Source: an uncultured Bacteroidia bacterium (GTDB lineage Bacteria; Bacteroidota; Bacteroidia; Bacteroidales; F082). From it: a DNA stretch of 41,922 bases. The DNA lies in NCBI GenBank assembly GCA_902794155.1, contig CADBGN010000012.1, positions 1-41,922 on the forward strand, in the 5' to 3' direction. Under the pieces are notes generated by a model. The model did no database searches. It saw only the letters and a program-made list of their open reading frames with translations, and was not told where the DNA came from. Both the position numbers and the translations under genes were made by a program. Of this stretch, positions 1 to 41,922 are shown piece after piece (position 1 is the stretch's first letter; each line of letters opens with the position of its first letter).

Positions 1-486
1 CAGAAGGCCATCGCCGACCACGTGCAAGCTGAAATCGAGAAGAAGTTCGGTGTGAAGATCAATTACATGTATGGTACTATGATCGAGATCCCGAGAGCCA
101 CCCTCGTGGCCGACCAAATCGCCAGCGTCGCCCAGTTCTTCAGCTTCGGCACCAACGACCTCACCCAGATGACCTTCGGCTTCAGCCGCGACGATGTCAA
201 CGCCATCGTGAAGGACTACACCGATCAGAAGATCATCCCCGCCGACCCGTTTAACACCCTCGACCAAGAAGGTGTCGGTCAGCTGGTGAAACTCGGTGTG
301 GAGCGTGGCCGTAGCCAGCGCGCCAACCTGAAGTGCGGCGTTTGCGGTGAACACGGCGGCGACCCCGCTTCTGTCCGCTTCTTCTACAAGGCCGGTTTGA
401 ACTACGTGAGCTGCTCGCCGTTCCGCGTGCCTGTCGCACGTCTGGCTGCAGCCCAAGCCGCTATTGAGGAAGAGAGAGCCAAGTAA
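1..486 (+). CDS. ppdK: Pyruvate, phosphate dikinase, C-terminal part (partial at window start)
   Basis: The reading frame is open from base 1, so the true start lies upstream of the window. About 161 residues are visible of a protein that is usually near 900. They match the C-terminal PEP/pyruvate-binding TIM-barrel of pyruvate phosphate dikinase: [20 protein letters not shown], then the [11 protein letters not shown] segment that holds the catalytic Cys of the family, then a C-terminal [18 protein letters not shown]. The enzyme interconverts pyruvate, ATP and Pi with PEP, AMP and PPi in the cytoplasm and is common in anaerobic Bacteroidota glycolysis. A GTG at position 22 is only an internal Val codon and should not be taken as a start. 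The gene converges on the minus-strand helicase, with a shared terminator between them. Confidence 0.96.
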
Positions 487-504
487 TTGGTCATTCCGTC
501 TAGA

Positions 505-540
505 ATGAAAAGGAGCCTCTAAACGGAGGCTCCTTTTCAT
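505..540. terminator. Bidirectional intrinsic terminator between convergent genes
   Basis: A perfect 15-bp inverted repeat: bases 505-519 pair with 526-540 across a 6-nt loop. The stem has a GC-rich core (GGAGCCTC) with A-rich and T-rich flanks, so a U-tract forms on either strand. It lies between the ppdK stop codon and the minus-strand helicase stop codon at 541-543, where it would end transcription from both sides. Confidence 0.9.
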
Positions 541-3500
541 TTATACCTTTTCCACATCAACCGTATCTTCTGCAAGATACACCAAATACGCCCGAATCTC
601 CTTGTCCGTCATTTCCCTCAAAGCATTGGCGTAAGTACAAACCTGATTAAGGTGTTCTTCTTCCTTCTTACCCGTCTTGTAATCAATCAAATAGATGACA
701 TCGGGAAGCTCGGCGTAGCGGTCGAGGCGGATGACCTTATCTTTTGCTTTGGGATAGAAAATCTCGCACTCTGTCTTCACTTTGGCAGATGAATTGAAGG
801 CAGCCGAAATCAGTGGATTTTGGGCCATTTGCAAGAATTTGTCACGAATCCAATCAGCGGTCTCTTGATTGATAGTGCCATCAGAAACGACAGGCGACAA
901 CACCTGCTCTATATCGTTAATTGTGCGAATTTTCGCCAAAATCTGATGCACCAACTCTCCCCATTCACGCGGCAACAACTTGTCGCTCTTCGATTGCCAA
1001 ACCATCGTCGGATTGGAGTCAACCTTGATTTTACCAAACCAATCCCCTGCCACAGACTCGGTCTTCAACTCCTTCACCTTGTCCTTCTCCTTCTCTTTGG
1101 GTTTCATAAAATCGTGATTACCAAATCGATACACCAAAACTTCATTCCCTGACGCTTGATGATCATTATCCTTAAGAAAATCGCGAATAATATTGGGCTT
1201 GTCAGCCTTGCCTTGTTTGGCAATGATATAGAGTCGTTGCACAGCACGAGTAAAGGCCACATAAAGCAAATTGAGGTTGTCCAAACGGTTGCTATCTTTC
1301 TCTTTCTCCACCTTATCCAACGCTTTCTCGCCCATACTCTCTGCCTTTGAGTCCAACTTAAACAGCACCTTGTCCAAATTGGGAATGGCCTCAAAGCCCA
1401 AATCCTCGGGGCGTAGCCACTCTTCAGCTGCCTTACTGGCATTCAATTTTTCGTCCAAGTCGATGATAGCCTCAGGATAGATGACTACCGGAAACTCCAA
1501 TCCTTTCGACTTGTGTATCGTCATAATCTGCACAGCATTGCCATTTGCCGACATTACTGCAAGCTTGTCCTGCTTGGTATCCCAATAGGTAAGGAAATCT
1601 GCAACGCCCTCTTTGATGCCATATTGCGATTTGAACACCTCTTCCATGAAATAGTTGAGGAAAGAATCGTGAATGGTGTCGAAATGGAAGATACGGAGCA
1701 AATTGGCACAAAGGTCATAAAGGCAGGTCGCCTTGGCAAGGGCAGCCTGCAACAAACCAGCTTCACCCAAACCCATCACGGGTTCAATCGCCTTCTCGCC
1801 ATTGGCAATCGCTTTCACCTCTCCGAAAACCTGACTGATATCTCCATCGAAATCGGGCTCTTGTGTCAGTTTCCAATAAAACAGCACATTGGCAACATTC
1901 GTTTCGTTATCACCATAAAGCAAATAGCGTAAGGTATTTACCAGCAGCTGCACTTTATCGGACGACTTGAGCAAAATCGAGTCCTGCGAAATGACAGGAA
2001 TTCCATGATTATTCAGATTATTCGCCATCTCTGAGCCATAGTCCGACTTACGGGTGAGCAAGGCGATGTCGGAATACTGGTAACCTTTTGTCTCGGTAAG
2101 GTCTCGGATAATAGCCTCAACCCTATCAAAGCAGTAATTTGGCTGGTTTTCAGCATCATAAAGCTCCACTTGCACCAAGCCCTCATTGTCAGTTTTGTTG
2201 ATCTTTTGAACAATATCAACTTTCTCTTTGGTGCCTGGCTTCTCAGACACGTACACTTTTTGCAAATCAAAAGAAAGATTGGTGTACACCGATTCGAAAA
2301 AGTCATTGTTGAACTTGACAACTTGAGCAAAAGAGCGGTAGTTGGTATCCAGATTCTTGAACGCAAAGTTATCCTTCAGATTCTGCTCAAATTGCCTGAA
2401 AGCGGCCTCCCGTTCGTCTTTGGGCAAGGCATAAATCTCCGGCAGGCTAACTATTTGTTCCACCTCTCCACTGCGAAAACGATAGATGGACTGTTTGCCG
2501 TCGCCCACCACCATACTCATATTACCCGACGACAAACCATTGTCAATCAGCGGCAAAAGGTTCTGCCATTGCAGCACCGAAGTGTCTTGGAACTCGTCGA
2601 CAAATACATGGCGGAAATGCTCGCCAATACGCTCATACACAAAGGGCACCGAGAAATCGCCCATCACCGTGTTGAGCAACTTGTTGAATTCGGAGATATG
2701 GACAATCTCTTCTTCGTTGGCCAAAGCATCAAACTCCATCCGAATCTGTGCACGGAGCGCATAAAGATAGAGCAAATCCTTTTGCGTTTTGTAGAACAAG
2801 AATGCCCCCAAATCTTTCTCAATTTCATCTTTCATCGCCTGGAGCACAGGCAACAAAGCGGCATTAATGACATCCACCTGGTTTTTCCCCAATTGTTTTT
2901 CACCATCTTTCGAGAAACAGTTCCCTTTTTCAAGCACGCCATTGAATCGAGGGCTGGGCTGCTCGTATGTCTTGGCCGATAGTTTCCTGATGTATGAGAT
3001 GAAGCCATTTCTTCCGTAGGCATAAAACTCATCTCTGAGACCACACTGTCTTTCAAGGCGTCCGAAATCATCCAAATACTGTTGTATGCTTTGTTCAAAG
3101 CCTTGCATCTTACCCTTCAGGAAATCAAGGGTTTGCTTGTATTGGGAATAATTCTTGATGTTGTTGTTCTCGTCCTTCTGGTAAGCCTTCTCGGTCATCA
3201 GTTTGGCAATGAAATCGGAAAGCTGGCTCTCAAGAGCCGTCGAGCGTTGGCTATCGAACTGGTTGTTGCTGAAGTCGACCAACAAGCGCGTCAAAAAATC
3301 GTCTTGGCCGCTGATTCTCAATCCCAATTGCTCCGTAATAGTCTCCGCCACCTCATCCGTATCGATGCTGACCGAGTATTGGCTGGGCAGTCCCAAATCG
3401 TGGGCGAAACTTCGCGACAGTTTTTGCACAAAGGCATCGATGGTACTCACGCAAAAACTACTGTAATCGTGCATGATACGGGTCATCAGGCTCTGTGCAT

Positions 3501-3786
3501 TGCTTTTCAACTCGGCATCGCTGATATTCAATTCTTCCATCAGTAAGCGCTCCATAGAATTAGGATCGACCTCCCGGCTGTCAATGATTTCAAGAAGCGT
3601 CTTCACGATTTTGGCTTTCATGTCGTTGGCCGCCGCATTGGTGAAGGTGATGGCAAGGATGTTTCTGAAATTATCTACTGCGCCCTCATTGGCCAAGCAT
3701 AGTTTCAAGTATTCCTTGATAAGGGTAAAGGTCTTTCCCGAGCCAGCCGAGGCTTGGAAAACTTTGAAATTGCTGGCATTATTCAT
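541..3786 (-). CDS. UvrD/Rep-family helicase with C-terminal PD-(D/E)XK nuclease domain (AddA/RecB-like)
   Basis: A 1081-residue superfamily 1 DNA helicase. Visible motifs: Walker A ASAGSGKT at residues 12-19, Walker B DEFQDT near 397, GDGKQSIYRFR near 430, TNYRS, motif V IHKSKGLEF near 758 and motif VI YVAFTRA near 843. Near residue 1035 the tail has LIDYKTGKK followed by a QV-x3-Y segment, the signature of a RecB-type PD-(D/E)XK nuclease. This architecture is that of AddA, the helicase-nuclease that resects double-strand breaks for RecA loading. In many Bacteroidota an AddB-like partner sits beside it, but here the neighbours are tamB (12 bp upstream, same strand) and ppdK, so any partner is outside the window. 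The start is the ATG at 3786; no clear Shine-Dalgarno is seen. Helicase assignment is sure; the AddA role is inferred. Confidence 0.92.
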   Translation of the reverse strand: MNNASNFKVFQASAGSGKTFTLIKEYLKLCLANEGAVDNFRNILAITFTNAAANDMKAKIVKTLLEIIDSREVDPNSMERLLMEELNISDAELKSNAQSLMTRIMHDYSSFCVSTIDAFVQKLSRSFAHDLGLPSQYSVSIDTDEVAETITEQLGLRISGQDDFLTRLLVDFSNNQFDSQRSTALESQLSDFIAKLMTEKAYQKDENNNIKNYSQYKQTLDFLKGKMQGFEQSIQQYLDDFGRLERQCGLRDEFYAYGRNGFISYIRKLSAKTYEQPSPRFNGVLEKGNCFSKDGEKQLGKNQVDVINAALLPVLQAMKDEIEKDLGAFLFYKTQKDLLYLYALRAQIRMEFDALANEEEIVHISEFNKLLNTVMGDFSVPFVYERIGEHFRHVFVDEFQDTSVLQWQNLLPLIDNGLSSGNMSMVVGDGKQSIYRFRSGEVEQIVSLPEIYALPKDEREAAFRQFEQNLKDNFAFKNLDTNYRSFAQVVKFNNDFFESVYTNLSFDLQKVYVSEKPGTKEKVDIVQKINKTDNEGLVQVELYDAENQPNYCFDRVEAIIRDLTETKGYQYSDIALLTRKSDYGSEMANNLNNHGIPVISQDSILLKSSDKVQLLVNTLRYLLYGDNETNVANVLFYWKLTQEPDFDGDISQVFGEVKAIANGEKAIEPVMGLGEAGLLQAALAKATCLYDLCANLLRIFHFDTIHDSFLNYFMEEVFKSQYGIKEGVADFLTYWDTKQDKLAVMSANGNAVQIMTIHKSKGLEFPVVIYPEAIIDLDEKLNASKAAEEWLRPEDLGFEAIPNLDKVLFKLDSKAESMGEKALDKVEKEKDSNRLDNLNLLYVAFTRAVQRLYIIAKQGKADKPNIIRDFLKDNDHQASGNEVLVYRFGNHDFMKPKEKEKDKVKELKTESVAGDWFGKIKVDSNPTMVWQSKSDKLLPREWGELVHQILAKIRTINDIEQVLSPVVSDGTINQETADWIRDKFLQMAQNPLISAAFNSSAKVKTECEIFYPKAKDKVIRLDRYAELPDVIYLIDYKTGKKEEEHLNQVCTYANALREMTDKEIRAYLVYLAEDTVDVEKV

Positions 3787-3798
3787 GGCAACACTATT

Positions 3799-6700
3799 TT
3801 ATTGATTCCTGGGTCTTAGTAAAGGCTGACTAGGGTTTTTGCTTTTCTTCCTAAACAAATCGCGGAACGTGGGGAACGATCGGCTATATGACAAACCAAG
3901 ACCTTGTGTATACGGGGCTCTCTTATCAATAGCGAAACTATTAAAGTTGGTATTGTAGTTGGAGTGGTTATAGAAGTGTGCTTGTAATCGTCCGTCTTTG
4001 CTTAACTTATAATAAAGGTCAAATTCACCGATAATGTTGGAGGCCGCATCGGCATTGGGATTATTGCTCGACATCACGCCAACGTTGGTCTCAATGGTCA
4101 ACCGGTTTTCGAAGAGCTGGGTACGCAAGGCCACCTGATACTCATCGAATGACTCATCATTGCCCGAATGATAGCTCACACCCACGTTCATGTTTTGATT
4201 GATGTCGAACTGGTAATTCGCCGAGAACAGGCCGAAAAGATTCATCGTTTGGTCAGCACCAGCCGACCCTCCAGCGTAGGCGAATTTTCCAAACACAAGC
4301 AAGGAAAGTGCCTGATTGGCCATCACCATCTGGTTGGTTGTGTCGACAGCCGAGAAGACGGTCTGGGTAACATCTTCGCTAGCATTGGGCAACCTCATGC
4401 CGAAAGTGATGGTCGGGTTGAGCAAGGCTTCCTTCAGATGGATGAGACATTCGACATTGACATTATTGCTCGTCATAGCCGTCGAGTCGATCTGTAGGCC
4501 CAAATCGGCCAAAGAAGCCTTAACGGTATAAACACCCGTGGCATTGATGCGACCATCGGTAGGCTTACCCGACCAAGATATGGAACCGCCTCGCTTCAGT
4601 GAGAAGTTGCGCGTCACCAAGTTCATCAGCGTAAGCTGGAAACGACCTGAAGAGATGGTATAGTTACCATACATAGACAAGGCTTCAGCCGTGGAAGTAT
4701 TCAGTTTCACATTACCATTGCCTGAGGCATCAATAGTGCCGATGTCACCAGGCAACATGATCTTCAGCTTGGCGACATCCGTGGCATCAATGTCAAGGTC
4801 AATGGCAAAATTCCGCTTTCTCTGCATCATTGTTTCTTCTGATGCCTCTTCTATGGTGTCAGTTACAGGCGTAATAAAGACTATAAAGTCGTTGTCTTTC
4901 ACTGTCGAGGTTCCATTAAGCGGAATCGTGAGAGCTGTACCGTTTTGAGTTCGAGCCTTGATGCCCAAATAAATGTCGCTAAAAGGCCCTCTGATGGTAA
5001 TCAAGCCGTCGGCAACAGCAGTACCATAAAAGGTATCATTGTCTTTACTGGTAGTAGCCAAAGCAAGGAATTCCTTTGGATAAAGCTTCAAATCGAGGTA
5101 AAAGTCCTTAAACCTATCATGCCTGATTTCTCCTTCCACTCTGGCTTTGTTACCCAATGTATCGACCAACACCATATCCTTAAAGACGATGGCCTTGTTA
5201 TCAATCAAAATAGTGGGATTAAAAGTATAGAAAGTGTTCAAATAGCCGATTTTACACCCACCTTCGGTAATGCTGATCTTACCACTGATGTTTGGCTGTT
5301 TTATCGACCCTTTGATATCAATGTTGCCATTGCCATAACCCTGCACGCGCGATACAAAACCACTCAAAACGGGACTGAGCGCCGACAACCGCAATGAATC
5401 CAACACGGCAGTAAAATCAAGATTATCGGCTTCCTTTGCCGTGTAGTATGAGCCGAAGGCATACAACATACGTTTATCGTCATTGAAGATGTTGGCTTCC
5501 AAATCGACGGACTTGTCCTCATTATCCCAAGAACTTTCAATCTCGACATCGCCTATAAGATCACCATTCATACCAAATTTGTCAATCCTAAGATCGGCCA
5601 AGACCATGGGGTCGGCTTTTAGGCTGCTAACCAATGCGTCGCCAGAGATGAGACCATCGATATTGAGGCCCATGTTTTCCGTAAGGACATCGAAATTGGA
5701 GATGTCGAACTTGCGCATTTGCAAAGAAATGGTGTCGCCTTCATTCATAGGCGCATAGCCATCGAATCGCAATGACTGCCGATTGTGGCTTAGCATCAAG
5801 TTGGAGATGTTGACACGGCCTTCCAAGATATCGATGAAATTGCTGGGAGACACGTTCCATAACGAGTCGTTGATAACGATGTCGGCACTGCTGATGTTGA
5901 CGGTTCCTCCGTTTTCGTGCGGATGGAAGTTCGTCTCTATCAAAGCCTTGTTATGATCCGACAGGTCCTCGTCGTCCCATTTGATACGCGTAGCGATAGT
6001 GTCGTTGCCCATCTTGGCAAAGAGCGAGAGATTGTCGAGGCCTATGGACAAAGTATCGGTCTCTTTGATATTCAGCCAACCGACACGCCCTATTGAAAGT
6101 GATCCGTATGAAAACTCGCGGTTGTTGAAATTACGCAGTTCAACATCATCAATGGAGACCTTCCCAATCTCTATACCTTTGGTTCGAGCAGTAAGGTTAA
6201 GCTGCCGCGAACGCGAGGTAAAGGTGCCGTTAACCGATGTATTCTTGGCGATTTTCAGATCAGGCATAAAGAGTTCGCTCAGCGTCTTCGTGTCTTTTAG
6301 GACAAGGCTGACGATGAAGTCTTGGTCAACATCGTGGGTGTTTGCATATTTCTGGAAGGCTTCCCTATCTTGTTCAAACCTCGGAAAATGGACAAAAGAA
6401 TCTCCGTATTCATTCAACACGGGCATGAGACTGGCAAAGTTCATCTGACCGGCCATCTCGAAGTTGAAGAAGTCACAGGTAATGTTGATACGACGCTGCA
6501 TGAGGTTGTCGTTGAGGATGGATCCGTCGAAATCGTTCATGACATAGGTGCCTCGACCATCCCGATAGACGGTATTGTCAAGGTGAAGCTCACCCTCCAT
6601 ATTGTCAATATCAAAACCTTTCAAGTTGGCGACAATGCTTGTACTGATTTCAGAGATGGAATCGTTTTTCATCAATTTCAAGGCCTTTAAATCAGCATGG

Positions 6701-8256
6701 CTAATGTCGGCCCTGAAGTCGGCAACAGGAAATTTCTTGTTGTTGAAATCGACCAAACCATTGAAATCGAGACCGAGCACCTTGTCGTCGACAGAAACAG
6801 CACCCTTGAAACGGTTTTCTTTCAAATCACCGTTGAGTACGATTTCATCGATGGTATAACCCATCAACTCCGCTTGGTAGGCATTCCCTTTCATGGTCAA
6901 GTCAACATTGCCCTTCTTTGGGAATCGAACCACAAAATCAGTACTCAAATCAAGGTTGCCTATATATTTTTCGGCATTGGCAATCAGACCCGCATTGACC
7001 CTGTCAGCATCGATACGCCCGGAGAACACATTGTCGCCATTCTCCATCTTTTGACGCGACACATCGAGGTCGACATTGCCTATGCCTGAGGTGAGGTGGA
7101 TTTCTGAATCAAAATCATTGTATGAGCCCCTGAAGTTCAATGTAGCCTTGGCCGACTTCAAAGGTCGCAACGACTCGGGTAACGGTATGGTCTTGGTCGA
7201 AGAAGGGATATAGAAATTCGTCAAGTCGTCATAGGTAAACTGCAACCGCTTGATGTTCATCTCATGCTCTCCATCGTTGAAATCCAGAGGATGCATGCTC
7301 AGGCTGCCTTCTATCACAGTTGACTTACCGAACTCCGCCTTGAGATCGTCAACGCTAAAATGCTCGATTGGCCCAGTGAAGCGTCCTTCGAAGAGAATGC
7401 GATTAGGCATCTTGTACATGATTTCAGAGAACACACCTATGTCGGAAAGCATGATATCAGTAGAACGTATCGTCGCATCGAAAACCACCGAGTCGACAAA
7501 ACTGCTGAAAGCGGAATAATCGTTGAAAAGCATGTGCACATCGGCATCAATGCTGGTTTTATTCAACTCCGCTTTCAAACCATCGAGAAAAATGCCTTGG
7601 GAGCAAACCAATGCATCAACAGAAAAGTTCTTAACATCCAGTCCGCTGATTTCCTTACCTTTGAGCGAATTGACTTTGGCACAAATTGAATCGCCATTCA
7701 GATAAAAATCTTGAGCCTTAAAATAAACGTCATCTAGTGCAATATGGGAATAATCCATCACATGACGTTCTGTTTTGTCAGGATAATCCTTGTTCTGGTT
7801 CCAATACACAAAATTGAGATTCTTCACATCAATTTTGTCGACAATGACACAAAGCGGCTCCTTTTCAGGCTTAAGCGTGTCGATCTTAAAAGCATCCACG
7901 AGAAAAGCAAAATTGAACTTCTCCTCCCCCTCGTATTGGACTAAATTTGCTGTTACATTACTCAATTTCACGTTCTCCAAATGGATTATCCCATTCAAGG
8001 CATCACGAAAGTTCAACTTCGTCTGCAAAGCTTTGATATCAGCCAATTCGTTATCATTCAAATCTTTGACAATAACATTATCCAAATAGACACTAAAATC
8101 GGGGGTTATCAACAAACGCCCCACTTTGATATCACCACCAGTTTTTTCCGAAAGGAATCCGCTGGCAAAACGAGCTGCAAACTTTTGGAAAACAGGGTCT
8201 TGAATAGCAATAAAAAGACTGGTTACGATGCCAAGAAGCACCATAATCACAACCAA
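3799..8256 (-). CDS. tamB: TamB-like translocation/assembly module protein (inner-membrane anchored, AsmA-like)
   Basis: About 1485 residues with one N-terminal membrane helix followed by a long repetitive beta-rich body, ending in a TamB domain region (last ~350 residues, including LVFGKFAYAGG and a terminal LYYKLSKDGRLQAHF). TamB proteins bridge the periplasm between the inner membrane and an outer-membrane Omp85 partner and are implicated in outer-membrane protein assembly or lipid transport. The divergent arrangement with tsaD supports the call. The start is uncertain: the listed end, 8256, is a TTG inside the membrane helix. The frame stays open upstream and encodes I-I-K-K-K-I-I-H, an ideal positively charged anchor, preceded by a strong GGAGG. 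Translation may therefore start at an ATT codon (8284-8286 or 8281-8283), giving about ten more residues. The in-frame ATG at 8244 would cut off part of the helix. Confidence 0.9.
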   Translation of the reverse strand: MVVIMVLLGIVTSLFIAIQDPVFQKFAARFASGFLSEKTGGDIKVGRLLITPDFSVYLDNVIVKDLNDNELADIKALQTKLNFRDALNGIIHLENVKLSNVTANLVQYEGEEKFNFAFLVDAFKIDTLKPEKEPLCVIVDKIDVKNLNFVYWNQNKDYPDKTERHVMDYSHIALDDVYFKAQDFYLNGDSICAKVNSLKGKEISGLDVKNFSVDALVCSQGIFLDGLKAELNKTSIDADVHMLFNDYSAFSSFVDSVVFDATIRSTDIMLSDIGVFSEIMYKMPNRILFEGRFTGPIEHFSVDDLKAEFGKSTVIEGSLSMHPLDFNDGEHEMNIKRLQFTYDDLTNFYIPSSTKTIPLPESLRPLKSAKATLNFRGSYNDFDSEIHLTSGIGNVDLDVSRQKMENGDNVFSGRIDADRVNAGLIANAEKYIGNLDLSTDFVVRFPKKGNVDLTMKGNAYQAELMGYTIDEIVLNGDLKENRFKGAVSVDDKVLGLDFNGLVDFNNKKFPVADFRADISHADLKALKLMKNDSISEISTSIVANLKGFDIDNMEGELHLDNTVYRDGRGTYVMNDFDGSILNDNLMQRRINITCDFFNFEMAGQMNFASLMPVLNEYGDSFVHFPRFEQDREAFQKYANTHDVDQDFIVSLVLKDTKTLSELFMPDLKIAKNTSVNGTFTSRSRQLNLTARTKGIEIGKVSIDDVELRNFNNREFSYGSLSIGRVGWLNIKETDTLSIGLDNLSLFAKMGNDTIATRIKWDDEDLSDHNKALIETNFHPHENGGTVNISSADIVINDSLWNVSPSNFIDILEGRVNISNLMLSHNRQSLRFDGYAPMNEGDTISLQMRKFDISNFDVLTENMGLNIDGLISGDALVSSLKADPMVLADLRIDKFGMNGDLIGDVEIESSWDNEDKSVDLEANIFNDDKRMLYAFGSYYTAKEADNLDFTAVLDSLRLSALSPVLSGFVSRVQGYGNGNIDIKGSIKQPNISGKISITEGGCKIGYLNTFYTFNPTILIDNKAIVFKDMVLVDTLGNKARVEGEIRHDRFKDFYLDLKLYPKEFLALATTSKDNDTFYGTAVADGLITIRGPFSDIYLGIKARTQNGTALTIPLNGTSTVKDNDFIVFITPVTDTIEEASEETMMQRKRNFAIDLDIDATDVAKLKIMLPGDIGTIDASGNGNVKLNTSTAEALSMYGNYTISSGRFQLTLMNLVTRNFSLKRGGSISWSGKPTDGRINATGVYTVKASLADLGLQIDSTAMTSNNVNVECLIHLKEALLNPTITFGMRLPNASEDVTQTVFSAVDTTNQMVMANQALSLLVFGKFAYAGGSAGADQTMNLFGLFSANYQFDINQNMNVGVSYHSGNDESFDEYQVALRTQLFENRLTIETNVGVMSSNNPNADAASNIIGEFDLYYKLSKDGRLQAHFYNHSNYNTNFNSFAIDKRAPYTQGLGLSYSRSFPTFRDLFRKKSKNPSQPLLRPRNQ

Positions 8257-8280
8257 AATGCTATGGATAATCTTTTTTTT

Positions 8281-8300
8281 AATAATTTTGACCCTCCAAA
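8281..8300 (-). promoter_or_regulatory. Strong Shine-Dalgarno and candidate AUU start for tamB
   Basis: On the minus strand GGAGG (forward 8293-8297) lies 6 nt before an ATT codon at 8284-8286 and 9 nt before a second ATT at 8281-8283. Both are in frame with tamB, and translation from either gives a lysine-rich N terminus just before the membrane helix. No ATG, GTG or TTG occurs in this frame at the expected place. Strong Shine-Dalgarno sequences are rare elsewhere in this window, which makes this one notable. Confidence 0.5.
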
Positions 8301-8309
8301 TTGAGACCC

Positions 8310-9332
8310 ATGAACGAATACATTTTAGGCATCGAATCTTCGTGCGACGACACCTCAGCCGCAGTGCTTCAAGGCACGCGCGTGCTCTCCAATGTCATTG
8401 CTAGCCAGAAGGTTCACGAGCAATACGGCGGCGTCGTCCCCGAACTCGCTTCGCGTGCCCACCAACAAAATATCATCCCCGTCATCGACACGGCCTTGAA
8501 GACTGCAAAAATAGAAAAAAATCAGTTATCCGCCATTGCTTTTACGCGTGGCCCCGGACTTTTGGGTTCCTTGCTCGTCGGAACCTCGTTTGCAAAGGCT
8601 TTCGCGCAGACGTTGAACATCCCCATGGTGGAGATTGACCACATGAACGCGCACATCCTGGTGCATTTTGCCACCGATGAGACCCACACCGAGGTGCCTG
8701 ACTTCCCGTTCCTGTGTCTTACCGTCTCGGGAGGCCACACCCAAATCGTGGTGGTGAAAGACTACTTCGACATGGAAGTCATCGGCAAGACCATCGATGA
8801 CGCCGCAGGCGAAGCTTTCGATAAGACGGCCAAGATCCTCGGCCTGCCCTACCCTGGAGGTCCCGTCATCGACAAGCTGGCCAAGATTGGTAATCCCGAG
8901 GCCTTCACCTTCGCCAAGCCACAGATTCCCGATTTGGACTACAGCTTCAGCGGACTGAAAACCAGTATCTTATATACCGTCCGTGACAACTTGAAGCTCA
9001 ACCAAAACTTCATCGAAGAGAACAAGGCCGACCTCTGCGCCTCGGTGCAGAAGACCATCATCGACATCCTCATGAACAAGTTGGTGAAAGCCAGCAAGCA
9101 GACGGGCATCAAGACCGTGGCCATAGCAGGTGGCGTGAGTGCCAACAGCGGCCTCCACGACGCCATGCTCGCCTTGGGCGAAAAATACCATTGGAAAGTG
9201 TTCATCCCGCGTCTCAGCTACTCCACTGACAATGCCGCCATGGTCGCCGTGGCCGGCTATTTCAAGTTCTTGAAAGGGGAGTTTGCCAGTCAGGATTTGG
9301 TGCCTTATGCACGACAGAGCTTGAAAGACTAA
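8310..9332 (+). CDS. tsaD: tRNA N6-adenosine threonylcarbamoyltransferase TsaD
   Basis: A 340-residue ASKHA-fold protein that transfers the threonylcarbamoyl group to A37 of ANN-decoding tRNAs, acting with TsaB and TsaE in the cytoplasm. It begins MNEYILGIESSCDDTSAAVL; it has GPGLLGSLLVG near 81-91, the metal-binding histidines H111 and H115 in DHMNAH, the DDAAGEAFDK segment and GGVSANSGL near the C terminus. Length and landmark positions match the bacterial family closely. I chose the ATG at 8310, because the in-frame TTG at 8301 would add a non-homologous M-R-P. It is divergent from tamB with only about 23 bp between the probable starts. Its stop overlaps the stop of the converging downstream gene. 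Confidence 0.97.
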   Translation: MNEYILGIESSCDDTSAAVLQGTRVLSNVIASQKVHEQYGGVVPELASRAHQQNIIPVIDTALKTAKIEKNQLSAIAFTRGPGLLGSLLVGTSFAKAFAQTLNIPMVEIDHMNAHILVHFATDETHTEVPDFPFLCLTVSGGHTQIVVVKDYFDMEVIGKTIDDAAGEAFDKTAKILGLPYPGGPVIDKLAKIGNPEAFTFAKPQIPDLDYSFSGLKTSILYTVRDNLKLNQNFIEENKADLCASVQKTIIDILMNKLVKASKQTGIKTVAIAGGVSANSGLHDAMLALGEKYHWKVFIPRLSYSTDNAAMVAVAGYFKFLKGEFASQDLVPYARQSLKD

Positions 9333-10513
9333 CGAGTCAAATCGATATACACCGGTAGGTGGTCGCTAAAGCCACCAAAATAGCGCGGCCCGATATAGGT
9401 GCGGAAGAGTTTCTTGCCGTGGTAGGTCTCGTCGTCCTCCAGCATGAAGTCGGCATGGAAGATGCGGGCACTACCTTCCTTATAATGAAGCCCTTCTCTT
9501 TCTCCAAACAGGCCTGGCGTAACGATGATTTGGTCGAATATCTGCCAGTCGGTTTGGTGCTTTAGCGTGCCTTCAAAGCCCAAACCATCATTCTTTCCAA
9601 ACAGGTTGACAAAGCATCCCTCCTCCATCTCGCTAGGATGGCGCGCCCGCAGCACGTCATAGACGCTAGGATCAGTGGGACAGTCGTTCAAGTCGCCCAT
9701 CATGATGACTTTGGGCTGGTAGCCTTCGGGTGCAGCCGCAACAATGGAGTCCACCTTGGCGCGAAGGATAGTTGCCGAACAGGAGCGTGAGCCTACCGTC
9801 TCCAACTCGCCGCTGTAGCGCGAAGGCCAGTGGTTGACGAAAACGTGAATCGTGTCGACTAAGGTCCCTGAGCCCTGAGCCTGTCGATTGGCCGAAGGGC
9901 CGTCATTACTGATGAATTTGGCATAAAGGATGTCCCTCGAATGATAAGCCGTATCCTCGGAATTGTAATAAGGTATCACAGCGCTCTCCACCAGCATGAA
10001 ATGGTCAAGCGAATACACAATAGCGGGGTCGATGCCACGCTTGTCGGGGCCTTCGTAAAGCACCCAGCGGTAGTTGTGCTTCTTCAAAGGCGTCTGCTCA
10101 AAAAGAGCACTTAACACATACTCGTTCTCCACCTCGCACATACCGAGAATGCCAAGAGGATGGTTCTCCGACATGGCCAGGATGGCCTTGTACATGTTGT
10201 TGCGCTTACGGTAGAAGCGGGTTTTCGTCCAATGCTGCATACCGTCCTCAGTGAAGGCATTGTATGTCTTGGTGCTGTCCACGTATGGGTCGAAGAAGTT
10301 CTCCATGTTCCAGAAGGCCACGCGGACTGGTTCGTTCTGCCCAGAAACAGTATTAGAAATCACAAAACACACAAAACCCAACAAAACAAACATCTTTATA
10401 GCAGCGTGTGAAAGCTGCCAACTGGCGGCTTTCCTGCGGCGACACGGTTGTGTAGCCGCAATGGTTCGCAAAGGAGTTTTGCCAGTTTTGTAGGTTTTGT
10501 GATAAATCTCCAT
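9329..10513 (-). CDS. Secreted endonuclease/exonuclease/phosphatase-fold protein
   Basis: The EEP (DNase I/APE1-like) fold is shown by FWNMENFFD, the metal-binding acidic segment CEVENE, the HVFVNHWPSR catalytic-His loop, GDLNDCPTD and the terminal SDHLPV. Substrate cannot be told from sequence; nucleic acids or phosphoesters are possible. A hydrophobic stretch FVLLGFVCFVISNTVSGQ follows M41 and looks like a signal peptide, so the protein is probably exported. The first 40 residues (from ATG 10513) are low-complexity, Arg/Gln-rich and encoded by a repeat element, so ATG 10393 is an alternative start. A second repeat element lies in frame near residues 204-217 (S-A-N-R-Q-A-Q-G-S-G). The TAG stop shares bases with the tsaD stop (CTAA, 9329-9332). 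A TAnnTTTG box lies at 10536-10543. Confidence 0.88.
   Translation of the reverse strand: MEIYHKTYKTGKTPLRTIAATQPCRRRKAASWQLSHAAIKMFVLLGFVCFVISNTVSGQNEPVRVAFWNMENFFDPYVDSTKTYNAFTEDGMQHWTKTRFYRKRNNMYKAILAMSENHPLGILGMCEVENEYVLSALFEQTPLKKHNYRWVLYEGPDKRGIDPAIVYSLDHFMLVESAVIPYYNSEDTAYHSRDILYAKFISNDGPSANRQAQGSGTLVDTIHVFVNHWPSRYSGELETVGSRSCSATILRAKVDSIVAAAPEGYQPKVIMMGDLNDCPTDPSVYDVLRARHPSEMEEGCFVNLFGKNDGLGFEGTLKHQTDWQIFDQIIVTPGLFGEREGLHYKEGSARIFHADFMLEDDETYHGKKLFRTYIGPRYFGGFSDHLPVYIDLTR
9863..9901. repeat. Intragenic copy of a palindromic repeat sharing the TCGACAGGCTCAG core
   Basis: This segment inside the EEP gene contains CTGAGCCTGTCGA (9875-9887), the exact reverse complement of 13 bases at 19947-19959. 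Its ends read GGTCCCT and AGGGCC, a nearly complementary pair, so it can fold. It inserts about a dozen residues in frame without a stop. I see it as a small dispersed repeat that entered the coding sequence. Confidence 0.5.
10359..10503. repeat. 145-bp element with about 28-bp imperfect terminal inverted repeats (MITE-like)
   Basis: Left end 10359-10387 and right end 10476-10503 are inverted relatives. Read inward, both begin ATCACAAAAC and continue with units of about 9 nt ending in CAAAAC. Inside are two further palindromes: 10411-10432 (AAAGCTGCCA-A-CTGGCGGCTTT type) and 10436-10459, with arms GCGGC/GCCGC and ACAC/GTGT closing a GGTT loop. The element covers the 5' end of the EEP gene, and its left arm encodes part of that gene's apparent signal peptide. 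Low-complexity A/C content means part of the match could be chance. Confidence 0.5.
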
Positions 10514-10535
10514 AACTACACTTTTGTTTCCGCTG

Positions 10536-10543
10536 CAAATGTA
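10536..10543 (-). promoter_or_regulatory. Bacteroidota -7 promoter box for the EEP gene
   Basis: The minus strand reads TACATTTG, matching TAnnTTTG. It lies 23 nt upstream of the ATG at 10513. It is back to back with the plus-strand box at 10556-10563. No clear -33 TTTG is visible at the usual spacing. Confidence 0.5.
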
Positions 10544-10555
10544 AGAAATTGTTTC

Positions 10556-10563
10556 TATTTTTG
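10556..10563 (+). promoter_or_regulatory. Bacteroidota -7 promoter box, very close to the start codon
   Basis: TATTTTTG matches TAnnTTTG and ends only 4 nt before the ATG at 10568. If transcription starts the usual few bases downstream, the mRNA is leaderless or almost so. Confidence 0.55.
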
Positions 10564-10567
10564 CACC

Positions 10568-11293
10568 ATGAAATCAAAATTGCTCCTCCTGCTGATCCTA
10601 CTCGTCACCCACCTCGGTTGGGCACAGAACGCCCATTTTTGGGACGACATCGAGTCTTTTGACGGCCCAACGGACGAGAATCCGGTCTTGGCAGCACAGA
10701 TTGATTTCTATTTTGACAAAATGGTCGCTCCCCTACCCGATTCAATCACTCCTGAAATCGACCGATTGGTAGAAAGAACAAGTTTCAACCCCAACCTCCG
10801 TGATTTCATCCTCTGGCATCTGCTTGAGAGATACCGACATCCTGAATACATGAGCCAGGACCAAGTATTCGTTTGGCTTTATGACCACTACTTTTCCCGA
10901 TTGGAAATCAAAGATCTGAATGCTGCAAATTTGGCTATGATCCGCGACAAGGCTGAGACATTTCGGAGACTGGCCTTATTCAACCTCGCGCCCGATTTCG
11001 CACTCAATGACTCTGTTGACTTACATTCCATTAAAAGCGAATACACGGTATTGTTTTTCTACGACCATGACTGTGATGTATGCCAAAAAGAAATGCAAGA
11101 TTTGGATTCCATAACCGTCCAACACCCTGGAATCAAGATCATCTCCATCGACATGAACACTGATGATGCCCGCGTAGATGTTTTGTATTACCTCTACGAC
11201 ATCGAGACCACACCTTTGATTTATGTCCTTGACAGGGATAAACGGATTATTGCAAAAAAAATACAGGCGAAACAAATATCATTGGTGTTGTAA
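10568..11293 (+). CDS. Exported thioredoxin-like protein
   Basis: A 241-residue protein with a clear signal peptide (MKSKLLLLLILLVTHLGWAQ, cleavage after about residue 20). The middle region (about 30-135) is helical and resembles the N-terminal part of Bacteroidota TlpA-like proteins with a DUF5106-type domain. The C-terminal half is a thioredoxin fold: VLFFYDHDCDVC with a CDVC redox motif at C169-C172, and a cis-Pro loop TTPLIYVLD. It probably acts in periplasmic thiol-disulfide exchange. The start is the ATG at 10568; an upstream GTG or TTG extension lacks a signal peptide. A hairpin follows the stop directly. Confidence 0.85.
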   Translation: MKSKLLLLLILLVTHLGWAQNAHFWDDIESFDGPTDENPVLAAQIDFYFDKMVAPLPDSITPEIDRLVERTSFNPNLRDFILWHLLERYRHPEYMSQDQVFVWLYDHYFSRLEIKDLNAANLAMIRDKAETFRRLALFNLAPDFALNDSVDLHSIKSEYTVLFFYDHDCDVCQKEMQDLDSITVQHPGIKIISIDMNTDDARVDVLYYLYDIETTPLIYVLDRDKRIIAKKIQAKQISLVL

Positions 11294-11324
11294 TTGTAGA
11301 GATGCACGCCGTGCATCTCTACAA
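11294..11324. terminator. Palindromic hairpin (GTAGAGAY family), probable bidirectional terminator
   Basis: A perfect 14-bp stem (11294-11307 with 11311-11324) around a 3-nt loop, with outer bases TTGTAGAGAT/ATCTCTACAA and a following A-run that is a U-tract on the minus strand. It lies between the thioredoxin-like gene and the converging kinase gene. The ends match those of the hairpin at 27699-27727, so it is probably also a dispersed repeat. Confidence 0.7.
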
Positions 11325-11327
11325 AAA

Positions 11328-12404
11328 TCACACACCCAACATTTGTTTCATTTCGGGCAGGCATTTTACCGCCTCCTCATACAGTTTCCATTGTGCCCGT
11401 GTTCGCACCAGATTGTGGGTGGGATACTGAATCTTATAATAGGTATTGCCGTTGATGTAATCCGTCAAAAAACGCACCGCTTGCATGTAAGGGAACAAGG
11501 TCGCCGCGTATGGCAGGTTTTCCTTTTCAATCTGCAAAAGGAACGACTTCGTACCTTCCAAATAGCCTTCCGCAAAGGATTTGAAGATCTCTATGTTGAA
11601 ATGGATGTTGTCCAGATTCGGGTCGTCCTCGGCACCCGTATTGGCCGCTGAGCGTAAGAAGTCACCGAAATCAGAGAAAACGAAACTCGGCATAACAGTA
11701 TCCAAATCGATGACACAAAGCACGTTGCCGTCCTTGTCGAAGAGCATGTTGTTCACCTTGGTGTCACAATGGCAGATGCGCTTCGGCAATTTGCCTTCAC
11801 GATAGAGTCGTTCGCCCAGACACATCACATCGGCTACGGCCCGAATCCTGTAGACGTAATTCTGCACCTCCACCTCACGCATCATCCCGACACTGTCCTT
11901 AGCGACGACTTCGTCCAACTGCTTCAATCGAAACTCGATATTGTGGAAATCAGGGATAATCTCCCCTATTGGCACCTCCAAATCCGTCAGCAGCGACTCA
12001 AAATCGCCGAAAGAACGACCCGCATAATAAGCATAGCCTGGAGTAACAGCCTCGTAGGTGTAGCTGTCGGCAATGAAATCCATCACGCGCCAATATTTAT
12101 CATCCTCAACGACGTAGGTCTTTCCCGTGTCGGCTTTCAGGAAATGCAAAACGCGACGATTGATGTCAACAACTCCTTGACACTCATATTTCTGCCGAAT
12201 ATGATTCGTTACGGCTTCAATGTTGTTTTGCAGCATTTCCACATCGGTGAAGACAGCGTTATTAATACGTTGCAACACATACTTCGGTTGGCCACTCACC
12301 ATAATCTTATAGGTGTCGTTAATAAGCCCGTTGCCCAAAGGTGTAATGTCTTCGATGATGTTCGGATCGATGAAATGACCCGCGACGGCATAAAGTTCGT
12401 TCAT
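11328..12404 (-). CDS. N-acetylhexosamine 1-kinase-like phosphotransferase (APH/choline-kinase fold)
   Basis: A 358-residue protein-kinase-like sugar kinase. It has GNGLINDTY near 23-31, YVLQRIN near 41, an AGRSFGDFE segment, the Brenner-type motif HCDTKVNNMLFD followed by VIDLDTVMP (metal-binding Asp), FDFGD-like FSDFGDFLR, and a C-terminal YPTHNLVRTRAQWKL. From memory this follows bifidobacterial NahK almost block by block. NahK makes GalNAc/GlcNAc 1-phosphate in lacto-N-biose and mucin-sugar salvage. It is divergent from a GH109 alpha-N-acetylgalactosaminidase, which supports a GalNAc role. Kinase fold is sure; exact sugar is inferred. A weak TATCTTCG box lies at 12421-12428 on this strand. 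Confidence 0.85.
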   Translation of the reverse strand: MNELYAVAGHFIDPNIIEDITPLGNGLINDTYKIMVSGQPKYVLQRINNAVFTDVEMLQNNIEAVTNHIRQKYECQGVVDINRRVLHFLKADTGKTYVVEDDKYWRVMDFIADSYTYEAVTPGYAYYAGRSFGDFESLLTDLEVPIGEIIPDFHNIEFRLKQLDEVVAKDSVGMMREVEVQNYVYRIRAVADVMCLGERLYREGKLPKRICHCDTKVNNMLFDKDGNVLCVIDLDTVMPSFVFSDFGDFLRSAANTGAEDDPNLDNIHFNIEIFKSFAEGYLEGTKSFLLQIEKENLPYAATLFPYMQAVRFLTDYINGNTYYKIQYPTHNLVRTRAQWKLYEEAVKCLPEMKQMLGV

Positions 12405-12450
12405 AAGTGGAAAATTTTGGCGAAGATAGGACTTTTGACCATTAAATTCC

Positions 12451-12458
12451 TATATTTG
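12451..12458 (+). promoter_or_regulatory. Bacteroidota -7 promoter box for the GH109 gene
   Basis: TATATTTG matches TAnnTTTG and lies 23 nt before the ATG at 12482. No good -33 TTTG at about 20 nt spacing is seen. Confidence 0.5.
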
Positions 12459-12481
12459 CCCTGAAAATTAATCCATTTCCT

Positions 12482-13900
12482 ATGAAAAACAGACTTCTAC
12501 ACTTACTCCTCAGCCTGGTTTTATTAACTGCGGCCACCGTTTGCAACGCGCAAAGAGGAGCCGACACACGCAAGGGCAACTATGTCATCGTCGACAACAG
12601 CATCCTATTTGATGAGCCCCTGCGCATCGAAGGGCAGAAAAGTGTCCTTCAGCTCGCCGTAGCCCCCATCGAGAACGTCCGCATCGGCTTCATCGGTCTC
12701 GGCATGCGTGGTCCCGATGCCGTTGACCGCATGACCTATATTGACGGTGTGACTGTCGTGGCTCTCTGCGACATTGAGCCCGACCGTGTGGAAGCCGTGC
12801 AGACCAACATCCTTGAAGCGAAAAAACTGCCGCGTGCCGCTGCCTATACAGGTCGCGACGGCTGGCGCGAGCTCTGCGAGCGCGACGACATCGACCTTGT
12901 CTACATCTGCACCAACTGGCAGACCCACGTCATGATGGCCACCTACGCCATGCAACAGGGCAAGCATGTGGCCTTGGAAGTGCCTGCCGCCACAACCATT
13001 GAGGATTGCTGGAAACTCGTTGACGTGGCTGAACAGACCCAACGCCACTGCATGATGCTCGAAAACTGCTGCTACGACTTCTTCGAGTTGACCGCCCTCA
13101 ACATGGCCCAGCAAGGCATGTTCGGTGAACTTATCCACGGTGAAGGCGCCTACATCCATAACCTGGAGCCCTATTGGCGCGAATACTACGAAAACTGGCG
13201 CCTTGAGTTCAACCAAGCCCATGCCGGAGACGTCTACCCCACCCACGGCCTCGGTCCCCTCTGCCAAGCCTTCAACATCCACCGCGGCGACCGTATGAAG
13301 ACCCTGGTCTGTATGAGCACACCTTCCTACAATGGCAAAAAGATTGCCAAGGAACTGATGGGCGTCGACGACTTCGCCAACGGCGACATGACCACCACCA
13401 TGATCCAAACTGAGAAAGGCAAGACCTTCCTGATTGAACATAACGTCTACACTTACAGACCCTATAACCGCTTGTACCAACTCACTGGTACCGAAGGCTT
13501 TGCCAACAAATATCCTATCGAAGGCTTCACAGTGCTTGAAGACAAGTTTCCAGCTTGTTTCCTGCCTGAAGGCGCAAAACTCAACCCTCACGGTTTCGTT
13601 CCTGCCGAGGTGCGCGACAAGATCATGAAAGAATACCTCCACCCCATCGCTGTGGAGATTGAGAAGAAAGCCAAGGAAGTGGGCGGTCACGGTGGCATGG
13701 ACTTCATCATGGATTACCGCCTTATCTACTGCCTGCACCACGGCCTGCCGCTCGACCAAGACGTCTACGATGCCGCCGAATGGTCGTGCCTCGGCGAGCT
13801 GACCGCAGCCTCCATCGCTAATGGCGGCATGCCGGTGCAAATGCCTGACTTCACTCGTGGAGATTGGAATAAAGTACAAGGTTATCACCACGCGAAATAA
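12482..13900 (+). CDS. Glycoside hydrolase family 109 protein (Gfo/Idh/MocA fold, alpha-N-acetylgalactosaminidase type)
   Basis: A 472-residue protein with a signal peptide (MKNRLLHLLLSLVLLTAATV, then CNAQ). A Rossmann NAD-binding fold begins near residue 67 (RIGFIGLGMRGPDA), followed by VVALCDIEPDR, YICTNWQTHV, ALEVPAATTIEDCW and a C-terminal domain with GDVYPTHGLGPLCQAFNIHRGDRM. This is the GH109 pattern: enzymes that use tightly bound NAD+ in an oxidation/elimination mechanism to release terminal alpha-GalNAc, for example from blood-group A or mucin glycans. Export to the periplasm or surface fits. The divergent NahK-like kinase would phosphorylate the released sugar after import. GH109 subfamilies vary in specificity, so GalNAc is likely rather than shown. 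Confidence 0.9.
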   Translation: MKNRLLHLLLSLVLLTAATVCNAQRGADTRKGNYVIVDNSILFDEPLRIEGQKSVLQLAVAPIENVRIGFIGLGMRGPDAVDRMTYIDGVTVVALCDIEPDRVEAVQTNILEAKKLPRAAAYTGRDGWRELCERDDIDLVYICTNWQTHVMMATYAMQQGKHVALEVPAATTIEDCWKLVDVAEQTQRHCMMLENCCYDFFELTALNMAQQGMFGELIHGEGAYIHNLEPYWREYYENWRLEFNQAHAGDVYPTHGLGPLCQAFNIHRGDRMKTLVCMSTPSYNGKKIAKELMGVDDFANGDMTTTMIQTEKGKTFLIEHNVYTYRPYNRLYQLTGTEGFANKYPIEGFTVLEDKFPACFLPEGAKLNPHGFVPAEVRDKIMKEYLHPIAVEIEKKAKEVGGHGGMDFIMDYRLIYCLHHGLPLDQDVYDAAEWSCLGELTAASIANGGMPVQMPDFTRGDWNKVQGYHHAK

Positions 13901-13906
13901 TTTGTT

Positions 13907-13914
13907 TAAATTTG
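13907..13914 (+). promoter_or_regulatory. Bacteroidota -7 promoter box for the toxin-antitoxin-like pair
   Basis: TAAATTTG matches TAnnTTTG. It lies 7 nt after the GH109 stop and 19 nt before the ATG at 13934, so the small pair may have its own transcript. Confidence 0.45.
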
Positions 13915-13933
13915 CAGTCAAATACTATTTGAG

Positions 13934-14140
13934 ATGAAGCCATACAATAACGAGGAAAAAAAATCTTCTTCAATTGCATCGGAGCCACAACTAGCCTATG
14001 GGAATGTTACACAAACGTCCCCCGTACCAAATTGTTCTACTCAAGGTGTTCCAGAAGAATATATGACATTGGAGCATTTCGGAGAACTCTTTCATCAAAA
14101 ACTTGATGACTGCTATGCGCACTTACCAAGTAATAATTAG
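13934..14140 (+). CDS. Putative antitoxin partner of a RelE/ParE-type toxin
   Basis: A 68-residue hydrophilic protein. The N-terminal ~40 residues are Ser/Thr/Pro-rich and probably disordered; the C-terminal part (EEYMTLEHFGELFHQKLDDCY) is an amphipathic helix of the kind that wraps a toxin. No DNA-binding domain is recognisable. It overlaps the toxin gene by 26 nt, the usual coupled layout with the antitoxin first. Function rests mainly on this context. Confidence 0.6.
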   Translation: MKPYNNEEKKSSSIASEPQLAYGNVTQTSPVPNCSTQGVPEEYMTLEHFGELFHQKLDDCYAHLPSNN

Positions 14141-14420
14141 TTACGCAGTTTTATCGGAATTGGAGGCAATGGCACAATACATTGCCTCCATTTATCGTCC
14201 TGAAAGTGGCCATAAGTATGTCAATAGGATCTTAGGCCAATTGGCGGCCTTATCCTATTCGGCTGATGCCTATCAATATAGTCGTTTCAAAATGGCAAAA
14301 TCCATCCATCCAAAAGCGGAAACACTAACCATTATAAACCGCAAATGGACTGTTGTTTTCCATATTGACGATGATTTTGTCATTGTAGACAGAATCTTCC
14401 CTTCTAAAACCATTTTCTAA
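14115..14420 (+). CDS. RelE/ParE-superfamily toxin-like protein
   Basis: A protein of about 101 residues with the small alpha/beta RelE/ParE layout: MRTYQVIISYAVLSELEAMA (first strand and helix), two helices containing AQYIASIYRPESG, and a C-terminal sheet KWTVVFHIDDDFVIVDRIF. Members act as ribosome-dependent mRNA endonucleases (RelE) or gyrase poisons (ParE); which one applies cannot be told. I chose the ATG at 14115, where similarity to the family begins. In-frame ATG 14106 and TTG 14103 would add a few residues. It converges on the glycosyltransferase gene with only 6 bp between them. Confidence 0.75.
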   Translation: MRTYQVIISYAVLSELEAMAQYIASIYRPESGHKYVNRILGQLAALSYSADAYQYSRFKMAKSIHPKAETLTIINRKWTVVFHIDDDFVIVDRIFPSKTIF

Positions 14421-14426
14421 GCTATA

Positions 14427-16379
14427 TTACTTTACAGTAACCGAGCGGAAGAAAATTTCAGCATCCTTCCAAACGGTATAGTCGCGAGCATAGAGCAAAT
14501 TCATCTGGTTGAGGACATCGGTTTCGACATCCTTCTCCATATAGGATGCAGGATTGTAGATGCCCTTACGAATCTTAGGCAACTTTTGGGTCTCGTCGGC
14601 AGGCGAGCAATAGCCCACCCAGGTACGACGACCCAACAAGACCAACACAGCGTTTTTCAGGAACCTCACGGGCTTCTTGACCACCAAGGCCAAAGGCAAC
14701 CAGAAGAGGATGCTGAAACCGCTCATCACCACATCGAAGAGGCGTTTGTTGCGGCGGTTGGCCACCGTGTCGATGGCCTTGATATCGACGGTGTAGAGGT
14801 CACCACGCGTATTGATGCTGTTGCTCCCGATGATGGACAAACTGTCCTCAGGTGCAATCTTGTAGTCCACGTTGGTGGCGTGCCAGTCCACCATCTTGTC
14901 GATGATGACCTGATGCGGCACGTCCTTCGAGCAGAAAATGACTTCCGTGATCTTATAGATCTCAATGATGTCGGGTACCTGCGAGAGATTGCCGATAAAG
15001 CCCTCGGGAGCCTCACCTTGCATCTCCGAACTCACCAAACCAATGAAATCAGGCTTAATAGAAGTACTCTCCAATATGGAATTGACACGTTGCACCTCCT
15101 CTGGACTACCGATGACCAAAAAGCGTTTCTTCTCAGTCTTCTTCGACTTGAAGTTCTCGTTGCCCATCAGGACGCCAATGAAACGTGTGAGACTCATCTC
15201 TATGGCAAGCCACAACATTCCGAATAAGATCAAAGCACGAGAGAAACGCAGGCTCAAGGGCAGCAAGGCATACAGCACCAAAATCACGGCGCTGCCGAAA
15301 GCCACGCCAAGCACGGCTTTGCCTATGTTGTAAGGTTTATCGTAACCTCCAGTAAAATAGGTAGATATCAGCCAAATCAAAATATAGGCGGGCAACACGG
15401 CAGCGAAGAGCAGGATGGGATAGCTGCCTCCGCCATCATAGATTGTGCCACGGCCCCAGAAATAGCTGATGGCCGCCAAACCGCCATAACCCAACACCGC
15501 ATCAAGGAAAGGCACAGCCGCCTTGTGGAAGAACTGCGACACCAAGGCAAAAAACGCCTTGATATAAATGGCCAAATTGATGAGGAATGAGAACGACTTG
15601 GCCCACGACTGCCCAAAGTGTTTCTTGGCAAAGATCTCCATAGCGCGATAGAAGACGAACACGTAGTTGACGCTGGTCTTCTTGGTGCTCTCGCCCTTGT
15701 AGTGGATGATGCGCGTCTCAGGGAAATAGTAGTTCTTGTAGCCGCCTTGCGTGATGCGGTACGACAAGTCGATGTCCTCGCCATACATGAAGAAGGTCTC
15801 GTCCAGGAGGCCAACCTTGTCGAGGGTCTCCTTGCGCATCAGCATGAAAGCGCCAGCCAGAATCTCCACCTCGTTGGTTTCGTCGTTGGAGAGGTGACCC
15901 ATGTAATAGTGCGCAAAACGCTTGCTGTGCGGAAACAGCTTGCATAGGCCGAACATCTTATAGAAAGCCGTTGCCGGCGTAGGCAGACCGCGCTTCGACT
16001 CGGGCAGGAACAGTCCCTTGCCGTCAACCATCTTCACACCGAGACCGCCCGCATCGGGATGGCTGTCCATAAAGGCAATGCATTTCGAGAAGGTATCGTC
16101 TTCCACCACCGTGTCGGGGTTGAGGAGCAGCACATACTCACCAGTAGAGATGCGAATGGCCTGATTGTTGGCGCGGCTGAAGCCCACATTCTCCTTGTTG
16201 GCGATGACCTTCACCTCGGGAAACTTCTGCGCCAACATCCTCAACGAGCCGTCGACAGAGTTATTGTCGACAACAAACACCTCCCCTTCAATGCCTTGCA
16301 TGGCGCGACGCACCGAGTAGAGACACTGCTCGAGAAAGTACTCGACGTTGTAGTTGACGATGACAACAGAGAGCTTCAT
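14427..16379 (-). CDS. GT2 glycosyltransferase fused to a polyprenyl sugar-transferase-like tail
   Basis: A 650-residue membrane protein. Residues 1-240 are a GT-A glycosyltransferase of the rhamnosyltransferase type: VVIVNYNVEYFLEQCL, VVDNNSVDGS, NVGFSRANNQAI, the DXD-like NPDTVVEDD, and EDIDLSYRITQGGY. Then come several membrane helices (about 265-410), a Rossmann-like segment KRFLVIGSPEEVQRV near 430, and RRNKRLFDVVMSGFSILFWLPLAL near 560. These last parts resemble a polyprenyl-phosphate glycosylphosphotransferase, but its catalytic GPVFFRQ-type segment is absent. It is likely to build surface polysaccharide or glycolipid at the inner membrane. The gene is 11 bp downstream of the alkaline phosphatase gene, same strand. 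Confidence 0.85.
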   Translation of the reverse strand: MKLSVVIVNYNVEYFLEQCLYSVRRAMQGIEGEVFVVDNNSVDGSLRMLAQKFPEVKVIANKENVGFSRANNQAIRISTGEYVLLLNPDTVVEDDTFSKCIAFMDSHPDAGGLGVKMVDGKGLFLPESKRGLPTPATAFYKMFGLCKLFPHSKRFAHYYMGHLSNDETNEVEILAGAFMLMRKETLDKVGLLDETFFMYGEDIDLSYRITQGGYKNYYFPETRIIHYKGESTKKTSVNYVFVFYRAMEIFAKKHFGQSWAKSFSFLINLAIYIKAFFALVSQFFHKAAVPFLDAVLGYGGLAAISYFWGRGTIYDGGGSYPILLFAAVLPAYILIWLISTYFTGGYDKPYNIGKAVLGVAFGSAVILVLYALLPLSLRFSRALILFGMLWLAIEMSLTRFIGVLMGNENFKSKKTEKKRFLVIGSPEEVQRVNSILESTSIKPDFIGLVSSEMQGEAPEGFIGNLSQVPDIIEIYKITEVIFCSKDVPHQVIIDKMVDWHATNVDYKIAPEDSLSIIGSNSINTRGDLYTVDIKAIDTVANRRNKRLFDVVMSGFSILFWLPLALVVKKPVRFLKNAVLVLLGRRTWVGYCSPADETQKLPKIRKGIYNPASYMEKDVETDVLNQMNLLYARDYTVWKDAEIFFRSVTVK

Positions 16380-16390
16380 CGGAGTTGCAA

Positions 16391-17560
16391 TCAGTTGTTA
16401 CTATTGGAGTCTAAATTGGCTTTCACCGCTTTGAATCTCTTCTTGGGTTCCTTGGGAATGCTATCGCTGATGTTCTCCATCCCACAGGCATTCATGATCT
16501 TTGCCTTGAGTTCGTTGTTCTGCATCCAGCCGGTGAACTGTTCCGCACCCGGACCGTAGGCAAAGACCAACACCGGCAGGCAGGTATGGCTACCCGTGGA
16601 ATAGTCGAACACGACATTGGTGTATTTGCCTTGCGGATCAGGGAGAGTCAAACCGCCCGTCTCATGGTCGGCAGTGACCACAACCAGAGTGTTGCCCTTC
16701 TCCTTGGCATAGTCCAAAGCCACATTGACAGCATAGTCGAAGTCAAGCATCTCGTCCATCATCCAAGTGGAGTCGTTGCCGTGGCAAGCAAAGTCAATCT
16801 GCGAGCCTTCCACCATGAGGAAGAAGCCGTTCTCGGCATTGTCAAGGGTTTTCAAGGCTATCTTCACGGCACGAGGCAGGAAATCGCCTCGATCGGCAGC
16901 CTTAGGCATGTGGCCGTCGTTGGCCATGACCGCGTATTTCTTGCAGGTGACATCAATATCGGCCAAAGTGTCGTAAACCTTCCAACCTAGTTCGTTCTCC
17001 ATACGTGAAACGAGGTCGACGCTATCCTTGCGTTGGTTGAAGTATTTCATACCGCCACCGATGATCAGGTTGAGATAGGGATTCTCAGCCATCTGCACTG
17101 CGATGTCCTCATATTGCTTGCGATGCGGCACCTTGGCATAAAAAGCGGCAGGCGTGGCGTGCGTGACATAGCTCGTCACAACGATGCCCGTCTCCTTGCC
17201 TTGTCCTGCCAAAGCCTCAAGCACCGTCATCACCGGAATCGTATCCGGATTCATGCCCAGCATGGCATTGTTGGTCTTGTGGTCGCTGGCCAAAGCCGTA
17301 CCAGCTGCAGCCGAATCAGTGATAACGTTGCTGGCTGAATGCGTGTCGACCACGCCGATGTATGGAAACTGATGAAAGGTCATTTCCTCGCCCGAAGCAA
17401 GCATGGCGGCATATACCTGGGGCAGTGCCATACCATCGCCAATCATATAGATGACGTTGAAGGCTTTAGCAGGTTCTTGTGCTTTGGTTTTGTTGTTGCA
17501 AGCCGTCATCATGCCTAAGATGACGAGCGCGAGAAGAGATAGTACGCTTAGTTTTTTCAT
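16391..17560 (-). CDS. Alkaline phosphatase family lipoprotein (PhoA fold)
   Basis: About 389 residues from the ATG at 17560 (an upstream TTG at 17578 is less likely). The signal ends in the lipobox GMMTAC, so it is a lipoprotein. The PhoA-type metal site is visible: MIGDGM with the first metal Asp, the nucleophile Ser in VITDSAAAGTALA, MVEGSQIDFACH, TADHETGG and the GSHT His. It hydrolyses phosphomonoesters in the periplasm to release Pi. The protein is shorter than some homologues but all metal-binding blocks are present. The 5' flank is a heptamer repeat hairpin rather than an obvious promoter. Confidence 0.92.
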   Translation of the reverse strand: MKKLSVLSLLALVILGMMTACNNKTKAQEPAKAFNVIYMIGDGMALPQVYAAMLASGEEMTFHQFPYIGVVDTHSASNVITDSAAAGTALASDHKTNNAMLGMNPDTIPVMTVLEALAGQGKETGIVVTSYVTHATPAAFYAKVPHRKQYEDIAVQMAENPYLNLIIGGGMKYFNQRKDSVDLVSRMENELGWKVYDTLADIDVTCKKYAVMANDGHMPKAADRGDFLPRAVKIALKTLDNAENGFFLMVEGSQIDFACHGNDSTWMMDEMLDFDYAVNVALDYAKEKGNTLVVVTADHETGGLTLPDPQGKYTNVVFDYSTGSHTCLPVLVFAYGPGAEQFTGWMQNNELKAKIMNACGMENISDSIPKEPKKRFKAVKANLDSNSNN

Positions 17561-17578
17561 ATTAGTTTGTTTTTGCAA

Positions 17579-17653
17579 TCAGCTTTCAGCTTTCAGCAAT
17601 CAGCTACAGACTAGCTGATAGCTGATGGCTGATAGCTGATGGCTGATAGCTGA
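17579..17653. repeat. Heptamer-phased inverted repeat (4x TCAGCnn facing 6x GCTGAtr)
   Basis: TCAGC occurs at 17579, 17586, 17593 and 17600, exactly 7 nt apart. After a short spacer its complement GCTGA occurs at 17614, 17621, 17628, 17635, 17642 and 17649, again exactly 7 nt apart. The arms can pair in several registers to form a long hairpin. It fills most of the gap between the transketolase C-half and alkaline phosphatase genes. Confidence 0.85.
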
Positions 17654-17681
17654 CTGCTTTATAATCGTTAATTCTCTTACA

Positions 17682-18635
17682 TTATTGTTTCCTATCAACA
17701 ACTTTTTTCACTGCCTCCACAATGTCGGGCGTGTCGAGATGATAAGCCTTCAGCAGCTCGTCGGGCGTGCCGCTTTGGCCAAACACGTCGTTGACGGCAA
17801 CCATCTCCATCGGGCAAGGCATGTTCAAGGCTAGGACCTGAGCGATGCTGTCGCCAAGGCCGCCATTGCGTTGATGTTCCTCTGCGGTAACCACACAACG
17901 GGTCTTCCCTACCGACTTCAGCACTGCCTCAACATCCAATGGCTTGATGGTATGGATATTGATGAGTTCCGCATTAATACCCATTTCCTTCAGGATTGGA
18001 AGGGCTTGGACGGCTTTCCAAACGAGGTGACCGCATGCGAAGATGGTCACGTCGGTGCCTTCCTGCAGCATCTGAGCCTTGCCAATGACAAACTTGTCGT
18101 CCACAGGGGTGAAATTCGGCACTTTCGGGCGACCGAAACGCAGGTACACGGGGCCTTCGTATTCGGCAGCGGCGATAGTAGCGTTCTTGGTCTGGTTGAA
18201 GTCGCAAGGAACGATGACGGTCATGTTGGGCAACATCTTCATCAAGCCGATGTCTTCAAGGATCTGGTGCGTGGCACCGTCCTCACCTAAGGTGACGCCT
18301 GCATGCGATGCGGCAATCTTCACGTTCTTGTTGGAATAGGCCACGCTTTGACGAATCTGGTCGTAGACACGTCCAGTCGAGAAGGCAGCAAAGGTGCCCG
18401 TGAACGGCACGAAGCCACTCAAAGCCATGCCAGCCGCCATGTTGATCATATTGGCCTCAGCGATGCCCGTCTGGAAGAAACGTTCGGGGAACTCCTTGGC
18501 AAAGTCACCCATCTTCAATGAACCGGTGAGGTCGGCACAGAAAGCCACCACCTTGGGATTGCGGCGACCTGCCTCGAGCAGGCCTTCACCGAACCCCGAT
18601 CTAGTATCTTTGTTGTTTTGAATAGTAAAGTCCAT
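17682..18635 (-). CDS. Transketolase, C-terminal subunit (split transketolase)
   Basis: A 317-residue protein covering the pyrimidine-binding and C-terminal domains of transketolase: SGFGEGLLEAGRR, the FQTGIAEANMINMAAGMAL segment with the activating Glu, HAGVTLGEDGATHQ, then a Rossmann-like C-terminal domain (TIFACGHLVWKAV, TAEEHQRNGGLGDSIAQVL). With the N-terminal subunit encoded just upstream it should form the complete TPP enzyme of the pentose phosphate pathway. Two-gene transketolases are common in bacteria. It starts at the ATG at 18635 and is separated from its partner by 161 bp holding an inverted repeat. Confidence 0.93.
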   Translation of the reverse strand: MDFTIQNNKDTRSGFGEGLLEAGRRNPKVVAFCADLTGSLKMGDFAKEFPERFFQTGIAEANMINMAAGMALSGFVPFTGTFAAFSTGRVYDQIRQSVAYSNKNVKIAASHAGVTLGEDGATHQILEDIGLMKMLPNMTVIVPCDFNQTKNATIAAAEYEGPVYLRFGRPKVPNFTPVDDKFVIGKAQMLQEGTDVTIFACGHLVWKAVQALPILKEMGINAELINIHTIKPLDVEAVLKSVGKTRCVVTAEEHQRNGGLGDSIAQVLALNMPCPMEMVAVNDVFGQSGTPDELLKAYHLDTPDIVEAVKKVVDRKQ

Positions 18636-18680
18636 ATGTGTAAGTTGAATCGTTGATTGTTGAATTGTATATCGGCTGCG

Positions 18681-18793
18681 GCTTTTGGCTACTGGCTTTT
18701 GGCAGCCCCCCTTTGTTCATGAGATTGCAGGTCTGCGCCCGCAATGAGGCTCTGTGGGGGATCTGCCAGAAGCCAAAGGCCAATAGCCAAAAA
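18681..18793. repeat. Heptamer-phased inverted repeat between the two transketolase genes
   Basis: GGC occurs at 18681, 18688, 18695 and 18702 within TTTTGGC/TACTGGC units. The facing arm has GCC at 18766, 18773, 18780 and 18787. Both arms have exact 7-nt phase and are mutually complementary. The 61-nt interior also folds, with a C-run (from about 18706) facing a G-run (about 18757-18761) and ATTGC facing GCAAT. In a co-transcript this would form a large stem between the two subunit genes. Confidence 0.8.
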
Positions 18794-18796
18794 CTC

Positions 18797-19639
18797 TTAA
18801 TAATCTCCTAAAGTTTCCTGTAATTGTGACAATGCATTGGCGGCCTGCTCGTCATTAGGTGCCGAGCCGTGCCATTTGTGCGTGCCCATCATGAAGTCGA
18901 CACCCATGCCCATTTCGGTGTGAGCCAGGATGAGCTGCGGTTTGCCTTGGAAGGCGTTCTCGCGGGCGAATTTCAAGGTGTTCACCACGGCCTGCATGTT
19001 GTTGCCGCTCATTTCAAGCACGTTCCAGCCAAAGGCTTCGTACTTGGCGCGAAGATCGCCGAGGTTGAGCACGTCGTCGGTAGAGCCGTCGATCTGTTTC
19101 TTGTTGTAGTCAACGATGGCGATGAGGTTGTCGACACCTTTGGCTGGGGCATACATGGCGGCCTCCCAGATCTGACCTTCCTCCTGCTCACCATCGCCCA
19201 TGAGGACGAAGACGAGATGCTTGTCACCATTGAGGCGTTTGGCTTGTGCCGCTCCGACGGCAACTGACAGACCTTGACCAAGCGATCCCGAGGCGATGCG
19301 CACGCCAGGCAGTCCCTCAGCCGTGGTGGGGTGACCTTGAAGGCGAGTACCCAGACGACGGAAGGTAGCCAGCTCACTGACAGGGAAATAGCCACGGCGG
19401 GCCAAGATGCTATAGAACATCGGGCTGATGTGGCCGTTGGAGAGGAAAAACATATCCTCGCCATTGCCGTCCATGCGGAAGTTGGCGGGGTCGATTTGCA
19501 TTTGGTCGAAGTAAAGCGCAGTGACGATGTCGGTAGCGCCCAAAGAACCTCCCGGATGTCCCGACTGGCAGCCATGCACCATACGGATGATATCGCGGCG
19601 CACCTGCGAGGCAATCCTTTCTAATTCATTGATAGTCAT
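18797..19639 (-). CDS. Transketolase, N-terminal (TPP-binding) subunit
   Basis: About 280 residues from the ATG at 19639 (MTINELERIASQVRRDI); an upstream GTG or TTG extension has no homology. It carries GHPGGSLGATDIVTALYF, the active-site SNGHISPMFY, ASGSLGQGLSVAVGAA and the TPP motif GDGEQEEGQIWEAAMYA ... NKKQIDG. It supplies the diphosphate-binding half of transketolase in the cytoplasm. A TAGCTTTG promoter box lies 40 nt upstream. It is probably the first gene of an operon running through the C-subunit. Confidence 0.93.
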   Translation of the reverse strand: MTINELERIASQVRRDIIRMVHGCQSGHPGGSLGATDIVTALYFDQMQIDPANFRMDGNGEDMFFLSNGHISPMFYSILARRGYFPVSELATFRRLGTRLQGHPTTAEGLPGVRIASGSLGQGLSVAVGAAQAKRLNGDKHLVFVLMGDGEQEEGQIWEAAMYAPAKGVDNLIAIVDYNKKQIDGSTDDVLNLGDLRAKYEAFGWNVLEMSGNNMQAVVNTLKFARENAFQGKPQLILAHTEMGMGVDFMMGTHKWHGSAPNDEQAANALSQLQETLGDY

Positions 19640-19678
19640 ATTTTTGTTTTTAGATTTTATTGATTCATATTCTGACCG

Positions 19679-19686
19679 CAAAGCTA
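19679..19686 (-). promoter_or_regulatory. Bacteroidota -7 promoter box for the transketolase operon
   Basis: The minus strand reads TAGCTTTG, matching TAnnTTTG, 39 nt upstream of the ATG at 19639. The box lies inside a gap of 56 bp before the end of the next upstream gene. Confidence 0.5.
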
Positions 19687-19695
19687 AGCAAAAAA

Positions 19696-19878
19696 CTATT
19701 CCAAATCACGCTCTTGCACTTTGTTTTTCTTTCGGTCGTAGTCCTTCTTTGTCTTATGCACACGCGAGGGCCTCAAGCTCACTTGCTTGCCGTATTGTTC
19801 AATCTCCTTCTCGCGGTCGGCCTTAAGCAAAGCCTTCACACTGCTGAACTGCTTCTTTTTGGTTTTTCTCTTTTTCAT
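19696..19878 (-). CDS. Small, highly basic conserved-type protein
   Basis: A 60-residue protein starting MKKRKTKKKQFSSVKALLKA, then a helix DREKEIEQYGKQVSLRP and a Lys-rich tail. It resembles small basic proteins of unknown function that I recall from other Bacteroidales. The charge suggests nucleic-acid or ribosome binding, but nothing proves it. A longer start at 19926 is possible; the ATG at 19878 gives the compact form. It lies downstream of the TPM gene on the same strand, separated by two repeat elements. Confidence 0.6.
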   Translation of the reverse strand: MKKRKTKKKQFSSVKALLKADREKEIEQYGKQVSLRPSRVHKTKKDYDRKKNKVQERDLE

Positions 19879-19931
19879 GAATTCAATTATTACAAACTGG
19901 TCTGACACACATGTATGCCTCCACATTTATC

Positions 19932-19975
19932 GGCTGCCACGGTACTTCGACAGGCTCAGTAACCATGTGACAGCC
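19932..19975. repeat. Palindromic repeat with TCGACAGGCTCAG core
   Basis: Nested arms pair outward in: GGCTG with CAGCC, CAC with GTG, GGT with ACC, ACT with AGT, closing a loop that reads TCGACAGGCTC. The core's reverse complement recurs inside the EEP gene at 9875-9887. It is probably a dispersed small repeat; it also lies where the TPM transcript could end. Confidence 0.6.
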
Positions 19976-19993
19976 CTACAACTTTCACCCCCC

Positions 19994-20035
19994 TCTAAAC
20001 CCTCATCTCTAAACTCTAAACACTAAACTCTACAC
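19994..20035. repeat. One-armed heptamer array (TCTAAAC type)
   Basis: Six consecutive 7-mers starting at 19994: TCTAAAC, CCTCATC, TCTAAAC, TCTAAAC, ACTAAAC, TCTACAC. The phase is exactly 7 nt. No complementary arm is seen nearby, unlike the other heptamer elements. It lies directly after the stop of the TPM gene. Confidence 0.75.
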
Positions 20036-20040
20036 TAAAA

Positions 20041-21615
20041 TCACCAACGTCCCGAATGTCCACCGCCACCACTACGGCCGCCGCCAAAGGAACCAGAACG
20101 ATGTGAGGAATGTGAAGAATGGTACGAAGAATGGGAGGAACTTCCACTCGACGAACTGGAAGAGCTACTGCTATAGTGGACGAGTTGCGGTATCACCACC
20201 ATCTTCATAAGGGTCTCGCCACAATGTTGGCATTCGTAGCTCTCCATTTTCTCCCCGGCCTGGTCGTTGGTGGCCTGCTTTAGTGTCTTCGTCTCGGTCT
20301 GCTTCATGGTGTAGGCACCGCATTTCTCGCAAGTGCTGAACTTATCGAATTGGCTGCCATGTTCCTTCACCACCACCACATGACCTTGCAAGCATCGGTA
20401 GGGTTGGAAATCCAAAGCACCCAAGCGGTTTTCCACCACATGGGCCTGGGGTAACCTATATTCAGGATAAACCTCCAAGGTACTATTACATTTCGGGCAA
20501 ACACAAGCGTCAGCGCTCTGCAGCTTTTTCTTGAGAATGACGTAATAAATCCAGCCTAGCCATGGCGCCATCCACATTGCCGCCTTGTTGGCGCCGTGGT
20601 CCAAAGCTGCCTTGTAGACCGACCTCGGACTGATCGTGTTCTTGGAAAGCTTTTTGGCAATCTTGAGCACACGGTGGTTGTGACGGAAACAGACCCATGT
20701 GAGATACAAAAACAAAGTGACCAAAAACACCCAAAAACCTTGACGATTTGTGCTCATGCCAGTGGAAAAAGATGACACGATAACAATTGCAATGAAAATG
20801 ATCAGGAAAACAGACAATCCTATCGTCATGGCACCCAGGCACCCCCTACCATCCCAAGGCGATCCCGTCCAAGAGCTCTTCAATCCATCGACGTAGGTGG
20901 CACCAGCTTCTTCAAAGGCTTTGTGTTCGTCTGAAACAGCAGCTTTGGTTTTGCTTTTGGCCGCCCAAAAGACAAGGCCGCAGAAAGGCAAGACAAGCAA
21001 TAGAAGGCCTAGCGCACCATATATGACAATCTCTTTAAAATCAAGATCGCTGACGCTATCTCCTTCGCCATCTCCTCCTCCAGGCAAGGTCGTCTTCAAT
21101 CCATCGGGAACCTCACCTCCATAGACGGTCACAATGTCGGCCACACCTGCACAGAGTCCGCCTTCGTAGTCGCCAGCCTTGAAAAAAGGCTTGATGGTAT
21201 TGGTAAAAATGCGCTCGCACTTGGCGTCGGTAAGCGTCTCTTCGGCACCATAGCCCGTCTCCGTCTCCAAGGCATGCTGGTCCTCAACAAAGAGCAGCAG
21301 CACACCATTGTTGGTTTCGGCATCGCCTATGCCCCAGTAGTTGAACAGTTCCGTAGCAAAATGCCTAGGATCAGCATCACCGATGGAGGTCAAGGTCACC
21401 ACGAAGACATCAGCTTTGTCTCGAATGGCATTCAAGGCCGTGTTGATGGTCATCTCGACGCTGTCCGACAGGTATCCATCAGGGTCGGAAACATGGATGT
21501 CATTGCCATTCAAACGCGTATTCGGCACGGAGCGCACCGTCCATGCCTCATTCGCCATCGCATTGAAAGCCAATGAAAACAAAACCAAAAATAAGACTAT
21601 TCTCTTCATCCTCAT
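20041..21615 (-). CDS. TPM-domain membrane protein with zinc-ribbon and Ser/Gly-rich tail
   Basis: About 524 residues. A signal peptide (MRMKRIVLFLVLFSLAFNAMA) is followed by a TPM domain at about 30-180 (SDPDGYLSDSVEMTINTAL, NNGVLLLFVEDQH, ETGYGAEETLTDAKCERI). Next come three membrane helices between about 200 and 310, and Cys pairs typical of zinc ribbons: CPKCNSTL, CEKCGAYT, CQHCGETL. The tail is a long Ser run, then His/Ser and Gly-rich, ending GGGHSGRW. TPM proteins are envelope proteins of poorly known function, some linked to photosystem repair in plants. The start is ATG 21615 or 21609; the TTG at 21627 is unlikely. A promoter box lies at 21633-21640. Confidence 0.88.
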   Translation of the reverse strand: MRMKRIVLFLVLFSLAFNAMANEAWTVRSVPNTRLNGNDIHVSDPDGYLSDSVEMTINTALNAIRDKADVFVVTLTSIGDADPRHFATELFNYWGIGDAETNNGVLLLFVEDQHALETETGYGAEETLTDAKCERIFTNTIKPFFKAGDYEGGLCAGVADIVTVYGGEVPDGLKTTLPGGGDGEGDSVSDLDFKEIVIYGALGLLLLVLPFCGLVFWAAKSKTKAAVSDEHKAFEEAGATYVDGLKSSWTGSPWDGRGCLGAMTIGLSVFLIIFIAIVIVSSFSTGMSTNRQGFWVFLVTLFLYLTWVCFRHNHRVLKIAKKLSKNTISPRSVYKAALDHGANKAAMWMAPWLGWIYYVILKKKLQSADACVCPKCNSTLEVYPEYRLPQAHVVENRLGALDFQPYRCLQGHVVVVKEHGSQFDKFSTCEKCGAYTMKQTETKTLKQATNDQAGEKMESYECQHCGETLMKMVVIPQLVHYSSSSSSSSSGSSSHSSYHSSHSSHRSGSFGGGRSGGGGHSGRW

Positions 21616-21632
21616 TTGTGTTATCAACCCTA

Positions 21633-21640
21633 CAAAAGTA
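21633..21640 (-). promoter_or_regulatory. Bacteroidota -7 promoter box for the TPM gene
   Basis: The minus strand reads TACTTTTG, matching TAnnTTTG, 17 nt upstream of the ATG at 21615. The same 8-mer occurs on the plus strand at 21671-21678, forming a divergent promoter pair. Confidence 0.6.
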
Positions 21641-21670
21641 CAAAAAAAGCCATATATCCTCCTTTTTTAT

Positions 21671-21678
21671 TACTTTTG
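21671..21678 (+). promoter_or_regulatory. Bacteroidota -7 promoter box for the TPR gene, followed by a Shine-Dalgarno
   Basis: TACTTTTG matches TAnnTTTG, 26 nt upstream of the ATG at 21705. Between them is AGGAGAGG (21689-21696), one of the few purine-rich ribosome-binding sites in the window, which supports the ATG at 21705. Confidence 0.6.
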
Positions 21679-21704
21679 CAAAAAATTTAGGAGAGGAAAC
21701 ACCC

Positions 21705-23150
21705 ATGTTTGATGACGAAGACTATTATGGGAACTACGACGACGAGATGGAGAAATCCGTCGAGAAGTACGAGGCCATGCTAAAGGGCAACGACTCGGTT
21801 TACTTCGACAGCGAAGAGTTTGAGTACATCATCGACCACTATACCAAGAACAACGAGTTGAAACGCTCGCGGCAGGCCGTGGAGTTGGCCATGTCGCAAC
21901 ACCCTGAAAGCAACAAGCTGAAAATCAAGTATGCCCGACAATACCTTCTGGAAAACGACGCCCAACGCGCCTTCGACATCATGCAACATGTGGAACGGGT
22001 CGACGACGATGACGACCCCGACTATTTCCTCACCTTAGGCTCCTGCCTCGCCGTGTTGGGCAAATCGGAAGAAGCCCTAGAGAACTACTTCAGCGCCCTG
22101 CCCTATTTTGACGAGGACGAAAAGTTCGAACTCTACAATGCCATCGCCTACGAGTACCAGCACATGCGCAAGTATGACCTCGCCCTCGAGTTCTACGACA
22201 AAGCCTTGGCACTCGCCGAAGACAAAGACACCATCTACCACGAGATACGTTGCTGCTACCTCAGCGCCGGCCGCAAGGAAGAAGCCATCGACTATTTCCA
22301 GAAGCTGGTCGACAAAGACCCGTACAACAGCAAGGCTTGGACCAACATCGGCGACGTCTACCGCATGATGGGCCAATACGAAGAGAGTATCGACCCATAC
22401 GAATACGCCCTCAGCATCGATCCCGAAGACCTTTGGACCAACATGCACCTGGCCGACATCTATTACGACTTAGGACGTTACAAGGAAGCCATCGACACCC
22501 TCGAGGAAGCCTTGCGCAACGGCGTGGAAACTTCGATGATCCACACCACCATCGGCGACTGCTACTACCGCCTTAACGACCTGCAAACCGCCGAAGAACA
22601 TTTCAACAAAGCATTGGAAATCAACCCGATGATAGGTTCAGGTTACGCAGGTCTTGGCTACGTCTTCAGCGACCGAGGCCAAAGCCGTAAGGCCATCAAA
22701 TTCTTCGAGAAAGCCCTGGAATACGAGCCTTGGGAAACCGACCACCTCTACTCCATCGCCACCGACTACATGAAGCTGAAAGAATACGACAAGGCCATGG
22801 AATGTCTGCGCAAGATCCAAGAGCAGACGCCCAACGATGCCGATGCCTATTACTATATCGCCGACCTCTACGGACAACAGGACAAAATCGACGAGGCCAT
22901 CAACACCATCAAATTCGGTTTGTTACAAACCGACAACGACTCGTCGTTACTCTATCTCTTGGCATACGCCTACTTCGTGAAAGGCAGCCACAACGAGGGG
23001 TTGGAAGCCTTGGACCAAGCCCTGACCGCCGATTTTGAAGTTTGGCCCGACTTCCTGGAATACGACAAGGAGCTGTTGGCCAACGACGTTGAAATCATGG
23101 AATTGATCGAGCAACACAAAAGCAACCAAACCCCCAACGCAACCGAATAA
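21705..23150 (+). CDS. Tetratricopeptide repeat protein
   Basis: A 481-residue acidic protein made almost wholly of TPR units from about residue 65 to the end (for example LTLGSCLAVLGKSEEALENY, WTNIGDVYRMMGQYEESIDP, GYAGLGYVFSDRGQSRKAI). There is no signal peptide, so it is cytoplasmic and is likely a protein-protein scaffold; partners are unknown. The N terminus (MFDDEDYYGNYDDEMEKSVE) is very acidic. An in-frame upstream start at 21573 exists, but the promoter box and Shine-Dalgarno favour 21705. The next gene follows after 9 bp, suggesting co-transcription. Confidence 0.9.
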   Translation: MFDDEDYYGNYDDEMEKSVEKYEAMLKGNDSVYFDSEEFEYIIDHYTKNNELKRSRQAVELAMSQHPESNKLKIKYARQYLLENDAQRAFDIMQHVERVDDDDDPDYFLTLGSCLAVLGKSEEALENYFSALPYFDEDEKFELYNAIAYEYQHMRKYDLALEFYDKALALAEDKDTIYHEIRCCYLSAGRKEEAIDYFQKLVDKDPYNSKAWTNIGDVYRMMGQYEESIDPYEYALSIDPEDLWTNMHLADIYYDLGRYKEAIDTLEEALRNGVETSMIHTTIGDCYYRLNDLQTAEEHFNKALEINPMIGSGYAGLGYVFSDRGQSRKAIKFFEKALEYEPWETDHLYSIATDYMKLKEYDKAMECLRKIQEQTPNDADAYYYIADLYGQQDKIDEAINTIKFGLLQTDNDSSLLYLLAYAYFVKGSHNEGLEALDQALTADFEVWPDFLEYDKELLANDVEIMELIEQHKSNQTPNATE

Positions 23151-23159
23151 GAATTCACC

Positions 23160-23663
23160 ATGAGCAAATTCCTACAATACCTCATCATCTTTGGAATCGC
23201 GATGGTTCCCATTGTTGAACTTCGTGGCGCCCTTCCCGTCGCCTACGGTTTCTTCTACGACGCCGCCCACCCCTTCACCAGCGTCATCTGGAGTTACCTC
23301 ATCATCGCCATCGGCAACATGGTGCCCGTGCCTTTCATCTTCTTCTTCGCGCGCCGCTTCCTCGAATGGGGCAAGGACAAGAAAGTCATCGGAGGCTTTT
23401 GCCGTTGGTGTCTCAAGAAAGGCGAAAAAGGTGGACAGAAGCTGCAAGCCAAAGCCGGTCGTGGCCTCTATGTGGCCCTTATGCTCTTCGTCGGCATCCC
23501 GCTACCGGGCACCGGAGCTTGGACAGGAACCCTGGCTGCGAGTTTCCTCGACATGGACTTCAAAAAGAGCGTCGTCGCCGTCATCGGTGGCATCGTGTTG
23601 GCCAGCGTCATCATAGGTGTGTTGTGTATCTTAGGGTTTGGCGCTTGGTTTGGGATTGGATAA
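23160..23663 (+). CDS. Small multidrug-export family membrane protein (Sm_multidrug_ex / COG2426 type)
   Basis: A 167-residue integral membrane protein with about four helices. The conserved features are MVPIVELRGALPVAYGF near residues 16-32 (the ELRG-x-P segment), a middle helix GNMVPVPFIFFFARRFLEW, a basic loop and FVGIPLPGTGAWTGTLAASFLDM. These match the COG2426 / Sm_multidrug_ex family, whose name comes from early annotation; transport function is poorly proven. It sits 9 bp after the TPR gene and before aroE, from which it is separated by a small palindrome. Confidence 0.87.
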   Translation: MSKFLQYLIIFGIAMVPIVELRGALPVAYGFFYDAAHPFTSVIWSYLIIAIGNMVPVPFIFFFARRFLEWGKDKKVIGGFCRWCLKKGEKGGQKLQAKAGRGLYVALMLFVGIPLPGTGAWTGTLAASFLDMDFKKSVVAVIGGIVLASVIIGVLCILGFGAWFGIG

Positions 23664-23672
23664 TATTTTTTG

Positions 23673-23692
23673 AGACGCGATAAATCGCGTCT
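23673..23692. repeat. Small GACGCGA palindrome, GTAGAGAY-like family
   Basis: AGACGCGAT (23673-23681) faces ATCGCGTCT (23684-23692), preceded by a T-run and followed by ATACAA. It resembles the hairpins at 11294-11324 and 27699-27727 but with a shorter stem and a degraded left end. It lies between the membrane-protein and aroE genes and could attenuate the transcript. Confidence 0.6.
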
Positions 23693-23704
23693 ATACAAGA
23701 TACT

Positions 23705-24448
23705 ATGAAAAGATACGGACTCATCGGTCATCCATTGAAGCACTCGCAGTCGTGCTTCTACTTCAACAACAAGTTTGAGTACGAAGGTCTGGACTGCCTT
23801 TATCAACATTTCGACCTCAAGTCATTGGACGAGTTGCAAGAGGTGATGGAGAAATACCCCGACCTCTGCGGTTTCAACGTCACCATACCCTATAAGGAAG
23901 CCATCATCCCGATGTTGGACGACATCGATGACGTGGCCAAAGCAGTAGGCGCTGTCAACGTGGTGAAGATCACTGATGGCAAGCTGAAAGGCTACAACAC
24001 CGATGCATTTGGCTTCGAGCAACTGCTCAACCGCGCCATCAACGGCAAGACTATTGGGCACGCGCTGGTTTTGGGAACTGGAGGCGCCTCAAAAGCCGTT
24101 CAGTATGTGCTGAAACAGAAAAGTATCACTTATTCTACCGTCAGCCGGAGCGAAGAAAAAGGCGACTACACCTACGACACGCTGAGCGATGAAGTCCTAC
24201 GTCAAAACCACCTTATCATTAATACAACACCTTTGGGCATGGCACCACAAGTGGATGCTTTTCCCGACCTGCACTATCAAGCCCTAAACGGCAAGCACAT
24301 CCTCATCGACTTGATATACAACCCGAAGGAGACAGCATTCATGGAGTTGGGCAAGACATGGGGAGCGAAGGTGTATAACGGAATGCAGATGTTTGAGGAA
24401 CAAGCGAAGAAAACCTGGGAGATTTTTAATGGCGACTATGGCCTATGA
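23705..24448 (+). CDS. aroE: Shikimate dehydrogenase
   Basis: A 247-residue enzyme that reduces 3-dehydroshikimate to shikimate with NADPH in the aromatic amino acid pathway. Seen: MKRYGLIGHPLKHSQS (substrate-binding Ser), GFNVTIPYK with catalytic K64, AVGAVNVV, GYNTDAFGF with catalytic D100, the nucleotide-binding LGTGGASKAVQYVL, and the C-terminal NGMQMFEEQA. It is slightly shorter than E. coli AroE, as is usual in Bacteroidota. Its last codons (G-D-Y-G-L, stop) lie inside the left arm of an inverted repeat. Shikimate kinase is encoded nearby on the other strand. Confidence 0.95.
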   Translation: MKRYGLIGHPLKHSQSCFYFNNKFEYEGLDCLYQHFDLKSLDELQEVMEKYPDLCGFNVTIPYKEAIIPMLDDIDDVAKAVGAVNVVKITDGKLKGYNTDAFGFEQLLNRAINGKTIGHALVLGTGGASKAVQYVLKQKSITYSTVSRSEEKGDYTYDTLSDEVLRQNHLIINTTPLGMAPQVDAFPDLHYQALNGKHILIDLIYNPKETAFMELGKTWGAKVYNGMQMFEEQAKKTWEIFNGDYGL

Positions 24449-24511
24449 CTATGGCCAATGGCTTGCTTTCACATGTGAACAAGCCATAGTCATTGGCCAT
24501 AAGCCATAGTC
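24435..24511. repeat. Heptamer-word inverted repeat overlapping the aroE 3' end
   Basis: Two 32-nt arms (24435-24466 and 24480-24511, allowing a slight offset) flank a 12-bp perfect palindrome TTCACATGTGAA at 24468-24479. Both arms, read inward, start GACTATGGC and end CTTG; between these the 7-nt words ACTATGG and CCAATGG appear in swapped order. ATG/CAT triplets recur at 6-7 nt phase. The element includes the aroE stop and could serve as a terminator. Confidence 0.8.
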
Positions 24512-24526
24512 AAAAAGAAGAACAAA

Positions 24527-24838
24527 ATGGCGAGACAAAAAATAAAACGAGAACCCGAATACATTGAAGACGTCGAGATCATCGACGCTGGTGCCGAAGG
24601 CATGTCGGTGGCCAAGCCCGAAGGGCGTGTGGTCTTCATTCCCTTTGGCGTGCCCGGCGACGTGGTCGACATCGAGGTCTACAAGCGAAAGAAGAACTTC
24701 TTCGAAGGCAAGATCTTGAACTTCAAGAAGCTGTCGGACAAGCGTGTGGAGCCCGTATGCCAGCACTTCGGCCTCTGCGGCGGCTGCAAATGGCAGCACA
24801 TGGCCTATGAGTGGCAGACTTACTACAAGCAGAAGTAG
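24527..24838 (+). CDS. RlmD N-terminal fragment: TRAM domain and iron-sulfur cysteines
   Basis: This 103-residue fragment begins MARQKIKREPEYIEDVEIID. It holds the TRAM RNA-binding domain (about 12-65, with GMSVAKPEGRVVFIPFGVPGD) and three of the four cluster cysteines, C78, C84 and C87 in CQHFGLCGGC. Alone it has no methyltransferase domain. Confidence 0.7.
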   Translation: MARQKIKREPEYIEDVEIIDAGAEGMSVAKPEGRVVFIPFGVPGDVVDIEVYKRKKNFFEGKILNFKKLSDKRVEPVCQHFGLCGGCKWQHMAYEWQTYYKQK

Positions 24839-25966
24839 GTGAAGGACAACTTCGACCGCATCGGCAAGATCGAATACCCCGAGATACGGCCCATCCTCGG
24901 CTGCGAAAAGCAGTTCCAATACCGCAACAAGCTGGAATACACTTTCTCGAACCGCAAGTGGCTCACCGATGGCGCACCCACAGGCACCCACAACGAAGAC
25001 GCCTGCAAGGGACTCGGTTTCCACCTGCCCCAGCTCTTCGACCGCGTGGTCGACATTGAGCAATGCCATCTGCAAGCCGACCCATCGAACGACATCCGAT
25101 TGTTCGTCCGTCGATTCACGATGGAACGCCACCTCCCCTATTATAACTTCCGCGCCCACGAGGGCCTGATGCGCAACCTCGTCGTCCGCTGCAACTCGAA
25201 AGGCGAGTTCATGGTCATCCTCGTCATCAGCGAGGAGAACGAAGTGGTGCGCCACGAGCTCATCCCAGCGCTGGAGATGGCCTTCCCGCAGATCGTGTCG
25301 CTACTCTTGGTCATCAACCCGAAGCTGAACGACATCATCAACGACTTGCCGTTCGAGTGCCTCAAGGGTGAGCCTTACCTCATCGAGACCATGAAATCAC
25401 CGCGCCCGGGATACGATGAGCTGAAGTTCCGCATTGGACCGGTGTCGTTCTTCCAAACCAACGTCTACCAAGCCGAGCGACTCTATAAAACCGCCTTTGA
25501 CCTCGCCGACGTTCAGGGCGACGAGCTGATGTACGACCTCTACACGGGCACGGGCACCATCGCCCAGTATTTCTCAAGGTTTGTGGACAAAGTGGTCGGC
25601 ATTGAATATGTGCAGGCCGCCATCGACGACGCCAAGGTCAACGCCGACATCAATGGCATCAAGAACTGCACCTTCTATGCTGACGACATGGCCAAGGTGT
25701 TTACTGACGACTTCATCGCCAGCAACGGCCGTCCCGACTTCATCGTCACCGACCCGCCCCGAGCAGGCATGGCCGAGAAGGTTGTGGAACAACTGCTGAA
25801 GATCCGCGCTAAGAAAATTGTTTATGTCAGCTGCAACCCCGCGACTCAGGCCCGCGACCTGCAATTGCTTGATTCGGCGTATAAAGTCATGGCAGTGCAG
25901 CCCGTAGACATGTTTCCACATACACAGCATGTTGAGAACGTCTGTCTACTGACAATAAGAGACTAA
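24839..25966 (+). CDS. RlmD C-terminal fragment: SAM-dependent methyltransferase domain
   Basis: This 375-residue fragment begins at the GTG right after the TAG. It holds the central beta-barrel part and a class I methyltransferase: YDLYTGTGTIAQYF, VGIEYVQAAIDDAK, the TDPPRAGM motif and the catalytic Cys in VSCNPAT near the end. It lacks the TRAM domain and three cluster cysteines. If produced by re-initiation, activity would depend on association with the N-terminal fragment. The stop shares bases with the aroK stop (CTAA). Confidence 0.75.
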   Translation: MKDNFDRIGKIEYPEIRPILGCEKQFQYRNKLEYTFSNRKWLTDGAPTGTHNEDACKGLGFHLPQLFDRVVDIEQCHLQADPSNDIRLFVRRFTMERHLPYYNFRAHEGLMRNLVVRCNSKGEFMVILVISEENEVVRHELIPALEMAFPQIVSLLLVINPKLNDIINDLPFECLKGEPYLIETMKSPRPGYDELKFRIGPVSFFQTNVYQAERLYKTAFDLADVQGDELMYDLYTGTGTIAQYFSRFVDKVVGIEYVQAAIDDAKVNADINGIKNCTFYADDMAKVFTDDFIASNGRPDFIVTDPPRAGMAEKVVEQLLKIRAKKIVYVSCNPATQARDLQLLDSAYKVMAVQPVDMFPHTQHVENVCLLTIRD

Positions 25967-26481
25967 GAACTCCCTTTGATCACTTCTAACAGAGAATCCA
26001 CATCCAAGTCTTCCGATTTCACGGTGATTCTGGCTTGCTCATAAAACGGCATGCGTGAGGCATAGTGCCGATTCACAAACTCCGTCAGTTCCTCCTCACT
26101 CTTGCCTTCGACCAAGGGACGTTTGTGGCGCGAATGGATGACGCGGTCGACGGCAGCCTGAGGGCTAATGCGCAGAAAGACCGTCAAGCCATGTTGGTTC
26201 ATCCATTCCATGTTGTCGAAATAACAAGCCGTGCCGCCACCTGTGGAAACCACCACATTTTCAAGGCTTTCAGTAGCCTTCAGCACTTCTGATTCCAACT
26301 TACGATAGAGCGGCTCGTCGTATTTATTGAAAAAATCGTTGACCGAAATCTTGTATTTCTCCTCAAACAGGGCATCAGTATCAACCACTTCCCAACCCAA
26401 GCGGTGGGCAAGACGACGTGCGGCAGTGGTCTTGCCCGCACCCATGTAACCGACTAGATAAATCCTATTCAAGCCCTTCAT
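25963..26481 (-). CDS. aroK: Shikimate kinase
   Basis: About 172 residues from the ATG at 26481. The P-loop GYMGAGKTT lies at 11-19, followed by DTDALFEEKY (shikimate-binding Asp), YRKLESEVL with the substrate Arg, VSTGGGTAC, and the lid RHKRPLVEG. It phosphorylates shikimate at the 3-hydroxyl in the cytoplasm. An ATG at 26490 is also in frame, but 26481 overlaps the upstream TGA as ATGA, a typical coupled start. It is unusual to find it directly behind two exported proteins of unknown role. Confidence 0.93.
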   Translation of the reverse strand: MKGLNRIYLVGYMGAGKTTAARRLAHRLGWEVVDTDALFEEKYKISVNDFFNKYDEPLYRKLESEVLKATESLENVVVSTGGGTACYFDNMEWMNQHGLTVFLRISPQAAVDRVIHSRHKRPLVEGKSEEELTEFVNRHYASRMPFYEQARITVKSEDLDVDSLLEVIKGSS

Positions 26482-26924
26482 TTCACCCATTCGGCAGAAC
26501 GATAGGCATCGCCCACCTGATACACCATATAGTTGGCTGGTGCCAAGGCATTGACAACATATTTGATTACTTTTTTTCTCCTTGTAAGGGTTTTACTTCC
26601 AGTCTTCACACTATTATATGTGACCCAAACAACGAAGTCTTTGTCATCATCAAGTCGCCAAGAACCTTCAACGGTCACATAATTGCCCTTTCGGTCAATA
26701 GCATGACACAAATATGTGCCATCGCCATAAAAAGACTCAGTGCCTTCGGGAAAATACGAGTTACTCTCGGAGTCATCCTCTGAATATTGCCAAGAACCAA
26801 CAAGATAGAAATCCCAAACGGATTCTTTGGCCGCAGAATGTTTAGGTTCGGCTTTTCGCTTGCCTCCTGGTATGCAGCCCGTCATTACTAAGGCCAACAA
26901 CATCAATATAACAGTCTTTTTCAT
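26478..26924 (-). CDS. Small lipoprotein of unknown function
   Basis: A 148-residue protein with a lipoprotein signal (MKKTVILMLLALVMTGC, lipid Cys at 17). The body is beta-rich (WDFYLVGSWQYSEDD, GDGTYLCHAIDRKGNYVTVEGSWRLDDDKDFVVWVTY) and has the look of a lipocalin-like single domain; no family is certain. Its start overlaps the upstream stop as ATGA (26921-26924) and its stop overlaps aroK the same way, so the three genes are translationally coupled. Confidence 0.8.
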   Translation of the reverse strand: MKKTVILMLLALVMTGCIPGGKRKAEPKHSAAKESVWDFYLVGSWQYSEDDSESNSYFPEGTESFYGDGTYLCHAIDRKGNYVTVEGSWRLDDDKDFVVWVTYNSVKTGSKTLTRRKKVIKYVVNALAPANYMVYQVGDAYRSAEWVK

Positions 26925-27661
26925 CTTTTATTTCTTTGGCGTTTGTATTCGTTAATGGCATCTTCCGCTTGTTTGATATATTCATCGACGGGAGCGTATT
27001 GATTCACATCGACGCCTTGGGCTTTTGCCGCAGCTATTTGGGCTTTTGCTTCCCTAATAGCCGCCTCAGCCTGCCGAAGTTCTTCATCTGAAGTGATTAT
27101 CAACTGTTGTGAATTCGCGTTGGACCCGTTATTAACCTTTCCTTTTTGTTGTTCTTGTTTTCCGGCTTGATACTGGTTATCATGTTGATCCTTCTTTCCG
27201 GTATTGTGCTTATGCTGATTCTGTTCTTTTTTCTTTTCCTTCTGGTTTGCTTTTTCCTGTTGGTGGACAGAAGTCTTGTCGGTTCCTAGGAAATCACCTG
27301 TATAAACATTTTTCCACACATAGCAGCCGCGTTTGCTATCCCACTCTTTCCTAATTCCCGAAAAAGGCGACACCTCAGGATTGTCGGGATCGTTATTTGA
27401 TCCAGTGAAATGGACATGCTTGTCCATCTCACTCAAAGGCTTCATGTTCTTGTCAAGACAAAGAAAGCTCCCCATGCCATCTTTCCACACTTCGCAGCCA
27501 CGCTTAGAGTCATATTCCTTATGCACGCCAAAAGCCTCCGTGTTGACAAACACAGTCGCATTATCGTCAGCATACTTATAACCCTTGGAAGATTGTGCCA
27601 ATGCCAACGTAGGAATTGACAACATGACTATCAGCAATAGTAATAATTGTTTTCTTTTCAT
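26921..27661 (-). CDS. Exported protein with two SKRG-C-x-VWK repeats and a Lys/Gln-rich linker
   Basis: A 246-residue protein with a signal peptide (MKRKQLLLLLIVMLSIPTLALA). Two repeats of about 65 residues contain KEYDSKRGCEVWKD and KEWDSKRGCYVWKN, each with one Cys, so a disulfide or metal site is possible. A low-complexity linker (about 130-185) rich in Lys, Gln, Asn and His follows, then an Ala-rich helical tail (EAAIREAKAQIAAAKAQG). I do not recognise the family. It is the first of three coupled genes and lies just downstream of the radical SAM gene, separated by a hairpin. Confidence 0.75.
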   Translation of the reverse strand: MKRKQLLLLLIVMLSIPTLALAQSSKGYKYADDNATVFVNTEAFGVHKEYDSKRGCEVWKDGMGSFLCLDKNMKPLSEMDKHVHFTGSNNDPDNPEVSPFSGIRKEWDSKRGCYVWKNVYTGDFLGTDKTSVHQQEKANQKEKKKEQNQHKHNTGKKDQHDNQYQAGKQEQQKGKVNNGSNANSQQLIITSDEELRQAEAAIREAKAQIAAAKAQGVDVNQYAPVDEYIKQAEDAINEYKRQRNKR

Positions 27662-27698
27662 TCGTTCTAATACTAATTGTTCAACATCATTTATTTGA

Positions 27699-27727
27699 TG
27701 TAGAGATGGTGTGACACCGTCTCTACA
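27699..27727. terminator. Hairpin of the GTAGAGAY family at the end of the radical SAM operon
   Basis: TGTAGAGATGGTGT (27699-27712) pairs with ACACCGTCTCTACA (27714-27727), with one G-U pair and a tiny loop. It includes the TAG stop of the radical SAM gene (27723-27725). Its outer bases match the hairpin at 11294-11324. It may end or attenuate the operon transcript. Confidence 0.6.
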
Positions 27728-28799
27728 CGGGATTAATCATGTGGTATTGGCAAATCTGCAATTTCCCGTCGCCATCGCGGAGGTGCATGCCATTGCCCAA
27801 GCAATAGCGCCACATCTTGCAGTCGGCGCATTGGCCTGTCTTCATCCATGAGTGGTCACGATAGACCTGGAACTTGTTTTGCCACACGTCCCAGAAACTG
27901 TCCTTATAGATGTTGCCCTGGTGGTAGTCGCTGCGGATGCTGAGGCAGCCCGAGATGGAGCCGTCAGCCAGCACCGAGGCCACGTTGATGCCTGCACTGC
28001 ACGAGAAATAGTGGTTGCGCACCTCGCCCTCATATTTGCCGAGGAAGCCGTCGCAGCCATAGTCGGCACGGATCTTGCCTTCCAAACGCGTCTGACGGAT
28101 GAACTCCATCATCATCACAAACTGCTCGTTGCTGAGCTTGAAGTCGGGCTCGTTGGCAGCGCGGCCGAAGGGAAACACCGTGAACAGGCGCCAACGGCGG
28201 ATGCCCAAGGAAATGAGGAAGTCGCGGAACTGCGGCAAGTATTTGATCGTGCGTTGGTTGACGCAGGTGATGACGTCCCATGTGAGACTCGGATGTTGTT
28301 TCATGGCCTCAACGGCGCGCAGCACATTCTTGTAACTGTTCGGGTTGCCGCGCATCCAATTGTGGTCTTCCTCGAAGCCATCGAAGCTGACGGCCAGCGA
28401 TTTCAGTCCGGCATCCATAAACTCGTTGAGTTTCTCGGCCGAGAGTAGCATGCCATTGCACACCATGCCCCACACGAAGCCTCGTTTCGAAATCTCGGCA
28501 CCGCATTGAGCCAAGTCGGGACGCACAGTGGGTTCGCCCCCCGTAGTGATGACCATCAACTTGCCCGGGTCTTGATGTTCGCGAATCTCGTCCAACACCT
28601 TGGCAAAATCGGCAAATGGCATGTCGTCTTTCTCGGAGAGCATACGGCAATCGGAGCCGCAGTGACGGCAGTTGAGGTTGCAACGCAACGTACACTCCCA
28701 AAACAACTGGTGGAGCTCATGCTCGTCGGTGCGTTTTTGCAGCACTGCGCGGTTGAGTTCGAGCATCAACTTTTTATATAAGCCTAAGCGTTCGCTCAT
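27723..28799 (-). CDS. Radical SAM/SPASM peptide-modifying enzyme of the rSAM/lipoprotein type
   Basis: A 358-residue enzyme. The radical SAM cluster motif CX3CX2C is C40, C44, C47 inside LFWECTLRCNLNCRHCGSDC, with extra cysteines C36 and C51. VITTGGEPTVRPDL is the GGE segment that contacts SAM. The C-terminal part is a SPASM domain: SCSAGINVASVLADGSISGC and, near 323, GQCADCKMWRYCLGNGMHL, for auxiliary clusters. The segment around C40 agrees with my memory of TIGR04133, the enzyme of a two-gene rSAM/lipoprotein system of Bacteroidota. It is last in an operon, 6 bp after six paralogous lipoprotein genes that are its likely substrates. The modification is unknown. SPASM enzymes often make thioether or carbon-carbon links. 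Confidence 0.88.
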   Translation of the reverse strand: MSERLGLYKKLMLELNRAVLQKRTDEHELHQLFWECTLRCNLNCRHCGSDCRMLSEKDDMPFADFAKVLDEIREHQDPGKLMVITTGGEPTVRPDLAQCGAEISKRGFVWGMVCNGMLLSAEKLNEFMDAGLKSLAVSFDGFEEDHNWMRGNPNSYKNVLRAVEAMKQHPSLTWDVITCVNQRTIKYLPQFRDFLISLGIRRWRLFTVFPFGRAANEPDFKLSNEQFVMMMEFIRQTRLEGKIRADYGCDGFLGKYEGEVRNHYFSCSAGINVASVLADGSISGCLSIRSDYHQGNIYKDSFWDVWQNKFQVYRDHSWMKTGQCADCKMWRYCLGNGMHLRDGDGKLQICQYHMINPV

Positions 28800-28805
28800 T
28801 TTAAT

Positions 28806-29375
28806 CTACTTTTTTAGCCGTATCTCATATGGACTACCATACAAAACTTCGGCATCCGGTAAACGAGAAATATCAAATTCATCCAGCTCTTTTTTCGCCT
28901 CTTTCAGTTGTCTTTTCCAAATGGTAATATCACTTTCCTCTTTTGCTTGTTCTTCATCGTAATCTGGATACATCCCTGGAGGCGGGCCGTAGACACAAGG
29001 GGGAATATAGGATTTAATAAGGAACTCCAAGGAATCGATACGCTTCAGAATTTGACGGCGGCGAACGTTACGGTCGAGGTCGATATCCTCGCCCAAACGA
29101 TAGTTGATGGAGTCAAGCCTATTCTCAAGGGAATACTTTGCATCAAAGTGTTCCATGAAAGCTTCCCAATAATATCTGTAGTAGTCAGGGTCGTCTTCTT
29201 CGGGATTTTCAAACTTGTCGCTTTTTACCTTGGCCAACTGCATTTCAACCTGCTCACGCTCTTTGCGGAGCTGCTTGCGCTCTTTACGAGTCAAGCCATT
29301 CTGGGTTATACAGGCCGACAAGAAAGCCAAGCCCGTCAAGGCGCTGATCCATACTATGCGAACTATTCTTTTCAT
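28806..29375 (-). CDS. YGxP-motif lipoprotein F (189 residues, two motifs)
   Basis: The signal MKRIVRIVWISALTGLAFLSAC puts the lipid Cys at residue 22. A charged coiled-coil region follows (LTRKERKQLRKEREQVEMQLA), then DSINYRLGEDIDLDRNVRRR. The Y-G-x-P motifs are CVYGPPPGM at about 128 and VLYGSPYEIRLKK at the C terminus (about 178). It is a close paralogue of the next upstream protein (240 residues), with which it shares most of residues 1-48 and a segment around CVYGPPPGMYPDYDEEQA. The radical SAM gene starts 6 bp after its TAG stop. Probably anchored in a membrane facing the periplasm. Confidence 0.82.
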   Translation of the reverse strand: MKRIVRIVWISALTGLAFLSACITQNGLTRKERKQLRKEREQVEMQLAKVKSDKFENPEEDDPDYYRYYWEAFMEHFDAKYSLENRLDSINYRLGEDIDLDRNVRRRQILKRIDSLEFLIKSYIPPCVYGPPPGMYPDYDEEQAKEESDITIWKRQLKEAKKELDEFDISRLPDAEVLYGSPYEIRLKK

Positions 29376-29398
29376 ACAATTGGTATTGGCATCTTATC

Positions 29399-30121
29399 TT
29401 ACTTTTTGTTTCTGTTAACCGGCGGCGGTCCGTAAATAACACCTTTAGAATCGCCCCTGCGTGCTTGTCTAATGGAGTCCCTTTTACGTTGCAATTCCTT
29501 TTTCCGCTGAATGGAGTCTAACTTTCGCTGTTCCGCTTCTTGAAGCTGTCCTTCTTTGTCTTGTTGAGGGTCGTCATAGTTAATGACGGGAACGCCATAC
29601 AATGCTTCATAGATATCTTGTCCTTCCGTTTTGGCACGGTCAAGTTCATCAAGCTCAGTTTTCGCCTCTTTCAATTGTCTCTCCCAAATAGAAATATCAC
29701 TTTCCTTATTTGCTTGTTCTTCATCGTAATCTGGATACATCCCTGGAGGGGGACCGTAGACACAAGGCGGATTATAGGTCTCAATAAGGAAAGTCAACGA
29801 ATCAATACGCTTCATGATTTGACGACGACGAATGTTACGGTCGAGGTCGATACTGTCGCCCAAACGGTAATTGATGGAGTCGAGTTTATTCTCTAATGCA
29901 TACTTCTTATCAAAGTACTCCATGTATTTGGAATAGAACGCCTCATGTATTGGGAGTTCTGTAACTTTTTGGCATTCGGCAAGTTGCATTTCGACTTGCT
30001 CTCGCTCTTTACGAAGTTGCTTGCGTTCCTTGCGGGTCAAGCCGTTCTGCGTCAAGCAGGCGGACAGGAAGGCAAGTCCCGTCAAGGCGCTGATCCAAAC
30101 TATACGAATTACTTTTTTCAT
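29399..30121 (-). CDS. YGxP-motif lipoprotein E (240 residues, three motifs)
   Basis: Signal MKKVIRIVWISALTGLAFLSAC, lipid Cys 22. Charged helical body as in its neighbours, with LDSINYRLGDSIDLDRNIRRR at about 80-100. Motifs: CVYGPPPGM near 121, ALYGVPVINY near 174 and VIYGPPPVNRNKK ending the protein. Compared with the 189-residue paralogue it carries an added block of about 60 residues with its own motif and a Lys/Arg/Gln-rich helix. This suggests growth by motif-plus-helix duplication. Spacing to neighbours is 23 bp downstream and 12 bp upstream. Confidence 0.82.
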   Translation of the reverse strand: MKKVIRIVWISALTGLAFLSACLTQNGLTRKERKQLRKEREQVEMQLAECQKVTELPIHEAFYSKYMEYFDKKYALENKLDSINYRLGDSIDLDRNIRRRQIMKRIDSLTFLIETYNPPCVYGPPPGMYPDYDEEQANKESDISIWERQLKEAKTELDELDRAKTEGQDIYEALYGVPVINYDDPQQDKEGQLQEAEQRKLDSIQRKKELQRKRDSIRQARRGDSKGVIYGPPPVNRNKK

Positions 30122-30133
30122 TGGAGCTGTTTT

Positions 30134-30886
30134 TTATTTACGCTTAGGCGTCGGCGGACCATACAGCACATCTGCAGCACGTCCCTCCGTTTTCCTAACA
30201 GGCAGAGCTTTGATGGCCTCTTCTGTTTCTTCCAAAGTCTTGATTTCCTGTTGAAGCGAATCGGCTTCTTGGCGCATACGTTGCGTTTCCCTCCTATATT
30301 CTTGAATCACTTCAGGTGATCCGTATACGCGCGCGCCTTCGCGTTCCTCAATGGTGTTTCTTAGCGACTCAAGCCTGCTTTCCAATTCACGACGACGTTC
30401 TGTAGGGTTTTGTTCCATTTCCGGATGGTCCAACAACTCCAATTCTTTTTTGGTGTTATCAATATCCGCCACCATTGCTCTCCGTCTGCCAGCACGTTCA
30501 GCATAATACGAACCCATATCATCCGGCGGCCCATATATCAATGCATTATCGAAATTGTATAGACTATAGTATAAGGTATCAAGATGACCCTGCAATTCAC
30601 GTCGGTGCACATTCTTAGCCAAATCGACGTCCTCCCCCAAACGGAAATTGATGGAATCAAGCTTGTTCATGAGCTCGTAGCGTTCCGCTCGTTCTTCAAC
30701 AAAGCCCCAACAGCCAGTGTCTTCTTTAAAAGTGAGCTCCTTTGCCAGAGTTTGTTCAATGGCGTCACGCTCTTTCTTCAGCTTTTTCTTTTCTGCCCTG
30801 GATAAGCCACGCGAGCTACAGCAGGCGCCCAAAAAAGCGATACCGGAAAGGGCGCAAATCCATATTGAGCGAACCACTTTTTTCAT
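30134..30886 (-). CDS. YGxP-motif lipoprotein D (250 residues, three motifs)
   Basis: Signal MKKVVRSIWICALSGIAFLGAC, lipid Cys 22. The body alternates charged helices with motifs: ALIYGPPDDM near 117, ARVYGSPEVI near 187 and VLYGPPTPKRK at the extreme C terminus (about 241). LDSINFRLGEDVDLAKNVHRR near 76-96 matches the same place in E and F. The middle motif block (EREGARVYGSPEVIQEY) closely resembles REGACIYGSPEVMKEY in lipoprotein A, indicating shared modules rather than simple whole-gene duplication. Confidence 0.82.
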   Translation of the reverse strand: MKKVVRSIWICALSGIAFLGACCSSRGLSRAEKKKLKKERDAIEQTLAKELTFKEDTGCWGFVEERAERYELMNKLDSINFRLGEDVDLAKNVHRRELQGHLDTLYYSLYNFDNALIYGPPDDMGSYYAERAGRRRAMVADIDNTKKELELLDHPEMEQNPTERRRELESRLESLRNTIEEREGARVYGSPEVIQEYRRETQRMRQEADSLQQEIKTLEETEEAIKALPVRKTEGRAADVLYGPPTPKRK

Positions 30887-30900
30887 ATCAACGAGTTTAG

Positions 30901-31164
30901 TTATTCCAGATCTAGCTTTTTCAGTTCTTTCTCAAGCGAATCCTTCTCAGCCAACAAACGGTTGTTTTGCTCTTCCCTTTCAAGCATCATCTGTGGGGAA
31001 CCATAAATTGCTTCCGCGCTACGTTTTGAAAGGATTTCCTGGATTTGGTCAATCCTGCCACGGAGCTCTTGACGTTTTTTGTCTTTGGGCGACGAACCGC
31101 AGGCGAACAAGAAAGCCAATCCCACAAAGAGACCTATACGAATAGCATTAAGTATCTTCTTCAT
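30901..31164 (-). CDS. YGxP-motif lipoprotein C (87 residues, one motif)
   Basis: The smallest member. Signal MKKILNAIRIGLFVGLAFLFAC, lipid Cys 22. A helix (KDKKRQELRGRIDQIQEIL) leads to the single motif AIYGSPQMMLE near 53, then a second helix (EEQNNRLLAEKDSLEKELKKL) ends the protein. It can be read as the minimal unit of the family: lipid anchor, helix, Y-G-S-P, helix. It lies 14 bp from both neighbours. Confidence 0.78.
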   Translation of the reverse strand: MKKILNAIRIGLFVGLAFLFACGSSPKDKKRQELRGRIDQIQEILSKRSAEAIYGSPQMMLEREEQNNRLLAEKDSLEKELKKLDLE

Positions 31165-31178
31165 ATCGCAATAGTTTT

Positions 31179-31505
31179 TTATTTCATTTCCAAAGCTTTC
31201 AGTTCTTGCTCAAGGGAATCGGCCTCGGCTTGCAAGCGCCTATTCTCCCTCGCATACTCTTCCATCATCTCGGGCGGGCCATAAATCTCGGAATTCCGGC
31301 GTTCCTCGAGGACACCATTGATTTCGTCGATACGTTGGCGCAACATTTCAAGCTTGTTATGTTTGGACTGCGTAACCGAATCCTGAGCCGGATCCATGGG
31401 TGGCGGGCCGTAATAGCAGGGCGGCGGCGAGAAGATGTTACACGCCGCCAAGGCTGCCGTGCCCGACAATAAGCCTATCCAAAGCTTACGGACCCATTTT
31501 CCCAT
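31179..31505 (-). CDS. YGxP-motif lipoprotein B (108 residues, two motifs)
   Basis: Signal MGKWVRKLWIGLLSGTAALAAC, lipid Cys 22, so the anchor position is kept although the sequence differs. One motif, CYYGPPPM, comes only ten residues after the lipid Cys; the second, EIYGPPEMMEEY, is near 74, followed by a coiled coil (RRLQAEADSLEQELKALEMK). The early motif recalls the anchor-proximal motif I remember in substrates of the known rSAM/lipoprotein system. Confidence 0.78.
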   Translation of the reverse strand: MGKWVRKLWIGLLSGTAALAACNIFSPPPCYYGPPPMDPAQDSVTQSKHNKLEMLRQRIDEINGVLEERRNSEIYGPPEMMEEYARENRRLQAEADSLEQELKALEMK

Positions 31506-31523
31506 AGCGCAATAGGTTTTATG

Positions 31524-32015
31524 TTATTTCTTATTCATTCCTTCGAGTTGATCCTCAAGGGTTTTCAGCTCGTCACGCATCTCTTGCGTCTTCTTGCCGT
31601 ATTCTTTCATGACCTCGGGAGAGCCATAGATACAGGCACCTTCGCGACGCTCCAAGGCCATCCTCAGCTCGTCGATGCGTTGCTGAAGGGCATTACGTTC
31701 CTTATTCATAATCGCTTGTTGTTTGCTATCTTCCCAAATCTGTTTGCTTTGTTCCAAATCGACTTTTTTACCTAAACGATAGTTGATGGAGTCAATCTGA
31801 TATTGAAGACGGTTGTATTCCACCATGAATTCCGGACTAGGCACGGAGTCGCGACACGACATCCAATACATGTCGAGAGCCTGCTGGATGGAGTCTCGGT
31901 CTCTCTTTAATTGTTTCTTCTCGGCCTTAGTGAGGCCCTTGGTGGAGCAACATGCTACCAAGAAAGCCAACCCTGTAAGGGCGCCTATCCAAACTATTCG
32001 GACTACTTTTTTCAT
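31524..32015 (-). CDS. YGxP-motif lipoprotein A (163 residues, one motif), first gene of the operon
   Basis: I start it at the ATG at 32015, which gives the signal MKKVVRIVWIGALTGLAFLVAC with the lipid Cys at 22 as in all six members. An in-frame start at 32063 would precede the promoter box and break the pattern. The body has LDMYWMSCRDS, IDSINYRLGKKVDLEQS and the single motif ACIYGSPEVMKEYG near 129, then a helix to the end. A TATCTTTG box lies 24 nt upstream. Confidence 0.82.
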   Translation of the reverse strand: MKKVVRIVWIGALTGLAFLVACCSTKGLTKAEKKQLKRDRDSIQQALDMYWMSCRDSVPSPEFMVEYNRLQYQIDSINYRLGKKVDLEQSKQIWEDSKQQAIMNKERNALQQRIDELRMALERREGACIYGSPEVMKEYGKKTQEMRDELKTLEDQLEGMNKK

Positions 32016-32039
32016 TGTTTTTGATGTTATATAACGCTG

Positions 32040-32047
32040 CAAAGATA
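32040..32047 (-). promoter_or_regulatory. Bacteroidota -7 promoter box for the lipoprotein-radical SAM operon
   Basis: The minus strand reads TATCTTTG, matching TAnnTTTG. It lies 24 nt before the first lipoprotein ATG (32015). Gaps of 6-23 bp between the seven downstream genes leave little room for other promoters, so this probably drives all of them. Confidence 0.6.
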
Positions 32048-32109
32048 ATAGAAAAACTGACAATTGTGAAAGAAATCGGAAAAAACTGCTGCTTTTATGA
32101 AATATTTCC

Positions 32110-32117
32110 TATTTTTG
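32110..32117 (+). promoter_or_regulatory. Bacteroidota -7 promoter box for the lipoprotein gene at 32147
   Basis: TATTTTTG matches TAnnTTTG, 29 nt before the ATG at 32147. Together with the minus-strand box at 32040-32047 it makes a divergent promoter region. Confidence 0.55.
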
Positions 32118-32146
32118 CGCCAACGAACTTTAAAAAACACAACAAC

Positions 32147-32989
32147 ATGAAAAAAAGCTACAATTTTGGTAAGCGCATGCACAGCATAGCACTAGCCACT
32201 CTCGGCTTCGGCCTTACCCTTTGCATGACTAGCTGTCCAGATGGTGTCAATCTCAACAACCTTCCTATCGACACGGGCAGCATTGAGAAACTTGTGCAAC
32301 CTAAAGACCAATGGCATTCACTTGTCAGCGAGTCCAAGGCCAACGCCCAAGTGGAAGGCAACACCCTGACCTATGGCACGCACACCTACACAGTGAATGG
32401 TGACATCAATTTCAACAGCACCGATCACAGAACCCCCACTGCCTCGGTCACTTTCACGAACATCCCTTCTGGCTATGCCGAGTTTGAAGCCGTTTACAAT
32501 GGCCTCTTAGGCAAATCCATCCAGGGCACTGCCGCCATGATTCCCATGGCCATTGAACTCTATGCCCGTGACGCCTCCATTGGCAAAAAGTGTTTCGACC
32601 TGCTGTGCAACAGTTCTTCAACCGTCGACGGAATCATTCGCATACTGAAAACCAAGCTCGTTCCATCGGAATACGGTCCCGAGAACGACCAGTACATCCA
32701 GCGTTACATGGCCGCCGCTTTGCTGAAAGGCGCCGACTGCACCAACGCCTATACACCTCAAGAGCCTTACACCGTCGAGATGTGCTCCTCGCCCAATGGT
32801 ATCCAAGAATCCCAAATGTCGGGTGGTACGGTGTACTACACCTACATCCTGGCCAAGGGTTGGGACTCTGAGCAACGCGCTGTTGACGTGTTCATGCCAT
32901 ACAACGGCACCACCTACAAGGTCTTCAACTGCCCTTCGACTTACACACAGTGCAAAAACATCAGAGGCACTTGGGGAGGCCTGAAATAA
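32147..32989 (+). CDS. Lipoprotein of unknown function (possibly DUF6935-like)
   Basis: A 280-residue protein. A somewhat long signal ends in the lipobox LCMTSC (lipid Cys about 29). The body includes TYGTHTYTVNGDINF, a central GYAEFEAVYNGLLGKSIQGTAAMIPMAIELYARD, and four or more later cysteines (KKCFDLLC, ADCTN, EMCSS, FNCPS) that may form disulfides. I faintly recall the central block from Bacteroidales proteins with a domain of unknown function (DUF6935), but cannot confirm it. The ATG at 32147 fits the promoter; upstream in-frame starts precede it. A strong terminator follows. Confidence 0.75.
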   Translation: MKKSYNFGKRMHSIALATLGFGLTLCMTSCPDGVNLNNLPIDTGSIEKLVQPKDQWHSLVSESKANAQVEGNTLTYGTHTYTVNGDINFNSTDHRTPTASVTFTNIPSGYAEFEAVYNGLLGKSIQGTAAMIPMAIELYARDASIGKKCFDLLCNSSSTVDGIIRILKTKLVPSEYGPENDQYIQRYMAAALLKGADCTNAYTPQEPYTVEMCSSPNGIQESQMSGGTVYYTYILAKGWDSEQRAVDVFMPYNGTTYKVFNCPSTYTQCKNIRGTWGGLK

Positions 32990-33025
32990 AGAAGTTTGGC
33001 ATTTACATTTGACCCCAGACAAATC

Positions 33026-33052
33026 AGAGACGCTCTCGGGCGTCTCTTTTTT
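33026..33052 (+). terminator. Rho-independent terminator after the 32147 gene
   Basis: AGAGACGC (33026-33033) pairs with GCGTCTCT (33040-33047) over a 6-nt loop, followed by a T-run ending at 33052. It isolates the lipoprotein gene from the giant gene downstream. Confidence 0.88.
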
Positions 33053-33071
33053 GTTTGTCCCAAACGGATTG

Positions 33072-33128
33072 TTTTCAACAACCATGTTGATAATCCTGTT
33101 CATAACCCTGTTGAAAAAATGTTGAAAA
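33072..33128. other. Phased array of DnaA-box-like 9-mers
   Basis: Four direct 9-mers of the form TGTTsAwAA occur at 33085, 33097, 33109 and 33120, spaced 12, 12 and 11 nt. On the other strand they read TTATCAACA, TTATGAACA, TTTTCAACA and TTTTCAACA, one to three changes from the DnaA box TTATCCACA. A fifth copy (TTTTCAACA) is inverted at 33072-33080. The array lies between a terminator and the promoter of the giant gene. It could bind DnaA or another regulator. Confidence 0.5.
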
Positions 33129-33172
33129 CTTAACGGCACCCATGCCGCTGGGTACGACTACATTTTTCTAAT

Positions 33173-33204
33173 TTTGAAAACTTCCTCTAAAAGGATTACT
33201 TTTG
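33173..33204 (+). promoter_or_regulatory. Full Bacteroidota promoter for the giant T9SS protein gene
   Basis: TTTG at 33173-33176 and TACTTTTG at 33197-33204 are separated by 20 nt. This is the best match in the window to the -33 TTTG / -7 TAnnTTTG pattern. The ATG follows 40 nt downstream. Confidence 0.7.
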
Positions 33205-33244
33205 AAATAAATCATTAAGTATCAAATAATTAAACCATTTTCAA

Positions 33245-36200
33245 ATGAAACGTAAACTTACTTTTTTATTGACAACAGTTTTGCTATTGGCTATGAATGC
33301 TTTAACGGCAACTGCGCAAAACACCTACGAAAAGGTTACTTCCACACCAAACGACTGGACAGGAGAATACCTTTTGGTCTTTGAAGCCGATACCACAACA
33401 GCCTATAGTTGGACAGGAGTTGATGCTGCCAATTGTTACGAAATTATGACAATTAATGGCAACATCATTTCTGCTTCAAATGCGGTTACCATCAGTATTG
33501 CCGAAATGGAAGGCGGTTACTCCATCTTAGTCAATGGTGGAACCAACAATGGCAAATACATCTATGGTCAATCCGGATCCAACATAATCAAATTTGGAAC
33601 TAGTCCTGAATTGAACACGCTCGAATGTGAAAGCGATGGCATTAAAATCACTTCCTACACATCCGTCATGAGATTCAATAGCGCAATCAACAATTTGAGA
33701 TTCAGGTATTTCAAGTCTACTTCTTATACCAACCAACAAGTTGTCCAATTATACAAGAAAAACGATGGCGGACAACAGCAAGAAACCGTTGCAACACCTA
33801 CCTTCAACCCTGCAGGCGGCACTTATTATGAACCACAATCTGTGACCATCAGTTGCGCCACCCAAGGCGCCACCATCTACTACACCACAGACGGTAACGA
33901 GCCGACCGAAAACAGTCAGCAATATAGTATTGGTACATCGCTGAACATTAGTGAGACTACGACCCTCAAAGCTAAAGCTTTCAAGAGTGGATATATAGCC
34001 AGCCCCACAGCAACAGCAACCTATACCTTCCCTTCTGTAGTCAATATTTCCAGTATCACAGCAGCAGGCTCATATACTGTGCAGGGCACCATCGTAGCCA
34101 AGAGTGCCCGAGGCTTTATCGTCGGCGATGGCACCGGATATGTGTACTATTACAACCAAAACTACTCCCAAAGCAGCTATAACATCGGTGACATGGTGAA
34201 GCTGTCAGGCTCCGTCGTGGTCTACGGTGGCGTGTTTGAATTCAACAATAGCACAACCGTCACAGCTGCCACCAGTTCCAACTATGTAGCGGAAGAGCCC
34301 ACCATCATCACTGGTGCGGAAATGGACAGCAGAGTGGCTTCCACCACACCCGCCCAACTTTCAAGCTATGTGCAATACGAGGGAACGCTCTCCATCAGCG
34401 GAACGCACTACAACATCACTGACATTGATGGCGCTACGACGGCCATTGGCAGCATCTCCTACCCGATCAGCACCGATTTCACTTCGCTGGAAGGACAAGA
34501 AGTCGTAGTGAAAGGCTATTACGTCGGCATCTCGACCAGCACTTATTACAACACCATGCTGGGAAGCATCGAAGAGATTGTGGTTACCAATCCACAACTG
34601 ACGGTTGCTCCGACCGAGCTTTCCGGGTTCCAATATACCTATAACGCTGGCCCATCGCAGGCCTTGAATTTCATCGTGACAGGCAACGATTTGACAAACA
34701 GTGTCAGTGTCACGGCTCCACAAAACTTTGAAGTATCCATCAACTCTGATGGTCCATTCAATAATACTGTTACCCTCAGCCCCACAGCTGGTACATTGAA
34801 CGCTGTTCATGTTTATGTTAGAATGAAATCTGGACTTGAAGTGGGCTCCTATTCGGGCAACGTCACCCTTGCCTCAGGCACCTTGAATGCCTCGGTTGCT
34901 TTGAGCGGCACGGTGAGCGAACTGCTTGTGGCCGAAACGCCCGTCTTCTCTCCTGCAGGCGGCAATTACCTCACCGCACAAACCGTAAGCATCAGCAGTC
35001 CCACTACAGGTGCCAGCATCCACTATACTACCGACGGCAGCGATCCCACAGAGAACAGTCCCGTCTACAGTGCCCCCCTCACAGTGAGTGTCACCACAAC
35101 CATCAAGGCCGTTGCCACTGCAACAGGCTATGCTAATAGTGCCATTGCTGAAGCCACATACAACATCAACGAAACCATTACCATCGCTGAAGCCCGTGCA
35201 CTTGAAATCGATGAATATGGTTGCGTGGAAGGCACTGTCACTTTCATTGACAACCGTAACGTTTATGTGCAAGATGCTACCGCCGGCATTGTTCTATTCC
35301 TAAACAACAACACGGTGCCTTCAACTCTTGCCATCGGCGACAACGTGCGCGCATATGGCAAACGTGCTGTTTACAATGGCTTGGTTGAATTAAGTGGCAT
35401 TAATGGCAACGACGCCAACAAATTCATAATCCTCTCAAGCAACAATTCTCTTCCCTTGGCTATTAAGACCATCGCAGAAATCAATGCTGACTATAGTGGC
35501 AGCAATATGCTACAGTCAACCCGAGTGAAGATTGTAGATGCCATCATCGGCGTTATCAACACCAACGGTAATACGGAACTCACACAAGAGGGCAACAGCA
35601 TTAACATCTACCGTATTCCCAACGTTGAAGGTTTGACACAAGGCGACTTGGTAACCGTGACTGGCGTCATCGGTTGTTTTAACGCAGTGCAACTGCGAGT
35701 GGTCAATGCCAGCGATGTGTTGTATGAGCACCATCCTGTTATGACTGCCACTCCCACCTCACTGAGCGGTTTTACCTACGATATCGAAGAAGGTGGCCCT
35801 TCCGCCATTAACCACATCGAATTGGCAGGCGACTACCTCGTCGGCCCGGTGCAAGTTTACCCATCAGAAAGTTTTGAAGTCTCAACACTTGGAGATGAGT
35901 TATTCCAGTCGGAGAACCCTGCCAACATTTACAACCCAGGTAGTTTCTATGGCATTAAGGTATATGTCCGTATGAAAGCTGGCCTTGAAGCAGGCTCTTA
36001 CGAAGAGCAGTTGACGGTCGTCTCGGAAGGCGCCGACACGCTCTATATCAATGTCTCTGGCTCCGTCACGGGCGAGACTCCCACGCCTCCTGATCCACCC
36101 ACACCACCTACCCCAGGCGATGGTAATTATGTACGCATCAGTGACCTGAACAGCCTTTCCGCTGGCAGTTATGTCATCATTGCCGCCCGCTTCGACGACA

Positions 36201-39200
36201 ACGCCTCCGACTACTACGCCATGACCGCGGCCACGACAGGCAAGCCTACAGGCATACTGTTCACTTCGGCTACATCAGGAAACGACGAAGTGCTGCCCGC
36301 CTCCATCGTTGACGAAGAAAGCAACTATTATTGGGTTGTGGGCGTAACCGACAACGGCTACACCTTCACCAACGCCGCCGGCGAGCTGATTGGCTATGGT
36401 GCTAGCGGCACCGATTTCGTATCAGGTGGTGAAAAGACCGAATGGGTCATTACTCTCGAGACCGCTGGCGAAAGCGCCATGGTACCTGGTTACAATGGAT
36501 TCTATATCACCAATGCCACCACTACAAATAGAGGTTTCGCTTTAAACAACAACCACAACTATGGCGCATACGCCACCTCTAATAATAATGGTAGCGGCTA
36601 CAACTTCTATCTCGACTTCTTTGTGAAAACCGAAGGCGGCGAACCGCCCGTTCCTACCGTGGCCACACCCACCTTCACTCCCGAAGCCGGTACCTATTAT
36701 GAAGAACAAAGCGTGAGTATTGCTTGTGCTACCGAGGGCGCGACGATTTACTACACCTTGGACGGTAGCGACCCGAGTGAAAACAGCCTTGTTTACAGCG
36801 CGCCGCTGGACATTAATCAAACTACCACCATCAAAGCCATCGCGATGAAGGAAGGCTACAACAATAGCAGTATCGCCGAGGCCACCTATACCATCCAAAT
36901 CGGTGTCGTCACCATATTCAACCAAGACTGGGAAGGTGAGATGAACGGCTGGACTTTCGTCAATGTGGAAGGCGAAATGACTTGGAACATAGCCAGCTAC
37001 CAAGGTAACCACTACGCATACGCCAACGGCTTCAGCAGTGGATCTGCACATGCTAATGAAGACTGGTGCATCTCCCCTGCCTTCAACCTCGACGCCATCA
37101 ACAATCCGACGTTGAGTTTCCGCACTGCGATGAAGTTTACAGGCAACGACCTTGAAGTGTTTTTCTCCAACGACTACGATGGCGAAGACCCGACTGAGGC
37201 TACTTGGACCGCCTTGAACTGCGACCTATCAACAGGCAACTACGAATGGGTTGAATCTGGTGACATCGACCTGAGCAGTTTCAACGGCACCATGTGTTAC
37301 ATTGGTTTCAAGTACACCTGTGAAGAAAGCGCCGCGGCAGCTTGGGAAGTTGACGACATCATTCTTGTTGGCATGACCTCCGATCCTGTCGTTAACGTCA
37401 CACCTTTGGCCTTGAACGGTTTCAGCTATACCGAAGGCAATGGCCCGTCAGACGAACAAAGCTTTACCGTCGCCGGCTTCAACCTGAGCGGCAACATTAT
37501 TATTTCCGAGGCTTCACACTATGAAATCTCACTCGCCTCTGGCGACGACTTCGCTGCACAAAGTGCCATCACGCTGAACCACAGCAACGGCACCATCGAA
37601 GAGACCACCATCTATGTCCGACTGAAAGCCGGTCTTGCCGTCGGTGAATACAACGACGAAGACATCACCATCACTTGTTCCGATGTCGATGATATCGAAG
37701 TAACCTGCAATGGCAGCGTTACAGCGCAGCCCGTGCCTGGCGACAATTATGTGCGCATCAGCGATGTGGGTGCCTTGGCCGCCGGTAACCGCGTCATCCT
37801 CGCCGCCCGTTACAACGAGACGGCCAACGCTTACCTCGCTATCGCCAATGCCCCAACAAGCGGCAAGCTCACCACCACCGAGTTCACCAGCGAGATGAGC
37901 GGCTCTGAGGAAATCATTCCCGCCAGCATCCTTAGCGATGAAGACAGCCATTATTGGACCGTGGATGTCACGGCGGACGGCTACACCTTCACCAACGCCA
38001 ATGGCGACATGATCGGCTATGGCAACAACGGCACCAACCTCGTATTGAATGGAGAAAAGACCGTTTGGACAATTGACTCAGACGTCTCTTCACCCGAGAG
38101 CTTGGTACCAGATTATTTCGGTTTCAACATCGCAAATGCCACCACAGAAACCCGAGCCATGGCTTTGCGCGTCACCGAAACGGAGAGTGTAGTGAAAGCT
38201 TACTCCACCGGCAACATGACCAATGGCGAGTACAACTTCTTCCTCGACATCTTTATGCAAGGCGAAGGCGGCTCATGCACCGTGGCTGCCCCGACCTTCA
38301 ACCCTGTTGGAGGCACCTATTACGAGACACAGGATGTCACCCTCAGCTGCGCCACTGCTGATGCCACCATCTATTACAGCCTCGACTCCGAAAACGGCCA
38401 TTGGGAAGAATATGAAGAAGCCATTACCATTGACGAAAGCATGACCCTCTGGGCATACGCCGAGAAGGAAGGCTGCAACGACAGTCCTGTCGTCAGTGCT
38501 GAATATGTGATCCAAAACGACCTCGTCATCATCTTCAACCAAGACTGGGAAGAAGATTGGCACGGTTGGACTGAGGTCTGCGTGGAAGGCGACTCACTCT
38601 GGCGCATCGCCTCCTACCAAGGCAACCACTACGCATACGCCAACGGCTACAACCATCCTACCTCAGAGGATTGGCTCATCTCGCCCGCTTTCGATTTGGA
38701 CAGCTACAACGATGTGGTGCTGACCTTCAGAACGGCTAAGAACTACACTGGTGAAGACATCAAAGTGTACTTCTCCAACGACTACGACGGCCAAGACCCG
38801 ACTGCTGCCACATGGGAAGAACTTGATTGCGAGCTTTCGGAAGGCGGCTGGAACTGGGTTGAATCAGGCGAAATCAGCCTTGACGAATTCAGTGGTTCGA
38901 ACTGCTACATCGGTTTCAAGTACACTTGCATCGATGAAGAGGCTGCTGGCTGGGAAGTCGATGACATCATGCTCGTTTCGGGTGGAGGCAACACCAACCC
39001 GACCCTGACGGCCACACCTAATACAATTAATGGCCTCGACTATATTGAAGGCGAAGGCCCTTCTAATTCACAAAGCTACACTTTAACTGGCTCCAACTTG
39101 GTGGGAGAAGGCGACGTGACCTTGACGGCCAGCGAAAACTTCGAAATCTCTTTGAATGATGAAGACTTCTTTACAACGCTGTATGTCCAATATGCCGATG

Positions 39201-40405
39201 GACTACTCGTCGACCAACCTGTGACCATCTTTGTCCGTCTGGCCGAGGGTCTTGATGTCGACACCTACGAAGGAACAATCACCCATGAAGGCGGCGAGGC
39301 CTCAACCGTGGTCAGCGTGACTGGTACTGTCCACAGTGAGGAGGAGCCTGCCATCGAGGCCTTTATGCCTATGTATATCCAAGGCAACAACGGCTCGAAC
39401 AACAACCGTGTTCCAGTAGCCACGTCTGCGTATATATTCAACTTGGAGCCCAACACAACCTATCGTTATACCAACCAATTCGTTGACGCAAACGACGGTC
39501 CTGAGACCGCTGGTGCCGGAAATATCATTTATGCCAATCCTGAAGGCTTCTATCGTAGCACCAGCCCAAGCCTCTCGACTGAAGGTGGTTATGGTGAGTT
39601 TACCACTGATGAAGTGGGCTCCGCTTTCGTTTGGTTCATCAACGAACCTACTGCAAACGCCCGTTTCACTCCGGGCAATCAAGTCTATCTTCGCATCCGC
39701 ATCAACGACGGTCACGACGGCACAACGGTTGACCAGGCCTTCACCACTGAAGACTACGCCACTGTGCTAAACTATGGCACCGAATACGATGAATACAGTG
39801 CATCTGCCTTCTATGCTAAGAGCAATGAACCCGCTATGACCTTCGCCATGCTTCTTGCCGACCAAGAAGACGAGCGTCCCATCTACTCCACTTGCATCGA
39901 AACAGTAGGAGTGGACTACGGAAGCATCAACCAGTACGCTGACTTCTATAAAGAATTGGTTGCCGGAAACGATGGTTGGTTCGGTGGCATCCTGCCCAAC
40001 GACAACAAAGACGGAATCAATGCGATTTGGATCGTGGACAGAGAAAATAATATCGTCAACACATTCGCTGTCGAGGATGGACAATGGCAACCTAATGCCA
40101 ACACCATCAACCCGAACGCTGGTCTCGACGAGCCCATCTTCATCGACCTCACCGACGATGGCGTTGAAGAAGGCATGACTGCCAACGTGAAGGTTTGGAG
40201 CGCCGACCATGAATTTGTAATCGAAAACGGCGACAACACCCATTATACAATGACCGTGTACAACGTCCTCGGTCAGCCCATGATGATGAAGCAGATCAAC
40301 GCAGGCAGCACTGAGCGCATCAGCCACAGCCTCGCCACGGGCGTCTACGTCATCAGTTTGCAAAACAACCAGAACGCAGTTTCTGTAAAAGTAATAGTTA
40401 AGTAA
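33245..40405 (+). CDS. Giant modular secreted protein with chitobiase-like, choice-of-anchor J and T9SS sorting domains
   Basis: A 2386-residue protein with a signal peptide (to about residue 24). Domain order by residue: N-terminal domain 27-175; chitobiase-like repeat 182-262; OB-fold-like 264-449; Ig-like 451-559; chitobiase-like 562-643; OB-like 643-830; Ig-like 832-943; Pro-rich linker 943-961. Then come two copies of a module made of a YVRISD domain, a chitobiase-like repeat, a cleaved-adhesin/choice-of-anchor-J domain and an Ig-like domain (961-1495 and 1500-2030). A C-terminal domain precedes a type A T9SS sorting signal (about 2311-2386: VYNVLGQPMMMKQ, LATGVYVISL). It is likely exported by T9SS and surface-attached as an adhesin or glycan-binding protein. 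No catalytic domain is recognised. Confidence 0.9.
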   Translation: MKRKLTFLLTTVLLLAMNALTATAQNTYEKVTSTPNDWTGEYLLVFEADTTTAYSWTGVDAANCYEIMTINGNIISASNAVTISIAEMEGGYSILVNGGTNNGKYIYGQSGSNIIKFGTSPELNTLECESDGIKITSYTSVMRFNSAINNLRFRYFKSTSYTNQQVVQLYKKNDGGQQQETVATPTFNPAGGTYYEPQSVTISCATQGATIYYTTDGNEPTENSQQYSIGTSLNISETTTLKAKAFKSGYIASPTATATYTFPSVVNISSITAAGSYTVQGTIVAKSARGFIVGDGTGYVYYYNQNYSQSSYNIGDMVKLSGSVVVYGGVFEFNNSTTVTAATSSNYVAEEPTIITGAEMDSRVASTTPAQLSSYVQYEGTLSISGTHYNITDIDGATTAIGSISYPISTDFTSLEGQEVVVKGYYVGISTSTYYNTMLGSIEEIVVTNPQLTVAPTELSGFQYTYNAGPSQALNFIVTGNDLTNSVSVTAPQNFEVSINSDGPFNNTVTLSPTAGTLNAVHVYVRMKSGLEVGSYSGNVTLASGTLNASVALSGTVSELLVAETPVFSPAGGNYLTAQTVSISSPTTGASIHYTTDGSDPTENSPVYSAPLTVSVTTTIKAVATATGYANSAIAEATYNINETITIAEARALEIDEYGCVEGTVTFIDNRNVYVQDATAGIVLFLNNNTVPSTLAIGDNVRAYGKRAVYNGLVELSGINGNDANKFIILSSNNSLPLAIKTIAEINADYSGSNMLQSTRVKIVDAIIGVINTNGNTELTQEGNSINIYRIPNVEGLTQGDLVTVTGVIGCFNAVQLRVVNASDVLYEHHPVMTATPTSLSGFTYDIEEGGPSAINHIELAGDYLVGPVQVYPSESFEVSTLGDELFQSENPANIYNPGSFYGIKVYVRMKAGLEAGSYEEQLTVVSEGADTLYINVSGSVTGETPTPPDPPTPPTPGDGNYVRISDLNSLSAGSYVIIAARFDDNASDYYAMTAATTGKPTGILFTSATSGNDEVLPASIVDEESNYYWVVGVTDNGYTFTNAAGELIGYGASGTDFVSGGEKTEWVITLETAGESAMVPGYNGFYITNATTTNRGFALNNNHNYGAYATSNNNGSGYNFYLDFFVKTEGGEPPVPTVATPTFTPEAGTYYEEQSVSIACATEGATIYYTLDGSDPSENSLVYSAPLDINQTTTIKAIAMKEGYNNSSIAEATYTIQIGVVTIFNQDWEGEMNGWTFVNVEGEMTWNIASYQGNHYAYANGFSSGSAHANEDWCISPAFNLDAINNPTLSFRTAMKFTGNDLEVFFSNDYDGEDPTEATWTALNCDLSTGNYEWVESGDIDLSSFNGTMCYIGFKYTCEESAAAAWEVDDIILVGMTSDPVVNVTPLALNGFSYTEGNGPSDEQSFTVAGFNLSGNIIISEASHYEISLASGDDFAAQSAITLNHSNGTIEETTIYVRLKAGLAVGEYNDEDITITCSDVDDIEVTCNGSVTAQPVPGDNYVRISDVGALAAGNRVILAARYNETANAYLAIANAPTSGKLTTTEFTSEMSGSEEIIPASILSDEDSHYWTVDVTADGYTFTNANGDMIGYGNNGTNLVLNGEKTVWTIDSDVSSPESLVPDYFGFNIANATTETRAMALRVTETESVVKAYSTGNMTNGEYNFFLDIFMQGEGGSCTVAAPTFNPVGGTYYETQDVTLSCATADATIYYSLDSENGHWEEYEEAITIDESMTLWAYAEKEGCNDSPVVSAEYVIQNDLVIIFNQDWEEDWHGWTEVCVEGDSLWRIASYQGNHYAYANGYNHPTSEDWLISPAFDLDSYNDVVLTFRTAKNYTGEDIKVYFSNDYDGQDPTAATWEELDCELSEGGWNWVESGEISLDEFSGSNCYIGFKYTCIDEEAAGWEVDDIMLVSGGGNTNPTLTATPNTINGLDYIEGEGPSNSQSYTLTGSNLVGEGDVTLTASENFEISLNDEDFFTTLYVQYADGLLVDQPVTIFVRLAEGLDVDTYEGTITHEGGEASTVVSVTGTVHSEEEPAIEAFMPMYIQGNNGSNNNRVPVATSAYIFNLEPNTTYRYTNQFVDANDGPETAGAGNIIYANPEGFYRSTSPSLSTEGGYGEFTTDEVGSAFVWFINEPTANARFTPGNQVYLRIRINDGHDGTTVDQAFTTEDYATVLNYGTEYDEYSASAFYAKSNEPAMTFAMLLADQEDERPIYSTCIETVGVDYGSINQYADFYKELVAGNDGWFGGILPNDNKDGINAIWIVDRENNIVNTFAVEDGQWQPNANTINPNAGLDEPIFIDLTDDGVEEGMTANVKVWSADHEFVIENGDNTHYTMTVYNVLGQPMMMKQINAGSTERISHSLATGVYVISLQNNQNAVSVKVIVK
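36127..39333 (+). repeat. 1.6-kb tandem duplication inside the giant gene
   Basis: The segment from the first YVRISD domain to the third Ig-like domain (36127-37728) is repeated at about 37744-39333; corresponding blocks are offset by 1612-1622 nt. Some stretches are nearly identical in DNA, for example around 37001-37030 and 38617-38647 (encoding SYQGNHYAYANG), while others have diverged, which implies recent exchange or strong constraint at those places. Confidence 0.8.
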
Positions 40406-40423
40406 TAGTTAGGTAAGTAATTC

Positions 40424-40472
40424 TTCCCCTTCGGGGGAACAAAAAGTCCGGGAGCTTGCTCTCGGACTTTTT
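40424..40472 (+). terminator. Double hairpin terminator after the giant gene
   Basis: First hairpin: TTCCCC/GGGGAA closing a UUCG tetraloop (40424-40439). Second: AAAAAGTCCG (40441-40450) pairs with CGGACTTTTT (40463-40472), extended by GGAG/CTCT pairing, and ends in a T-run. The symmetry lets it serve the converging minus-strand gene as well. Confidence 0.85.
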
Positions 40473-40512
40473 CGTTTCATCGCCTTAGTTATCAACAAGC
40501 CAGTTGCACCTA

Positions 40513-41922
40513 TTAATAAAGCTGCTCCTTATTAATCACATACAAAGACTTGTCCTTAATGCTATAAATCTGTGACTCGGTGCAAAACACATCGGGGAAA
40601 TCGAGTGTTGCCACTTCCCTATCCTCACCGTCCACAACGACCGTCTCCTTACCATGAGAATAAAAACGCAAATCGCCATATTTGCCATTATAGACAAACA
40701 AATCATTAAAACTGATAAAATCCGTGCTCTTCAAACCGCCATCAAGGTGAAGCACCCCATTGTCGCAAACCACATAAACACCAACCGTGTCCATTTCAAC
40801 CAAGTGGACAAATTTGTTGTCCTTCTTGACACAAACATCGGAGCCAACGAAGGCATTCATACTGCCCGAAGACTGAATCACCACTGGCGCCACTTCCTTT
40901 CTACCCATAAGTGCGCCCGTGTTTGCTTGATATTTCTCAACCGACTGGTGACCTTCCTTATCAGCAAAAAGCAAGAACAAGGCTTCATCATCCCTAAACT
41001 CCACATCCTTGATATAATCCACATATTTCTTACGTTCGCGCATATACACATTTTTTCCCGTTTTCTTGTCATACGCTGCCAAAAAGGGTTTACCCCATTT
41101 GCCCAAATACGTATAATAGAAAGAGTATGAGTGAGGTGCAAAACCCATATTGACCATTAGTAGATAGTCTTCCGTGGCAAACAGCCTTGAGATGCTGGTC
41201 TTTTGTTCCGGCAACCTCGCATGCCACAGTTCCTTGCCGTTACGATCGGTTTTTATAAGTCTTTTAATGCCAGCGATATAGATATCGGAACCATCGACAA
41301 AAGGATTAGAGCAAACCCTAACTGAAGAAACCAAACTATATAGGCCATAGTTTTCGTTCGATATCTCTTGCATATTCGTTTCCAAGCGCCAACCCTCGCC
41401 ATTGTTGATATCCACTGAATAGAGACCATTGCCAACGAAGAGCAATGTTGAATCGTTCAGTTTCGTTGACATCTCAAACTCCTGAGCCGATTTGACGTCA
41501 CGCTCCCAAATCTTCGACTTAGATTTCAAATCGATTCTACACAGATTTCGCCTACTGCCCAAACCCTTCATACCAGTCATACAAATCATCCAACCTTCTT
41601 CTGTATCGAAATACACAGGCCACATGCCAGTCCCAATTTTAAACTGTTCTTCGCCAGTCTCCGCGTCAGCCATGAAGAAGTCGTCCCCTTTGACTTTAAA
41701 CACCATAGGGCCTCTCTTGATGTAAAGCTCCTCATTCCTATAGTATTTCTTCCTCCATTTCAACTCATTATGCTCAAGGTCGAAAAACACTGCATGACAG
41801 ATGCCTGAATCAACAATCTTTTCATCTTTTTCAACTTCATCTTTCAAAGTGAGCAGTACCGTATTCGTAACCGAATCGAAATCGGCGCGTTGGATTGTGA
41901 CGTCAAAAGTCTCTTTAAAGGC
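40513..41922 (-). CDS. Beta-propeller-like (PQQ/quinoprotein-type) protein, partial at window end
   Basis: The frame is open to the last base, so the start is outside the window; the TTG at 41847 is only an internal Leu codon. About 469 residues are visible. Recurring blade-like units are seen (FDLEHNELKWRKKYY, ADAETGEEQFKIGTG, IDLKSKSKIWERDVKS, LIKTDRNGKELWHARLP, YDKKTGKNVYMRERK), each pairing an x-D-x-[KN]-x-G turn with a Trp or aromatic strand, as in PQQ-like or WD-type propellers. No enzyme residues are evident. It may be a sensor or binding protein; the missing N terminus would show whether it is exported. It converges on the giant gene across the double hairpin. Confidence 0.7.
   Translation of the reverse strand, partial: AFKETFDVTIQRADFDSVTNTVLLTLKDEVEKDEKIVDSGICHAVFFDLEHNELKWRKKYYRNEELYIKRGPMVFKVKGDDFFMADAETGEEQFKIGTGMWPVYFDTEEGWMICMTGMKGLGSRRNLCRIDLKSKSKIWERDVKSAQEFEMSTKLNDSTLLFVGNGLYSVDINNGEGWRLETNMQEISNENYGLYSLVSSVRVCSNPFVDGSDIYIAGIKRLIKTDRNGKELWHARLPEQKTSISRLFATEDYLLMVNMGFAPHSYSFYYTYLGKWGKPFLAAYDKKTGKNVYMRERKKYVDYIKDVEFRDDEALFLLFADKEGHQSVEKYQANTGALMGRKEVAPVVIQSSGSMNAFVGSDVCVKKDNKFVHLVEMDTVGVYVVCDNGVLHLDGGLKSTDFISFNDLFVYNGKYGDLRFYSHGKETVVVDGEDREVATLDFPDVFCTESQIYSIKDKSLYVINKEQLY

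Follow-up and report, generated by a model that had tools for sequence, protein, structure and literature searches.

The window, i.e. the whole stretch of 41,922 nucleotides of DNA from an uncultured Bacteroidia bacterium analysed here, harbors an operon of six lipoprotein genes (LP1 to LP6) followed by a single radical SAM/SPASM enzyme-encoding gene, with all seven ORFs located on the minus strand. The layout described in the first-pass annotation, including the coordinates of the seven ORFs, the cysteine that all six lipoproteins have at residue 22 and the gaps of 6-23 bp, was confirmed, with the intergenic gaps from LP1 to the enzyme gene measuring 18, 14, 14, 12, 23 and 6 bp, respectively. 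The twelve YGxP motifs counted in that annotation (1, 2, 1, 3, 3 and 2 in transcription order) were likewise recovered.

LP1 (31524..32015) codes for a lipoprotein of 163 aa with one YGSP motif (31617-31628), for which nothing above cut-off was found in Pfam and NCBIfam. It is followed by LP2 (31179..31505; 108 aa), with two YGPP motifs (31401-31412 and 31272-31283), and LP3 (30901..31164; 87 aa), with one YGSP (30994-31005), which is the window's best match to a profile built of mostly single-site relatives. Three motifs each are found in LP4 (30134..30886; 250 aa; YGPP 30524-30535, YGSP 30314-30325 and YGPP 30152-30163) and LP5 (29399..30121; 240 aa; YGPP 29747-29758, YGVP 29588-29599 and YGPP 29423-29434). 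The LP6 product (28806..29375; 189 aa) carries YGPP (28980-28991) and YGSP (28830-28841) and shares 68% amino acid identity with that of LP5 over 161 aligned mature residues. No known family was matched by any of the six.

A Bacteroidota-type -7 promoter box of the form TAnnTTTG (TATCTTTG) is located at 32040..32047 on the minus strand, with 24 bp separating it from the LP1 start codon. The motif alone is not rare, with 25 copies observed in the window against 21.7 expected from shuffled sequences. It does, however, occur within 120 bp upstream in 61 of 67 related operons, and in 59 of those 61 its first base lies 27-35 bp ahead of the start codon, the distance in the window operon being 32 bp. 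This recurrence at a like distance makes the single promoter proposed in the first-pass annotation credible, the position of the box being kept in 59 of the 67 related operons.

The radical SAM/SPASM enzyme and its relatives

The gene at the end of the operon (27723..28799, minus strand) encodes a 358 aa protein which, in the HMM search suggested by the first-pass annotation, was assigned to TIGR04133 (residues 8-354; 555.6 bits; cut-off: 425), and which also matches the Pfam Radical_SAM (83.2 bits) and SPASM (33.9 bits) domains above cut-off. Residues C40, C44, C47, C267, C285, C324, C327, C333 and C350 are invariant among 38 aligned members. Within the order, TIGR04133 enzymes are found in 66/295 genomes at E <= 1e-80, with 61 above the family cut-off. 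The enzyme is not a member of TIGR04103 (117.3 bits; cut-off: 725), which we take to be the equivalent of family IPR026482 of the splicease PlpX. Its scores against the TIGR04053, AhbD, NirJ2 and NirJ models (122-104 bits) are much like that for TIGR04103, and in two Bacillota kin of the enzyme several of these scores exceed the TIGR04103 score.

Where the radical SAM cysteines lie, an HCGS signature is found in 27/27 TIGR04133 enzymes, in 7/7 of their Bacillota kin and in 10/11 members of the TIGR04103 group, and is absent from haem-type (0/15) and other (0/5) enzymes, although four residues, including Cys249, are instead common to TIGR04133 and the haem-type enzymes. A tree of 42 rows with few outgroups joined TIGR04133 and the TIGR04103 group with support of 98/98, whereas in a tree of 63 rows with more outgroups, from which MftC and T03_L148 were omitted because of their long branches, they were joined at only 87/49. 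Alternative arrangements were not rejected by AU tests (p = 0.21 and 0.45). Phylogeny was therefore set aside as proof of kinship to the spliceases.

PlpX, assigned to IPR026482 (PMC11002830), cuts out tyramine at Xaa-Tyr-Gly (PMC11002830; PMC10373908). Tags for PlpXY given in PMC10533398 include LYGLPI and GYGLPI, with two GYGLPI variants accepted in FtsZ, and one tag there is without Pro at Y+3. In parallel with the PlpXY system of Pleurocapsa, the window operon combines a radical SAM/SPASM enzyme with an X-Y-G(-L-P) core, of which several may occur per precursor; a splicease-type X-Y-G site is present in the window substrates as twelve X-Y-G-x-P. At a Nostoc TIGR04103 locus, the Nif11 precursor ends in ALYGLPPELF and is followed just downstream by a 71-aa gene, while two Bacteroidota TIGR04103-like loci encode KYGYP six times and LYGTP, respectively. 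A YGxP precursor was present at only 3/11 of the TIGR04103-group loci examined.

Unlike PlpXY substrates, which have Nif11 or nitrile-hydratase leaders, those of the window are lipoproteins with signal peptides, and no PlpY-like, protease or transporter gene was found beside the TIGR04133 enzyme. When the Nostoc 71-aa protein was compared against the loci by tblastn, nothing but the protein itself was found below E 0.3, a search which a divergent RRE could escape. Among 68 loci, surveyed without L134 and L137, the clusters of small ORFs look like alternative frames of known genes, with no PlpY-like partner. Among larger ORFs (>=80 aa) near the enzyme gene, only aroK recurs, after the enzyme in 33/68 loci, which we read as synteny. 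No clear hidden third partner gene thus emerged from these 68 loci.

In the trees, the GDL-motif/DUF1843 maturases (TIGR03913) group together with the TIGR04103-like enzymes, and their loci likewise have small substrate-like genes adjacent. Two of five DUF1843 proteins read carry P-Y-G near the N-terminus, but these proteins differ in being small and soluble, without a lipobox or Pro at Y+3.

YGxP motifs across loci, genomes and scaffolds

The first-pass annotation had linked TIGR04133 enzymes to TIGR04134 lipoproteins, and TIGR04134-like partners elsewhere do have YG[TSVAMC]P, placed at the lipid cysteine or a short distance beyond it. The window operon resembles this pair in its enzyme family, in the lipoprotein genes directly upstream and in the Y-G-x-P of the partner, and all six lipoproteins share the TIGR04134-type traits of a lipobox Cys22 and one to three YGxP. 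The HMM search that had been suggested for them, however, left all six without a TIGR04134 match at E <= 10 (cut-off: 39.8 bits), and membership of that family was ruled out. In place of the usual single site near the lipid cysteine, the window lipoproteins have up to three internal sites each, and look coiled-coil. The proposal that the substrate side has expanded on a helical scaffold of unrelated type is thus supported, the helical and coiled-coil character being judged by eye. A second locus (C19) in the same genome encodes a partner that reads QAC-YGVP and matches TIGR04134 weakly (23.1 bits, below the 39.8 cut-off). Among the literature matches listed, there was no report on YGxP lipoproteins, and TIGR04133 appeared without an assigned substrate motif or reaction.

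A background of 108 YGxP per 208,167 aa was determined in ORFs of 100 aa or longer from 80 related loci, leaving out those fitting the YGxP-lipoprotein pattern. On this basis the six lipoproteins, 1,037 aa in total, would be expected to hold 0.54 motifs, against twelve observed (Poisson P(>=12): 7e-13, a naive value given that the six are paralogues). Codons vary among the twelve sites, which argues against recent copying of one DNA segment. Chance origin of the motif is ruled out by the background rate, this codon diversity and the co-occurrence with the enzyme. In lipoprotein pairs less than 40% identical, the third-base difference at four-fold sites of shared residues is 0.61 in signal peptide, motif and mature part alike, while amino acid identity is 0.67, 0.75 and 0.32, respectively. 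By these comparisons, the twelve X-Y-G-x-P sites are under protein-level selection.

Of 111 loci examined, 107 encode one or more YGxP proteins no farther than 1.6 kb from the TIGR04133 gene. One locus (L137) duplicates L066; L103 and L141 had no adjacent YGxP protein within the locus DNA examined. In a second set of 80 loci, 61 were scanned and the other 19 (22-27% identity), 14 of them tree outgroups, were left out. A YGxP protein was near the enzyme in 49/61 and adjacent in none of a further eight, with two motif matches (L211 and L240) judged spurious. Within the genus, the lipoproteins are present in 68/68 genomes with this enzyme type against 3/31 without (Fisher P: 1.2e-21, only nominal as the genomes are related). 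The first-pass annotation had considered that such arrays might be widespread without a radical SAM gene; in the genus, by these counts, they are not. The three exceptions have a lipoprotein without this enzyme type, and in one of them (G092) no TIGR04133 enzyme was found. Lone copies of the lipoproteins away from the operon also exist in the genus, with 11 of 12 read and L183 yielding none.

The scaffolds bearing the motif are diverse. They include coiled coils, short tail-tagged lipoproteins and CarboxypepD_reg-type lipoproteins, the latter above cut-off in Parabacteroides (52.5 bits) and below it in C19 (27.5 bits) and Treponema (28.4 bits); the L118 YGxP lipoprotein has no CarboxypepD_reg match. 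Lipoproteins of Bacillota carry up to five VYGPP, and in G053 the motif occurs in a 96-aa non-lipoprotein and a Ser/Thr kinase. Taken together, sequence comparison indicates that the YGxP motif belongs to the enzyme, on unrelated scaffolds, and TIGR04133 gains a candidate substrate motif, X-Y-G-x-P, common to these scaffolds and to some splicease-family precursors.

The smallest operons have a single gene with a single site, whereas that of the window, with six genes and twelve sites, is the largest among 70 of its type. The first-pass annotation knew of no described system with this layout; it is indeed extreme, but not unique, since multi-gene or multi-site YGxP sets were also found in other Bacteroidales and in Bacillota. 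In the array set, residue x may be S, P, T, V, G or A, and some sites have decayed (YDTP, YVSP, TGSP, YGTKRP and YGTRRP); individual sites are thus dispensable. Gene duplication, internal repeat and recombination have probably raised the numbers of substrates and sites.

Predicted modification of the lipoproteins

Among YGxP-lipoprotein pairs, 83-100%, depending on the identity bin, show higher conservation in the signal peptide than in the mature part. Control lipoproteins show the reverse, with the signal peptide more conserved in 4% of 23 and 7% of 88 pairs in the two filled bins (113/148 control pairs lie within the bins reported); of the two remaining binned pairs, one (mature identity 0.25-0.4) is better conserved in the signal peptide and the other (0.4-0.55) is not. 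Synonymous divergence in the signal peptides is as high as elsewhere, which rules out recent gene conversion as the source of their likeness. This pattern, opposite to that of the controls, suggests that the lipoprotein signal peptide may serve as leader for the TIGR04133 enzyme. Such a role cannot be general, as no signal peptide is evident in the kinase-linked substrates (L104) or in the L259 peptide.

The enzyme probably rewrites the Tyr-Gly-x-Pro tag of the adjoining lipoproteins, and on the sequence evidence we favor, with reasonable though not full confidence, an operon in which one enzyme would modify the Tyr-Gly of every X-Y-G-x-P in its own six envelope substrates. Each pre-lipoprotein would be bound, while still unfolded, by the cytosolic Fe-S enzyme with the aid of the conserved signal peptide as leader, and its sites would be modified prior to export. 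Signal peptidase II would then cut off the leader, leaving coiled-coil proteins that are lipidated, carry multiple modifications and are anchored in the envelope. By analogy with the relatives, the chemistry may be a rare one, in which part of a tyrosine is excised from the backbone of the protein. A more specific and tentative proposal is that TIGR04133 enzymes act on envelope proteins as spliceases, which would cut tyramine from up to twelve sites in the six lipoproteins before export, with the signal peptide as leader. The envelope would then be studded with backbone alpha-keto-beta-amino acids, which could serve as tethers that react covalently with amines or thiols, or as protease traps fixed to the envelope. 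Were this so, the reaction would span Bacteroidota, Bacillota, Spirochaetota and Fibrobacterota, plus a Ser/Thr kinase, and many gut bacteria would contain backbone-modified structural proteins made outside any classical RiPP pathway.

If the sites are not spliced, another radical reaction would act on Tyr-Gly. SPASM enzymes of neighboring families crosslink or decarboxylate; PqqE acts on Glu-Tyr of a peptide, and both MftC and PqqE yield small cofactor products and are not known to involve YGxP. These two are less similar to the window enzyme (tblastn scores of at most 80-81 bits among the matches listed). The window enzyme scores 76-111 bits to the PapB, MftC, PqqE, NirJ and AhbD models, and the phylogeny allows more than one nearest characterized relative. 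MftC in particular, a SPASM enzyme of a neighboring family, acts on Tyr of a peptide (PMC8326336). A crosslink of the Tyr ring (a cyclophane of three or four residues), a bond joining Tyr to Pro or a reaction at the alpha carbon of Gly is accordingly conceivable, though on balance unlikely. The fixed pair is Y-G, as at splicease sites, and since x may be Gly, which lacks a beta carbon, as does the Gly at Y+1, a link from Tyr to the side chain of x is unlikely; the three-residue cyclophane is further disfavored as x can also be Pro.

It is improbable that YGxP is a docking motif only, with modification elsewhere in the lipoproteins, e.g. at a neighboring residue. The motif varies much less between scaffolds than the residues around it, which is what one expects of a recognition motif, but no other residue is common to the coiled-coil, tail-tagged, CarboxypepD_reg-type, kinase and Bacillota proteins, the flanks of which differ. 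Moreover, three degenerate sites (L211, L235 and L253) keep Y-G with the Pro displaced or absent. We consider even less probable a purely structural role, in which the motif breaks one helix and S/T-P-E starts the next, with the enzyme linked through common descent only. The array motif is often YGSPE between helical-looking stretches (E directly follows P in 109/173 array sites), a usual helix N-cap, yet it is also found next to the lipid cysteine, close to C-termini, in the linker of a kinase and in acidic proteins of Bacillota, and its co-occurrence with the enzyme spans phyla. That the lipoproteins are instead chaperones or electron donors to an enzyme with another substrate would fit the tight co-occurrence and shared promoter alone, but is very hard to reconcile with their signal peptides and lipoboxes, which the enzyme lacks, with site numbers varying from 1 to 12 per operon and with no other candidate substrate conserved nearby.

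For the favored reading, modification of Tyr-Gly in the lipoproteins, LP3 (87 aa) and its single-site relatives of 89-91 aa are of a size suited to direct assay.

The operon and a second locus in the same genome

The window segment 27723-32015 (-) comprises six genes for lipoproteins and a seventh for a radical SAM/SPASM enzyme, which bears out the layout described in the first-pass annotation. The enzyme, in which the Pfam domains Radical_SAM and SPASM are both present, scores 555.6 bits against the TIGR04133 family model (cut-off: 425), as had been suspected. The companion comparison of the six lipoproteins with TIGR04134, the putative lipoprotein family associated with TIGR04133, returned no match even at an E-value of 10, and none of the six exceeds any cut-off in the NCBIfam and Pfam searches. 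In NCBIfam, TIGR04133 and TIGR04134 are both listed as hypothetical equivalogs, and this kind of system is therefore already known. The literature searched, with partial coverage, yielded no general Y-G-x-P rule across scaffolds, no multi-gene, multi-site substrate arrays, no signal peptide as likely leader for such an enzyme, and no link of YGxP lipoproteins to splicease cores.

The assembly to which the window belongs (G000; 205 contigs, 88.6% complete) encodes a second TIGR04133 enzyme (476 bits) on contig C19, preceded by two small lipoprotein genes reading QAC-YGVP and QAC-YGAP, the first of which scores 23.1 bits against TIGR04134, under the cut-off. Between them, the two loci thus give one cell two enzymes and eight lipoproteins, with fourteen YGxP sites in all. 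Downstream of the window operon, on the same strand, is a shikimate-kinase-like gene (25963-26490 (-)), with two small secreted-protein genes (26478-26924 and 26921-27661) located between it and the enzyme gene; of 68 loci compared, 33 have a shikimate-kinase-like gene 3′ of the enzyme, and the window is one of these. A secreted protein of 2386 aa with repeated modules is encoded at 33245-40405 (+), and its C-terminal segment resembles, by eye, a type IX secretion sorting domain.

Distribution of YGxP proteins and their enzymes

At E <= 1e-80, TIGR04133 is present in 82/173 family genomes (5/16 genera) and in 66/295 order genomes (49/183 genera). Loci were sampled from the regions of 80 matches, 27 order-wide matches (flanks of up to 1.5 kb) and three plasmid loci, which with the window added made up a set of 111 loci, one of them (L137) duplicating L066. 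A YGxP protein is encoded near the enzyme in 107 of these. Seventy are window-type loci (>75% enzyme identity). Of the 41 others, a strict script detected YGxP secreted proteins in the 1.6 kb upstream of the enzyme for 29, and seven more carry YGxP lipoproteins which it missed. The YGxP lipoprotein of L196 is encoded downstream of the enzyme, and in L104 (G053:C19) YGPP is carried by non-lipoproteins. L105 and L138 have less than 400 bp of upstream DNA, and no YGxP protein was found within the 1.5-kb flanks of L141. On one side of the L104 enzyme (2495-3553 (-); 53% identical) is a non-lipoprotein of 96 aa with two YGPP (2192-2482 (-)), for which a search of 172 family genomes gave no match elsewhere, and on the other a Ser/Thr kinase (3562-4860 (-); Pfam Pkinase: 128.7 bits) with two YGPP located between its kinase domain and membrane helices; further kinase-like genes flank the locus.

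A second sample comprised the best 80 loci of a genome-contig scan, 61 of which were scanned for the motif (the remaining 19 share 22-27% identity). The pattern picked out 51 loci with a YGxP protein near the enzyme, of which two were judged spurious, leaving 49 of the 61; L208 and L257, also among the 61, probably duplicate genomes already sampled. L211, L235 and L253 retain Y-G with the Pro shifted or missing, L241 has a YGAP ~2.3 kb from the enzyme, and none was found near the enzyme in eight of the 61 (L212, L213, L215, L216, L224, L229, L240 and L260, the last being without upstream DNA). YGxP proteins also accompany relatives from Bacillota and one Coriobacteriaceae MAG (34-36% enzyme identity), six out of these seven having VYGPP lipoproteins with up to five sites each; two of the Bacillota enzymes score 265 and 278 bits against TIGR04133, below the cut-off. 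The lipoprotein of Treponema saccharophilum reads C-YGMP. On plasmid pTS1 of this species (L198, 2776-3981) the TIGR04133/lipoprotein pair adjoins an Mpi-family serine recombinase gene, and mobility or phase variation of the pair is possible.

A profile built from window-type lipoproteins (A1) has matches in 71/99 genomes of the genus. The first-pass annotation had reasoned that lipoprotein arrays common without the enzyme would speak against its proposal; within the genus, matches occur in 68/68 genomes with a window-type enzyme and 3/31 without (G069, G125 and G092). G069 and G125 encode the other TIGR04133 type, while no TIGR04133 was found in the G092 genome. Five genus genomes with the other enzyme type alone have no coiled-coil lipoprotein match, which fits the coiled-coil lipoproteins accompanying the window-type enzyme. 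Lone lipoproteins of 89-106 aa, encoded away from the operon in 11 of the 12 stretches fetched (L179-L190), each contain one YGSP or YGPP and are possible substrates in trans; the host genomes of those in L181 and L184 have the other TIGR04133 type alone.

Proposed array growth and signal peptide conservation

Window-type loci have one upstream gene in 55 cases, two in eight, three in two, four in one, five in two and six in one (the window), with L103 being without an upstream lipoprotein gene. The YGxP sites per locus most often number one (25 loci) and reach a maximum of twelve in the window, and the gene before the enzyme encodes an 89-91 aa single-site lipoprotein in sixteen loci. L044 and L064, whose enzymes are 99% and 95% identical to that of the window, are its closest relatives and have five genes each. 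One L044 gene looks like the front of LP5 fused to the end of LP6, two of the window lipoproteins, suggesting recombination between duplicated genes, and we infer that the arrays grew out of a single gene. L134 (G175:C52), from a genome classified in a different family of the order, likewise pairs a YGxP lipoprotein with an enzyme of the window type (86% identity), reflecting either horizontal transfer or a misplaced genome.

Across 173 sites in distinct window-type lipoproteins, the residue before Tyr is V, L, I or Y and x is S, P, T, V, G or A. In lipoprotein pairs with mature parts <40% identical, the motif has an amino-acid identity of 0.75, the signal peptide 0.67 and the remainder 0.32; at four-fold codons for residues that the pair shares, third-base differences come to 0.61 for each of the three. 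High identity with equal third-base differences indicates that the signal peptide is kept by protein-level selection, not recent copying. Its fixed or nearly fixed positions are K3, R6, W9, L13, A17 and L19 (54-61 of 61 distinct signal peptides). The signal peptide is more conserved than the mature part in 93% (n=873) and 83% (n=278) of YGxP lipoprotein pairs, compared to 4% (n=23) and 7% (n=88) in the same bins for control lipoproteins of the same loci, with a weaker trend in other subfamilies (88%, n=101; 70%, n=1509; 57%, n=21). As this is the reverse of the control pattern, we read the signal peptide as a putative leader for the enzyme, a role that would suit a cytosolic Fe-S enzyme having to act before export. 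Such a role would not extend to every member of the family, since the kinase-linked substrates and that of L259 have no obvious signal peptide.

Candidate chemistry at the YGxP sites

The one precedent known to us for radical SAM chemistry at a Tyr-Gly within a protein is the Pleurocapsa splicease system PlpXY. PlpXY is described as removing tyramine at Xaa-Tyr-Gly, with the ends joined as an alpha-keto amide (PMC11002830, PMC10373908, PMC10533398); of the tags in PMC10533398, ...RPLYGLPI conforms to X-Y-G-x-P and ...GYGVVFP is without Pro at Y+3. On a Nostoc plasmid, a gene annotated as 'nif11-class peptide radical SAM maturase 3' adjoins one for a Nif11 precursor with the C-terminus ...ALYGLPPELF, and is itself followed by a hypothetical gene of 71 aa. 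The Bacteroidota TIGR04103-like (splicease-type) loci L147/L191 and L145/L192 have putative precursors with six KYGYP and a C-terminal LYGTP, respectively. YGxP precursors occur in 3/11 TIGR04103-group loci examined, with none in the DNA read for L143, L144, L146, L148, Aureibacter, Agathobacter, Tropicibacter and Azospirillum. Among the 60 of 88 tblastn matches to plasmids that were listed, those closest outside TIGR04133 itself are TIGR04103-like, GDL and two unnamed proteins belonging to the same tree group (114-135 bits); lower scores go to TIGR04053 (up to 107), PqqE (at most 81) and MftC (80-81).

The enzyme tree was set aside as support for splicease kinship, as the node joining TIGR04133 and the TIGR04103 group drops from 98/98 (42 rows) to 87/49 (63 rows) and alternative placements of the TIGR04133 enzyme remain compatible in AU tests. 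The window enzyme shares G48, S49, L188, W203 and E257 with the TIGR04103 group, and T86, L91, R213 and C249 with haem-type enzymes, our label for distant loci by sequence alone. A gene resembling PlpY, the RRE partner, was looked for near the enzyme and none was found. Setting the shared cores against the weak tree, the split residues and the lack of a PlpY-like match, we tentatively put forward splicing by tyramine excision at YGxP as a plausible activity of the TIGR04133 enzyme; that these sites undergo some other Tyr-Gly chemistry appears less likely. In L191 (G336:C3), from a genome of the same order, the TIGR04103-like gene (8414 onward (+)) is followed by a 214-aa protein with six terminal KYGYP repeats, a likely multi-core precursor.
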